In this document: one piece after another, positions 1-64,000 of the stretch | How the letters are laid out: each line of letters opens with the position of its first letter | Numbering within the stretch: the stretch's first letter is position 1 | Assembly (NCBI GenBank): GCA_017506865.1 | Contig: JAFCMP010000555.1 | Coordinates: 310,001-374,000 of the forward strand | Reading direction: 5' to 3' | From: Tribonema minus | Lineage: Eukaryota; Sar; Xanthophyceae; Tribonematales; Tribonemataceae | DNA: 64,000 bases | Made by a program: the position numbers and the translations under genes | The notes under the pieces: model-generated | Told to the model about the DNA's origin: nothing | Database searches by the model: none | The model's input: the letters and a program-made list of their open reading frames with translations, nothing else

Positions 1-223
1 ACGCCGCGGCAGCACGGCGGCCGGCGGGGCCTGGGCGGAGCCTGGCTCGCGCGCCGCCGCTGGCGCGGCGCGGCGCGCGCCGGCGCGAGTCCGCATGCCC
101 AGCCCCGCAGCTCCGCCTGCCCGTTGCAGCAGATCGCGCAGTGCCCGCCACGCGCCGTCGTCCTGGCGCCAGTCCTGGTACCAGACCGAGGGCAGGAGCA
201 GTGCGAGGGCCGCTGCGGCATCA
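1..223 (-). mobile_element. Non-LTR retrotransposon ORF2 fragment (third copy)
   Basis: This stretch is nearly identical to 21381-21604 and 29112-29335, which lie inside the post-RT part of ORF2 of the two larger copies. It lacks the 5-bp insertion that breaks copy 1 near 21571, so it resembles copy 2 more. It is cut by the window edge on the left and ends abruptly at a T run on the right. Only about 74 codons are present, with no motif of their own. It is a decayed fragment and shows that at least three copies of this element lie within 35 kb. Confidence 0.85.
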
Positions 224-241
224 TTTTTTTTTTTTTTTTTT
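224..241. repeat. T18 homopolymer at the edge of the retrotransposon fragment
   Basis: An uninterrupted run of 18 T marks the breakpoint between the retrotransposon fragment and unrelated sequence. Read on the minus strand it is an A run at the 5' side of the fragment, so it is not the element's own poly-A tail. Confidence 0.8.
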
Positions 242-429
242 GAAGTTTTGAGTTGAACTTGGCAAACACTCACGCTGAAGCACCTAGTTGTACCTAGTTG
301 TATGCTGGGGTTGCGTTTTGAGGCCGTTCTGTATATGCCAGTATCACTTCTAACTGGCCATCCTAAAGTCGCGGACCCCCCCCCTTTACTCTTGTACCGC
401 AATGTTGAACCCGGTCCATGATATCGACA

Positions 430-1035
430 AGACGAACCATCTAATCCATCTTCTGAGGCTAGCTGTGCAAACCCTCCGGACTTCGACTTTTTGTGAATGC
501 ACGACTCGGAGGACTGGGGCTATGGCGCCAGCACAGCTACTTGCAGCGGAAGTCCCAGGTGAGCATGGGCAGCGCGGCGTCTCTTGCAGACCCGAACAAT
601 GACTACAGCTTTGGCGGCAACGCGGCTCTTGCAGCCGATGCAGGTCTCAGCTCGCGCGGCAGCAGCGCAGCATCTGCTGGGGACATTGATTATGTGCTAG
701 ACAATGTGACATCGCCATTGCCGGCCCCTCGCTTCCACTGGCAATGCCCACATTGTCTGGCATGTTGTCAATGTCCGCAGCAGGTGCTGCGCTGCTGCGG
801 CGCAGGCTGAGACCTGCATCGGCTGCAAAAGCCGCGTTGCCGCCAGAGCCGTAATCGTTGTTAGGGTCTCCAAGAGACACCGCGCTGCCCAACTTGAAGC
901 TCAACCTGGGACTTCCGCTGCAAGCAGCTGCGCTGGCGCCGTAGTCCCAGTCCTCCGAGTCACGCATCCACAAAAAGTCAAAGTCCAAAGGGTTTGCATG
1001 GCCAGCCTCAGAAGATGGGTGAATCTGTTTGCCCA
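430..1035. repeat. Long inverted repeat (about 290-bp arms, 17-bp loop)
   Basis: The left arm (about 430-722) and right arm (740-about 1035) are imperfect reverse complements; the loop is only 723-739. Conserved blocks include the GACAATGTG words at the inner ends, the ACTCGGAGGACTGG block at 505-518 and 951-964, and the CATCTTCTGAGGCT block near 449. Both arms encode the same peptide segment (words DPNNDY and FAADAGLS in the right arm, DPNNDY and LAADAGLS in the left), reading toward the centre. It is an inverted duplication of part of a gene that could fold as a hairpin RNA about 600 nt long. Confidence 0.85.
493..722 (+). pseudogene. Inverted partial copy of the zinc-ribbon-like gene
   Basis: The plus-strand reading frame across about 570-715 repeats the peptide that the minus-strand gene encodes at about 760-890, including GSAASLADPNNDY and the DID.VLDNV motif. 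Upstream, the matching frame carries a stop and a shift relative to the other arm, so this copy is not an intact gene. It forms the left arm of the hairpin. Confidence 0.6.
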
Positions 1036-1575
1036 ATCGCGGTTCGGAGGCCCCCCCCCCGTACCCCGCCCCCCCCCCCCCACCCCACGCTGCCACTGCG
1101 GCCGCAGCAGGCCCAAACAAAGTGCTCGTTTTGGCGGGGCTAGCAGCTGCAGGGTCACCAGTTGCGCCGGCACTGCCACCAGTCTCCCGGACCAGCACTC
1201 GCTTCAGCCTGCCGGTGCTGCACTCAGTGCACTCAGGCTGCTCTGTGCTGGGGCTGTATTCAAAAGGCACCCAGTGGCACAGTGGGCAAGGACAAAGCGG
1301 CCATTTGCAGCAGCCATCATGGCGCAGAGATCATCAAAAACGCTTTCAAAATCAGTGAATTCAGAGTCAGTCGGGTACAACACTCGAAATGTGCACTCTT
1401 CAAGTCCCCGCTCGACGGCGCGCCTCTCCGTCAGGCTTATCCATGCGGTGTCATCGCGTGAAGCGAACTTGGCCGCTGCCTCTTTGGCATTTCCCCCCTC
1501 GTAGCCCACAGCATAGCGAGCAGCAGGCCGATGTTTTTGATTCTGCTGCCCCCAGGCTTCTGTTGCATTGGACAT
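647..1575 (-). CDS. Putative zinc-ribbon-like protein, frame-shifted
   Basis: I do not recognise the family. The N-terminal part (1575 down to about 1290) begins MSNATEAW and reads as a normal soluble protein, with words such as TAWISLTERRAVERGLEE and YPTDSEFTDFESVFDD. Near 1290-1330 the likely frame shifts by one. The next frame starts with a cysteine cluster, CCKWPLCPCPLCHW, then CTEC 13 residues later, which looks like a four-cysteine zinc knuckle. A glycine/alanine-rich linker follows (about 1030-1160), then the DSEDWDYGAS and DPNNDY segment shared with the inverted copy. The frame change could be a small unrecognised intron, a true lesion or a sequencing error. No intact single frame covers the region, so the model is tentative. 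Confidence 0.4.
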
Positions 1576-1620
1576 TTCACATTTTGGCAGTCGATCACGA
1601 ATAGTACCCCTAACGGGCGC

Positions 1621-3298
1621 CCTGCACAGAGTGGCGCTGTGGGACGCCAGGCTTGAGCATGGCGTGCTACAGGCACTAGTACCTTATTTACATCCACTTG
1701 AGGGGCGAAAACCCTATGAAAAACCAAGTATGCAACCCATGCATACACATGTGCTGTATCAAATGTGCAGCACATGCGCTACTTACACTATCACACAGTC
1801 ACCGACAGTTGTACTCGGCGTGTATCTTTGTGCATGAAGATAACTTTCACGCACACTGAGATGCCATTTGGCGGCAGCGTCGTTTTGGTGGTTGTCATTT
1901 AGAACTTTCAGACTGTCACACGACATGTAGATTCCATGCAGCAAGCTTAGATACCATTCATCTGGGCTTTTCACGCCCTGAGCAAGAATAATTACTTAAG
2001 TAAGTAACAAGTACACTGAATCTCTTGATATATAGAGCGCTGTACGCATATGCGTACCCCTACCCACCCCTACCACAGAGTGACTCTGTGGGACGCCAGG
2101 TGTCCAGAGCGATGATTTGGACTTCCAGGCTACACATGGCATGCTGCATACTGTAGCACAGTGCTATTATCAATTATTTTCAATCACACGGAGTGGAGTG
2201 TACTCGTGAGAGCAGTGTACGCGTAAGCGCGCTCTCTCCACAGATGACGCTGTTGGGCGCCAGGTTTGATTATGGTATGCTACAGACTGTAGTACAGTGC
2301 TACACCTCTGTATCATGAAGTCACTTTGAAGTGAACTGAGCTCATACATATGAGAAGCGGTGTGCATGCGTGCACACCTGTACTTACCCCTACCGCAGAG
2401 TGACGCTGTGGGACGCCAGATTTGAGCACGGTATGCTAAAGACTCTGAACCATACAGCGATTTGCAAGCGCACTGAATCTCCTGATGTGAAAAGCTGTGT
2501 GCACATGTGCGTACCCCTGCCTACCCTGTGCAGAAAGTGATTTGCAAGCACACTGAACCTCTTGATGTGAAAAGCGGAGTGCGCATGTGCGTACCCGTAC
2601 CTGACCCTGTGCAGAGTGACGCTGTGGGACACCAGGGTCTGAGCATGTTATGTTACCATTAGTATACCTTTGTGTAGGTCGCTGCGCATATAAATGACTT
2701 ACAAGTACACTGAATCTCCTGATGTAAGAAGTGCTGTGCTTCCACAAACATCACTCCTGCGTACTCCTGCGCAGAGCAACGCTGTGGGACGCCAGATGTA
2801 CACAGCAATACTGTGGACCTTCAGGCTGCGCATTGCATGCTGCGGACTGTAGCACAGCGCTGTCCTTTTGTACTTGTTATTGAAGTTCTGTACCTGCAAT
2901 TGGCTTACCATACTGAGTCTACACATAACAAAGCAGTGTGCGCATATGTGTACTCCCCCGACAGAGTGACGCTGTGGGACGCCAGGTTTAAGCATGGTGT
3001 GCGACCGACTGTTGTACATTGCTAGACTTCTGTACCATACAGTAGCCTTGACACTGAATTCACTCATATGAGAAGCGGTGCGCATGTGTGCGTACCTCTA
3101 CCTACCCCTGTGCAGAGTGACGCTATGGGACGCCAGGAGCGGCCGCGCGCCCGCGAGCTTCTCCGCGCATGGCATGCTGCAGACTGCAGGCCAGTGCTAT
3201 TATTGTGTACCTGCAGTAAACATTAACCGCACTGAGCATACTCACTGAGTGTACTCATGTAAAGCAGTATGCACATATGCGTACCCCCCCCCCCACAG
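1621..3298 (+). repeat. Tandem decayed copies of the 5' edge of the first visible WD40 exon
   Basis: Copies of the block CAGAGTGACGCTGTGGGACG plus following bases start near 1626, 2079, 2241, 2396, 2612, 2772, 2960 and 3114; the real exon starts at 3299. Spacing is mostly 150-220 bp. Each copy keeps an acceptor-like CAG and the peptide V(T/A)LWDAR, then drifts into a shared 'gagcatggtatgctac' tail. The 3114 copy also keeps the ArgSerGlyArg-coding bases and is the closest to the exon. The inter-copy sequence also repeats ('gaagcggtgtgcgcatgtgcgtacc'-like words). I read it as an intron expanded by tandem duplication of its own 3' junction. Confidence 0.8.
1858..1990. repeat. Dispersed repeat R, copy A
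   Basis: About 133 bp beginning GAGATGCCATTTGGCGGC and ending near CGCCCTGAGCAAGAAT. It matches 38055-38186 in the same orientation, including the shared words CTTTCAGACTGTCA, ACGACATGTAGATT and CATCTGGGCTTTT. It carries no ORF. Here it sits inside the WD40 intron array; copy B interrupts a SET-domain gene, so it behaves like a small non-autonomous mobile sequence. Confidence 0.75.
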
Positions 3299-6200
3299 AG
3301 TGACGCTGTGGGATGCCAGGAGCGGCCGCGCGACCGCGAGCTTCTCCGCGCAGCAGCTGTGCGGGCAGGACAGCGCGGGCGGCGACATCACCGCGCTGCG
3401 CGTCGCGCAGGGCGGGCACAAGGTACTTCAACTTGTAGTTGTTTATTGCGCGCACAGGCACTCCGATATTGTTTGACGCCACAGATTGCGCAGGCTGGGT
3501 ACATGGTTCTACTTCAACTTGTAGATGGCACTGCGCGTTGCGCAAGGCGGGCACAAGGTCTGTTGCGTCATTCATTTTTGCTCGGGGGCGTGAAAGTCAG
3601 ATTGACGCACATGTCATGCTTGCTGTCAGAGTATTCTGATACCCTCGCGGTGACAGAGTGTTTAACAATGGCACAAGGCCATTCTCATCAGTTTTGCGTA
3701 GGGTGCAAAAAAGGGCTTGAGGTACTCCAAGGTGCTTGAGTCACCAGTGCTTGAGTCAAGGGCTTGATTAGGGTCAGGGTCAGAAGTGAGGGTGGATTTG
3801 TAATCTGCACCCTCACCCAAACCCTTGCACTAATTTTGTGCCAATGCGTTGTGCAGGGCGGGCACAATGTACTTCGACTTAAAGTTGCCGTTGCATGCAA
3901 AGCGCATCAACTTGGGATCTGACACTGTACGTCGCGCAGGGCGGGGTAGAGGGTACTTCACATTGCAGATGGCTCCGTGCTTTGCACAGGGCGGGCGCAT
4001 GGCACACATGAACGTACTTGAACTGGCCGGGCTAGGGTTGGGAACAGGTTTATAATTATTGCGTACCACTGCATTACGCACAATGTGCAGATCGATGCGC
4101 ACACTCCAGAAGTGCAACTCGTGACCAGATTGGAGCGTCAAAAATCCTGTCCAGCAACTGTGCGTGCTGGTTCGCCCAAAATTTCAATCTGATTTTATTG
4201 AAGCCAATGACGAAGAAGGCAGCTTCTAGAATTCTGTGAGCACTCAGATGTGCCCTGACTGACATCGTGCAAACGCGGCAGCACACCAAACCTTGTGAAT
4301 TACTAACCCTGACTGCGCCCCCCCCCCCCCCCCCCTTGCCCCCCCCGCTGCCCGCTTCTCTGCGGCAGCTGATCGTGGGTGACGACAGGGGGCGCATCAG
4401 TGTGTGTGACAGCAGCACGGGGGCGCTCATCAAGGTATGTAGATATGAGGTGCAGTGCTCGGCAGGGGATGCGATGTAATCAGTGCTCAGCCCTGTTGAA
4501 ACCCAAAACACCATTCTCTGTCCGAACTGTGAAGATCGGTCATCTGTCTGAAAATTGTGCGCCACATGTGCAGCAGCTGGACCCACATCAAAGACCTGGG
4601 TAAAGCTCTACATAATGCAATTGGCTTTTTCGCAAGGCCTTATTGTAGCAGTTTACGCTGTTTGTGCACAGCCTTGGCAGGGCCCCTGCCAGGGCCCAGA
4701 CACAAAATATACAGTTTGCTCTGCAACAAAACACTCCTTAAGTATGTCACAAATACCAGCCCCAACCCTCATGTAACCGCTGGAAGTTGAATGGGCGAAA
4801 TATTCTGTTTATGGGCATCCTGCATATCTTGTTGGTAGTCTTAGTGTTTTTGTCCTTCATAGATATATTCTTGGTTTTACCCGCACTATCAAGTTTTGCT
4901 GGCCCAACAGCGGCTGGAGCCCCGTGACGTGGCTCGGCGTTGCCTGACCGAAAGCAGCGATTCTTGCCTCACGTATGATTCATGGACTGCAACAGTCACA
5001 TATGCGATAGTTCTCCTCACTCACCACCAGCCCAGACGCTGACCATGTAGAGCACTGCCCCCGACTCCTTAATGCACCCTGCACCACTGCGGCAGCGGCT
5101 GGACCCTCACCATGGGCCTGTGACGTTGCTCCGAGTCGGCGTGCCCGTGCAGCACTTTGCCCCCCCCACCCGGGCTTCGTCACGCACCCTACAATGAGTA
5201 TTAATTTCTAGAACCAATCACATCACAAACATCAGCCCTGACTCAGACAACAATGCTTAAAGTTGCACAGGAGTAATATTCTGTTCATGGGCATTTTGCA
5301 AATCTTCTGGGGTCCTGCTTGGTGCCTTTTACATATGTATATGCTTGTTTTCTAACCGCATTACTGCCCCAACAGCGGCTGGACCCCCACCAGGGACCCG
5401 TGACGTGGCTCGGCGTCGCCTCCACGCGGCTCGACAACTGCGTCTTCTCCGCCGGCGTCGACGGCTACCTGCGCGTGCTCGACGAGGCGGATGCACGAGG
5501 GTTCAAGGTGTGACGATGTGAAGGTTCTTAAAAGTGATGCTTGCGTTTCCCTGTACTTCGCGCGGAGGTAGTGGCCCTCGAGTCAAGCATGCGCGCGCGT
5601 CTGATCAGGGTTGTGCAAAGGGGCTACAGGAGCGTCCAGACTTGATGTTGACGCTAGCTGTAGTATACGTGGAAGTGCACGACGAGGCGGATGCGCGAGG
5701 ATTTAAGGTAGGCTGAATTTTTGTTGCCACCGGTCGTACACCCGTTCAGGCTGCCCGCCCATGGCCCCAATTACGCACGCAGTCAATCCAATTTCTGGTG
5801 CGGTGCTTGGATTTTTTTTCCGGGGTGATGCTCAACACTCTTCACCGCCAAAGCTGCTGGCCTGGCCTGGCGACCTACGCCTTCCACGCACTGAAAGAAC
5901 GAGATTCGAATATCTGATACTTCGAAGTATATGTTTTGACGCGCAGTCTGACCACGACACCTGACCTCCCCTCTACCGCTGATGGAACAACACCATCCCC
6001 TCCTGCATGCAACAGTCAACCTTATTCAGTATCAGTGAGGTACTCAACTGTGACCAGTATACAGAGCACTGCTCCTAAGCAATGGGTTTGGGCTGCAGAT
6101 GCCAACTTTTTGCAGTGACTTGAGAGTCCTGGGTTTGAAAGAGCACCAGCCAGCTATCCCTACGTGCCAAACACCCTCCTTGGCCTGTTGCGATGCATAC

Positions 6201-9200
6201 CCATGCGTACCCCCCCCCCCCCACCCGCCCCACCGCCCATTGCAGCCCGGCAGCGACGCTCAGAACCGTGCGGGCCACAGCGTACTTCTGCGCCAGATAG
6301 GCTTCGCGACGGCGCAACCCGCGCCGCGCGCCGCGGAATGGTCCGCGGAAGATTCCACACTGGACTGTTCCTCGTCGTGGGCGTCGCACACGACGACCGT
6401 CCCGCTGGAGCAGCGGGGGGGGGGCAGCAGAGCGGGGACCGGCAGTAGCCGCCAGGGGGCGCGGTCGAGCAGGGCGGGGGCGCGCGGCGGGGGGGGGTTC
6501 AGCGAGACGTCCCGCAGCCGGCCTCGCAGGTATGTATGCATGTACTGCCATTAATCCCACGCCTTGTACTTTTGTTAGAAGCTGCATGCATGTGTAGGGC
6601 GGGGGCGCGCGGCGGGGGGGGGGGGGCTCAGCGAAACGTCCCGCAGCCGGCCTCGCAGGTATGTATACTTCGAAGTACATGAACCTCAAAATTTCTTCTT
6701 GTTTTTTGAAGCTGCGATGCATGTATTTCAAGTGCATGCATGCGCAGGCCGGGGGGGTGCGCGCGGGGGGGGGGGGGAGGAGACATCCTGCAGTCGGCCC
6801 GGCAGGTATGCACTGATGCCTTGCGGTTCTACGCTGCAAGGGGAACCAGACGCAGAATGGGTCACTCATTGCAAGCCCGCACGGTGGAGTTGTAAAGGCA
6901 GAGAAGGGGGCAGCGAGAGTAGGGGTGCTCACTGAGCCAAGGGTCCAGTGACAGATCAGACCTCCGCATATACATGCCCGTACACCGTCGTCGGGCGCAG
7001 GCGTGCACGTGCGTGTCTCGCAGAAGCATGGCTGGCATGGTGCCTGTGATGCTGACCCAGATCTCAAGATCAGATGCCATGTACAACAAGTCCCTAAATA
7101 ATTCCAACAGCGCCTTAAAGAGTGCTGACCAGAGTCGCCGTTCGCTGCCACTGCTTCTGCTTCTGCACTCAAGATTAGTTGCCATAAACTTCACAAAGTC
7201 CCCATAACATATCAACAGTGCCTTGAAGATTGCTGACCAGAGTCGCGTTTGCCGCCACTGCTTCTGCTTCTGCACTTGAGATTAGATGCAATATACCTCC
7301 CAAGTTTTTCACAACATATCAATGTGCCTTTCAAAAGAAGTATCGACCATGCGTCGTATTCACCGCCGCTGCTGCTGCTTCCGCACTGCGCGGCAGCTGC
7401 GCCCCCGGCGGCAGCCCTGAAGGGGATGGCGCAGCTGCGTCTTAACAGCAGTCGGTTGAAATGTCACGTAACATAAAGTTGTGCATCGAACAAGTTGACC
7501 ACGCGCCGCTTCCTCTGCTTCTGCACTGCGCAGCAGCGGCGCCCCCGGCAGCAGCCTTGATGGGGATGGTATAGCTGCGTCTCAGCACAGCAGTCGGTGG
7601 AATTGCCACGAACATCAAAGATCCCACAACATAAAATTGTGCATCGAAACAAATTGACCACGCGCCGCTTCCTCTGCTTCTGCACTGCGCAGCAGCGGCG
7701 CCCCCGGCGGCAGCCTTGATGGGGACGGCACAGCTGCGTCGCAGCAGCAGTGGGTCGGGGCCGTTGAAATCATGGCAGCAGCCAGCGATGCTCATCTCAA
7801 CCTAATGGCGACGGCCATGCACGCGGAGGACCAGAGCAGGTGGGTATTTGTGGGCTGGCAGCGTCACAGTTGAGGTATATGTGGTACTTCAAGTGGAGGG
7901 GTTATCGTACACCCATGTGCTTGTGACGTTGTTTGCGATCGGGCGTAGTAGTAGTAGTAGGTGCTTCACGTAGCCAGCAATGCTCGTCTCAACCTCATGG
8001 CGACGGCCATGCACGCGGAGGACCAGAGCAGGTGGGTGGGCGTGAGATGGCAGCATCACAATTGAGGTTTATGAAGTTCTTCAAGTAGTGTGCATAGCGT
8101 GTACCCGCGTGCTCGTGACAATGTGCGCTGTCGGGTATGGTTACGTTACGGTTGTAGTGCACGAGGTGCTTCAGGTAGAGTGGTTCGTTCAGGTACACGC
8201 ATGTGCTGGCACAGTGTAATGTGAGCTATTGTCCTGCATCGTCAACGTACGACCACAACGCGACAGGGCCATTGGTCTGATAGCTGTTGGCTGTGCTCAT
8301 TTCTCAGTCTGCCAGCGCCACAAATGCTGCTGGTCATGAGTGCTCGAGCTCCCATGTGCTGCTACTGAGCGGCACTGCTGCCACATGTTGAGGCGTTATG
8401 AAGCGTCCATGCCATGCTGGCAGCAGGCACATGCTGATGGTCGGTGACAAATGGCAACACATTCCCACTGTGCCATTTGCCATCATGCACATGTATTGTA
8501 GAAAGTCAGCGCAGCACCAAATTGCATCGCCGAGCAACAAGTGCCTGCGGCCATCGCGCCCGCTGCGAGACCTCATTCATGGCGCCCCTACTGCGTATCA
8601 CGACGTTGCAAGCAGATAAGCGCTGTTTCCCCTCCGACCTCTGAGCACGCCAAGTACCACAGGCGCGCGCACGGCGCTTACGCCCGCTGCAAGTGACTGT
8701 ACACACATGGCTTGGACATGGTGCCTTCATCGCAGGTCATGACATTGCAGGCAGATGAACGCTGCACCCCACATGCTTGCCTGTCCTTTGCTGCCGAGCA
8801 GTGCTGCGTCATCAGCGACCTACTCCATGGCGGCTGCGGCGGCGGCGGCGGTGCAGGTGCACGTCTGGGACTACGAGATGTGCACCCTGATTGGGGCCTG
8901 CGCGCTGCCGCCGTGCTGCTGCCACAGCGTGAGTCCTGTTTGATGCTTTGAATGTTCCGAATGGCGCACGTTCAGGAGGAGGTGGTCGTTTCGCTTGCCC
9001 AGGATTTTTTGCTGCGCGGCGGCGGGGACGGCACGGACTGCTTTTCGTGCAATTGTGCAGGTGCAAAGGCTCGGGTGTGCTGCTGCGGGGCAAGTGTTGC
9101 AGGCCCGTCATCTGAAGAGGAGGTCTAAGGAGAGCACTTGATGCCATAGCAATTGCGTCGGCAGCCGCAACCGCCTGTAGTCACAGGGGAAGGATGCTCT

Positions 9201-12200
9201 TTGTTGCAGGCATGTGAAAACTTCAAAGTGCACCAGCCAGTATGTGCTGGCACGTGACCCGGTGCTGCATTCCTTAATGAGCTTGTTTTGCGCTCCAAGT
9301 GGTGCTTAGGTGCTTGCGGTAAACTGCCTCGACACATGCGGCCCTGCGCACGAGGCAGCAGCAGCTGCAGCGACCAGCATGTGTACCTGGACTTAGCACG
9401 TTACCCAGACTCGTGCCCACGAGTCCCTCGATGTCACAGGACACGGCGCACGACGCCGCTACATCCGCAACCTCAAGCGCGGCAGTCCCGCCATCGCGCG
9501 ACACCGCGTCGGCAGCGTCGGCAGCACCATCGCCATCAGCATCCGCATCAACATCATCCTCTTCAGCAGCAGCAGCAACGCTCAGCACAGCAGCACGCCT
9601 CAGTACAGCAGCACTGGAACCAGTGCTCAGCGTGTCAACAGCAGCAGCAGTGCTCAACACAGCTGTGGCCGCGCCGCCGCTCGTCACGGCGCTCGCCTTT
9701 GTGCCGCCGCGGCCGCTGCTCGCGGGCGCGACCGCCGCAGGCTTCACGGCGCTGTGGCTCATGCCCGCGTGCACGTGCGTGGCGGTGCTCGCGCCGCCGC
9801 ACAGCGCGCTGCAGCGCGCGCTGCCGCCAGCAGCGGCGGCGGCGGCGGCGGCGCACGCCGTGGAACATCACCACCACCAGCAGCCGCAATGGCGGGCGCT
9901 GACGGCGATAGCGGTGGGCGCGCTGCCGCGGCGCGCCGCCGCCACCGCCGCTGCTGTTACGTTTGTAACTACGGTGGGGTCGCCGCGGGGCGGCGAGGCT
10001 GCTGCGGCGCTTGCAGCGGCGGCAGCGGCGGTGGCGGCAGCGGGCGGGGTGGACGGCGGCAACGACGGTGGCTGCGACGACGGCGGAGGTACTTGCCTTA
10101 TGTTGCAAAACGCATGACACTGGACTGAAAGTCTCATATCCTGGAAGGGCACGACAACCTCGTGTACACACACCTGTTGTTGAGCGAGCTTAAACGAAAA
10201 AAACATACAGGTGTGGCAGCGCTCCTGCTGTCGTGCAGTGTGTGCTGCAACAGACACTGCGAGAAGCAGACGCGTGCGCGGAGCATCACCATCAGAGCCA
10301 CTGAGCGCTGCCAGCAATTGCGGAAGGAGCGCTGCCACGGCGCGCTCTGCTGTCATCCTGATACTGCCGCCATTAGCGCAATGCCGAGGTTGCCTAGCTG
10401 CAACAATGCCACAGTTGGGCGCGCCATGTGGCAGCCGCGGCAGCAGCGGTAGCAGTGGGCGCAATAAAGTGCAAGGTTCTTGCGATTGAATGGATGTTCT
10501 CTGTATACTGCCCTCTGACTGCCCCGACCCTGAATCACCCCCGCCTTGCGATCCTGACCGTGCAGGGCCCAGCAGCGCTCGCGTCACGCGCGCATTCTCC
10601 TACTCCAACGACGTCGGCGACGACGCGCCAGATGGCGGCGGCGGCGGCGGCAACAGCAGCAGCGCAGGGCTGCTGGTGTTCGGGGGGACGGAAGGGGGGC
10701 ATGTGTGGTGCCACGTGCTCGGCGAAGAGACCCTGGCCAGACTGGGCGCGGCGTGCGTCGCTACGCGGCGGCGGCCCAATCACAATCCGTACCGCGCAGT
10801 GCGGGAGTCGGCGCGGTTCGACGCGGTGCAAGCCAGGTATGTATGTGTCTTTGCACGCAAGATGTGTACGTACAATCTATATTGTGTTCCGGATGCCTGC
10901 ATGCTCTGCTGTGGGCAACCAATGTGAAGCTTTTTTCATACCGTCCCCGTCCGACGCAGGACATCTGTATGCTCATTAGCGGCGATTTATCGCAGATGCA
11001 ATGTTCATGTGAGGCGCGAGTTAACTTACAAACATGTGCATCGGCAATGCTGGTGGCAGTCTCTCATTGTGCGATGAGAGAGGCTCAAAACAACATTGAG
11101 ACAAGTTGGGGAAGATCAGATCGATTTACTAATGGCAATCTCAGTAAATTGCCGAAGTGTGCGATTTGCAAAATGAGCTGGGCAGCGGCCCATGTATGCG
11201 TGCGGGGTGCCGTCTTTTTGCAAGTACCCCGCCTTCTTGCAACTGACTCACCAAATCCGGCGCGCTGCCAAGGTCGGGCGCACAGTTCATTGAGGGCCAG
11301 CACTTGCCTGACCTCAACTTGAATTCAAACAATCGACCTTATTGCTTGAACTTAAACCCTCGTGGAACCCCAACCGGACGTCAGCTTTGACTGCCTCCGC
11401 ACGCGCAGCCACCGCGCCGCTGTGCGCCGGCAGGCTGCCGTGACCGCCGGCGATTGTGCTGGCCTGACCTTAACTTCAACTTGACCAGAACTCCTATACG
11501 GCCAGACTTGAACTTTGAAGTTGACTCGAAGAGCTACGTAATCATCAACTTGCTGATATTTGCGTGCGTTCGCAGCAACCGCGCCGCGGTGCGCCGGCAG
11601 GCGGCTGCGACGCCGCCGGCTATCGTGCCGGCCTGGCGCGCCTGGAGCGCGCACGGCGATGCGGTGACGTCCCTGTCGTGGCTAGCGGGCGGCGGCGCGG
11701 TGGTGTCCGCAGGGAGGGACGGGCTGGCGCGCGTGTGGAGCGTCGACGGCCAAAGGTGAAGTTTGCCTCTGCCGTTCTTTCCTCCCTCATGCGCGGGAAC
11801 GGCAAGAAGTGGACCGAGAAATGTGCAATGAGAATCTGTCACTATCAGGGGCCATCTGGCACCTGCAGCACAGCTCGGCACGCTGTCACAGCGTGCAGGC
11901 GTCAGTGGAGCCAGTACCAGGCATTATGCATGCATTGAGCAATGCAGCTTTTGTAATTGTTTAATATGACTTGTTCATATGGCGCCACATAATAATGGTG
12001 GTATGCCGTGCTGAGGGGCACTCAATTGAGAGTTCGTAGCAACACTATTTGGCTCGTGGCAACAGTGGCGGCAGCGCTCACACCTGGCCCTGCTGCTTGA
12101 GGGTATATGTGTACAACCTGTGCTGGACGCGAGCCGCCCATACTCGCACACACCAAGAATTCTGCCAGGTCACACGCTGATTCACCTTCTGGCTCATGGG

Positions 12201-15200
12201 CAATCACACTCTCTGCACAGCACCTCCTCCTCAAAGTACTTCCTTCACAGCACTAATTGCTGCAGCCCGCTTATACTGCGCGGGCTGCACACTTCATGGT
12301 TTGCATGCTCATCAGCCACCTTACTATTGCTCAACAGGTGCCTGGGCGTACTAGACGTCGACGGCACCCTGTCCGGCGACCCCGACTGGGCAGTTGCGCC
12401 CCCCTCTGGGGGGGACGGTGGGGGCGGCAGTGCTCGCGCCGCCGCACGCCGCCATGGCAGGGGCAGCGTTGTCAGCGTCAGCAGCGCTGCTGCGGCGGCA
12501 AAAGACGACACCGACGAAGCGCCGCGCAAGTCCGTGGTCGAGAGAGCGGCGCGCAGCCGGTGCGTTCAGCCCTTAGGCTAGCTGCAAATCCGCGTCCAAT
12601 TCATGACAGGGCTCGAGAGAAGAACAATCACTGCAAAGCATGTAAGCCCTCCCCACCCGGCGGTGAGCGCCTGCATGGAACCCAGACACGAGAGGTCTAG
12701 GGTCACCAATGTGGTTGCGCGCAGCCTCTGTGCCTAGCCGTGATTGACGTTGACATCGGCCTGCCTCTCTTCGCACGCCATGCCCAAACCTTGCTTGACT
12801 GTGACATCGGCCTGCCTCTCGTCGCACGCCGCGCAAGAAGCTGTCCCCTGCACCTCCTTCCCGGCAGCAAGAGTCCGTTCGAGAGCGCCATGGGGAGTAT
12901 GAGCGCTGCTGCGTCGCGAACAGGGGCGAGGCTTTGTGGTCATTTGAGGGGACGAGAATGAACTGTAGGTGGGATTGAACAAGGAAGAGGGGTTGTCATC
13001 CATGATGCAACAGAGGCAAGCACTGCAGTGTTGCCACCCTCACGGACGGCGCAATCCCAGATGCTATGGGACGGTCTCTCAGGCGCTTCTCAGCGAACCT
13101 CAATGCCGCACAGATTGCTGTGATGGACCCGTCCAGCGCTTGTGTGTATCAGCATGAGCAGCTACACGCGCTGCCCAGCAAGCCTTATTGTAGTTCAATT
13201 ACACAAATGCTACATCTCTGGTGCCCACGCACCCATGCCACACCTTCACCCTGCCTCAAGCCACGTCGTACACAACAATCACATTATTTCAACTGCAGCA
13301 GCATATGTGCTTTTTATGTATCTGTGTATACTGCGATGACATCTGTGCCCTGTACCTGTGCAACCCTTTGGTTGTACCCTGTTTAACTTTCATCTGCCTG
13401 CCATGCAGGCGGTGCACTTCCAACCTGAGCATTGCCTTTGCTGGCGTGCAATTTTCGCAGCCCTAACCCTGATTGAATTCCATCTGCCTGCCTTCAGCAC
13501 GCTGTCCAACCTGAGCGCTGCCTTTGCTCGCGCACGATTGGTGCGGTCCTAACTCTAATTATATTCTACCTGCCTGACCTGCCCTACAGTACGCGCTGCC
13601 TTTGGTGGCGCACGGATGGTGCAGTATTAACCGCAATTGGGGTCTACATACCTACCTGCTTGCAGCACGCTTCTAACCTGAGCGCTGCCTTTGCTGCCGC
13701 GCGATTGGTGCGAATGTAGCCCTTGAAATGATTTCCACCTGCCTGCCCTGCTCTGCAGTACACCGTCCACCCTGAGCGCTGCCTTTGCTGGCGCGTGATT
13801 CATGCAAACGTAACCCTCATTTAACTCTATTTACCTGCGCTGCCCCTGCAGCACGCTGTCCACCCTGAGCGCTGCCTTTGGAGGCGCGCGGATGGCGCGT
13901 CACCTCAGCCAGCTGCGGCCGAAGTGCGGCGCCGGCGCCAGCAAAGCTACCCTCGCAGACGGCGTCAGCGCTGCTACGGGAGGCGCAGAGGCGAGTCACC
14001 AGCAATCAACAAAGCAATCAGCATAATGCACAGCACGTGCATGTGTGCTGTGTAGGCCATGGTATTACGCCAGCCCCCAGTGTTTGCTGGTGGGCGGGAG
14101 GCAGGGGACGAGCAAGCTGCACCCGCATATGCGCGGAGCAGGTGCTGCAGGCATAGCAATTTTGAACCGAGATGTGAGTACGCTCGTGGCTAGGGTATGA
14201 CATCATGCGCAGCGCAGGTTGTCATGTCTTGGAAGGCATGCCACCATCTAACTGGTTCTGGTTTCACGTACCTGACCTTTGGTGCTCCCTGGCACTTTAT
14301 TTCACTCCTTCAGTGCGAAGTGGGGAACGTTTGTTTTTTACATCATGACACATATTGCACAATTGAACTCGATAGCTCCTCTCAGATTTTTAAAAAAAGC
14401 TTCAGATCCTGAAGACTCCAGTGTCTCTAACCTTGCGCGATGCTTCAATCCTCTTTGCAACGGTTGTACAACACTCATGCAACATAATTACAGCTTAAGT
14501 ACTGCTTCAACTTTTCTGAAGTCAGAACGGTATAAATGTCAGATTTCCGTGTTTCTGAGAAATTCATATGTGCGCGGATGCTCATCATGGGCATCTTGAG
14601 AGTTAGACTCATTCAGTGCGAATTTGTAATTTCTGTTTCATTGGTGTCGCCTCAGGTGACCGCGCCTCAGCCGCAGTGGGAGGACATGACGCGCAACATT
14701 GACAGCTTCCGTGACAGCATGGAAGATCGCGCAAAGGTAACCTCCGCAGCGGAACAAGCGCGTACACAGCGCGCGTAGACTCTTCAAGTAGTTGTAGTTG
14801 AGGCATGAATAGCAGAAGTAGCGCAGGCATTAGGTGCATTTGAAGGAGCACTTGCAGTTCAAGTGCACTTGCAGGAGCACTTGCAGTTGACGTTGACATG
14901 CCACAGCTTCCGCGACAGCATGGAAGATCGCGCGCCAAGGTAATTAGAAGCGGAACAAGTGCGTACACAGCGCGTGCAGACACTTCAAGTGGTTGCAGTT
15001 GAGGCATCAATAGCAGAACTAGAGCAGGCTTAAATGCGAAGGAGCACTTGCAGTTTGAGTGCACTTGAAGGAGCACCTGCAGTTGAGGTTGACATGCCAC
15101 AGTAGTGGTTGCAACAAAACAGCCTTGCACACCAGATATAATGCATCAGCATATTGGTGTTTGCGGCCTGCCGGAGGCATACAAAAACAGTCATGCACAT

Positions 15201-18200
15201 ATCATGCTTGCACGTGGGCGAAAGAATTTACAAAAGCAGCAGCCCAGTGCTAGTGCTTCCTATAGACTCAGGCCAACCATCATACCTTTTCAACCCCTTG
15301 TCCCAGCTGTAATATCTCAACTCCAGCGCCGTCGATGCACACCAATAATTTATGAAGATTGCTACATGTAAGCATGCAAGTAATTTATGCTGATTGATAT
15401 TGTGTACATGCACCTGTCTGCTTGTATGCCTGCAGAGCCGAGCAGCGGCGGTGTCTCCGGCCAAGATGGTCAGGGTAAGTGTGCAGGCTGAGTGCTGTCA
15501 CTTGATGGCACTATCGCGATCCCTTGCATTGCGGAGCTTTGCAGCATGTAGATCGCAATGTGGTAGACTTCTGGCAATTTTGGATCCATGTGGGGAGCAG
15601 GCGTAATACCTGGCGTATGCATTAGGTTGTGCTTTTCTTAAAGTTCCAGAGGGTCCTCGGGCAACAGGCAGCGTAGTGCCATCGCTTGAGGTTGTTGATT
15701 GGCACAGGTCAGCAACAGTAGGCACGCTGCAGCTGCAGCAGAGCCCCAGCTGCCAGGCACCACTCTCATTTGAGGTGGCGCGTGTTCCGTATTTTGGGAT
15801 ATCATACCGCCAGCTGATACCATGCATTCTCTAGGGCATTCATGATGTTGTTGGCTGCGAGTGCATGCACACATCAATCATCGCTGCATGGCTGCACCAC
15901 AGCTGCAGGAACATGGTGCTGTGGCTGCTTGGGCTGAAGTGTGTATGTATACGAAGTATGCTGCGAGCCTGAGCACCGGGACCTGCTCACCGCACCCTTC
16001 ATCCCCCAGTCGTTACTCAATGTGTAACCATGTTGATAATCGGCACGATGTTCAGCAGCAGTGCTCCGCCTGCACGCCTAAGCGAGGCACAAGATTCAAA
16101 AGCTGCACCACGCTACACAGAGCACGTGGCATAGCGTGTAGTGTCATGTCTGCTGAGCGCTGCTGCACTCCATCTTATGGCCGCTCCATGCCCAAACTCA
16201 ACCATGCCAGCCCCCCTGTTAAAAAAAAAAACAAAAAAAAACAGCAGATTCCAGCTCCCAAGTTTGCAGACAACAGCCCTCAAATAATGTTTGCTGACCG
16301 CGCCGCCTGCAGAGCCGCGCTCCCGCTCAGGGCAAGCGCTGGCGCAGCAAAGCGCACTGGGAACGATCCGCGGGCCCTTCCTCAGACCATTCTCTGGAGC
16401 GCGCACAGCTGAAGCATGCGCACAGCAAGTCGGCGACTGCTCTGTCGGCGCTGGCGGCGCGTCGACACCTGTTCTGGCGGCCACCGGTGAGCATACCTAC
16501 ATACTGTGATGTGAAGTATATAACTTCAACTCCTCAGGCAGATGAATAGCTGCATGCACACAGCAGCTGTCCCGCAGCATTTGAAACACCTGTGCAGACA
16601 TGCAAGAACAGTCGTCTTGTGAAAGTCGGGTTCACCCCTCAAGTCAGTTCGATGCTACAGCTGCTGCCGCAATGTAACTTTGGGACTTGGATGCTTGAGC
16701 TGCTTGCAGAGCCCCTGCCGCCAGCTACACTGCAACGAAGGTCATTAGATCGGCTTTGTCCAGCTAGTGCAGGCGTGATGGCATGCATGCATGACTTCAA
16801 GGATCTGACGAACAGGCTGGAGCTGAAGTTGATTGCCTGTGGCAAAGTAGCCGCTGACTCACCTTGTGACACTCTCTCAGTAGCTCAAGTTGACAAGTGC
16901 TCACATTGAGGGTTGCATCCTAATCGATCATCGGGCACATGGAGCCAACGTTGTACTGCTGTGAAAACATACTTCAAGTATCACATACACCACGGCGTGG
17001 TAATTCAATCACTGTTAACTGTTGTACTCTGCATCATTTCGGATGCTACATGCGCCCGCCCATGACTCAGCTCCTGCATCCAAAGAATCATTTACCAGCC
17101 GCTGCCACCCCTGTAATCAAGTGCCCACTGCGGCACTGGCAGAGCGCGCATATTCGCACCACTTCGAGCAGTCCAGCCATAAGCCCCTCTGCAGACACTG
17201 CACACACTGACAGGGCTCGACACTTTCGTGTGCACCTCGAAGTATACCTGTTCACTGACACCAGTTGATGCGTCATCCCACAAGCCATACGCTTTCATAA
17301 TAAATTTCTAGGTGCGGGCGACGACCGAGCAGCTCCTGCGCCCGAAAGACGCGCCGCCGTCGCCGCCGACCGCTGCCGGCCGCCCTCTGCAAGAGTGGCG
17401 TAGCGTGTGTTCACCCTCGCACGGGGACAGTGCGGAGGCGGACGAAGGCGGAGGACCCGTGGGGGAGATCTGGGAGAGCAGCGGGGGGGGGCGCGGTCCC
17501 TTCGAGGGCAACCCAGGTACTGCGAAGTGTCGCGCAAGCTAGCTTAGAAGCGCGTGCATCAATTTCACCGCGTCACTCTTGGGCAGATGTGATTGGCCAG
17601 AGATGGGGGAGGGGAGGGCATGAGGGGCAGGGTAGCGGTTCAAAAATTAGCATCAAGTGGCAGTAAGTATACTGTAGAAGCACAGTCATGGGAAACTCTG
17701 ACGCTGACGTGCCTGGTGCTGACTTGCTTGACCGGAGCCGTAAAGTGAAGTTGTGACACCGTTGCTGTCGCACAGGGCGGTGCTGACACTGAGCGCGCGA
17801 CAACGCTTGCCGACACTGTGGCCGCAGCATGATGAGTTGATTCCGTGAACTTGTTTGTGGATGGTACTTCTATAGAGTGCGCCTAGCAGGACGGCCAGAG
17901 AGCTCCATATTTTGCAGGAGGGTGTTTCAGCCACTTGAATATTATGATTAGCCCTTGCAACCCAAAAGCAGCCTGTGGGGGTTAGCATTCAAAGGTGCCA
18001 TCACGTACACTGCAGACTTGCGCAGCGACTTGCCCCAACGGTCACTGAAAGCATGCCAATTTCTCCTGGCGTTATGCACTGAGTGCACCGCCGCTGCTCC
18101 TGCCAGTTATACATACATGCCGCGCGTGCGACTCACACCTCACTACCTCACCCCCCACCAAACCCTTTGCCAGCCCCACGCAGAGGCAGGGTACCCCTCA

Positions 18201-19498
18201 AGTCAGCAGTTACATCTCCCAAGAAGGCTGTACTGGCGGTTTCAAGGGGCGGTCGCCTGGCTGCTGGCGACGTTGTTGTGGAGGCTGGGCCTGATGGAAA
18301 GTACGATCTCAGCGGCTTGAAGGGGCGTGCGCAAGCGGATGAGGAGCAGGTTAATTGTCTGGTTTGGGAACTTATTGTAATACATTGCTTTGTCTACTGC
18401 CACTTCAACTAAGGCTTCAAATCGAAGAAGCCATTATAATTACTTCCTCAGTTTTGACCCTTTGTCTTCATATACAGAATACAGCATGCTGTATGCAGTG
18501 TACAGCAACACAGCTATCATGCAACTGTGCTCAGTGCGCTCCCAGTCATACAAGTGTACATCATGACCCTGAACTGGTCAAAGCATGCAGACCAACGGAG
18601 GGGCAAGCATAAGTACAGTACTGGCAACACGACGCGAGCGTGCCAGCAACACGAGACAATGCCATCTTACAACACTCATGATACATGACAATAGGGCTGA
18701 GTCCAGAGGTATGCAACTCTTGTCATGCGGCAGAACAGTGCTGAGGGCAGGTATATCCTTTTTCATTGCAAAGATCAACAGCAGCAAAGTCTCCTGTGGG
18801 TAGTCTGCTGACACAGTTGCTGTGTAAGCTGAGCACCGTGAGAATGCGCAGGCGTGATCCACAGTGCTGGGGCTAGTCTAGGCCTGATGGCACAGATTGG
18901 CCGGAACAATAGACTGGTACGATGCTAATGGTGTGCAATTATTCCAACAAGTTGTTGAGATGTGAAATCAGGCTGCTGAACTATATCGTAATTGAGTACT
19001 GCAGTATTGGTGTATTGGGCGAAGATGTGCTGTCAAAATGACCATCACTCCGCACCCACAAAGCACTGACGTACATCTTGATGCTCCACATGGCATGTTT
19101 AGAAAAACATGGCCAGTCCCTTGCATGCATGAAACTAGCCGCGAATTGCCCATCACAAGAAAACAGAGGAAGGCAAGTGGTACCTCAATCATCGCAGCGT
19201 TTTTTGCCTGGAGCAAGATCTACAATATGTTCATCTTGGCATCTTTTATGCTCGGGACTTTACTCCTGCAATACCTGCTAGACCTTCACAGATTCAAAAG
19301 TGTGCGGCCTCGCATTTGCTGCCAGCAGCACATGCTCTGACACCAACATGCTACTTTGGTGATGTTTCCCTTCCTTTGTAAATGTCGCAGCCGTCGCCCA
19401 AGCGCGCAGGCAGGAGCAGGCACCTCGGCGGCACGGACATCACCGGTACGGGCCAGATTGCCACCATCCGCAGGCTCATACACATGGGCATGCTGTAG
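3299..19498 (+). CDS. WD40-repeat protein, C-terminal 1029 residues, 17 exons
   Basis: Exons: 3299-3422, 4369-4434, 5376-5507, 6246-6529, 7693-7839, 8802-8928, 9440-10088, 10566-10836, 11576-11755, 12338-12559, 13852-13990, 14656-14736, 15436-15474, 16313-16486, 17312-17516, 18207-18349, 19391-19498 (TAG). All junction phases agree and the chain stays open for 1029 residues. The exons carry WD40 blades: LWDARSG, DGYLRVLDEA, VHVWDYEMC, VTALAFVPPRPLLAG then ALW, GHVWCHV, and GRDGLARVWSVDG. After about 12560 comes a charged, probably disordered C-terminal third ending IRRLIHMGML. A Ser/Ala-rich stretch opens exon 7. Intron 11 uses GC-AG. The 5' end is missing: the first visible exon starts in mid-codon and only echo repeats lie upstream. 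The blade order recalls flagellar WD40 proteins of the WDR49/CFAP337 type, but that is a guess. Confidence 0.85.
3475..3990 (+). repeat. Copies of the 3' edge and donor of WD40 exon 1
   Basis: The exon ends GCGCAGGGCGGGCACAAG followed by GTACTTCAACTTG. Decayed repeats of this junction occur near 3534-3560 (GCGCAAGGCGGGCACAAG then gt), 3850-3872, 3932-3958 and 3972-3995, several followed again by TACTTC-type words. They lie within intron 1 and mirror the upstream array of 5'-edge copies. Confidence 0.7.
4318..4368 (+). promoter_or_regulatory. C-rich polypyrimidine tract and acceptor of WD40 exon 2
   Basis: A run of 17 or more C, a second C run and then CTGCCCGCTTCTCTGCGGCAG lead into exon 2 at 4369. 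The C run serves as the polypyrimidine tract. A similar C run precedes exon 1 (about 3287-3294). Confidence 0.55.
4569..5130 (+). repeat. Copies of the 5' edge of WD40 exon 3
   Basis: The exon begins CAG then CGGCTGGACCCCCACCAGGG. Decayed copies start near 4571 (cagctggacccacatcaaag), 4911 (CGGCTGGAGCCCCGTGACGTGG, which keeps the TGGCTCGGCGT word) and 5095 (CGGCTGGACCCTCACCATGG). The true exon is at 5376. Each copy keeps the acceptor. Flanking intron text such as 'tgggcat...tcttg...tggt' also repeats. Confidence 0.7.
5664..5712 (+). repeat. Copy of the 3' edge and donor of WD40 exon 3
   Basis: GACGAGGCGGATGCGCGAGG then ATTTAAG followed by GTAGGC repeats the exon end at 5480-5507 (GACGAGGCGGATGCACGAGG then GTTCAAG, GTGTGA). 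The donor is retained. The copy lies 190 bp downstream, inside the next intron. Confidence 0.75.
5901..5934. repeat. Palindrome-containing dispersed word ATACTTCGAAGTAT
   Basis: A perfect 14-bp palindrome at 5917-5930 follows a CGAATATCTGA stretch. A closely similar arrangement is at 48331-48354 (CGAATCTGAA then the same 14-mer). Shorter versions are at 6666-6677 and 47456-47466. All four lie in introns. Confidence 0.65.
6590..6810 (+). repeat. Two copies of the 3' edge and donor of WD40 exon 4
   Basis: The exon end (6470-6529: GGCGGGGGCGCGCGG, a G run, CAGCGAGACGTCCCGCAGCC, then CAG and GTATGT) recurs at 6598-6659 and, more decayed, at 6746-6808. Both copies keep CGGCC.CGCAG or CGGCAG followed by GTATG. 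The interval is about 130-150 bp. Confidence 0.8.
7135..7692 (+). repeat. Copies of the 5' edge of WD40 exon 5
   Basis: Units built on CTGCTTCTGCACTGCGCAGC then AGCGGCGCCCCCGGCGGCAG lie at about 7353-7450 and 7505-7610; the real exon starts at 7693. Shorter forms of the CTGCTTCTGCTTCTGCAC part lie at 7145-7175 and 7255-7280. Each unit is preceded by a '...accacgcgccgcttc' or 'gaccagagtcg' word. Period is about 150-180 bp. Confidence 0.75.
7968..8034 (+). repeat. Copy of the 3' edge and donor of WD40 exon 5
   Basis: The final 60 bp of the exon (GCGATGCTCATCTCAACCTA through GACCAGAGCAG and GTGGGT) is repeated at 7977-8028 with only a few changes and a retained GTGGGT donor. The copy is about 190 bp downstream. 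Splicing to it instead of the first donor would change the protein. Confidence 0.8.
11394..11455 (+). repeat. Copy of the 5' edge of WD40 exon 9
   Basis: CGCAGCCACCGCGCCGCTGT followed by GCGCCGGCAGGC repeats the exon start at 11571 (CGCAGCAACCGCGCCGCGGT). The acceptor is kept. It lies 170 bp upstream of the real exon, with similar 'cttgaact' text before each. Confidence 0.75.
13400..13851 (+). repeat. Five tandem copies of the 5' edge of WD40 exon 11, about 90-bp period
   Basis: Acceptor-plus-exon starts lie near 13409, 13497, 13589, 13666 and 13757; the true exon starts at 13852. Each unit reads CTGCCTGCC..GCAG, then a form of CACGCTGTCCACCCTGAGCG, CTGCCTTTGCTGGCGCGCGA and TGGTGC, then a short 'aaccctaattgaattc'-like linker. 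Spacing is 77-95 bp. Copies nearest the exon are most similar in the CTGAGCGCTGCCTTTG core. This is the most regular array of the gene. Confidence 0.85.
14775..15110 (+). repeat. Tandem duplication around the 3' edge of WD40 exon 12
   Basis: The exon end (CAGCTTCCGTGACAGCATGG, AAGATCGCGC, AAAG, gtaa) recurs at 14905-14942 with a retained donor. The flanking intron block also repeats as a unit at about 14765-14905 and 14955-15100, containing GAGGCAT.AATAGCAGAA and several GGAGCACTTGCAGTT words. Confidence 0.75.
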
Positions 19499-19912
19499 GC
19501 GCGAGCAGCTGAAACAGGCCGCTGAGACGTGCTGCACTTCGCACCACAGCACGCATGCGCTTGGTGCTGAGCACTGTGCTCGCTGTCTTACATGCCGAGG
19601 ACGCGCACAAGGCACCGTCTAGCATGTCACGTAGGTAGAGTCGTCGTATGGGCAAGTCAGGTTGACAGTGTGTACTCGTCACCGGCACGAGCCAGATCGC
19701 CACCATCCGCAGGCTCATACACATGGGCATGCTGTAGGCGCGAGCGAAGCTTCAACATGCTGCTGAGACGTGCTGCACTTCGCACCACAGCACGCGTGCG
19801 CGTAGTGCTGAGCGCCGTGCACGCGGTCACACATGCCCAGGACGTGCACAACTTGAAGGCACTGTCTAGCGTGTCACGTAGGTAGAGTCGTATGGGAAAG
19901 TCAGGTGGACAG
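19441..19912 (+). repeat. Tandem duplication of the WD40 gene's terminal coding end and 3' UTR (about 235 bp)
   Basis: The block from the ATCACCGG codons through the stop and on to CATGTCACGTAGGTAGAGTC (19435-19645) is repeated at 19675-19890. The second copy again contains CGCAGGCTCATACACATGGG and CATGCTGTAG, so it also encodes the last residues and a stop. It could serve as an alternative 3' end or be an inert echo. Confidence 0.8.
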
Positions 19913-20302
19913 AGCATATACTAGTTCCACCATTTAGAATACACAACATATGGCCGGCCACTGCTATGACAAGCTGGTGTCCAATTGCACCTGCTGTTTC
20001 TGCCTGTGCACTGGCAACTGTAAAGCTCACTGCTTGCTCAGGATGACATGCTTGTATGCGTCCGCGCATCATCATCATCATCAGCAAAAAATGCACGCAA
20101 AATACGACATCAATAATTGGCAGCGGCAGCGCAGGCGCGTCGTCCGCTTGTTCTTGCCGGTTGCATAAAACCTCGCACACAGGAGAAATTTTGGCTGGCG
20201 GCACCAGGTAAACTCAATTTTAGTGGTAACCGCACAAACACATCATGGATTACATACACCGCATATGAAATCTGGAGTAGTCCTCCATGTCACGCCAACG
20301 CC
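19913..20302. other. Intergenic, no gene seen
   Basis: Between the WD40 3' duplication and the retrotransposon. It holds a short CATCATCATCATC tract near 20068 and ends in a GTTGAA-type word at the element's 3' boundary. No convincing ORF or conserved motif was seen. Confidence 0.5.
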
Positions 20303-23066
20303 AAAGTTGAAGTTGTATATTATGTCCTGGACCGCATGGGTTCAGCGCATGACAAATCGGGCAATAACTAAATCTACGGAGGGGCCGGCGGTTCGGCGCT
20401 GGCCGGCGAGGGCCGCGGCACTTGCAACAGTGCGATGCGGCGGTAAGCGCTGACGTCGCCATCAGGGGCAATGACTGCGTTCCAGTTGTCGATCACGACA
20501 CGTGTGAGCGCGCGCTGTAGCGCGAGGGAGGTGCGGCGGCGCCAGAAGGCAACGCGCTGCGCGAGATTGTAGCTGCCCTGCGAGCTCTGCTCGGTGAGTG
20601 CGTGTAGCAGCGCTTGGGTGTCGCGTGACATAGCGCCGAAGTGGTCAAAGGCTGCGGAAAATAGGGTGTGTGTAGTGGGGTCCAGGGCCCCTGAGACTAC
20701 GTTATGTGTCTATCTTTTCCTGCGAAGCCGATTCAAGCACGCGCTGCACATCGCGCGCGCCCCCCTGAGCCTGACGGAGGCAGGAGGGACATGAGCTGTC
20801 ACGTATGGTGACGTCTATGCAACAAGCTACTTCAAAGCCGCCGCGCAGTTTAGTGCACCGGCCTGCCGCTACCGCGTCGGCGCTCGGCTGCACTTTAGGG
20901 ACTGGAAGGCAGATCTGGTTGCTGCCGAAGACGATGTCCATGAACTTGTTGAACCCGTGGCGCGCCGCATAGCGGCGGAAGGGGGCAAGGGTGTCCCGGT
21001 CGAGACCGCGGAGGTGGGCCACCTGCTTGAGCAGCTGAAAGAGCGCGTCTGCAAGCAAGTTGTGTCGCGTGACGTTAAGCCCTTGTGTGCAGCGGCGCAG
21101 GTGCGCGCCGGAGTCCACTGGTTTCTGGCACTTGGGGCACCGCGCCGCAGCGGGGGCGGGGCGCTCCACGCCCAGGTGGCGCCGCAGCGTCTCGCGGAAT
21201 TCTGGCGGCGACATGGTCTCTGCTGGGTCAGTGCTCGGCAACTGCGCCAAGAAACCCATGGCCCCCTTAGAGGCGCCGCTGCGCCACGCCGCGACTGCTT
21301 CCAACTCATTTGCTGCTTCAAGCCGGCGCAGCTGTGTGGCGGCGAGCGCTGCGTCTAGCACCCGTGATAGCGCGGCTTGACGCCGCGGCAGCACGGCGGC
21401 CGGCGGGGCCTGGGCAGAGCCTGGCTCGCGCGCCGCCGCTGGCGCAGCGCGGCGCGCGCCGGCGCGAGTCCGCATGCCCAGCCCCGCAGCTCCGCCTGCC
21501 CGTTGCAGCAGATCGCGCAGTGCCCGCCATGCGCCGTCGTCCTGGCGCCAGTCCTGGTACCAGACCGAGGGCACTGCAGGAGCAGTGCGAGGGCCGCCGC
21601 GGCATCATCGCTGCCGCTGCGCAGCTGCTGCAGGCAGGTAGCTATCTGAGTGAAGGTGAAGCCGTAGCGGGCGTGGTCCAGGACGCGGCTGCGCGCCGCC
21701 ACTGGAAACGCCGCCAGTGCCGGTCCCATGCACTCGAGGGTACGTGCAGCAAATGCGGCACATGCACGCGGCGCCGCGCCCAGCACGCCAAAGCCACCGC
21801 TCCCCAGCCGCAGATGCACGCGTACCTGCTGATGTGCTAGTAGCGTCACCGGGGCCTCGCCATCCCAGTCGGCGCCGCGTACCCATGCCACTGCCGCCGC
21901 CCAGTGGCACAGAGAGGGCGGTGCCGCCGCCGCCGCAACCGCCGGCGGGCCGCGGCAATCGTCACCAGCCGCCGGCGCGCCCTCGTGGGCCGGCGGCGTA
22001 AGGCCCGCCGATGGCTCCTGCGCCAGCGCAGCCACGGCCGCTAGCGTGATGGCGTCGAAGCGCCGTAGCTCCTCGTGTGTGAGGGATGGCGCCGTGTTGC
22101 GCGCGACATGCCCTGCGCGGGCGGGGACAGCAAGACGCAGAATCGAGAAGGCAGCCTGCACATCCTCCATCTGCACCAGCTCCGCCACCAGGCGGTCGGT
22201 GCCGAGGGCACGAAGGGTCGCCGCTACGTGTGCGCGCACGAAGTCCTCGGTGCCAACCGGCACCCCCATCAGCGTGATGCCGTCGTCACATACTGGTACG
22301 GGGACATTGGCGGCAGCGAAGACGGCGGCGGCGCGCTCGCGAGCGCCGCCTGAGGCCGGCACCAGCGCCGCGCATTTCGTGACGTTGACCTGAATGTTTA
22401 GCTCGCTCAGCGCCTGTTGTATGAAGCAGCACGCGCGGCCAACGTGGCCGAGCACTGGCGCGTCACAGCTGGGCGTCATGATGGTGAGGTCATCGAGGTA
22501 GCTTGGAAGCGCCAGCTGCGGGAACTTGGCGCGGGCAGCCACCATGGTGCCGCGCAGTGCCAGCGCGAACAGCAGCGGCCCCAATGGGTCGCCCTGCTGC
22601 ACGCCCTGTTGGGAGAGGATGATCGCGGCGTCGGCGTGCCCATCTAGGCCAAATTGTAGCCAAGGGGCCCGCCCGGGGCCGTAGATGTGCTCGACGTAGC
22701 CGTACAGGCCAGGCAGATGCTCGGCCACCGCAGTGAGGACTGCCGATCGCGACAGCGCGTTGAAGGCATTACTGCCGTCAATGGCAAGGAGCACGCCGCC
22801 GCACTCATGCGTGAGCTGCGCCATGAGCGCCACCCTCTCCGCGCCCCCCCGCGCGCCGACCCCAAACTGGCCAATGGGTTCTAGCAGCGCGGAGACGCAG
22901 TCTCGGGTGTCCGTGCAGAAGGTGCGGGCGAACAGGCGGCGGATGGTGTCGCCGCACGCGATGGGGCGCGCCTTCTCGCCCACAGCGCTGAGGCGCGCGG
23001 CTGCGTGGAGGCGCCAAAAGGGGGCGGGCAGCGCGGCTGGGGTAGAGTACGCCGTGGTACCCAGCC
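20303..23066 (-). mobile_element. Non-LTR retrotransposon copy 1, 5'-truncated
   Basis: It matches copy 2 (28031 to about 31235) end to end. The 3' end, after the ORF2 stop, is a short UTR containing the complement of TATATTATGTCCTGGACCGC and running into AACTTCAACTT. The 5' end is truncated where the match stops at GGTACCCAGCC (23065). GTTGAAGTTGAAG-type hexamer repeats flank both ends (20303-20315 and 23067-23080). This could be a target-site duplication or a shared target microsatellite. 5' truncation is typical of target-primed reverse transcription. Confidence 0.88.
20374..23063 (-). pseudogene. Retrotransposon ORF2 (reverse transcriptase), frameshifted
   Basis: Read on the minus strand, the frame from about 23063 shows RT motif A (LLAIDGSNAFNAL), motif B (QQGVQQGDPLGPLL) and motif C (SYLDDLTIM). 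Relative to copy 2 a 5-bp insertion near 21571 shifts the frame. The protein then continues through a CPKC-x8-H-x3-C zinc knuckle and a GFEVACCIDVTIRD segment that could be the active site of a restriction-like endonuclease. A second, 1-bp insertion near 20703 (gactacgTTA against gactacgTA) shifts it again before the C-terminus ending PASAEPPAPP. The N-terminal zinc finger and ORF1 are absent. Not functional as it stands. Confidence 0.85.
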
Positions 23067-23212
23067 GTTGAAGTTGAAGTTTCCTCGGACCCAGAGTGGC
23101 CTACAGAGCTGGCGCCTAGAGACCTGGCAGCTAGAGAGAACCGGCCAGCTGTTGCTGTCGGAACGCTATCTAGAGCACCGCTGGTGGCACGTTCACACCA
23201 ACCCTGGTGTAG
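23067..23212 (+). promoter_or_regulatory. Upstream region of SET/MYND copy 1
   Basis: 146 bp separate the truncated 5' end of retrotransposon copy 1 from the ATG of the SET gene. It starts with GTTGAAGTTGAAGTTTCC and has repeated CTAGAGA/CTAGAGC words. No TATA box stands out. It must hold the promoter if the gene is transcribed. Confidence 0.3.
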
Positions 23213-25031
23213 ATGGCGATGAACCTGGTTGTGCTCCTCATCGTTCTGGCATCGCAGGGGCTGCACCACGCTCTGCGATCGGTCGATGCCGTGCAGTTCA
23301 ATGGCGGAGTACAGATCAGCATGAGACCAGGCATGGGCCGTGTGCTGCAGGCCACCAAGGACCTCTCTCCTGGCGAGTTGATACTTGTGGAGGAACCCTT
23401 AATCTCTTGGGTAAATGGCAAGATTGCGGAGTGTGTCAGCAAGATCCAGAAGATGTCGACGCAGCAGCGGCAGCAGCTGATGGACATGTACCACCTCAAG
23501 TACGGCGAGAAGGCGCGCTTCGACAGCTGCGAGGCACGCATGGAGGAGTACAGAGCTCTGGCTCGCATGGTGCCACAGGCCTGCCTGATCCCAGATGACG
23601 CACCAGACGAGCACCAGGACGCTGGGCCGCCGTGGGCAGCCACGTACGAGGCGCTGAACGTCATGAAGTTAAACACTCACTGCATCAGCTCGCTCCCCTG
23701 GGAGATGCAGGAAGTGGACGATGTGCAGAGGATGCTACCGCAGGGCGCGCCGCGCGTCACGCGGGTGGCGCTCTTCCCCCTCGCCTCCAAGGCCGCCCAC
23801 TCCTGCGTCCCCAACTGCGTGTGGACCACACAGAACCCCTACGGCCACATCAGCTACTTTGCCGCGCGCCCCATTGCCGCTGGCGACGCGATCACCATGT
23901 CATACGTCGCCCCCGCCTCCGCGGCGCCGACGCTGGAGCGCTGGGCCAACACGGCCTTCTCCAAGGACTTCATCTGCACGTGCCCGCAATGCTCGGGGCC
24001 GGACGCCACGCGCGCCGTGAAGTGCGCGCACTGCGCCGACGGCGTGGCCATGCCGACGATCGCGCCGCCGCCGCCGGAGGCACGGAGGCACGCGAGGTGC
24101 CAGGCATGGAGGCCGCAACGTGGCGCTGCGACGCGTGCGGGCGCGCGCCGGAGGCAGCGCAGCTTGCGAAGGAGCTGGCGGAGGTGCAGCGCCTGGAGGC
24201 GCGCGTGCGCGCGATCGAAGCCGACCCGGCGCTGGCAGTGGAGCAGATGCTGCGCGGCGACAAGCGCGCGATGGACGACCTCCACGAGGGCGCGCGGCAC
24301 GCGGGGCGGGCGCTCGGCGGCGTGCACAACCTCGTCCTGCTCTGCAACGACGCGATGAGCGCGATGTGCCGCATCGTAACGGGCCTGGAGGCAGTGGCCA
24401 CGCCGGGCGCCATCGCAGCTGCCAAAGAATCCTCCCTGAGGATGGTCGCCGATCTCGCTGTAGACCGCGTCGGCTACGTGGAGTGCGTCGCCGCGGGCTG
24501 CGCGCGGCGCGGCGCAAAGTGCGCGCGCGACCACCCCGTCGTCGCCAGCGAGTTGCCCGCCTGCAGGACATGCTGAAGCTGCGGGACCCCGAAGCGTTCG
24601 TGCGCGAGCTGCCGCCGCGGGAGGCGCGGAGGCTGGCGCGCTACGTGCCGCTGCTGGCGTGCGACAGCGGAGCGAGCGATGACGTGGTGCTCGGCGCCGC
24701 CGCCGCGCTGGGGCTGCAGCCGCCGCGCCGCCGCCGCCCGGACCTCGCGCCGCTGCGCTGCGCCGCGTGCCTGCGCGACAGCAGGCGCGACAGCGACAGC
24801 AGCAGTAGCAGCAGCAGCAGGACTGCTGCTGACGCGGATGGCGGCGGCGAGGGCGCTGGCGAGGGAGGCGGCACAGAGTCTGCGGCATCGCTCATCATGT
24901 GCGACGGCTGCGGCCTTGTGGGCTACTGCAGTCACGAATGCCAGAAGCAGCACTGGAAGAAGTGCCACGGCGCAGTGTGCAGGAAGCTGGCAGCAAGCAT
25001 GAGCATTGGCAGAGACGGCAGCGGGGAATGA
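23213..25031 (+). pseudogene. SET-domain protein with C-terminal MYND finger, copy 1 (two frameshifts)
   Basis: Start ATG at 23213; the N-terminus (LVVLLIVLAS) is hydrophobic, like a signal or anchor. SET elements follow: FNGGV, GMGRVLQATKDLSPGELI, EEPL, AAHSCVPNC, GDAITMSYV, then the Cys-rich post-SET ICTCPQC. Next is a CxxC...CxxC pair (KCAHC, WRCDAC), a helical region, PPPRRRRP, and a MYND finger: CAAC at about 24770, then CDGC..GYC..C and HGAVC near 24900-24985. Two lesions split it: an 8-bp repeat at about 24085 (ggaggcac doubled) and a shift near 24565. Frames used are 23213-24090, then 24090-24565, then 24565-25031. SMYD proteins normally carry MYND inside the N-terminal half of SET; here it is C-terminal. 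It is the least damaged N-terminal half of the four copies. It could be a recent pseudogene, or the shifts may be assembly errors. Confidence 0.8.
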
Positions 25032-25300
25032 TGGAGGAGGAGGCGGCAGTGGCAGCGGCGGCAACAGCAGCGGCAGTGGCGGGGGCGGCGACGGCGGCGA
25101 GGTGGCGGTGGCGGCGGCGGCGGCCGCGGCGGCGGCCACGGCGGCGGCGGCGGCGGCCGTGGCGGCGGCGGCGGCGACGGAAATGGCGGCGGCGGCGGGA
25201 ATGGCGGCGGCGGTGGCGGCGCGGGTGCCGCTGCCACAGAGGCGGCGGCGATGGCGGCGCGGGTGCCGCTGCCACAGAGTCACAACAGCAACCGGGCAAG
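25032..25300. repeat. GGC/GCA trinucleotide low-complexity tract
   Basis: Dense GGCGGC/GGCAGC repeats directly follow the stop of SET copy 1. A similar but shorter tract follows copy 2 (36400-36560). All six frames are open here, so ORFs in it are artefacts of composition. A 30-bp unit ending GTGCCGCTGCCACAGAG occurs twice (25227-25281). Confidence 0.75.
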
Positions 25301-25990
25301 CAGGACCAGTGATTAGGTATGAGCGGGGGGCATGGGCGATTTGTTGAACAGCAGCAAGACTGTCAGCGGTGCAAGCTCTTACATCTCAGGAGAACGTGCA
25401 ACAGCGCTTAAGTGCGCGTCCGCAAGGCTCATTCAATGTCAGTGCCTGCAAAGCGTGATCGACTTTGTATAGCTATAGAGTGCATGGTTTTGCAGCAGCG
25501 TGAGACCCATATCTAGGAGGCCTGCACATGCACAGCACAATACACAGCACAGCACAGCACAGCACAATACTGCCTCCTGGGATGAGCATGCTCTAGTTAG
25601 CTGAAGCACCGTGCCTATCTCGAAGCACCGTGCTTATCTTGACACGAATGAAGATACCTGAGCGCTCAGTTCACACTTGGAGTCTGATGTTCCACATACA
25701 ATTCTTGATTTGCAGTGTTTGCTGTTGCTTGAACAATGTTTGTTAACGAATGACTGTTGCAACTTGGGCCCATCCTCTGGCAAGTGGGCAGCCCTTCATG
25801 ATGATCAATATGCTGGACGCAAGTTGCGTGTTGTTCACTGTTTCAACACCTCAGGCTGCTGGCAATCAATAAATAATTCATGATGCTACACCAGCCAAGC
25901 CATTACCACACATGGGCACTGTATGTCATCAGCATGACAACGAGGGAGCGCATGTCTTGGCACCGTGAGCGTCACATGACGACTGCCACT
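25301..25990. other. Intergenic, no gene seen
   Basis: Contains a short CAGCA/CAATA microsatellite (25530-25570). No supported coding region or RNA gene. Confidence 0.5.
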
Positions 25991-26108
25991 GTCAATGGAT
26001 GAGCAGGTATCAGACTGCGCATATGCACTCCTGCAAGGCCGCCGCTGCTGTCAATGGATGAGCAGGTACCAGACTGCGCATATGCACTCCTGCAAGGCCG
26101 CCGCTGCA
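25991..26108. repeat. 59-bp tandem duplication
   Basis: Two almost identical 59-bp units (GTCAATGGATGAGCAGGTAT/C ... GGCCGCCGCTGCT) lie head to tail at 25991-26049 and 26050-26108, differing at one or two positions. Recent tandem duplication in intergenic DNA. Confidence 0.85.
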
Positions 26109-26380
26109 GTTTGCTATGCAATAATGTTCGCAACTCATCGTCAAACTACTGATGATGGAAAATTTTTCATTACACGAGTTGCAGTGCACAGTTTGAATAC
26201 CTAGGCTGGGTTTGAATACGTAGTAACTCAAACAAGCTCGGTTGAAGTTGAAAGCACACGAGGCGTGTTTTTATTGGCAACCTCTTCGCCTTGTGAAGGA
26301 TGAGCACGAACGCCATCATGATTGACAGCCAGGAGGTAAGCCTTCTAAATGCCAGACACAGTGCGCATCTTTACGATGTG

Positions 26381-26570
26381 CACATTCACTGACATTCGGC
26401 CTGGCCCTCGCATATGCAATGCTTGGCTGTGCAGTCATCTGTGCCACAAGCGATTGAGCCGCCCAGATTGATGAACAGCACTGCAGCTGATACGCAACAT
26501 TTGATGACACTGGCAGATACATTGCAATGCTGTTGCCGCAGTGATGGGCATGCATGCACAGATGATCCTA
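26381..26570 (-). pseudogene. Cysteine-rich gene fragment, related to 53700-53935
   Basis: On the minus strand this encodes a peptide with ACGTDDCTAKHCICEGQAEC, preceded by a hydrophobic VSAAVLFINLGG stretch. The plus strand at 53780-53935 encodes the clearly related TCGTDDYIAKHC, then CEGQAVCTHCQDVYC. The spacing of cysteines suggests a small zinc-binding module. Both copies have stops or shifts and no identified start, so they are read as relics of one gene family. Function unknown. Confidence 0.55.
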
Positions 26571-27559
26571 GCACACATGCGGAACGGCGGGAAACAGAAC
26601 AGCAAATGATGTATCCACTAGTACATCGCTATTTTGTCTAGAACACCGGGAGATTAAATTCCTTGGTCGGCGGGGCGAAGGAGCCTGCCCGGGCCGCCTC
26701 TGCAGGTAACAGAGCCGCCGCTGGCGGGGCACGCAGTGGCTAAGCCTAGGCTGCAATTCCCGCCTCAGGACGGCGTGCAGCTCGGGCGGGCTTAGCGGCC
26801 ATCGGGAATGAGATTCAATGAGCACGGTCACCATCGCCGCTGTGCTTGCATTTGCGGGCACGCGGTGCTGGACGGCGCCGCACAGGGCCACGTGGTACAG
26901 AGCCGGCGAGTATATTCTGATGCCATCGTGCGGTGTGTGCGTGCACGGTCTGCTCTGAGCCGGCCGTTTCTATGCTTGATTGGTGACGCCAAGCTGCATC
27001 CTCGCGCGTAGGTGAAGTTGTATGAGGCACAGAGGTCGCTATCACGGATGTCTTTGTGCCAGCTGTAGAGGCCGTAGTCCACGCCATTCTCCGCGTTGTT
27101 GGCCCTGCGGTAGCTCACCCGCGGCGCCGCGGCAGCGCGACATGCTGGCGACGGAAGGGACAACGGACTTGTTAGCGCAATCAGCGCGGCACCTAGGCGC
27201 TGATTCATTTGCAAAACTGCCGAGCAATACCTGCGTGTTCTGCATCGACAGACAACTTGGTGAACAATTTGACTTTTTGGATCATTGTCCATTCGCGCCA
27301 GGCTCACTAAGCGGTCCTGGGCCAACGTGCAAGGTGGCAGGCCACTGGCAGTATGGGGCAGGCTCAAACTGGTGTCGAATTTCCCTCCAAATTCAAAGGC
27401 AGCTGCAACATTGTGCCGTGACATCGTCAGCGCAACATACCACGTTTGCGCAATTATTGTAAGACCGCGTTTGCGCAATCCTTGTTAAGGCCTTTGATAT
27501 TTATGCAAGGGCTGGAGTTAGACTCATTTGAATGGCTCAATACCAGCCCCGTCGGTGGG
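26571..27559. other. Intergenic with one weak minus-strand ORF
   Basis: An open frame on the minus strand (27478-26828) includes a locally protein-like segment (VSYRRANNAENGVDYGLY and WHKDIRDSDLC) but no recognisable domain, splice structure or second copy. I do not call it a gene. Confidence 0.3.
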
Positions 27560-27895
27560 GACCCTAACCTTGGCGTCTCAATGTGCTATTCTGTTTTTCC
27601 GTCACCTGTGCATGCGCGATGCAGCTTCGTACTCCACCATCTTGCGCTCGCAGCTCCGGAAACGCCGGCCTGACGCCACATTTGAGGTGGCGTGTGTCAA
27701 ACAGTTGCTCCCGCTTCTCCGGTGACAACTCGACTGCCGCCTCAACTAGTTGCATCGGCAGCCCATTGACGCATCTCAGCAGGGGTTCCTCCCTGAGCAC
27801 CACGCCGCTTGGAGAAAATTCTTGTCTGCAGCGTCCAGTGCCTTTCTCTTGTCGTGACGACGCGGTCGGTGAACTCCATGCATTCAGCGCAGCTT
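27560..27895 (-). pseudogene. SET-domain gene fragment (N-terminal part only)
   Basis: On the minus strand, EFSPSGVVLREEPLLRCVNG followed by LPMQLVE and KREQLFDTRHLKCG matches the SET N-terminal segment of the other copies (KDFSPGDLVLMEEPLL, NGLPMDLV, MYHLKYG). Upstream, bases matching the FNGGV...GRVLQATKD region are still visible from about 27880, but with a frame change. Nothing of the C-terminal half is present. It lies just outside the 3' end of retrotransposon copy 2 and points the same way. Confidence 0.75.
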
Positions 27896-28108
27896 GATTT
27901 CACGCCGTTTTTCTGCGGATCCTGGCCCGAAGCTCACAGCATCGATGCAGCAGCGACAAAACATAATGTCGTGGGCTTAGGCGGTCGGCCGGCCACGATA
28001 CTACGTCAAACCTGCTTGGCTGGTTCGCCAGGTGAAGTTGAAGTTGTATATTATGTCCTGGACCGCATGGGCTGCGCGCACGATAAATCGGGCTTGCAAT
28101 AACTAAAT

Positions 28109-31100
28109 CTACGGAGGGGCCGGCGGTTCGGCGCTGGCCGGCGAGGGCCGCGGCACTTGCAACAGTGCGATGCGGCGGTAAGCGCTGACGTCGCCATCAG
28201 GGGCAATGACTGCGTTCCAGTTGTCGATCACGACACGTGTGAGCGCGCGCTGTAGCGCGAGGGAGGTGCGGCGGCGCCAGAAGGCAACGCGCTGCGCGAG
28301 ATTGTAGCTGCCCTGCGAGCTCTGCTCGGCGAGTGCGTGTAGCAGCGCTTGGGTGTCGCGTGACATAGCGCCGAAGTGGTCAAAGGCTGCGGAAAATAGG
28401 GTGTGTGTAGTGGGGTCCAGGGCCCCTGAGACTACGTATGTGTCTATCTTTTCCTGCGAAGCCGATTCTAGCACGCGCTGCACATCGCGCGCGCCTCCCT
28501 GAGCCTGACGGAGGCGGGAGGGGCATGAGCTGTCACGTATGGTGACGTCTATGCAACAAGCTACTTCAAAGCCGCCGCGCAGTTTAGTGCACCGGCCTGC
28601 TGCTACCGCGTCGGCGCTCGGCTGCACTTTAGGGACTGGAAGGCAGATCTGGTTGCTGCCAAAGACGATGTCCATGAACTTGTTGAACCCGTGGCGCGCC
28701 GCGTAGCGGCGGAAGGGGGCAAGGGTGTCCCGGTCGAGACCGCGGAGGTGGGCCACCTGCTTGAGCAGCTGAAAGAGCGCGTCTGCGAGCAAGTTGTGTC
28801 GCGTGACGTTAAGCCCTTGTGTGCAGCGGCGCAGGTGGGCACCCGAGTCCACTGGTTTCTGGCACTTGGGGCACCGCGCCGCAGCGGGGGCGGGGCGCTC
28901 CACGCCCAGGTGGCGCCGCAGCGTCTCGCGGAATTCCGGCGGGGACATGGTCTCCACTGGGTCAGTGCTCGGCAATTGCGCCAAGAAACCCATGGCCCCC
29001 TTAGAGGCGCCGCTGCGCCACGCCGCGACTGCTTCCAACGCATTTGCTGCTTCAAGCCGACGCAGCTGCGTGGCGGCGAGCGCTGCGTCTAGCACCCGTG
29101 ATAGCGCCGCTTGACGCCGCGGCAGCACGGCGGCCGGCGGGGCCTGGGCAGAGCCTGGCTCGCGCGCCACCGCTGGCGCAGCAGCGCGGTGCGCGCCGGC
29201 GCGAGTCCGCATGCCCGGCCCCGCAGCTCCGCCTGCCCGTTGTAGCAGATCGCGCAGCGCCCGCCACGCGCCGTCGTCCTGGCGCCAGTCCTGGTACCAG
29301 ACCGAGGGCAGGAGCAGTGCGAGGGCCGATGCAGCATCGTCGCTGCCGCTGCGCAGCTGCTGCAGGCAGGTAGCTATCTGCGTGAAGGTGAAGCCGTAGC
29401 GGGCGTGCTGCAGGACGCGGCTGCGTGCCGCGGCTGGAAACGCTGCCAGTGCCGGTCCCATGCACTCGAGGGTACGTGCAGCAAATGCGGCACATGCACG
29501 CGGCGCTGCGCCCAGCACGCCAAAGCCACCGCTCCCCAGCCGCAGATGCACGCGTACCTGCTGGTGTGCTGGTAGCGTCACTGGGGCCCCGCCACCCCAG
29601 TCGGCGCCGCGTACCCATGCCACTGCCGCCGCCCACGGAGAGGGCGGCGCCGCCGTCGCCGCAACCGCCGGCGGGCCGCGGCGATCGTCAGCAGCCGCCG
29701 GCGCGCCCCCGTGGGCCGTCGGCGCGCCCGTGGGCCGGCAGCGTAAGACCCGCGGCGGGAGAGAATTTTTTGGAGCAATCCCCGGATACTAAAAGGCACC
29801 ACAGGACATTAATGCAATGATCAAGTTGAAGATTGCACAATCATTTGACTGAACAGCAACAGTTCGCTTCAGGACGCTTTGCGGATGATGGTGCAATCTT
29901 CAAACTTTAAATTGGACAAACTTGACTCGAGACGCTACTGTAATTGAAGTATAACTTCAAGTTGAAGTTTAACATCAACTGTCACGCTCAGTATTGACCA
30001 TCATCTTCGATTTGAAGTTTGACGGGTGCATCACCGTCCGCACAGCGTCCTGAAGCGAACTGTTGCTGTTCAGTCAAATGATTGTGCAATCTTCAACTTG
30101 ATCATTGCATTAATGTCCTGTGGTGCCTTTTAGTATCCGGGGATTGCTCCAAAAAATTCTCTCCTCGCGGCGCCGATGGTTCCTGCGCCAGCGCGGCCAC
30201 GGCCGCTTGCGTGACGGCGTCGAAGCGCTGTAGCTCCTCGTGCGTGAGGGATGGCGCCGTGTTGCGCGCGACATGCCCTGCGCGGGCGGGGACGGCAAGA
30301 CGCAGAATGGAGAAGGCAGCCTGCACATCCTCCATCTGCACCAGCTCCGCCACCAGGCGGTCGGTGCTGGGGGCCCGAAGGGTCGCCGCTACGTGTGCGC
30401 GCACGAACTCCTCGGTGCCGACCGCCACCCCCATCAGCGTGATGCCGTCGTCGCATACTGGTACGGGGACATTGGCGGCAGCGAAGATGGCAGCGGCGCG
30501 CTCGCGAGCGCCGCCTGAGGCCGGCACCAGCGCCGCGCATTTCGTGACGTTGACCTGAATGTTTAGCTCGCTCAGCGCCTGTTGTATGAAGCAGAACGCG
30601 CGACCGACGTGGCCGAGCACTGACGCGTCAAAGCTGGGCGTCATGATGGTGAGGTCATCGAGGTAGCCCGGAAGCGCCAGCTGCGGGAACTTGGCGCGGG
30701 CAGCCACCATGGTGCCGCGCAGTGCCAGCGCGAACAGCAGCAGCCCCAATGGGTCGCCCTGCTGCACGCCCTGTTGGGAGAGGATGATGGCGGCGTCGGC
30801 GTGCCCATCTAGGCCAAATTGCAGCCAAGGGGCCCGGCCGGGGCCGTAGATGTGCTCGACGTAGCCGTACAGGTCAGGCAGATGCTCGGCCACCGCGGTG
30901 AGGACTGCCGAGCGCAACAGCGCGTTGAAGGCATTACTGCCGTCAATGGCAAGGAGCACGCCGCCGCACTCATGCGTGAGCTGCGCCATGAGCGCCACTC
31001 TCTCTGCGCCCCCCCGCGCGCCGACCCCAAACTGGCCAATTGGTTCCAGCAGCGCGGAGACGCGGTCCCGGGTGTCCGTGCAGAAGGTGCCGCAGCGGGC

Positions 31101-32720
31101 GAACAGGCGGCGGATGGTGTTGCCGCACGCGATGGGGCGCGCCTTCTCGCCCACAGCGCTGAGGCGCGCGGCCGCGTGAAGGCGCCAAAAGGGGGCGGGC
31201 AGCGCGGCGGGGGTGGAGTACACCGCGGTACCCAGCCACGCCAGCAGCTCAAGGAGCCAGTCAACCGTGCGCCCCGACGCGTGCGCCGTGTGCCGAACGC
31301 ACTGCTGGAGGTGGGAGTTGCGCAGCCCAGAGGGACCGGCGGCCGAGCCAGGGTTGGCGGCGAGGATGGCCTCGCGCAGCCCGTCCGCCGTGAACGAAGC
31401 GCCGTTGAGTGGTGCTGCCGCTGCCAGCGCCGACGCCGCCACCGAGCTGCGCGCTCGCGTTGCCGCGGCATCCAGCTTCGCAGACGCGTCGCCGGCTGGG
31501 TGTTTAGCCTGCAGTTTATGCAAGGTAGCGGAGTCGCGGGGGGCAGATGTGTCAGCACCCTCCGCCAGCAGCCGCGCGGCGCGCCCGACGCCGCCCGGCT
31601 GCCGCGCCGTCGCCGCCGCGCGCTCCCGCACTGCCGCCGCCGCCTCCGTCATAGATCTAGCGCGGCGCGCGCACGCACGGGCGGCGCCGCGGCGGCAGAA
31701 GGCCAGCGCTGTGCGCGTGAGCAGGTCCAGGTCGCCTGCCACAAAGGCCGCAAAACGGTGCGCCCGCGGCAGGGAGCCGTCGGGTACAAGCAGCAGGCAC
31801 GGCAGCAGATGCAGCAGCTTGCACCATGCACCGGCTGTGGCGGACGCCTGTGCCGCTGCCTCAACCCCGTGTGCCTGCGCTACCGCCGTCTGCGCTTCCC
31901 GGAGGCCCGCCAGCGCGGCCGTCAAGGCGGCTGTGAAGTCCGAGCGGTGCTCCAGGCGAATGCGGCGGCCGACCACCAGTTGCTGCTGCAGAACATAGTC
32001 AAAGGAGAGGTCGTCAAGCGCTGCGCGCGCGGGCGAGAGCGGCGCCAGCGTCCAGAGCGGAAGCGCGCTGCGCCATGTTGGCCCTGCCGCAGCCACAGCG
32101 GCAGCTGCGCGGGCGCTGGGGCCGCGCGCACCGCCGCTGGCTGTAGAGAGGGGGAGGATGGGGGGCAGAGGCGCGACGCGGGGCCCGTGTGGCCGCTGCG
32201 TTGCGCCCGCCCCCCCAGACTTGTAGAGGTGGTCGCGCTAGTGCAATTTCGTGCGCACGCACCCGGGCTCGCCGCACGAGGCGCATGCGCAGAGTAGCAG
32301 CTCGGGTTCCACGGCGTAGTAGGTGCCCGCGCCGGCTCGGTGGAGAGTCAAACACTCGTCGTCGATCGCCTGCATACGCGCGAGAAAGTCGGCAGGCACA
32401 TTCGGATGCTCGCGGCGCTGGTGATCCGCCAGCGTCGTGGCGATGCGGCGCGCCAGCGCCAGCGACGCCGACGTCTGCGCCGTGAGCGTGTGCGCCTCCC
32501 CGTTCCGGCGGAGGCGCGGTTTGGGCACTGGCACCCGAAAGAGGCAGCCAGTGTCATGTAAAGGGCAGCGCGGATAGATGGCAGCCGTTGCAGGCTGAGT
32601 GGGCGCCTGCACTGCCTCAAGCTGCGCAGGGTCAACGTCCGCCGCGGCAGCCGCTGCTGCAGCAGCAGCTGCCGCAATGGCCGCCGGTGCGGCTCCCCCT
32701 GAAGTAGAGTCAGACATCAT
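28109..32720 (-). pseudogene. Retrotransposon ORF2: zinc finger, reverse transcriptase, putative endonuclease
   Basis: Starts ATGATG at 32720. Residues 1-160 carry a Cys/His cluster (RCPLHDTGC ... LADHQRREHP, then CACASCGEPGC), perhaps a DNA-binding finger. An in-frame TAG at 32238 interrupts it; the same frame continues through a helical region to RT: LLAIDGSNAFNALL (A), QQGVQQGDPLGLLL (B), GYLDDLTIM (C). At 30164-29758 a 407-bp MITE breaks the frame. The remainder (to 28109) encodes CPKC-x8-H-x3-C and GFEVACCIDVTIRD. Without the MITE and TAG the protein would be about 1400 residues. Motif A has AIDGSNAF and motif C keeps YLDD, so the catalytic aspartates are present. Inactive in this copy. 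Confidence 0.85.
29758..30164. mobile_element. Foldback MITE (about 407 bp, 121-bp terminal inverted repeats)
   Basis: The ends GGAGAGAATTTTTTGG (29758) and CCAAAAAATTCTCTCC (to 30164) are inverted. The arms 29758-29878 and 30043-30164 match almost perfectly, and a weaker match continues toward the centre. Flanks CGCGGCG at 29751-29757 and 30166-30172 form a 7-bp target-site duplication (8 bp with one mismatch). Copy 1 lacks the insert at the matching place (about 22000). No ORF inside. Long inverted repeats and a 7-9-bp duplication suggest a non-autonomous Mutator- or hAT-type element. Confidence 0.92.
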
Positions 32721-32759
32721 TACGATGGATGAGGGGAGCGCCGCACCCGGTCCGGCGGC

Positions 32760-34592
32760 TTACAGGCCCGTGGCGCCGCCGCCTCCCTCCGGTGCCGGCG
32801 GCTGGGCCGTCGAGGTGGAGAGGAAGCGGTCGGCGGCGGACTGACCTTGGGGCAGCCCGCGCGCGGGGCGTGCAGCGGGGGGTTCCGCCGCCGAGCCCGG
32901 CGTGCGCTCAGCAGCCGTGCGCTTGCGGCTGGCGCGGGGTGTGCCACTGTCGGACATAAGAGCGCTGCTGTCACTGGCAGGCATGGGGGGCTGCCTACTG
33001 CGCGAGGGGGAGGCGCTGCAGCCGCTGCCGTGCCGAGCCGCTGGCGACGATGCGCGCCGACACCGCGAGCGCCCGCGTGAGCAAGAGCGCGGCAGCTGCC
33101 GCGGCGCCGCCGCTGCCTCCAGTGCCACCGCGGGGTCCGCTGCCGCGCTTGCGGCCGCTGCCGCTGCCGCGCTGGCAGCACCTACAGCGGGCGGCGGCGC
33201 GCCCGCCGCCGCCTCGCGTGCCGCCTCCGCGCCCGCCGCCGTTGCCCCGTCCGCCGCCACCGCCGCCGCAGCGCCAGCCGCTGCAGAGCTAGCCTCAAGG
33301 GCTCCCGCCACGGGCGTGGTGGCCACCGTGCCGGCGGCGTCCGCCGCCGGCACCGCCACGCTCGCAGCGCGCGCCGCTTCCGCTGTCAGCTGCGCCTCGA
33401 GTCGAGCGGTCGCCGCAGCGTTGCGCACCTGCTCTCCTTCGCGCAGGCTCCGTTGCTGCGCCGCCAGCCGCTCCGCACGAACTTGCTCTGCCAGAGACCG
33501 GTCGCGATCGGCCTCAGCAGCCCGCTTTCCCGCCTCGGAGGCTGCCAGCAGCTTTGTCAGTGCCTTGACCTGCTGCTGCAGACCCTTCCGCGCGGTCCTC
33601 CCCTCCAAGATGGCCCCCTGCAGCTGCTGAATGCGCTGCTCCTGGCCCAGCTGCGCAGGGTCCGCGTCGGCCGCCGGCGGCGGCGGCGAGGCGCCTGGCG
33701 ACGCGCTCGCCAGCGCGGGCGTCGAGGCGGCGGCAGCGTCCGTCGCGGCGGCGCCGGTCGCCGCCGGCGCTGGGGGGTGCGAGGCGGCGGCGCCGGTGGG
33801 CGCACGCTGCGTCGCGGCGGCTGCCGCCGCGGCGGCTGCAGCCGTGGCTACCGCAGGGTCACCGGCGGCTGTGCCAGTGGCGGCGGCTGGCGTGGTGCAG
33901 GCCGCGGGGAGCGTGGTGTGCGCGCAGCGCGTTGCCCGGCACTGCTGACCTGGGCGCGTGAAGTGCCGTCGCAGGCAGGACGGGCACGCTGTCAGATTGT
34001 CAGGGCCCAGCAGCCGCAGCGCTACTTCCGTGCCGTCCACCGCGCATAGGACCGAGTGCGCGAGTCGCCGCGCAACGCCGCGGACCACTGTTAGCTCCCA
34101 AACACCCGCGGCGCCTGGCGATGCCGCCGACGCCGGCGCCGCGGATGAGGCCGCACCGCTAAAGCCTACGCCGCAGGTCTTCAGAGCGCTGGCCAGCAGC
34201 AGAAAGGCGGCGGAAGTGCCGCCGCCGCCCGCCCGCAAGCGCACCGGCGCGATGGGCATGCCAGGAGCTGCGAGTGCAGGCGCAAGCAGCATTGCAAGCT
34301 GCGCTGCAGACCACGCCGCCGGCGCGCCGCGCACGGTGACCGTGACCGGGGCGCTCGAAGTTGGTCTTAAAACCCCAAGAATAAAGTATCGGTCTTGGGG
34401 ATGGATCCTCCGGGGTAACAAACAACCAAATGATAATACCGCAAGTAAAGAAAGAAAAAAAAAGTTCTGGGCCCAGAGCGTGTGTGTAGTGCACAAGCGG
34501 CGTAGCTGAGCTCCTAGAGGGCGGGTGGCTCGAGACCGACTGTCATTCGCTGAGGAGTCGACTCCTGCTGGGGCATCGCGCTGTTCGCGCAT
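32760..34592 (-). CDS. Retrotransposon ORF1 (coiled coil, Cys-His motif)
   Basis: First ATG at 34592; stop TAA at 32760. The middle holds a Cys/His cluster, CPSCLRRHFTRPGQQCRATRC. It is followed by long alanine-rich stretches and then a strong heptad-like segment (QLGQEQRIQQLQGAI, GLQQQVKALTKLL, AEQVRAERLAAQQRSL). The end is basic and Ser/Pro-rich. This fits a nucleic-acid-binding, self-associating ORF1 protein of LINE elements. ORF2 begins 13 codons after the TAA in the same frame, so readthrough is possible. The first 80 or so residues (LWAQNFFFLSLLAVLSFG, a hydrophobic stretch) differ in composition and may come from flanking DNA. Confidence 0.65.
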   Translation of the reverse strand: MREQRDAPAGVDSSANDSRSRATRPLGAQLRRLCTTHTLWAQNFFFLSLLAVLSFGCLLPRRIHPQDRYFILGVLRPTSSAPVTVTVRGAPAAWSAAQLAMLLAPALAAPGMPIAPVRLRAGGGGTSAAFLLLASALKTCGVGFSGAASSAAPASAASPGAAGVWELTVVRGVARRLAHSVLCAVDGTEVALRLLGPDNLTACPSCLRRHFTRPGQQCRATRCAHTTLPAACTTPAAATGTAAGDPAVATAAAAAAAAAATQRAPTGAAASHPPAPAATGAAATDAAAASTPALASASPGASPPPPAADADPAQLGQEQRIQQLQGAILEGRTARKGLQQQVKALTKLLAASEAGKRAAEADRDRSLAEQVRAERLAAQQRSLREGEQVRNAAATARLEAQLTAEAARAASVAVPAADAAGTVATTPVAGALEASSAAAGAAAAVAADGATAAGAEAAREAAAGAPPPAVGAASAAAAAAASAAADPAVALEAAAAPRQLPRSCSRGRSRCRRASSPAARHGSGCSASPSRSRQPPMPASDSSALMSDSGTPRASRKRTAAERTPGSAAEPPAARPARGLPQGQSAADRFLSTSTAQPPAPEGGGGATGL

Positions 34593-34632
34593 CACCAAAT
34601 CCTGCTAGGCCATACATAGCATTCAATTGGCG

Positions 34633-36362
34633 ATGCAGCTGGTCGTACCCCTCGCCTGCCTGGCATCGCATGTGCTAAAGTCTACACCGCCATTAGTTAA
34701 TGCCATACACTTCAACGGCGGAGTGGAGATCAGCACGAGGCCCGGCTTAGGCCGCGTGCTGCAGGCCACCAAGGACTTCGCTCCGGGCAACCTGATACTG
34801 CAGGAGGAGCCCCTAGTAGTGTTTACCAATGGCCTTCCAATGGATCTTGTACCCAAGTTCGTCCACCTGCCCATTGAGAAGAAACTGGAGATAATGGGCA
34901 TGTACCATCTCAAGTACGGCCAGAGAGCGCGCTTCCCCACCTGTCAGGAGACCCTGACGGAGCTGGAGGAGATGGCACCGCGTGTGGTGAGCAAACTGAT
35001 GCCTGCGACCGCCGCAGCCGAAGGCGTCCCACAAGAGGCCGTGGTGCTGATCTATGAGCTCATGAGCGTCGTCAAGTACAACTACCACTTCATGACCACG
35101 CTGCCCTGGCAGCAGGAGATGCTGGACGCAGTGCAGACCACGCTGCCCCCCGGCTCCCCGGTGATGTCCATGGCGGGGCTCTTCCCCCTCACATCCATCG
35201 CCCCCCACTCCTGCGTGCCCAACTGCATCGTGAACACCTCCAACCCCTTCATGCACATGAGCATGTTCGCCGCGCACCCATAGCCGCCGGCGACTTGATC
35301 ACCAACTCCTACTGCAACAGCCAGACGGGCTCCGCCGCGCCGACGCTGGAGCGCTGGGCCGACACGGCCTTCTCCAAGGACTTCATCTGCACGTGCCCGC
35401 AGTGCTCAGGTCCAGACGCCACGCGCGGCGTAAAGTGCGCGCACTGCGCTGACGGCGTTGTCATGCCGACGTTTGCGCCGCCGCCGCCCGAGGCTTGCGA
35501 GGTGCCGGGCATGGAGGCCGCGACGTGGCGCTGCGATGCGTGCGGGCATGCGCCGGAGGCGGCGCGGCTGGCGGCGCAGCTCGCGGAGGCGCAGCGCATG
35601 GAGGCGCGCGCGCAGGCGCTCGCCGACGTCAGCGCGCTGCCCTTCCTGTCCACGTGGAATGACGCCGCGCAGGAGAAGACGGAGCTCGAGAACCTGGCGC
35701 GGCGCGCGCAGCAGCAGCTCTGCGGCACGCACAACGCCGTCCTCGCCGCACTGCGCGGCCTGCACGACCTGGAGGCGGGCTTCTCGCAGACGCACCGGAA
35801 CGAGGGCAACATTGCCATCGCAGATGCTCGGCAGCGGAGCGCTGCCGCTTGGGCGATTCAGCACCTCGGCCTTGCCGAGTGCGTGGCGGCGGGCTGCGCG
35901 CGCCGCGGCGCGGCACGCTGTGCGCGCGAGCACCCCATCGCTGCCGGCGATCTGCACCTCGCGTACAGAGCACTGCTGCACATCGGCATGCTGCAAGACC
36001 CCGAGGCCTTCGTACGGGAGCAGAGCGCCGACGATGTGCGGCGGCTGAAGCGCTACCTGCCGCTGGTGGCGTGCCTCGCCGGCCCGAGCGACGACACCGT
36101 GCTCGCTGCCTCCGCCGCGCTGCGCGTGCCGCCGCCGCGCCGCCGCCGCGCGCACCTCGCGCCGCTGCGGTGCGCCATGTGCAAGCGCGACGGCCGCGGC
36201 GACTTTCAGCGCATGGACGACGCTGCCGCCACGGAGTCTGCTGCGCCACTGATCACCTGCAGCGGCTGCGGGCTGGTGGCGTACTGTAGCCGCGAGTGCT
36301 AGAAGCAGCACTGGAAGCAGCGCCACGAGGCGGTGTGCAGGAAGCTGGCACCGGTGGTATGA
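34633..36362 (+). pseudogene. SET-domain protein with C-terminal MYND finger, copy 2 (frameshift, TAG)
   Basis: The homologous start of copy 1 (ATGGCGATG) is TTGGCGATG here, so the usable ATG is 34633. The N-terminus LVVPLACLAS is hydrophobic. SET parts: FNGGV, GLGRVLQATKDFAPGNLIL, EEPLV, APHSCVPNC, then a 1-base loss at about 35279 (CACCCATAG against CGCCCCATTG in the other copies) makes a stop. The next frame resumes with AAGDLITNSYC, LERWADTAFSKDFIC, CPQC, KCAHC, WRCDAC, the helical region (DPEAFVREQSADDVRRL), PPPRRRR, CAMC and CSGCGLVAYCSREC. A TAG at 36300 replaces the CAG (Gln) of the paralogues in the middle of MYND, and the frame then continues KQHWKQRHEAVC to TGA at 36360. It lies head-to-head with retrotransposon copy 2. 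Two lesions make it a likely pseudogene; indel errors in assembly are the alternative for the first. Confidence 0.82.
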
Positions 36363-37706
36363 AGGCAGCTGATGGCAGCAAGACGGCAGCAGTGCAGGTT
36401 GATAGCTGCGGCGTCCAGAGTCATGGCTGCGGTGGCAGCAGCACTGGCAGCAACAGCTGCAGCGGCAGAGGCACTGCAGTGGCGGCGGCACTGACGGCGG
36501 CGGCGGTGGCAGCGGCAGCGGGAGTGGCGGTGGCGGCAGCGGCGGCGGCGGTGATGCCCTCAGAAGGTGCAGTACCAGTGCAAGAGTACCCCAGATGCAA
36601 TTCAGAGCAGAATAAGCAGACCAGCAGATCATGCTTTGATGTGAAAGTACATGGTTTATGGCAGAGAGGCGCTGCGCAGCACCGCCGCTGTGCTTGCGAC
36701 GGGGCAAACTTCAAAGAGCCGAGCTTGAGCACTGAGCGCTGAAAACAGCTCATGATGGCTGCAAGCGATACTTCAAGGCTGGCGTTCAAGCGCTCTACAT
36801 CCATGCATACACGAGTAGCAGGCATGGTGGTTGCAGCGCCGTGCTGGCACACTTGAATGTCAGACAAGTGTGGCTCGTATATGTTGCAAAGACACTACAG
36901 TAGAACATGCGGCCAGATGCGTTGTGCTCTTGTGAGCACCAGCACCAGCACATTAGCCAGCAGTAGTGGCTATCAGCCACTCTGTGGGTTAGCGCAGCGT
37001 TTCTTCACGTGGCTCTCGCCACAACTGGCAGTGCATCAACTAGGTCTGGCGCGTGCAAGTTGGTTCAGCACATTTCGTGGCGGGAACGCTACCGAACTGA
37101 GCCGGAAAACAACATTACATGCCCCAAAAAACATGGCACACACCCTCCTGCACATGAATCTCCGCTTTGCATCCTCTTCTGAGCTGGCGCCTCGCTTCCA
37201 TGGCAATTCCATGTATGCTGTGAACTTTTGCGAATGTGCCGGCTGCGTAAGACTTCTTAACCGCCTTAATACTGACACAGACTTCAAAATTGATACTGTC
37301 TGTTTTGTGTCACATATTGCGTGCGTCGTATATCATCAGCTGTAGCAGCTGCTAGATTAATCAGACCACGTCTGACGAATCACCAGCGCAGGTCATGTGC
37401 TGTATCAAATGCTGTGTGTCAGTTGTGTTGCGCTCAGAGTCAGACAGGGAGCTATGCATCTATCTCGACCTGGTGCAATTGCATGCATGCATTATGATAT
37501 GGCGCAGTGGCGGCAGGCTCCGCGCGCCAACGGCCATGTACATGTAAGCACTGGAGATGCCGGCACCTGCAAAAGTGGTAGCTCGTAGAGCGCAAGCTGC
37601 CGCACAGCCTGCGCACTCTGCTCGTGGAATGACGTCTTAGAGTCATCGCATTAGTAGCTCTCTTCAGCATGCTGTATGGCGAGATGAGGTCTTTTGTGAC
37701 AATCAG
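36363..37706. other. Intergenic: GGC-rich tract, then no gene seen
   Basis: 36400-36560 is a GGCAGC/GGCGGC tract like the one after SET copy 1. The remaining kilobase has scattered short ORFs but no motif, splice pattern or second copy that would support a gene. Confidence 0.5.
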
Positions 37707-37739
37707 GTGATCATACTGGCAGGTACAGGTCCAGCGGTG

Positions 37740-39665
37740 CGGCTTGCCACCACGCGCTCTGCTAGGCTCAGCTTCACAACTCCGTGCATTCCAGTGGCCT
37801 TACTGTCCATTAAAGGCCCGCTGCAGCCAGCCGATGCCATTCAATTCAACGGCGGATTCAAGGTCAGCACGAGACTGGGCATGGGGCGCGTGCTGCTGGC
37901 CACCAAGGACTTCTCGCCGGGGGACCTGGTGCTGATGGAGGAGCCCCTCTTGATGATTGTCGACGGCCTGCCAATGGATCTCCTGTCCAAATTTCTGCGC
38001 TTGCCGCACAACAAAAAAGCAGAGGTCATGAGCATGTACCATCTCAAGTACCCCGAGATGCCATTTGGCGGCGGCGGCGTTTGAGTGGTTGTCGTTGCGA
38101 CACTTTCAGACTGTCATACGACATGTAGATTTCTTACAGCTAGATGCCAATCATCTGGGCTTTTTCGCGCCCTGAGCGAGAATTAATAAAAAGTACAATG
38201 AGTCAGCGCGGTTCACCAGCTGCAAGGAGGGTCTGAGGGAGCGACGGGACATTGCGCGCGCTGCAACGCCTGCTGGAGTTTCGGGAGCAGGTATTCCAGG
38301 TGGGGCATCCGCGCGGTCTACGAGCTGCTGAGCGTGATGAGGTTCAACTATCACGTCATGGACCTGCTGCCGCAGCAGCAGAAGCAGCTGGAAGCGGTGC
38401 AGCGCGGACTGCCGCCGGGCTCCCCGCTCATGTCCATGGCGGGGCTCTTCCCCCTCACGGCCATCGCCCCCCACTCCTGCGTGCCCAACTGCGTCTACAC
38501 CACGGCCAACCCCTACGGCCACATGAGCATGTTCGCCGCGCGCCCCATTGCGGCCGGCGACGTCATCGCCAACTCCTACCTTCAGATGGGCTCGGGAGAG
38601 CCGACGCTGGAGCGCTGTGCCTAGACGGCGTTCTCCAAGGACTTCATCTGCACATGCCCGCAGTGCTCGGGGCCAGACGCCATGCGCGGCGTAAAGTGCG
38701 CGCACTGCGCTGACGGCGTGGCCATGCCGACGTTCGCGCCGCCGCCGCCGCCGGAGGTGCGCGAGGTGCCGGGCATAAAGGCCGCGACGTGGCGCTGCGA
38801 CGCTTGCGGGCGCGCGCCGGAGGCGGCACGGCTGGCGGCGCGGCTCGTAGATGCGCAGCACATGGAGGCGCGCGCGCAGGCGCTCGCCACGGCGAACGGG
38901 CTGCAGGCGGTGCGCGGCGGCAGCACGCGGCAGCAGGCGGAGCTGCAGGACCTGGCGTAGCGCGCGCAGCAGCAGCTCTGCGGCTCGCACAACGCCGTCC
39001 TTGTCGCGGCGCGCGGCCTGCACTTGCTGGGCACCGCGCTCGCGCGGATACATCGGGTCGAGGGCCGCGGCGACATTGCGGAGTCTGAGGCGTGGAGCTC
39101 TGCCTCCTGGGCCCTCACGTACCTGAGCGTCGCGGAGTGCGTGGCGGCGGGCTGCGCGCGCCGCGGCGCGGCGTGCGCGCGCGAGCACCCCCCCGCCGTC
39201 GCCGACATGGCCATGGCATACGTGCTGCTGGAGCAGATCCGCACTCTGAAGGACCCGGAGGCGTTCGTCCGCGCGCAGAGCGCCGCGGACGTCAGACGGC
39301 TCGCGCGCTACGTGCCGCTGCTCGGCTGGTGCTGGGGCGGCAGCGACGACAACGTGCTCGCCGGCGCCGCCCTGCTGCACGTGCCGCCGCCGCGCCGCCG
39401 CCGCGCGGACCTCGCGCCGCTGCGCTGCGCCGCGTGCAAGCGCGCCAAGCGCGCGGATGCGGGCGCCAGCGGCAGCAGCGGCGGCAGCGCCGGCGACGGC
39501 GCCGCTGCTGCCGTCGGCGCGCAGCCTGCGGCGGCGCTGCCGCTGCTCGAGTGCGGCGGCTGCGGCCTGGTGGCGTACTGTAGCCGCGAGTGCCAGAAGC
39601 AGCACTGGCGGGAGTGCCACGGAGCTGTGTGCCAGACGCTGGCGACACTGAGCACCAGCCCCTGA
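37740..39665 (+). pseudogene. SET-domain protein with C-terminal MYND finger, copy 3 (insertion, stops)
   Basis: Homology starts around 37790 (LLSIKGPLQPADAIQFNGG). No in-frame ATG lies at the expected start. SET N-terminal motifs are good (GMGRVLLATKDFSPGDLVL, EEPLL). After MYHLKYPE the dispersed repeat R (38055-38186) interrupts the gene. It resumes near 38207 (RFTSCKEGLRE), changes frame near 38300, and continues YELLSVMRFNYH, APHSCVPNC, AAGDVIANSYL. TAG codons at 38622 (for the Asp in LERWADTAF) and about 38958 (for Arg) break it. Then follow CPQC, KCAHC, WRCDAC, DPEAFVRAQSAADVRRL, PPPRRRR, CAAC, a Gly/Ala insert, and CGGCGLVAYCSREC with HGAVC. TGA at 39663. Clearly a pseudogene, though its MYND end is intact. 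Confidence 0.85.
38055..38186. repeat. Dispersed repeat R, copy B, inserted in SET copy 3
   Basis: Matches 1858-1990 in the same orientation (see copy A). The insertion falls exactly in the codons following MYHLKYPE, where the other SET copies continue with K/R-A-R-F. No clear target-site duplication could be read by eye. Confidence 0.8.
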
Positions 39666-41480
39666 GGCACCAACAGAAAGAAGCGGAGGCAGTGGCAGCA
39701 GCGGCGGGAGCGCGGGCGGCGGCATCGGCGCTGGCGGCGGCGCTGGCGCGTCCGTGATTGCTTCAAGCACTGGTGTTGACAGCGACAGGCCTAGGCTGCT
39801 TGGCAGAGTGCGACTACCAGCCTGAGACGTGGTCCGGGCCCGATGCTTACATTGCACAGAGCAGCGAGGTAGAGGCAAAGTACGGAGAGACCGGTGCGCG
39901 GATGACTGCGCCTCCTTGCGCTGCTTTCCATCTACGACGCTGTGAATGCAGCTTGCACGGCATGCGCTGTGATGACGGGAACATGCGAACGGCCAGCGCA
40001 TGCGTGGGAGGAGTTGTCATTATGGCGCCATCGCTTCTTGTGCGCTGTGTCAGTTGTTTTGTGTTGCTCCTGTAGCGGAATACCTGCACTGTTAGGACAC
40101 TGTCAGCCTGCAGAGCACCAGCGCGCTGCACAGATGAGAGGGGCATTCGTGCTGCGCGGCGACCCATGACACTGACAAGAACTGCACACCGGATCAAAGC
40201 ACTACATACCTGCCCCATGGAGAGCGGCCGTTGCACGTTTCGGAGCGCACACAAAATACACAGAGGCCCACCGCATTTTTGTTGCCCTTGTCTCAGCTTT
40301 GCTGAGCCTGACTGGCACTAGTACTACTTGAGCAGCTGCAGTTTTGCTGTGGCAGCTACACGTTGCAGGCGCTGCTCATGCTCCCTGACAAGGAATGATA
40401 CCATCGGCAGAGTTCTTTCCCAGAGCTTGTTAGGGTCGTCCAGCATGTTGTCTTCTGGGCCGCATTGCAAGTGCATTTTTTTTCTGCATCTCTTCTGTGC
40501 ACACGATGTCAGTGTTGTGAAAGGTCCACTGCGAATCATCCAGCGGAGATCACACTTCATTTACAATATGTCTAGGAGCATTGTTGGTGCACAGAGTTGT
40601 GAAGGCAAAAGTAACAGTGTTTGGCACGTTGTGGCTGAGCATTTAGCAGAACCATGGCACACAGAGCCCATCGGCATCCTCTATAATGCCTTCCCCGCAC
40701 ACACGCATATACAAACAAGACGCAGAGTCATCCACACATATGGACATGAGTTCATGGGCATCGTACTCTGATCTAACAGTGGCAACAGTTCAGGCCCCCG
40801 TGGGCGCTCTGCGGCCAGCCGTGCTGGCCCGCACCTGTCGCTGCGACCACATCATCAATGCACACAAAGTGGGGCAGAGGATATGCGCAGACACACTCGA
40901 CAAATATAATTTGTCCAGGACAATGGCTGCTTCCATTGATGCGAGCACACCAGCGCACGCATGTCATGAGACAGGCGCACAGAGGGTGCGCGTGCGCGAG
41001 TCACCGCGCAATGATCTTGGCGATGCAGGAAGGAGCAAAGGACTGGCAGGGTTTGGAACAAACCGCCGCCCATCACATCATGCAGTGCATAAGAACTCCT
41101 GTGATGCCGTCAAGGGCCACGCACTCGCGACGCTCAACAGAACACCAGACGATCTCTAGCCACTCGGAGACCTGCAAGTGCTGGCATGCTACCAACGCCA
41201 GCTAGTGAGGGGCACCCCCCCCCCCCCCCCCCCCCCTCCCCCAATAAGCGGTGTGAGGCGCAGTGAGGCGCAGTGAGACTGCTGTCGCTCAACAGTGAAG
41301 CACATCCGTACATCACAGCGCGCTGCAAAGACGTTCGTTTTGAGGTACTAAAAAAACGCGGAAACTGAGTTTTCAAGCTCTTCCACAAGGTCAACTGAGC
41401 CTCCAAGGTAGGCTCTGTCAGTGCCGCATCACCACCCAGCACATCTCCAGCTTCATGTTTGAAGTTGAGAACTTGAGGTT
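39666..41480. other. Intergenic, no gene seen
   Basis: Contains a run of 20 or more C at about 41214-41236 and only short, overlapping ORFs without motifs. The last 40 bp are downstream of the transporter stop codon on the opposite strand and would hold its 3' UTR. Confidence 0.5.
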
Positions 41481-44400
41481 TTAGTCTTCTTCCTTGAGCA
41501 GCGCGGCGCGCTCCAGATCACGGGACTTGTCCACGGACGGCTTGTGCACCACCTTGGGTGGTGGGTGCTCCTTGTCTGTGTCCGGCGCTTTCTTGGCGTT
41601 GCCCTCTTTGATCTGTCGCGCGGAAGAGGCAGCCAACGATGCAAAGGAGGTTCGAAGGGTTTCAGTACGGCACGTTCATTGCAACTCAGACTGCAGTTGC
41701 CGTGGGCAGTCACTGTGGTGTGCACGAGCTATGCACAGGGCCCACGTGGCGTACTTTAGTGCTTACAACAAAAACTGTGAAATGATCACCAGTACTGTTT
41801 GTGATGCACGCGTTGTGTGCAGGCCTCAACGAGTTCCTGTGCCTGATGGCATCGTGGCTGGTGTACTGAAAGCGCAGCAAATGCCAGTGGTGTTTGCGCA
41901 CGAATGGTTGAACAACATGCACCAAAGAGTCTGTGAAGGCTGAGAGTGATTGCATGCAGCGACACGTGAGTTTAATCAATCAGTTTCATCATCATGTCGC
42001 GACTTTGGGACTGCACATCACACACGAGTGGCGGGTGCGCAACAACCGCATACAAACACTCTGCACAGTTCCATCCCTAAAAGTCAACACTGCCACTGCG
42101 TTACAGTTCCAGCGCTTCAGTTTCAGCGCGCCGTAACCGTTGTCGGTCAACAGAGAAAGAAATTGCCGTTCACGTTCGCACAGAGGCCTGCACACCAAGA
42201 TCAGCTATGTAGCAGAAGGGGGGAGAGCCTGCTTCAGGCATTACCGGCGCGAGGTGCCGCTCTGCGTCGCGAGGGCGCTCCGTAGCTGCCTGCGGGGCCT
42301 GTCTTGGCGGTTTGCCGCGCATCTGCAAGAGTCACGCTGTCAGCGCGCGCATGCGTGTACTGCTGGCGCTGCGCAGGCCTGCAAAGTGTGACTCATGATC
42401 AACGCAACATGCCGCTGCCACCGCCAATGAAGCCCGCGCCTGCCACTGCTGCTGCCGCTGTGGTCGCTTCTGCCGCCGCCGCTGCTGCTGCTGCTGGACC
42501 GCATGCCAGTCGAACGCAGTACACGAAGTGTAGAGACATTGGCTACTGATGCTGCCCCCCCCCTCCCCCCCCAAAAAAAAAAACTGGCGCGCCCCCCCCA
42601 TTCCAGCAGAACCAGCAATCGTTGCAATATGAAGTGGTGTGTTGCTGTGGACATGCGTTGGCGACACTATGTGCTATCAAGTGGCTGAGTGCATGCAGTG
42701 CGCTGATGCTGATGCTGCCGCTGTTGCTATGACATGGAAACTGGTAGGCAAAGGGTGAAAGACTGAGTCACTGCCTGACGAAAGCTTGCGTTGCTTCGCT
42801 GCGCGTTGTTCGCAACAGGGGCGGGGAAGGAGGGGGGGGGGGGGGGGGGACAGTGCCCGACATTGTCCGACAGTGTCATACAGGGACCAAGATGCATTGT
42901 GCCAACAACACCTGGGCGCACAAATGGTAAGCTGCCCCGGTGTGACTCGCGGGTGCTAAAATGACAGCCTCAACGGCTGGGCTGACATCGATGGAGGCAT
43001 GATGATCCTGCACAATTGCAGAGCTGCTACGCATGGCCTGCTGCCTTGCCCTAGCGTGGTCCCCATCCTTACATTACGGCTGCGTCACTGCAAGGTACAA
43101 CTGTTTTTGCGGCTCGCCACACTGCAACTCAGCAACGCACATGAAAAACGGCATATTATTGACTTGTCAAGCGATGACATAACTGACTTATTATAACCGT
43201 ACCCGCAATGAGTTTATGTTGAAGCTTAATAAATTGACTAGAATGAGTGTACCCTCCTGCGATAAAATGAGGTTGTTGGTCCTTTCACCCGAAAACAGCG
43301 CTGACTTTGTGTAGGTTGCGTTACAAAAGGCAGCGGAAACTTCAACCCTTGTAACCCTAGCAGCACTCAGCACCAGGCCACCAATGCAAGACCACGCAAG
43401 ACAGGCCACCTGCCGCACCTTTGCCCAGGAGTACATGAACCCGCCCGTGAGGCTGATGGTCATGTAAAGCGCGCTCTGCGCCGTGATGGGTGACTTGAAC
43501 AGCATCCAGCCCAGAACCATCATGGGGACCTGGGGGGGAGGCATACGCGGGGGGGGGGGGGGGGGGGGGGAGCACTTGCGTCACGGCCAGGTTGGTGGGC
43601 GGGATGAAGGTGAACTTGTCCACTGAATGTTAAAGTTTCACCACAAGTTGAACTTTCTCCATGATTAAAGTTTCACCACAAGTTGAACTTTCTCCATCTG
43701 TAGCTAATTTGACAAGTGAGGTCATCAGGGTTAAGGGCACTTCGGCATGTGACATCACGATGGGCGACTTGAACAGCATCCAGCCCAAAACCATCATGGG
43801 AACCTAGCGGGGGGGGGGGGGGGGGGGGGGGCGAGAGGCAGTTACATCATGGCCAGGGTCATCAGAGTTGCTAGCGGTTCAGAACTGGACTTTCACGCCA
43901 TGAGTCATTGTGGTTCGGAGCATGTCAGCTTGGCATCCGTTTCAGGAAGCTCCGGGACCCATGTGAGCGAACACGCCCCGAATGTCAGCTCAAAGCCTGT
44001 GTGGGGTTGCTTGCAGCAGCATGACAGCCGTCGCCGACTCTACCAGTGACACGTATTAGAAATGACGCATGTGGCACCGGGGCACAAGTGCAGCTGCGCA
44101 GTCAAGTCAACCAAGCGCTATGAGCCTATACATGCCGCTGCCGGCGCCTGCGCTCACAGTCGAGCAACGACAAAGCGATCCGCCATGAGTAAACCGAGAC
44201 TGAGCCTTGCCACCAGCTGCCAGCCGAGAGTCGTTGCGAACGTCTTCGGCAGATCTGAGCAACTGCTGCTTTCATGCCCAGGTGTCGCCCGCACACGCAC
44301 GCACGGCCATGCGCGGTGTACTACGCAAGGTCATATGATGGAATCAAAGCAGCACCCAGCGCGCCAGCAGTGTCAACGGCTTCTGCCATAGCAAGGGGAA

Positions 44401-44901
44401 GGGCAGGTGCCCCCCTGGATGTTTCTTCATGGGACTCAAGACAGCAGCGTGCCTGTCGACTGCCGAGAGGGCACTCAACGGCGCATCTACTTGGCAAATG
44501 CGCACCACGGCGTTTGGCATTGCCGTCACGAAAAAGTCAACGGTGCGCTCAGAGCAGTAGACTGCTCACACAAGTACACAAGTGGGTGGAACGGCTGCAT
44601 ACTGTAATCTTCAATACGCAGTTGAGGTTATGCGTAATTTCGACAAAAAAATTGTGGCAGCTTTCAGGGAGCGTGCAACAGTCTGCACTCACGAAGGCAA
44701 CAGCTTCGACCTCATAAGTTTTGCCAAGTGTTCACTCACTGCACTGAACAACATTGACTGCAACGCACCTTGTTTGACACTGCCCCACAATAGCATACGT
44801 CGTCATGCAGTGGCGCTGCCGCACCAGAGGCTGCAAAGACGCATCCGCAGCGCAACGGCCTGGTCCCCATACCAACTTCAAGCTCAATATTTTGCCAACT
44901 G

Positions 44902-44936
<35 letters not shown>

Positions 44937-47900
44937 TCTAACAACTTCAACACCACCTCACCTTGTTGACGCTGCCTACAATGGCGTACGCCGTTGCGCT
45001 GGTGGCGCCGACGCACCAGAGCCACACGAAGCTGACGCAGAAAGCGAAACGGTCTGGTGAAAAAGTTGCAACACGCACACATGATTCAACAACTTCAACT
45101 TGAGTTCACCTTGTTGACGCTGCCCACGATGGCGTACGTCGTCGCGCTGGTCGCGCCGACGCACCAGAGGCTGGCGAAGTTGAGACAGAAGCCCGCGGCG
45201 CCCGCAAAGAGGTTGAGGCCCATAAACGATGCCGAAGTCCACAGGTCGGGGCGCGCGATGATGCCGGTGACCTCGCCCGAGAGTCTGCAGCATCAGGCGT
45301 AGCACAGTCGTCGTGAGCGGCGGGCCTGCGATGCGCACAATAATTTGCTGGAACTGTTCAGTAGAACTGCTTGATTTGCTGGATGCAACACAAACGATGC
45401 CGATGCCCACAGGTCGGGGCGCGCAATGACGCCGGTCACCTCGCCCAAGAGTCTGCGGCGACACGCGCGGCACAGTCGTCGTGAGCGGCGGGCCTGCGAT
45501 GCGCGTCGCGTCTTCCTTCATCACTGCAAACTAGAAACGCTTTATTTGATGAATGCATCACGCAAGACGCCGACGTCCAGAGGTCGGGGCGCGCAACGGC
45601 GCCGATGACCTCGCCCAAGCGTCTGCGGCAGCAGGTGCAGCACAATGGTCGTGAGCAGCGGGCCGTGATGTGCGTCACATCTCCTTTCCCCCTGTAAACC
45701 ACAAGTCTTCATTTGCCGAATGCGTCAGAGGGACGCCGACGTCCACGGATTGCAGCGCGCACAAGGCGCCGGTGACCTCGCTCGCGGCCCTGCGGCAGCA
45801 GGTGCGGCACTGGCTGAGCAGTGCGCTCATTGCATGCCCTACATCTTCGCAACGCAATGAGGTTGATGGGTGGGCCACAAAGAGCGCGGATCGGCGCATA
45901 TGGCGCGCTGGTATTTGCCGGGGGCCCTGAAGCGGCAGGTGCGGTCGTGAGCGGACTTGACATCGAATGAAGACTCAACCATCAGTTGACTTGGCAATTT
46001 CTGGTCTACACTTATCTGAAGCAGGTTCAATTCTGGGAATAATTAATTGTCAACAGTAAGCCGTATACAGCTGGTCAACACTTACCTGAAGCAGCTTCAA
46101 TTCTGGGGATAACTAGTTTTATTCTGTAACCCGTATACAGTACTTGATGTCAGCGTCAGGCGACCTGTCATGGTGCCCGCTCAGAGCTTTGACAGGCGCC
46201 AGATGCGCCGCTGTGCGTCACTCCTTGAACATACACGCAACCTCAAAACTGCAAAAACTCACAGTGCTACTTGAATGGCACGAGATGCGCCGCTGTGCGT
46301 CACTCCTCGCACGTACACGCAACCTCAAACTTCAAGTACTCACAGCGCGACGGGCGCCAGCAGGACGAACCCCAGCAGGTTTGTTAGAAGCCCAACGAAC
46401 CCCAGCAGGTTGTTAGAAGCCCATGCCGAAGCATACTGCAAGAACTGTAGTAAAAAATTGAGGACAGTGTCATGCGAACTCCCCGGGTGCCCGATCAGAG
46501 CTTCGAAAGGCGCACAATTCACTGGATTGCGTCGTTGCTTGAACATACAGGAAGCTCAAACTGCAAGTACTCACAGTGCGACGGGCGCCAGCAGGACGAA
46601 CCCCAGCAGGTTGTTGTAGAAGACCATGCCGAAGCGCGTGAGCTTGATGGAGCGCGTCGCGTACTTCATGTACAGGATGTAGCTCGCAGTCGTGACGCAG
46701 TTGGCGGACATCCAGATGTAGCCCCAGGCTGATGAGTGATTGAAGACGGTTTGCAAACATGGTATCAGTCGTTAGCACTCCACATTGTGTGCGTCCACAA
46801 CATATCGTGTTTTGTCAATTCACGTAAAAAGGACTAGTCTCCCTGAAAGTGTAATCAGTACTTCATGTACAGGATGTAGCTCGCGGTCGTGACGCAGTTG
46901 GCGGACATCCAGATGTAGCCCCATGCTGTATGGGGAATTTGAGGAAATTTGCAGACGCGGCATCAGTCATTGGGACTCCACTGGCCGAAAGCAACGTTGT
47001 GTGCGTCTGCAACATCTGATATTGGAGCAGGTCAAACGGACTAGTCTACATGGGAGTGTAATCAGTACTTCATGTACAGGATGTAGCTGGCCGTCGTGAC
47101 GCAGTTGGCGGACATCCAGATGTACACCCATGCTGTATGAGGAATTTGAGGAAGTTTGCAGACGCGGCATCAGTCGTTGGGACTCCACGCGCCGGGAGCA
47201 ACATTGTGTGCGTCTGCGACATTTGACGTTGATGCAGGTCAGAAGGTCTACCTGGAATTGTAATCAGTACTTCATGTACAGGATGTAGCTCGCGGTCGTG
47301 ACGCAGTTGGCCGACATCCAGATGTACCCCCAGGCTGAAGGGTGATCGGAGAAAGGTTTCGCGAAGCGGCGTCCGTTAGAACTCCAGTGGAGTGGTTCCT
47401 GACTGTTTTTCGGCGTGTCTGCGCTGAGTGCCAGCACTTCAGAGCAACAGATATGTACTTCGAAGTGCTACTTTAGAAGCAGTACAAACACAGTAATTCG
47501 CCGTTGTGACGCATTTGGCAGACTTCCACATGCACCGCCATACTGATAATTGATTGAAGAGAGTTTGCGAACAAGGCATGGCACCAGTCTTTGGGACTCC
47601 AGCAGCTGTAAGCATTGTTGTGTGCGTCTATGACCAGTGATGTTGTTTCAAATTGAAAAGACTGTTCTACGTGGAAGCGCGATCATTACTTCAGGTGCAG
47701 GTTGCAGCTCGCGGCTGTGACGCAGTGAACGGGCAAACACTCAGATGCGACCCCAAGCTGAGCAGTCATGGCATGAACTTCAGAAGGCAACAGCAGTCAT
47801 AGGTTCAACAGGCGTCAGTAGCAGAAGCTCCAGTGGCTGAGCAAGTACTTTGTGCACCAACTGTATTCAGCTCGCGGATGTGACATAAGTGGCAAGAAAT

Positions 47901-50900
47901 CAGATGTACACCACGCAAAACGGTCATAGAAAGAACGGAAAAGGCGCCAGCAATTCCAAGTTGGGTGGCCCAAGCAATGATGAACTGGTGAAGGTGACTG
48001 CCAGCACGTCAGACAGAAAGTTAAAATTTCCGGAAAAAGGGGAATGCGCTCCATCTACAGGATGCAGCTCGTCGAGATGACGCAAACATCCATATGCAAT
48101 CTATGCTCTGATCGGTATGAGATTCCAGAAGCCAGCGGTCAAGCCCAGCATTTCCGCACTTGTCTACGTTACGTGCCAGCGTTGCAGGCAAAAGATGACT
48201 TATAAAAATATTTCAACAACCAATATGTAATATTCCCAACACTTCAAGGCACTTAGCCCAAGCACTTTGCATTTATAAATCAACATCACGTGCCAATGTT
48301 TCAGATGACACGTGAGAACTACTTCAGATACGAATCTGAAATACTTCGAAGTATACGCATTTCGATTTCACATGATAATGCAAGTTCAATCAATTTGCCT
48401 CTCACCATTGCTCTCCATGTCGTCCTTGCCGGCGAGCGCGGCCCCGAAGACCATGACGCCGAGGGACGCCAGGATGAGGAGCGTCACAGACTGGTTGTAG
48501 AAGTGCCAGTCGCCCCACACAATGATGACGTTGGTGAGGTTCTTGAAGACGGTAACCATGGGCACGTTCATCCTGCCCGAATAAAAGCAGAAGGCGAGCC
48601 GTTACATAGATGACATCACAATGTATTTTTAATTTTAGATAGTGTCGCAGTGTGCTTGCAACGACACCCCTCAACGTGTGTGTGGGATTGCCTTCAGCAG
48701 AGCCAGCTGGTGCAGCAGATTTGTTCACCGCTCGACGTGTTCTTTGAAGCGCGTGTTTGCTGAGCAAGTTCAGGTTGCGATGGAGGCAAGGCACCTTGCT
48801 GTCAACGACCAGTTGTGTTGAACCCTAACCCTGGCCCTAACCCTAACTCTAACCCTACCTTGTGGTTAACTTCAATGAACAGTGTCAACCCACCCAACCT
48901 GACCTTACCTCACTTTCATATTGCCAAACTCTGATCTATGAACCTCTGTGAGCAGCGAAAATCCAAAAGTATTTCCGCCGCATGCGTGCGCGGCATTCCG
49001 CCGCACCTCGTGCGCGACATGCTCTGTGGTGAAGCACTTGAATCTCGCCCCTTTGACTCTAGTCAACTTCAACATGCTTCTTCATCAACCGTGCTCACTC
49101 ACCACTTCAGCGCCATGAAGGACGTGAAGAGCATCGCGCAGAAGAACAGGTTCACGGGCACCCACTGCATTGCGAGCTTCATGTCCAGTGCGTAGTTCTC
49201 CACCCACTGGTGCCGCCGTGACGTCTCCACCAGCAGCACCGCCACCAGACACTGCGCGCGGCACGGCGGCAAGTCACATAGAAAAAAAACAAATGAGGTG
49301 ACTGTAGACACTTCAGAGGCGATGCGGCTGCTGTTGAGCACGAGTCGATTGCAGCGCCAGCACAGCATCGCCACCAGACACTGCGCGCGGCGCGGTGGCA
49401 AGACACGCAGCAAAATTAAAATATATAGTAAGAACGGACCAGCTATTTGCAAAAGAAGCAATAATCGGTGAAGCTAACCAAACTGTAAAGCTAATATACA
49501 TCACATCGGTGAAGCTAACCATACCTTTTTTCATTGCCTTGAAATATAGAAGAAAGTGATCTTTTCTACTTTGATCACTCTTATTGGTTTACAAACAATC
49601 ATGTTCAACAAGAAAAAACAAACGAGGTGTCGAAAGACATTTCAGAGCCGATGCGGCTGCTGTTGAGCACGGTGCCGAAACGGTGGCTCGGCAGTGTCGA
49701 TTGCAGCGCCAGCGCACGCAGACGACATGAAGTGGGAATTCCGTCTGCACGCTGGATTCAGCAAGCAGGCCCTGGCAATGACTGCCTAATGCTAACCCTA
49801 ACCCTAACCCGAATCCTAACCCTAACCCTTACCCTGTACCGCAAGCACAGCTGATTGCTAAGCGTGTCTGCTGTGACGCTCCTCAAGCTCATTTGAGCGT
49901 CACCACAATACTCCTATAATGATATATCTCACAATACTTCTATAATGATCTCAGGAACTTTCCTCAAGGGGGCAATCCGCAGAAGCGTCACGGAGCCGCT
50001 GCCCACAGACCATGCGGTGTCATGAATGAGATGCACTCTTGATGCGCATGTACATGTGCACCACTGCAGAAGAACAAGCCCTACTGTAGTTAATTGTGCA
50101 TGCGTAGTCGCCACGATTGGTGGCAGTAAGGCGGGGTCCAAGGCACGTCACATACAGCTTTGAGGCTGGTGTCATGAGGCTGCAGAAGGATCGTGCAGTG
50201 CGGAGACCAGTGCTCAGCACTACTTAGAATAGGTCGAAGGGGTGACTGGCGACCCCTCAGGCAAACTGCAGGTCAGCAATCTGAACTGGGTGCACCATGA
50301 ATGCACTGGCGCAGCCAGCTTGCAGGGCGCGCTTGGCCACAATGCACAAGTCGGTAATATTGAGGTTGACAGCAGGTTCTGACAGCATTGGTTGAGTTCA
50401 TAAGAACACGCGTGCTGAAAATTGTCGACGTGCACCATCCCCAGCAGCACGACAGCGCACCAGCGCGGAGTAGGCATGCTGCGCACTTCAAGAAACCGAA
50501 TTACTTGAAGTAGAACAGCACATTCATGCTCAGCGCAACTGCTGCGGCTGCTTATTGCCGGTTCGCCATGTTTGACGGGTTGCCTGGGCAACGTGGCAGT
50601 GCAGCCGTTGCGACGGTACAGCACCAACTGCTTGCGTGACGACTGGCGCCTCTGTTGCTGAGCTATGAACCGGTGCTCTCAGGCATTCACGAGTCGAGAT
50701 TCGAAAGCTGGACTGTTGCGCCATACGTTTTTCACTAGTTAAACTTCCGCACTTATAATCAGGAATGGCTGCTTCAAAGCTCAGCTCAGGTGCGCGGCAT
50801 CTCGAGCGTTGGACGCATTATCGCCCTTAACCCTGCCATGAAAGCAGCTGCAGAGACTCTGATGCGGTGGTGCAGGCAAGCAGCGTTTAGCGGTGACTGT

Positions 50901-51372
50901 AGCAGACAGCCGAGAGACCTTTTGCCTTTCAACTGACACCTGACCTGCCGCTGCAGTGCAGTTCGTGCGCACGATGCGTACGCGGTGTAGGATGACTGAA
51001 CACGACCCGAGTCATATTCTGGGCGTCGATGTGTGCCGTGTTCAAAACCAGCGCAGCAACTCAGCCGTCTCATACGAATGAGAGAGCACAACACACTCAT
51101 GCTGCAGCTCCAAGTGTCATGAATCCACGCGATCTCCTAAATTCAACCGCGAAGCTTCATGTTGCTCAAATTGGCACATGCCGGTTCGATGGAGCCACGC
51201 GCAAAAACTGTTATGCCAAACTCACCTGAAAAACTACCATAAGGATGGGGAAGTTCGCGTCGAAGCTGCTCGCTAGCGCCTTGTTCGCCAGTACCATGGT
51301 CAAACTGCACGAGCTGTAGGCCAAGCAGCTCAGCAGTGCTGCCCGCACGGTGGCGGGCGCCTTAGTCGTCAT
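41481..51372 (-). CDS. GDP-mannose / nucleotide-sugar transporter (Vrg4/GONST type), 7 exons, 344 aa
   Basis: Minus-strand exons: 51372-51226 (ATG), 49251-49103, 48572-48406, 46728-46575, 45284-45110, 43529-43419, 41612-41481 (TAA). The lengths sum to 1035 nt and every junction keeps frame. Conserved family motifs in order: MVLANKALASSFDANFP (TM1), MNVPMVTVFKNLTN, GAALAG, YILYMKYATRSIKLTRFGMV then YNNLLG, SLWCVGATSATTYAIVGSVNK, and VPMMVLGWMLFKSPIT to GGFMYSWAK. These follow Vrg4-like transporters, whose GALNK sugar-nucleotide motif appears here as GSVNK. About ten membrane helices are expected, in the Golgi membrane, importing GDP-sugar in exchange for GMP. The C-terminal tail is charged and holds ERAALL, matching the ExxxLL sorting signal. 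Length is normal for the family. Introns are 530-1974 bp, much larger than the exons, and rich in exon-edge copies. Confidence 0.93.
43637..43710. repeat. Short tandem repeat, two 36-bp units
   Basis: The unit TTAAAGTTTCACCACAAGTT then GAACTTTCTCCAT occurs twice head to tail in transporter intron 5. The AAGTTGAAC word belongs to the recurrent ACTTCAA/TTGAAGT family of this window. Confidence 0.75.
43741..43832 (-). repeat. Copy of the 5' edge and C tract of transporter exon 6
   Basis: On the minus strand a long C run and an acceptor (ctag) are followed by GTTCCCATGATGGTTTTGGG and CTGGATGCTGTTCAAGTCGCCCAT. This repeats the start of exon 6 at 43529 (GTCCCCATGATGGTTCTGGG). The copy lies 270 bp upstream of the exon in the direction of transcription. 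Both have a C run of about 20 before the acceptor (plus-strand G runs at 43551-43571 and 43809-43831). Confidence 0.8.
44755..45060 (-). repeat. Two copies of the 3' edge and donor of transporter exon 5
   Basis: Exon 5 ends SATTYAIVGSVNK then GTGAAC. A good copy at 45055-44962 encodes FVWLWCVGATSATAYAIVGS and VNK followed by GTGAGG. A more decayed one at about 44860-44768 reads SLWCGSAT-like bases to AACAAG and a donor-like GTGC. Spacing is about 150-200 bp, downstream of the exon in transcription order. Confidence 0.8.
44905..44934. repeat. (CA)n microsatellite
   Basis: About 14 CA dinucleotides in transporter intron 5. Confidence 0.9.
45400..45810 (-). repeat. Three copies of the 5' edge of transporter exon 5, about 165-bp period
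   Basis: The exon start (acceptor CTGCAG, then ACTCTCGGGCGAGGTCACCG and ..CGCGCGCCCCGACCTGTGG) is repeated at about 45460-45405, 45632-45575 and 45800-45738 on the minus strand. Each unit keeps the TGTGGACTTCGGCATCGTTT-like end or a decayed form of it, plus shared flanks such as GCACAGTCGTCGTGAGCGGC on the plus strand. Confidence 0.82.
46190..46420 (-). repeat. Copies of the 3' edge and donor of transporter exon 4
   Basis: The exon end (AACCTGCTGGGGTTCGTCCT, GCTGGCGCCCGTCGCACT, GTGAGT) is repeated at about 46412-46338, with a further partial GTTGGGCTTCTAACAAACCT duplication inside. Two further blocks containing AGATGCGCCGCTGTGCGTCA (46200-46220 and 46283-46303) form a tandem pair. Confidence 0.72.
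46850..48095 (-). repeat. About seven copies of the 5' edge of transporter exon 4, about 205-bp period
   Basis: The block CATGGGGCTACATCTGGATG then TCCGCCAACTGCGTCACGAC, GCGAGCTACATCCTGTACAT and GAAGTACTGATTAC occurs at 46925-46855, 47133-47063 and 47333-47263. More decayed forms lie near 47545-47480, 47750-47690, 47915-47845 and 48080-48050. The real exon starts at 46728. Identity falls with distance from the exon. Each of the first three keeps an acceptor and would encode WGYIWMSANCVTTASYILYM and K, then run into an in-frame stop (TACTGA). Confidence 0.85.
48331..48356. repeat. Palindrome-containing dispersed word ATACTTCGAAGTAT
   Basis: Perfect 14-bp palindrome at 48341-48354, next to a second palindromic stretch, TTCAGATACGAATCTGAA (48323-48340). 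It resembles 5901-5934 in both sequence and arrangement. Intron 3 of the transporter. Confidence 0.65.
48820..48860. repeat. Interstitial telomere-like repeat (CCCTAA)n, degenerate
   Basis: About six units of AACCCT with variants (CCCTGG, CCCTAACT) inside transporter intron 2. The complementary strand reads TTAGGG. Too short and degenerate to be a functional telomere. Confidence 0.85.
49355..49720 (-). repeat. Copies of the 5' edge of transporter exon 2
   Basis: Exon 2 starts CGCGCAG then TGTCTGGTGGCGGTGCTGCT. A copy at 49405-49330 reads CGCGCAGTGTCTGGTGGCGA, TGCTGTGCTGGCGCTGCAAT and TCGACTCGTGCTCAACAGCA. A second, lacking the junction, shares the GCTGCAATCGAC and GTGCTCAACAGCAGCCGCAT blocks at about 49705-49650. 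Plus-strand words such as GATGCGGCTGCTGTTGAGCA are common to both. Confidence 0.75.
49715..51225. other. Distal part of transporter intron 1, no gene seen
   Basis: Apart from the telomere-like tract at 49792-49832 it holds short ORFs on both strands without family motifs or splice support. Confidence 0.5.
49792..49832. repeat. Interstitial telomere-like repeat (CCCTAA)n
   Basis: Six to seven units of CCCTAA with single variants (CCCGAAT, CCCTTA), within transporter intron 1. It is the cleaner of the two tracts. Confidence 0.88.
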
Positions 51373-51529
51373 GATATCCCCGCTGCTGCAGTCCTCTGTG
51401 CGAGAATCCGGCCCTCCTTGCCGTCAGCACTTCTTCATGACTTCAGGTGCTCAATCTTTGATGACCAGAGGAGAAGTTACAGTTGAAGTTCTGGCCCGTG
51501 GGCAAAGGTTTGGACCAGGCAAAAGCGAT

Positions 51530-51845
51530 ACACACACACCATCGAGAAGGGGGGAAGGCGCAGCAGTTTGAGGGCGAAGAAGCCAGCGTTGGCCGTTGAG
51601 ACAACCAATGCGGAGTTCACAGCATGCAACAACGCGCAGCAGGGGGGGCCTGGGCGACAAGCAATCTACTGAGATCGAGGTGTTCGAGGTCATGGCGTCT
51701 GTTTCACTACTCCCAAGGAGTGCCTGGGGCTTGAACAAAGAGCTGCAGCGAGACGCAAAGCTGGCGGTCAGCGTCACCGCCACAAAAGACATGCCATACA
51801 CACTACTACGGAAGAAATGGACGGCAAGGTGATCAAAGTTCTCAA
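51530..51845. repeat. Segmental duplication, copy 1 (upstream of the LRR-like gene)
   Basis: About 310 bp shared with 54748-55055, roughly 90% identical by eye. Shared blocks include GGGGGGCCTGGGCGACAAGC, AATCTACTG.GATCGAGGTG and TTCGAGGTCATGGCGTCTGT. In this copy the block runs directly into the ATG of the LRR-like gene (51817), so it holds that gene's 5' region; the second copy has no LRR gene behind it. Confidence 0.85.
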
Positions 51846-53235
51846 GGTGTTTCAACCAACGCCGCAACTCGACCTTTCGGGAACGGTTTGGTCACTGAAG
51901 CTGTGGTGCGCACGCGGCCCACTGCTAGCTATGCCTCATCAGCTGCAATCTGTCATGCTGAGGCCGCGGCCGCTGCTGCTGCAGCAGCCACGCGCAGCAA
52001 CTGAGGGTCTAGCGGCACTGATCAATTCCCTGCCGGACAGCGTGCGCCATTTCAGCTTAGGCGCAGGCGGCGAGTCAGGCCAGCCACATTCAATAGACGT
52101 GGACGTGGAATTTGCCCTGCCGCCGCGGCTTGCGGCGCTGGAGCTGCACGCCGTGCGGTCCCTGCACTGCCACTTCCCCTCCTCCCTCACCAGCCTCACC
52201 TTAGCGAATCTCGGACCCAAACCCTCAATGAGCGCGAGCTCTGAGCCGAGTAGATGGTTTGCGCCTCCCTTCACGGCAGACCTAACGGCGCCCCTCCGGG
52301 AGCTTCGCCTGCTGAACTGGGACCCGTGCTGGCCCGTGGCGCCGCTGCCGCACTCCCTCGTGCACCTGCACGTCACCTACAAAGGCGTATGGGGCAGTGT
52401 GTACACGCACGATCTCGCGCCGCTGCCGTGTGCCCTGGAGACGCTTGAGCTATCATCGCGCGGCGGCGCCGAAGTGCACCCCGTCCTGGGCCAGCTGCCG
52501 CAGCGCCTGAGGGTGCTTCACCTGCAGCAGGTCTCCGACTTCAACTGCGCGCTGGGCCCCCTACCTGCCAGCCTCACGTCCCTCAGCCTTGGGCAGCGGT
52601 TCACGCACGCGCTCGGGGATCTGCCGGAGAGCCTCACAGCGCTGCGCATGGCAGACGGCCCATGCGACCGACCGCTGGGACGCCTGCCCTGTAGACTGCG
52701 CGTGCTCGACCTGCAGGACCGCCTCGTCTTCAACCACGCCCCCGGCGCCCTGCCTGCGACGCTGCGCGAGCTGCGGCTCAGCGAGGCCTACGACCACCCG
52801 CTGCAGGCACTCCCGCCCGCGCTGCAAGTGCTCGCGCTCGGCGACGCATTCCAGCATCAGCTGCAGCCGGATCTGCCGGTGACGCTCCGCGAGCTACGGC
52901 TCAGCCAAAGCCCTATCGCCACCCGCTGCGCATGCTCCCGCCAGCCCTGAAGGTGCTGGTGCTCGGTGATCAATTGCAGCACGTGCTGCCACCGCAACTG
53001 CCGGCGACGCTCCGCGAGCTACGGCTCGGCAGGGCCTACGACCACCCGCTGCGCGCGCTGCCACCCACCCTGGAGGTGCTCGTGCTCGGGGACGCGTTTC
53101 AGCAGGAGCTTCAGCCAGATCTGCCCGACACGCTGCGCGAGTTCCAATATGGGTGCGCGCTTCAACGCGCCAGTCGTGCTGCCGGCGGCTCTCCAGCACC
53201 TGTCCATCGGCGACAGTTTCACCCGCTGGAGCTGA
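51817..53235 (+). pseudogene. FNIP/leucine-rich-repeat-like protein, two frameshifts
   Basis: ATG at 51817. From about residue 90 the protein is built of 22-25-residue repeats of the form F.H.L..LP..L..L.LG, for example FNHAPGALPATLRELRL, YDHPLQALPPALQVLALG and FQHQLQPDLPVTLRELRL. This resembles FNIP-type leucine-rich repeats, which form a curved solenoid for protein binding, often behind an F-box. No F-box is evident in the first 80 residues. One extra C near 52911 (AAAGCCC) shifts the frame; the repeats resume at 52932 (LPPALKVLVLG). A second shift near 53148 is followed by MGARFNAPVVLPAALQHLSI and a TGA at 53233. Pseudogene, or real with sequencing indels. Confidence 0.78.
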
Positions 53236-53699
53236 AGTCGATGCTGCGCTTCGCGCGCCTTCCGCACAGCTATCCGCACGCATTGCCGCTGCGGGAGATA
53301 GAGTGCGTTCTGATCAACGGGTTCAGAGCAACAGGTTGGCCAGGCGTATCGACATGATGATCATGTCGGAGGTGTGAACTAGTACTAGTCACGGCCGAGG
53401 CAGTCTGCGTTACCTGGCCGGCTCTCAGAAGCCTCAAGTCAGGGAGTGTGGGCTGCCGTGGCAGGGTGTATAGGGACTGTGCAGCCGGTCATTGTGACGA
53501 GCAGCTCAGCAGCGTCAAAAAGAGAAGCTCCAGCTGCCGTTATCGTGTGCAGTGTCAACAATCATTATGGTAGAAGCTTCGCTGCGCTGCGTTGCACACA
53601 CTGGCGGTCACCACCAAGCAGCATAATGATCGATGATCCTCGTCCGTGGACACATCTGCTGTTTTCCACTATTCTGCACATGTGTCAGGATCAACCTTG
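53236..53699. other. Intergenic, no gene seen
   Basis: No supported coding region, repeat or RNA gene. Confidence 0.5.
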
Positions 53700-53935
53700 C
53701 AGTGCATGCCCATCGCTGGCGGTACAGCATTGCATTGCAAATACATCTGTTTTTATGTTGTGTGGATAAATCAGCTGCAGCTGCACTAGTGCTGTTGACC
53801 AACTTGCCAATGGGCGGCCCAATTACCTGCGGCACAGATGACTACATAGCCAAGCATTGCACGTAATTACTATGTGAGGGCCAGGCTGTTTGCACACATT
53901 GTCAAGATGTGTACTGTGCCTGTCGTCCAGATGGG
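53700..53935 (+). pseudogene. Cysteine-rich gene fragment, related to 26381-26570
   Basis: Encodes SAAALVLLTNLPMGGPITCG then TDDYIAKHC and, after a short break with a stop, CEGQAVCTHCQDVYCACRPDG. The nucleotide match to the minus strand at 26570-26381 begins around GTGCATGCCCATC and covers about 190 bp. Eight cysteines and two histidines in 50 residues suggest zinc binding. No start, intron pattern or full domain was found. Confidence 0.55.
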
Positions 53936-54744
53936 CTTGCTCCTGCCCTTCAGAGGTTATGGCAGGGTCACCTCCGAAAAATCTTCACAAAGGCGTTTGC
54001 GCTTTTCAAAAGTGCAAAGAGGTTGCCAATAAGCTTTGAGCACGCCTCGAGCGTGCACTTCTGTATTTATCAAGCCCAACTTGAAGCTGCGATGCAAGGA
54101 TCACAGGATCATCATGATATTACCATGCACAGCCTGAGGACGCGTATTGTCATGATACAAGTCCAGGACGTTGCATTTCAATGGATGAGATCGAGGTGCA
54201 GTCGCTTTGAGATAGAGGTACGCCAGTGCACACTGTTGGCAATTAATTGTCCCATTCGCTTGTCCTGGGCCAGTGCACGTGGTTCAGTTGCCAGGTACCA
54301 ACTTGCATGACTGCCTTCAATTTGCAGGTAAGTGGGCATGTTTCCATAGAAACCATGGCTCAGGCTGCTGCAGACTTTTGACTAGAGTGACCACCGAGTG
54401 ATTGCTTGTGAGCAATGCCATGTGGGCCCGCTCATCCAAATTTAAAACTCTGAGCATCTGAGGTCAGCCAGAGATTCCATCAAAGAAAAAGCTCGTAATT
54501 CTTTGACATATATGTATGCATCGCACAGCCATGTCAAGCATTGAAGTCATCTTAGGACAAGATGGCCTTGACGTGCATGCAATATTGCATGGCATATTGC
54601 GCCTCCAGGCAATGGTTTGATCACAGTTGTGCCTGCCGAACAGGCTGGTGCGCATTATGAGCACCATCAGCCTTGTAAGCTACTCCGTATCACACCCTCG
54701 TGACCGAGGAGCTCGGAGTCCCTGTGCACACAGTGTATACCTGC
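53936..54744. other. Intergenic, no gene seen
   Basis: A plus-strand frame after the Cys-rich fragment (about 53940-54310) reads as protein in places (PISFEHASSVHFCIYQAQLE). It could be a further piece of the same relic gene, but I could not support it with a second copy. Confidence 0.35.
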
Positions 54745-54747
54745 TTC

Positions 54748-55055
54748 ATCGAAAGGGGGAAGGCGCAGCAATTTGGGGGCTAAGAAGCCAGCGCTGGAGG
54801 TTAAGACAACTTGAACCAATGCGGCGTTCACAGCATGCAGCAGGTCGAACAACGCGCAGCAGGGGGGGCCTGGGCGACAAGCAATCTACTGTGATCGAGG
54901 TGTTCGAGGTCATGGCGTCTGTGTCACTACTCCCAAAGAGTGCCTGGGGCTTCAACAAGAGCTGCAGCGAGACGCACAGATGGCGGTCAGTGTCACCGCC
55001 GCAGCAGACATGCCATACACGCTACTACGAAGGATACTGGACGGCAAGGTGCTTA
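54748..55055. repeat. Segmental duplication, copy 2
   Basis: Second copy of the 51530-51845 block with small indels, such as an added AGGTCG near 54841. The match fades after ACGGCAAGGTG, exactly where the LRR-like gene starts in copy 1. The coding part was not duplicated or has been lost. Confidence 0.85.
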
Positions 55056-57287
55056 AGATTTCCAAAAGCTAACGGAGACACCCAGCGACAGCAGCCGCAG
55101 GAGGCAAGTGAGACAGCCTGCGCAGCCCATGGCGGCAGCGCGCTTCCTGGGCGGCAATGATGGCGGCGGTGGCAAGCAAGGACAGCAATCCGGGGTGACA
55201 ATATGGAACTGGCAGGCAACGATAGAGTAGCGGCGAGTTGAGGACAGCAGTGGCGCAGCACCAGCTGAGCATCATCAGCCCTGCTGGCAGCACTGCTGTG
55301 TGTTTTCTGCAAACACTGATGCTGCTCGAGGTGGACTGCATGAAGGATCGAGTACTCGCCAGGCGGCGCACGAAAGGACCGGGTCCGGCAGACTGAGTGC
55401 AGCAGCTGTGCTGGGTGGGGGGGGAAGGGACGGGGCTGGGACATGAGTCACGGACTCAGTGTGAGTGTGCTAGTACGAGGAGGGGGGGCAGCGCGGATGT
55501 GTGCACGCACGGGGAAGCGGGGTGGGTGGGTGGGGTATGTTGAGGAGGTGGGGGGGGGGGAGAGCACTGCTGGTGCAGAGCGTGCATGACCGTGACAGGC
55601 AAAAACAGCTGAAAGGCCTCCATCACGTTTGCGGTCAGCTCACCAGCGCATGTGCAATTTGTGAATGCCCTTGCGCAATATCATGTAGTCATTACTGCAA
55701 GCAAAGGGTTTTGTTGTTCAGCGCTTGGTCAGAAGCGAGTGAGCACTGCCGCAGCATTACAGGCAGTTGGCAAACCAGCGGCTGGCTTGGCAAAGCTTTG
55801 AATGCATACTCAATCACTGTGAAGCACTTCAGTCTCAGTGGCTGCAATTAATATGAACAACTTAAATGCAATCAGAGCTCTGAGGCGTTGAAGTTGAAGA
55901 GTGCGCTTCGCGTGCACTCTCCTGGACTTGCTCCTGCATGGACACGCGCAGATGCATCTGCTCACACCTATATTACCCATTGGCACTTTCAGCATGTCCT
56001 ACGTATTCTTCTTGTTTTTGCCTGCCTGCATGTGCGTCATGCCATCTTATTGTCAACACCAATGAATAACAATTGTCATCATGCTATAGCTTAATCCGCA
56101 TTGTATCAGCAAAGTACTACTAGTAGCTTGGCAGCTGGTTTTAACCAAACAATTGAGCTCCGCGCACTTTATTGGTGCCAACCCATCATGGTATACCCTG
56201 GAAAGTCCCTTGATTTTGCACAGCACTGCAGGCTAAAGCAACAGCTCACCAGACTTGAGGCTCAACTGCAGGTTTGGCATGAACTCCATGACGAAAAGCG
56301 GCATAGTAAATTGACAATTGAAAACAATTCAAAGTATCACCGTGACTGCAGTTGACATCGCCAACTCAAACAAGGCAAGCAAAAGCCTTTCGAATCCCAC
56401 AAGAAATTCTCCCATTTGTGTAGGACTCAGTCATGGCAAGCAATGAGTGGTCAGCAGGCAATGAATCAGATGTTTCAAGTGCGCACTGGCGCACAGCTGT
56501 GACACTGATGTGCAGATGGGTTCACTTTGGGGGCACCTATCTAAATATACTATGACGGGTATTGACTCAGGTGTGACTCCTGTGATCTACTGTGATTTCA
56601 TGTGAAGTTTACCCCACCTTTCGATAGTAAAACAAGGTTGCGAAAGCATTTTGGTTCAAAATGTATGCAACGCGCGCGCAACGCGCTCTTGGGAATATAG
56701 GCCAGCTGGCGGCGTGAAGCTCCGGGATGTCAGTCATGATTCACAACCCTCTCAGCAACACAGCAACAGCGGTGCAGAGCTGGGACTGCAGCATGGTGGC
56801 AGGTGGCAATGTGTGACTCGCAGCCGAATCATCAGCAACTGATGATGACCACAATAATTTGTGGAACTCATTGGCGGCTGGATACACCTTGGCTTCCGAC
56901 TGATATGATCAAGGCCATATGTGAAGTAGCCGTCCGAACAAAGCACACTGCCACACGCCAGCGGCCTATATGCAGAGTCCGACATCGTATGCGAAAAGCA
57001 ACTGGATGTGAAGATGTTGGGCGAGTAAAGAATAGGTGGAAGGCTGTCCATAAGCACATTGAACAGAATCTGTGGGTCGGCGTGTTTATGTATGTACGGC
57101 ATCTGTGACATTAAACGTCCAGGTATGCATTTGCACAGCAGTATACCCGCGCTGAGCGGTACACCTGAGCCGCGACGGTGATCTGCACAAATCGGCGTGC
57201 CTGTGTATCTCTGCGCGCAGGTACGTCAATATGCCGCACGTGTATTGTCAGCATTTGCCTGCGCAGGTAGCACCAGCTAGTAGTTGT
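55056..57287. other. Intergenic, no gene seen
   Basis: 2.2 kb with short G-rich runs near 55410-55560 and otherwise average composition. Short ORFs lack motifs, start context or splice support. Confidence 0.5.
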
Positions 57288-57385
57288 TGTGCGCCCAGGT
57301 GGTCAATGCAACGCATTTCGACATTGTCGTACCTGTACATTGTCGTACAGGTCGAAATGCGTTGCATTGACCACCTGGGCGCACA
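57288..57385. repeat. Perfect 35-bp inverted repeat with 28-bp loop
   Basis: 57288-57322 (TGTGCGCCCAGGTGGTCAAT and GCAACGCATTTCGAC) is the exact reverse complement of 57351-57385. The loop carries two copies of ACATTGTCGTAC. A perfect arm in otherwise unconstrained DNA implies either recent origin or selection, for example a hairpin RNA or a small foldback element. Confidence 0.92.
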
Positions 57386-58306
57386 TTGTGCACGCAGCTG
57401 CAGCTGTTGCTGCTGCTGCCCTGCTGCTGCTGCTGCTTTCACGACAGCTTCTGGAGTCATAGGACTGCCAGGTGCAGTGTGATGTGAGCTTTTGGTGTCT
57501 GAGGCTGACACCATGTGAAACATCTTATGAGCTGTTTAGCTCATCATACTTCTGCGGTCCGACAGTGGTCGTCAAAGCAAGACACAACTCACACACTCCT
57601 GCACGCTTCGAACTTGCAACTTGTCTCTGCTGTTGCTGCTGCTGCTGGTTCTGCTGCTGCGGCTGAGTGAGCAGCAGTAGTGACAACAAGAACGCAGCAG
57701 ACAGCAGCAGTAGTGGCAGCAGTACCTAGTGGCAGCAGCAGCAGCAGCAAGTGCTGCTGGCAGCTGCTTGTCTGCAGCAGCGGTGCTTAGCAAGTTGCAA
57801 CACTCTGCTCTGGGATAAGAACATCCCTGAGATAAGCCACTGCAACAGTCAGGATTGCAGGGGCGGCTGCCAAGTATGCTTCACTGAGCTGGAGTGATTC
57901 TCCAGCCCGCAAAAACTGACGCTCGCAGTCAAAGCTCTGCTGTTCCAGCAGCGCACTCGATGCGGGCTTGCTCTTCTCTGGCCTGCCTGCAATGCGGCCT
58001 GAGTGAGTGTCAGGCAGTGACAGTACGTGCAATCAGTCGGTGTGGCTCACATGCAGCGCGCCACTTGATGCCACAGTGTAGCCTCATGTAGCCTCAGGCA
58101 GGGCTCACTCCCGAAGCGCAGCAAACTTCGCCGCCATCCGACCTTCTGCTTTCACAATCAGCTGCAGCCTCGAAGTCTCGCCTTAGACGGCTACTGCGCT
58201 GTACGGATACCTTTCCGGCCGCATCTTCTGCTCTTCAATCACATCTTCAAAATTGCAAACTTCAGGTCCGGTCGCCAGAATAAACACACGGAACAACACA
58301 AACAAG
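57386..58306. repeat. CTG/CAG-rich microsatellite region
   Basis: Interrupted (CTG)n at about 57402-57440 and 57629-57662, and (CAG)n or GTGGCAGCAG-type repeats at 57666-57780. The rest, to 58306, shows no gene. Confidence 0.75.
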
Positions 58307-58633
58307 ATGGAACCTGTGATTGCCGGCGCCTGCATCATTGGCATCTTCAGCATCCTGTCGGCTCTGAGTATTCGCACGAGCCCCCTGTTAAGTTTGACGC
58401 TCCCCAAGGATGGGGTGCGAATCTCCAGCAACACGGTGCTTTCACCGGGGCATGTGCCGCCCGGCATGAGAACGGCGGTTCTGCTGGAGGTCGAAGACCG
58501 TCAGGAGGACAACGAGAAGAAGGAAGAGGAGGAGGACAAGGAGAAGAAAATGCGCCGCAACCTTAAGAGGAACAAGGGCATGAGGGGGGGGGCTTCCGGG
58601 AAACGCAAGGCGCTCAAAGGTTTCCACAACTGA
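58307..58633 (+). CDS. Hypothetical small membrane protein with Lys/Glu-rich tail (108 aa)
   Basis: First ATG at 58307 in an open frame of 108 codons. Residues 4-24 (VIAGACIIGIFSILSALSI) form one membrane helix or a signal anchor. A short polar domain follows, ending PPGMRTAVLLEVEDRQED. Then comes an acidic/lysine run (NEKKEEEEDKEKKMRRNLKR) and a basic Gly/Lys end. The tail would face one side as a charged coil. No family recognised. Codons are GC-rich like the other exons here. The opposite strand is also open over much of this region, which lowers confidence. Confidence 0.45.
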   Translation: MEPVIAGACIIGIFSILSALSIRTSPLLSLTLPKDGVRISSNTVLSPGHVPPGMRTAVLLEVEDRQEDNEKKEEEEDKEKKMRRNLKRNKGMRGGASGKRKALKGFHN

Positions 58634-60223
58634 GGCAGAGAAATACCGCCTCCACGAGGCGCAGCAGACCGGTGACAGCCGCTTTCGCTGGCGTCCCTCT
58701 TTCTAATGTATCGGTGGTGATGCTGTGCGTTCAGTAGCGTTCGTCGTTCAGAGAGACGCCCCCCCGGAGAAGTGCACACGCTCGCCGCTGCTGTGCGCGG
58801 TGGCTAGCACTGCGTGTGCACCTGCATGTGAAGGTGTGCGTGGACGTTCGTCGCTGCGTCCATGTCAAGACTTTGGCAGCAGCTGCTCTCGACAATGCAT
58901 GAGTTCAAGTAGGTTCAAGTCATCTGTTCCTTGCTGCCCTGCTGCCCGCGCCTTACCTGTACAATCAATAAAAAATACAATTAGCGGGTTGCATTGCGCT
59001 TCTCTCATGGATCGCTTCGCTGGCGTGTGCGCACTTGCAGTGCATTTTGCATCTTGTCACACGTGCTTTAGCACCCATGACGCCATGTAGAGGTGCTTGC
59101 TGTGCTGCAAAAATGTGATGTTACCAGAGGTGTAGGTATGGTAGCGAGTATGCCTTCCTGTGCGATGGCGGCTTGCTGTGCTGCAAACATGTGATGTTAC
59201 CAGAGGGTGTAGGTATGGTAGCGAGTATGCCTTCCTGTGCGATGGCGTCCGGCAGCGTGAGGCCGACATGATCACTGCCAACATGAGTAGCCCCTGGTAG
59301 AGTTACAAGAGATGTGCTGCTGTGCGCTTCAGGGAGGCGTCCCCACAGTGTAGCAGATGCGTACAATGCAGCATGTGTGTCAGTCACAAGGAACGGTTTT
59401 CACGCATGTCTGGCAGAACACACACACACCAAAAATTTCTGCATTCTTGGCAACACGGAGCTCGAAGCGAGGCAATCGAGACCTTCACTCTGAACGAAAC
59501 ACGGTATTCATTACAATCGAGACCTTCGCTCTGAACAAAACGCAATATTCATTACACCCACGAGCAATTTGTATGTGCTCAGCTGAAGGCTGGCCTCGTG
59601 GAAGGCCAGCTAGGGCTTGGATGAACCAGGGTCTATATGGGGCCTGGAGAACTAGAGGTTGAAGTCCCCCTCGAAGTATGGCTGCAAACCTCTTCACTGG
59701 TAAACCCCCCCCTGTACCCACGCCGTGGTGTAAACGTTTACACCAGCGCAGACCGCGTCGCTGCCTGCTGCCCTTGAAAAACGGCCCACTAGTAGCGCCA
59801 GCCGTGGCCTACGCAGCCACCTTTTGGCTGTTTGCCTTCAGAATGGATCCAACATGTTCTAGAACAGTCAGAGGTTCCGATCTATCAGCGGCTCGAGGGA
59901 TAGCACTTTCGTTGGCAACGTGAGACTTTTCTCAAGGTCACTTTTAGTAAACATTTTTGATGTCGTGTTACAGAAAGTGTATGGCAAGAGTTGCTGGTTT
60001 GCGCTGCAACTTATATGGAAAAAGCCCAAGTACATACCTGGGATCTTGAGCTCTTGCGTCTGCAAGCACGTCGCGCAGGGTGCCTGCTAGCTTGAATAAG
60101 TTGGCTGTGGCACCCAGCCCATCAGCTGTGTACATGGTGGCAATCAGCGTCTTGTACATGGTAGGCGGGCACAATATTTGACTGCTGCACGTGCGCTGCG
60201 CGCTCAATGTCTGCGATGCACAT
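58634..60223. other. Intergenic with two short tandem repeats
   Basis: 59095-59252 holds two units of about 79 bp (GCTTGCTGTGCTGCAAA.AT to CTTCCTGTGCGATGGCG). 59478-59563 holds two units of about 44 bp (AATCGAGACCTTC.CTCTGAA ... ATTCATTACA). No gene is supported. Confidence 0.6.
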
Positions 60224-61708
60224 CGATGACCATATGTATTCCGTGCAAGCTCTCACCTACTGAGCATAATGAAGTCAACCGCCCACGGCGTCAGCCTGGC
60301 GCCTGCGGACGAGGCACAGCTGGAGCAGATTCAGCGGGCGCTGCCGCCCGGCGCGCCCAAGCTGTCCATGTGTGGGGCCTTCGCACTGGCCTCCAAGGCT
60401 GCGTGCGCACTCCTGCGCGCCCAACTGCCTCTGGACCACGCGGAACCCCTACGGCGCCGTGAGCTACTTCGCCGCGCAGCCTATCGCCACCAGCGACCTC
60501 ATCACCATCTCCTACTGGGCAACTCAGACGAGCCGACGCTGGAGCGCTGGGATGAGATGGCGCGGGCCAAGGACTTCAGCTGCGCGTGCGCACTGTGCGC
60601 GGGCCGAGACGCCACCTGCGGCGTCAAGTGTCTGCGCTGTACTGACGGCGTTGTCATGCCGACGTTCGCGCCGCCGCCGCCGGACGCGCGCGAGGTGCCG
60701 GGCATGGAGGCCGCGGCGTGGCGCTGCGACGCCTGTGGCCAGGCGCCAGAGGCAGCGCAGCTCGCGGCGCAGCTCGTGGAGGCGCAGCGCATGGAGACGA
60801 GCGTGCGCGAGACCGCCGCTCAGGCGCGCTCCGGCAGGTCGGTCCACGAGGGCGGCGCGCGTGAGCTGAAGGCGCTGGAGGCGCTGCTGCGGCGCGCGCG
60901 CCGCGAGCTTTGCGGTATGCACAGCGTTGCCTTGTGTGCGGCACGCGAGGTGCAGCTGCTGCAGGGCGCCCCCGCCATGCTTGCGCGCAGCGACGGCGAC
61001 ACCGCCACCGCCGACAGGCACGGCAAGGTCGCCGCTGCCTACGGCGTCATGCGTGTGCGCCTTGTTGATTGCGCAGCGACGCGCTGCGCGCGCGGCGGTG
61101 ACGGCGGCGGCGGCGGCGGCGGCAGCGGTGGTGGCGCGGCGTGCGAGTACCCCGTCGCCGCCGGCAACGTGGAAAACGAGTACACCGCCCTCAAGCAGAT
61201 ACTCGAGCTGCGCAATTCCAAGGCATTCATACAGGAGCAGAGCGCTGACGACGTGCGGCGGCTCGCACGCTACCTGCCGCTGGCGGCGTGTGACAGGGGC
61301 GCTGATTACGACACTGTGCTCGCCGCCGCCGCCGTGCTGGGCGCACCGCCGCCGCGCCGCGCCGCCGCCGACGCGCGCCCGCTGCGCTGCGCCGCGTGCG
61401 CGCGCGGCAGCGGCGGCGCAGCTGCGGGCGACGGCGCGCTGCTCGCTGCTGCTGCCGCCGCACTGGGCATGCCGCCGCTGCGCACTGCTGCCGCGTCGCC
61501 GGTGCGTAGCGCCGCGCCCGTGCAGGGCGGCAGCAGCAATGCTGCCAGAGCTGGGACGCCGGCGGCGGCGGCGGCGCTGCTGCTGTGCGGTGGGTGCAGG
61601 CTGGTGGGGTACTGCAGCCGGGAGTGCCAGGTACAGCACTGGAAGAAGTGCCACAAGGCGGTGTGCAAAATGCTGGCGACCAGCGGCGGCAGCGGTGGAG
61701 GCAAGTGA
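60224..61708 (+). pseudogene. SET-domain protein with C-terminal MYND finger, copy 4 (N-truncated)
   Basis: Homology starts near HLLSIMK (60255), the point matching ELLSVMRF of copy 3; an in-frame TGA lies just upstream, so the whole N-terminal SET half is absent. A 4-base excess near 60405 shifts the frame so that HSCAPNCLWTTRNPYG and DLITISYW are read in another frame. A compensating change near 60520 restores it, giving DEPTLERWDEMARAKDF. The last 390 residues are then uninterrupted: CALC, KCLRC, WRCDAC, a helical region with a Gly8 run, DDVRRLARYLPL, CAAC, a 62-residue Ala-rich insert, then CGGCRLVGYCSREC, HWKKCH and TGA at 61706. An intact ORF from ATG 60269 would make a 479-residue protein with a scrambled SET part, zinc modules and MYND, so limited function is possible. 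Confidence 0.75.
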
Positions 61709-62631
61709 AGCCAGCAGCTACGGCCATGTGCACTGGCATGACATGGTGCTGGTGGGCGATGATGGCAGCAGTGGCGGCAAGCGTGAACAGCCAGGGGAGA
61801 ATGTGTGTGCAAGGGAGAGTGCGCGGGGGGGGAGGCACAGGGGACTGTGCGTGTTGGGGGGGGGGGAGGGAGCAGCGCAAGTCGTCCATCACAGGCAAGC
61901 ACAGCTGAGACGCCTGTGCTGCATTTGCATGTTAACAGTGTCCCTGAACGGCCTTTCAGCCGCGATGCGAGGACAATGTCACACGCACAGAGGTCCTTGC
62001 CATGCTGAGCAAGACTTCATGGGGCAGTGCAGCAGTCAGAAAACTCGAGAATGGCTTGGCAGCACTGGAAATGCCACTAACGCGCCTCAGCATTGGTAGC
62101 CGTTGACAGTGTGCACCATGAAGCGTGAGCACAGAATGATCGCGCATTTGAGACGGTCACCTGAGTGCACTGAGAGCAACCTTGCGGGATTTTTGCTGCT
62201 GCCAATACGGAGTGTGCGCAGGCATGCCCGCTCCCGCTCCATCTTGTTTTGCTCATCTTTGCTGATCTTCTTTTGAATTCTGCAAATGTGTCTCTTTGCT
62301 TGGTGTATGCCCTTGTCGATGTGCCTCGCGGACCACGGGCATGATGTAGCTTGGCAAGCGGACATGGAAATGCAGTGCATTCTCACTGCGCCCAAATCCA
62401 CACCGTGCAAAGCTCCATGCCATAATTCGGACACCATGAGTCACAAATGTCATGCCACAGGCTCTCCATGCGGGTGCACGTGGTCGCACTGCTGATCGGT
62501 CCTACTTCTTAGCATGTGCACAGCTGTGGCTTCACATTTCATAGTCTAAGTAGCGGCCAGCATTTCCTGTGTTCTCCTAGCACGTTCGCGTCCGTTCAGG
62601 TACCCAAGACTCGACCCGCACTAGCGGGGTC
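61709..62631. other. Intergenic, no gene seen
   Basis: A G run lies at 61855-61868. Nothing supported as coding. Confidence 0.5.
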
Positions 62632-62720
62632 CTCTCCGCTGCGGGAGAAGCGCTGGCAAACGCTGACCTGCGGAGCTCATCAGGAAAGCCAACGATGCAA
62701 TTTTCGCATCGAGCCTCGGT
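62632..62720 (+). repeat. Partial third copy of the hairpin arm
   Basis: CTGCGGGAGAAGCGCTGGCA, AACGCTGACC and CATCAGGAAAGCCAACGATG, CAATTTTCGCATCGA repeat the start of the left arm at 62868-62945 in the same orientation, 240 bp upstream. More decayed. Confidence 0.7.
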
Positions 62721-62867
62721 CCCTGTGGCAAGCCCCATGTGCCTGAGCCCAGGCCAGCTGAGTTTCAATTTCATGCGGAACTGCGAGCATCCACAGAGAC
62801 GTCTGCAGACGTCCCCAATCTGCCTGCTCACAGCCATGGAGAGGCAGATTGCTGCAGGCCTTAGGCC

Positions 62868-63110
62868 CGAGGAGAAGCGCAGCTGGCAAACGCTGACCCG
62901 GCGGTGCTAATCAAGAAAGCCAACGACGCAATCTTCGAAGAAGAGCTAGCAGGGGTTGATGCAGCCGATGACCAGCTGCACAGTCTGGTCAGAGAGCAGA
63001 AACTTGGCCGCTTCGTCAGCGCCGCTGCCGTGGAACAAGCGGGAAAAGACAAGGGCGAGAGCGTGAAGGTGGCGTCCTGGAATATCTTTATTGGAATTAA
63101 CTCGGCCTGT
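62868..63110 (+). pseudogene. Helical protein fragment, left arm of the hairpin
   Basis: Encodes a charged, probably helical peptide (LIKKANDAIFEEELAGVDAA, DDQLHSLVREQKLGRFVSAA, AVEQAGKDKGESVKVASW) ending NIFIGIN. I do not recognise it. The words KVASWN.FIGIN faintly recall the start of an endonuclease/exonuclease fold, but one motif is not enough to say so. No start codon or splice structure was established. Confidence 0.45.
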
Positions 63111-63289
63111 TCAGGCAGGCAACCACCAGCATTGCACAGCAGCAGCACCTGCACCCTCAGGACCGCATCCTGCTCGACCTGCACGGCCAGCAGCCACATG
63201 TTATCAAGGCATGTTGCATCGGTGCTGCAGTCAGATGCTGCATGCTGGTGGTTGCGTGCCTGAACATGCGCCCGGAGAAGGGAGGGGGC

Positions 63290-63540
63290 CCGCGAGTTGA
63301 TTCCAATGAAGGTGTTCCAGGAGGCCACCTTCACGCTCTCATCCTTGTCTTCCTTAGCTTGTTTCAAGGCAGCGTCGCTGACAAAGTGGCCAAGTTCCTG
63401 CTGCCTCACCAGACTGTACAGCTGGTCATCGCCAGCATCAACCCCTGCAATCTCTTTCTTGAAAATCGCGTCGTTGGCGTTTTTGATTAGTGTCGCCGAG
63501 TCAGCGTTTGCCAGCTGCGCTTCTCCTCGAGCCTAAGGCT
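63290..63540 (-). pseudogene. Helical protein fragment, right arm of the hairpin
   Basis: Minus-strand copy of the left-arm peptide (LIKNANDAIFKKEIAGVDAG, DDQLYSLVRQQELGHFVSDA, ALKQAKEDKDESVKVASW). Peptide identity to the other arm looks near 75%. A separate minus-strand ORF immediately upstream (63994-63578) might belong to the same gene. Confidence 0.45.
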
Positions 63541-63577
63541 CAACTTTGAGCAATTGCAGCAACCTGCCTTTCCGTAG

Positions 63578-63994
63578 CTAGAGCAGGCAGATCGGGATGT
63601 TGCAGAACGTCTCTGCAGATGCTCGCAGCACTTCCGCATGAGTGGATCCATCGATGCATACTGAGCTGTGCCTGGCGTGGGCTCTCAAGCCCATGATCTG
63701 CCACAGGAGTCGAGGCTCGCTGCCGCTGCTGTCCCTGCCGCAAGCTTTTGCCTTTAGGGTCCAGAGCCCCTTGCGCGATGGTGTTGTCAGCACAACCACC
63801 AATAGGGGGTGCAGGTCTGCCAGCCGCAAATGCAGTGTTGTGGTCGCTGCCTGACTGGACTCCAGGACTTGCTGCACCTCAGGCTGCGGTCGGGCGTGTG
63901 GTGCCTCGCGATGTCTTTGCACCCTAACATGTTCAGGGATAGGCGCAGCCTGATCATAGCCAGCATGAGGCGCCGCTGCAGCATGAGCGTTCAA
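63578..63994 (-). CDS. Hypothetical ORF at the window edge
   Basis: An open minus-strand frame of up to 138 codons, with plausible protein text (LHLRLADLHPLLVVVLTTPS, SVCIDGSTHAEVLRASAETF) ending IPICLL and a stop. No motif, no second copy and no clear start. It may be an upstream exon of the gene whose fragment forms the right hairpin arm. Could equally be noncoding. Confidence 0.25.
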   Translation of the reverse strand: MNAHAAAAPHAGYDQAAPIPEHVRVQRHREAPHARPQPEVQQVLESSQAATTTLHLRLADLHPLLVVVLTTPSRKGLWTLKAKACGRDSSGSEPRLLWQIMGLRAHARHSSVCIDGSTHAEVLRASAETFCNIPICLL

Positions 63995-64000
63995 AGTGTG

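What the first reader, a model, noticed from the sequence alone, without database searches (positions are those of the whole stretch)
1621..19912. Introns of the WD40 gene are built from echoes of their neighbouring exon edges
Seen directly: at least eight of the 17 exons have decayed tandem copies of one or both edges in the adjacent intron. 5'-edge copies, with an acceptor, lie upstream of exons 1, 3, 5, 9 and 11. 3'-edge copies, with a donor, lie downstream of exons 1, 3, 4, 5 and 12, and the last exon is followed by a copy of its own end. Copies decay with distance from the exon. I know of no standard element that does this. It could be a mutational process of replication slippage across junctions, or a retained pool of alternative splice sites.
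Basis: partly seen in the sequence, partly recalled or inferred. Interest (0 to 1): 0.88.

Follow-up and report, generated by a model that had tools for sequence, protein, structure and literature searches.

The report
Duplicated exon edges inside algal introns
In the yellow-green alga Tribonema minus, introns of several genes hold extra, partly worn tandem copies of the neighbouring exon's edge with its splice site, more often than even, neutral duplication would give in the genes sampled, so introns there may partly grow from their edges.

Summary
The window is from Tribonema minus (Xanthophyceae). Edge queries against other genes' introns gave 0 of 1,140. Three array units tested match only their own locus. 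Other genes show the layout: 61 of 380 edges in the first sample against 164 of 3,398 intron-internal positions. Neutral simulations of uniform tandem duplication give an edge/internal ratio of 0.8-1.4; the real ratio, all loci pooled, is 3.1 (bootstrap 1.9-4.8). Against: 0 of 36 edges in held-out loci and 2 of 32 in random stretches, so the effect varies by gene and its genome-wide frequency is unknown. Copies do not in general decay with distance. Best reading: repeated tandem duplication across splice junctions, offsets mostly 90-270 bases. Why junctions are favoured is open; codon-position signs of partial constraint are mixed with signs of decay.

The parts
3300..3422 (+). Exon E1 (first exon of my model), source of acceptor and donor echoes; upstream exons may exist
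1604..3169 (+). Array of decayed copies of the E1 acceptor edge; 40-base cores at 1631, 2080, 2400, 2966, 3117. The published start codon (MTLLGAR, 2244-2264) and first exon piece (from 3117) lie in copies of this array
3518..3557 (+). E1 donor echo
3829..3868 (+). E1 donor echo (weaker similarity continues to about 4002)
5376..5507 (+). Exon E3
4911..4950 (+). E3 acceptor echo, far copy
5096..5135 (+). E3 acceptor echo, near copy
5668..5707 (+). E3 donor echo
6246..6529 (+). Exon E4
6619..6658 (+). E4 donor echo (second, weaker copy at 6744-6810)
7693..7839 (+). Exon E5
7394..7433 (+). E5 acceptor echo, far copy
7534..7573 (+). E5 acceptor echo, near copy
7978..8031 (+). E5 donor echo; 54 bases read as an exon (SNARLNLMATAMHAEDQS) in the published model
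11576..11755 (+). Exon E9
11409..11448 (+). E9 acceptor echo
13852..13990 (+). Exon E11 (donor uncertain)
13376..13850 (+). Array of about five ~90-base units copying the E11 acceptor edge; cores at 13498, 13666, 13759
14656..14736 (+). Exon E12
14900..14939 (+). E12 donor echo (unit of about 200 bases, 14903-15102)
19391..19498 (+). Last exon E17 with stop codon
19679..19912 (+). Tandem copy of the end of E17 plus downstream sequence
4369..4434 (+). Exon E2, no echo
8802..8928 (+). Exon E6, no echo
9440..10088 (+). Exon E7, no echo (acceptor uncertain)
10566..10836 (+). Exon E8, no echo
12338..12559 (+). Exon E10, no echo
15436..15474 (+). Exon E13, no echo
16313..16486 (+). Exon E14, no echo
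17312..17516 (+). Exon E15, no echo (acceptor uncertain)
18210..18349 (+). Exon E16, no echo (acceptor uncertain)

Best explanation
Units that span a splice junction, with offsets of mostly 90-270 bases (middle half 126-192), are duplicated in tandem again and again. The exon-proximal copy stays in use as exon and splice site; the other copy, with its splice site, falls inside the intron, lengthens it and decays. Shown: the copies are local, same-strand, hold exon edge plus splice site and in most cases intron flank, and are over-represented at splice junctions in the pooled loci sampled. Inferred: that the exon-proximal copy is the one in use, and that the excess reflects a duplication process biased to junctions or selective keeping of junction copies. 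I lean slightly to biased duplication, with a minority of copies spliced as mini-exons for part of their life.
For: All ten named edges recovered. The three units tested are local only. First sample: 61 of 380 edges with echo against 164 of 3,398 internal positions; pooled with the held-out set, 61 of 416 against 170 of 3,646, ratio 3.1, bootstrap 1.9-4.8. Exons backed by Pfam WD40 seeds or by hand: 25 of 99 edges against 99 of 1,272 internal positions of the same introns. Duplication coverage falls from 28% in the last 25 exon bases to 12% beyond 300 bases into the intron; two simulations give the opposite slope, 7 to 15% and 10 to 20%. The 40 bases of intron flank are at least 60% identical in 66 of 94 echoes, against 8 of 300 random pairs. 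Offsets at edges are like those of intron-internal duplications (median 159 and 170, p 0.97), which fits one duplication process. Start- and stop-codon edges: 2 of 54.
Against: Held-out loci 0 of 36 edges; the four random stretches 2 of 32. The simulation assumes uniform rate, steady state and simple indels, with parameters of my choice; the real identity spectrum in deep introns is older than the simulated one. Among matches of 90% identity or more, intergenic coverage (5.3%) comes near that of exon ends (7.3%), though there it is mostly long repeats of 319-1,067 bases. Some predicted exons are echoes themselves (WDR33-like gene), which distorts the whole-sample count. The gene-end control is small (p 0.013 without, 0.031 with the held-out set), its ends are less surely placed, and the one stop-codon case is the window gene.
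Confidence: 0.6

Rival explanations
1. Uniform neutral tandem duplication plus detection bias: the exon copy is frozen by selection, so junction copies stay recognisable longer.
For: Expected to some degree; exon cores are better kept than intron flanks, and the splice dinucleotide is kept at about the simulated rate. Held-out and random loci are at background.
Against: Simulations with this bias built in give an edge/internal ratio of 0.8-1.4 against 3.1-3.3 and coverage that is lower at edges than deep in introns.
Confidence: 0.2
2. Selective retention: echoes are kept because they are spliced, as mini-exons or alternative sites.
For: Mismatch to the exon by codon position 4.5, 6.1, 15.4%; ratio third/first-two 2.91 (bootstrap 2.35-3.43) against at most 2.05 in simulation; flank/first-two 3.44 (flank alignable in 60 of 94) against at most 2.12. 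Core intact (no frameshift or stop, splice dinucleotide kept) in 59 of 94. Offsets divisible by three at 29 of 61 edges, noticed after the fact (p 0.015). The published model uses echo copies as exons.
Against: 23 of 94 echo cores have frameshifts, 5 have stops, 12 lost the dinucleotide. Echoes drift from G/C to A/T (190 against 112, p 8e-6), as unused DNA would. Read-through between edge and echo is open in 10 of 61, below the control's 20%. Mutation-context effects (such as CpG) on third positions were not controlled.
Confidence: 0.25
3. Gene conversion from the exon keeps refreshing the echo cores.
For: Cores stay similar regardless of rank in the array while flanks diverge.
Against: With an otherwise unused echo, conversion allows a third/first-two ratio of about 2 at most (inference); observed lower bound 2.35.
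Confidence: 0.1
4. Dispersed intron-making elements (introners) or other mobile DNA.
For: None found.
Against: Three array units match only their own locus in the 158 Mb genome; the copied part is each exon's own edge.
Confidence: 0.02

Closest known systems
Intron gain by a tandem duplication crossing an intron-exon boundary (potato RdRp gene, PMC4974935; abstract and results section read)
   Same: Direct tandem duplication that carries the end of an intron and the start of the next exon with its splice signals; the published Tribonema model of this gene likewise reads echo copies as exons.
   Different: One event in one gene, giving a new intron confirmed by RNA reads. Here many junctions, both donor and acceptor sides, repeated into arrays, and many copies look unused. 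RNA was not available to me.
Rogers-type intron gain from a duplicated exonic AGGT segment (described in PMC4974935 and, in passages seen, PMC2891723)
   Same: Tandem duplication touching splice-like sequence.
   Different: There the duplicated segment is exonic and supplies both new splice sites. Here the unit straddles an existing junction and the copy lies inside an existing intron.
Introner elements (PMC9860276; search listing only)
   Same: Mass supply of intron sequence with splice sites.
   Different: Introners are one family copied to many genes; the copies tested here are each gene's own edge and stay local.
Intronic minisatellites (recalled)
   Same: Tandem arrays of roughly 90-200-base units.
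   Different: These arrays are anchored on exon edges and include coding sequence.

Membership tests
Tandem duplication across an intron-exon boundary (potato RdRp type) | Same-strand local repeat carrying exon edge, splice site and intron flank | tested here: met
Tandem duplication across an intron-exon boundary (potato RdRp type) | New intron or exon spliced in mRNA | not testable with these tools
   No RNA data; the published gene model uses echo copies as exons, its support unknown to me
Tandem duplication across an intron-exon boundary (potato RdRp type) | Recent gain shown by relatives lacking it | tested here: inconclusive
   No related genome held. Solved WDR33 has one stretch where the predicted algal protein has two copies; the DAW1 comparison is ambiguous because the repeats of that protein resemble each other
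Rogers AGGT exonic duplication | Duplicated segment wholly exonic | tested here: not met
   Intron flank identity, median 0.65 against 0.23 for random pairs
Introner elements | Same element in many introns of many genes | tested here: not met
   three units, matches only at the own locus
Tandem duplication of whole exons | Copy spans the whole exon | tested here: not met
   Exon part of the echo has median 52 bases; 6 of 77 echoes of exons of 85 or more bases reach 85

The most novel reading that the evidence does not exclude
In Tribonema minus a junction-directed duplication process, perhaps coupled to transcription or splicing, lengthens introns from their edges and keeps offering new mini-exons, some of which are translated for a time before they decay.
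Probability: 0.25. Interest if true: 0.8.

Novelty: new variant of a known kind. Interest (0 to 1): 0.52.

Why it matters
How introns lengthen and how new exons arise are mostly known from single cases. A genome with many junction-anchored copies of different ages would let one follow the steps: birth, use or non-use, decay. It also matters in practice: gene models, the published one and mine, read echoes as exons, so predicted proteins of this alga can contain false repeated peptides.

Tried and rejected
The first gene finder drifted and, after a change of settings, merged genes and lost the window gene; it was replaced by a two-strand one. I kept its first-round model because later rounds lost seed exons (50 to 45 of 52). 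Dispersed element: rejected for the units tested. Structured RNA: no Rfam match in the window at gathering score. Whole-exon duplication: rejected as the general case. Use of echoes by read-through: not supported. The mini-exon test (70 of 94 echoes allow one) had no control and is not used. Codon-position differences unique to one echo were dropped, because serial copying from a changing exon can mimic them. A planned control for mutation context (CpG) was not run. The search for proteins related to the alga's WDR33-like protein (E up to 1e-80, 99 listed) showed none named as the alga's own, which may fall outside the length limit. Of the five structure searches only those of the WDR33-, PLRG1- and DAW1-like proteins printed an orthologue alignment; for the CIAO1- and PRPF4-like ones I saw hit names and another protein's alignment. 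Held-out loci were meant as replication and came out negative; one of their six kinase seeds was missed by the gene finder.
Full report
Where it is. One search places the window at C552:310001-374000 of a 158 Mb genome in 554 contigs. The protein of the gene is P0001, hypothetical protein JKP88DRAFT_283951 of Tribonema minus, 90% identical over the query; the differences are stretches of different exon choice. P0001's contig length, 573,618, equals that of C552. Tribonema minus is a xanthophycean stramenopile.

The gene. I rebuilt 17 exons in frame, E1 3300-3422 to E17 19391-19498, 1,028 residues. Pfam finds WD40-type matches at residues 2-103 and 622-665, mostly below the curated cut-offs. 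P0001 differs at the E11 donor, the E15 and E16 acceptors and in E7. It also takes three pieces from echo copies: its start MTLLGAR (2244-2264), VTLWDARSGRAPASFSA (from 3117) and SNARLNLMATAMHAEDQS (7978-8031).

The observation. A strict search (last 40 exon and first 20 intron bases against the rest of the same intron, score 44 or more) returns acceptor echoes at E1, E3, E5, E9, E11, donor echoes at E1, E3, E4, E5, E12, and none at the other 23 of 33 edges. The stop-codon edge of E17 has one too. Edge queries of all first-sample genes, run against introns of other genes, gave 0 of 1,140. One unit each from the E1, E5 and E11 arrays matched only its own locus in the whole genome; that search skips simple repeats and very common words.

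Other genes. For the first analysis I held 240 kb of further sequence: 19 stretches on or next to WD40 hits plus the stretch next to the window, and 4 of 120 stretches drawn at random. With the window this makes 18 blocks, 304 kb. A two-strand gene finder put 50 of 52 WD40 seeds in the right frame and 13 of 17 hand-made exons exactly, giving 39 genes and 271 exons. Local duplications cover 28% of the last 25 exon bases and 24% of the first 25 intron bases, but 12% of introns beyond 300 bases and 8% of exon interiors; intergenic coverage is about 10%. Straddled edges: 126 of 464, and 99 of 360 outside the window's block. The strict search finds echoes at 61 of 380 edges, against 164 of 3,398 intron-internal positions. 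On exons backed by a Pfam seed or by hand it is 25 of 99 edges against 99 of 1,272 positions in the same introns (p 5e-7, not corrected for clustering). Eleven of the 18 blocks hold at least one echo; one block has no predicted gene.

Results against. A held-out set, three kinase-gene stretches and the WD40 locus L002, gave 0 of 36 edges (p 0.005 against the first set). Within the first set the four random stretches gave 2 of 32. Echoes are rarer in the shortest introns: 2 of 71 edges under 200 bases, 21 of 81 over 1,000, with no smooth trend between. Pooled over both sets the edge/internal ratio is 3.1, bootstrap 1.9-4.8 by block and strand. So the effect is strong in some genes and absent in others, the sample leans to WD40 genes, and the genome-wide frequency is unknown. 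Some predicted exons are themselves echoes: in the WDR33-like gene two predicted segments align to the same residues of solved WDR33. For the DAW1-like gene the comparison is ambiguous. The five genes sent to the structure search were picked because they carried echoes.

Is it just detection? An echo can be recognised longer because its exon is frozen. I simulated uniform tandem duplication with frozen exons, indels and balancing deletions. The edge/internal ratio was 0.8-1.4 over six settings (real 3.3 in the first set), and coverage was lower at edges than deep in introns, the reverse of the data. For matches of 90% identity or more, real coverage is 7.3% in the last 25 exon bases and 0.5% deep in introns; simulated 1.8-3.0% and 4.3-6.0%. 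In that class intergenic DNA has 5.3%, mostly long repeats of 319-1,067 bases. The simulation assumes steady state; real deep-intron duplications are mostly older, so the fit is not exact. Start- and stop-codon edges show 2 of 54, the stop-codon one being the window gene, fewer than splice edges (p 0.013, or 0.031 with the held-out set). That points to splice junctions and not coding edges in general, but those ends are less surely placed.

What the copies look like. Nearest echoes lie 93 to 274 bases away (5th to 95th percentile, median 159), like intron-internal duplications (median 170, p 0.97). The exon part has median 52 bases. Exon-core identity has median 0.90 over 30 bases and the intron flank 0.65 over 40, where random pairs give 0.23, so the flank is homologous in most echoes but more worn. 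Core identity does not depend on rank in the array.

Are the copies used? For: third codon positions differ 15.4%, first and second 4.5 and 6.1%, ratio 2.91 (bootstrap 2.35-3.43) against at most 2.05 for an unused copy in simulation; flank divergence is 3.44 times the first-two-position rate (flank alignable in 60 of 94) against at most 2.12; core indels are 0.5% and flank indels 3.4% per base (simulated 0.6-1.0% and 1.6-2.1%). Cores are intact in 59 of 94. Offsets are multiples of three at 29 of 61 edges (p 0.015) and 13 of 25 confident ones (p 0.04), a pattern I noticed after the fact. Against: frameshifts in 23 of 94 cores, stops in 5, splice dinucleotide lost in 12; G/C to A/T drift 190 against 112 (sites not independent); read-through open in 10 of 61, below the control's 20%. 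Mutation context was not controlled. I read this as mostly unused copies with a minority spliced for a time. RNA would settle it.

Compared with what is known. The nearest case is the potato RdRp gene, where a tandem duplication across an intron-exon boundary made a new intron (PMC4974935, abstract and results section read). PMC2891723 (passages) describes exonic duplications that carry a proto-splice site. Here units straddle junctions on both sides, recur into arrays, and appear in several genes of one genome. My searches for a report of such a pattern showed none among the titles and abstract openings listed; the lists were capped, and only open-access papers are held.

Verdict. The finding is real and better than chance, its proposed decay rule fails in general, and its cause is open. 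I rate it a new variant of a known kind, interest 0.52.

Noticed in passing
window 503-961: Inverted repeat (arms 566-708/749-891, 87%; 503-560/904-961, 93%) just upstream of the gene.
   Followed up: partly
window 35051-36349 and 38317-39643: Two diverged copies (76%) of a gene that looks SET/MYND-like; similar frames near 23-25 kb and 60-62 kb. The family name is my reading of the translations, not tested.
   Followed up: no
window 21355-23100 and 30102-32237, minus strand: Long frames that look like reverse transcriptases of a non-LTR element; my reading of the translation, not tested.
   Followed up: no
window 46661-47761: Tandem array with a unit of about 200 bases, not examined against gene structure.
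   Followed up: no
published protein P0001; window 2244-2264, from 3117, 7978-8031: The public gene model starts in one echo copy and takes two further pieces from echoes, so echoes can enter annotation.
   Followed up: yes
first-sample echo offsets: Excess of echo offsets divisible by three, without open read-through; unexplained.
   Followed up: partly
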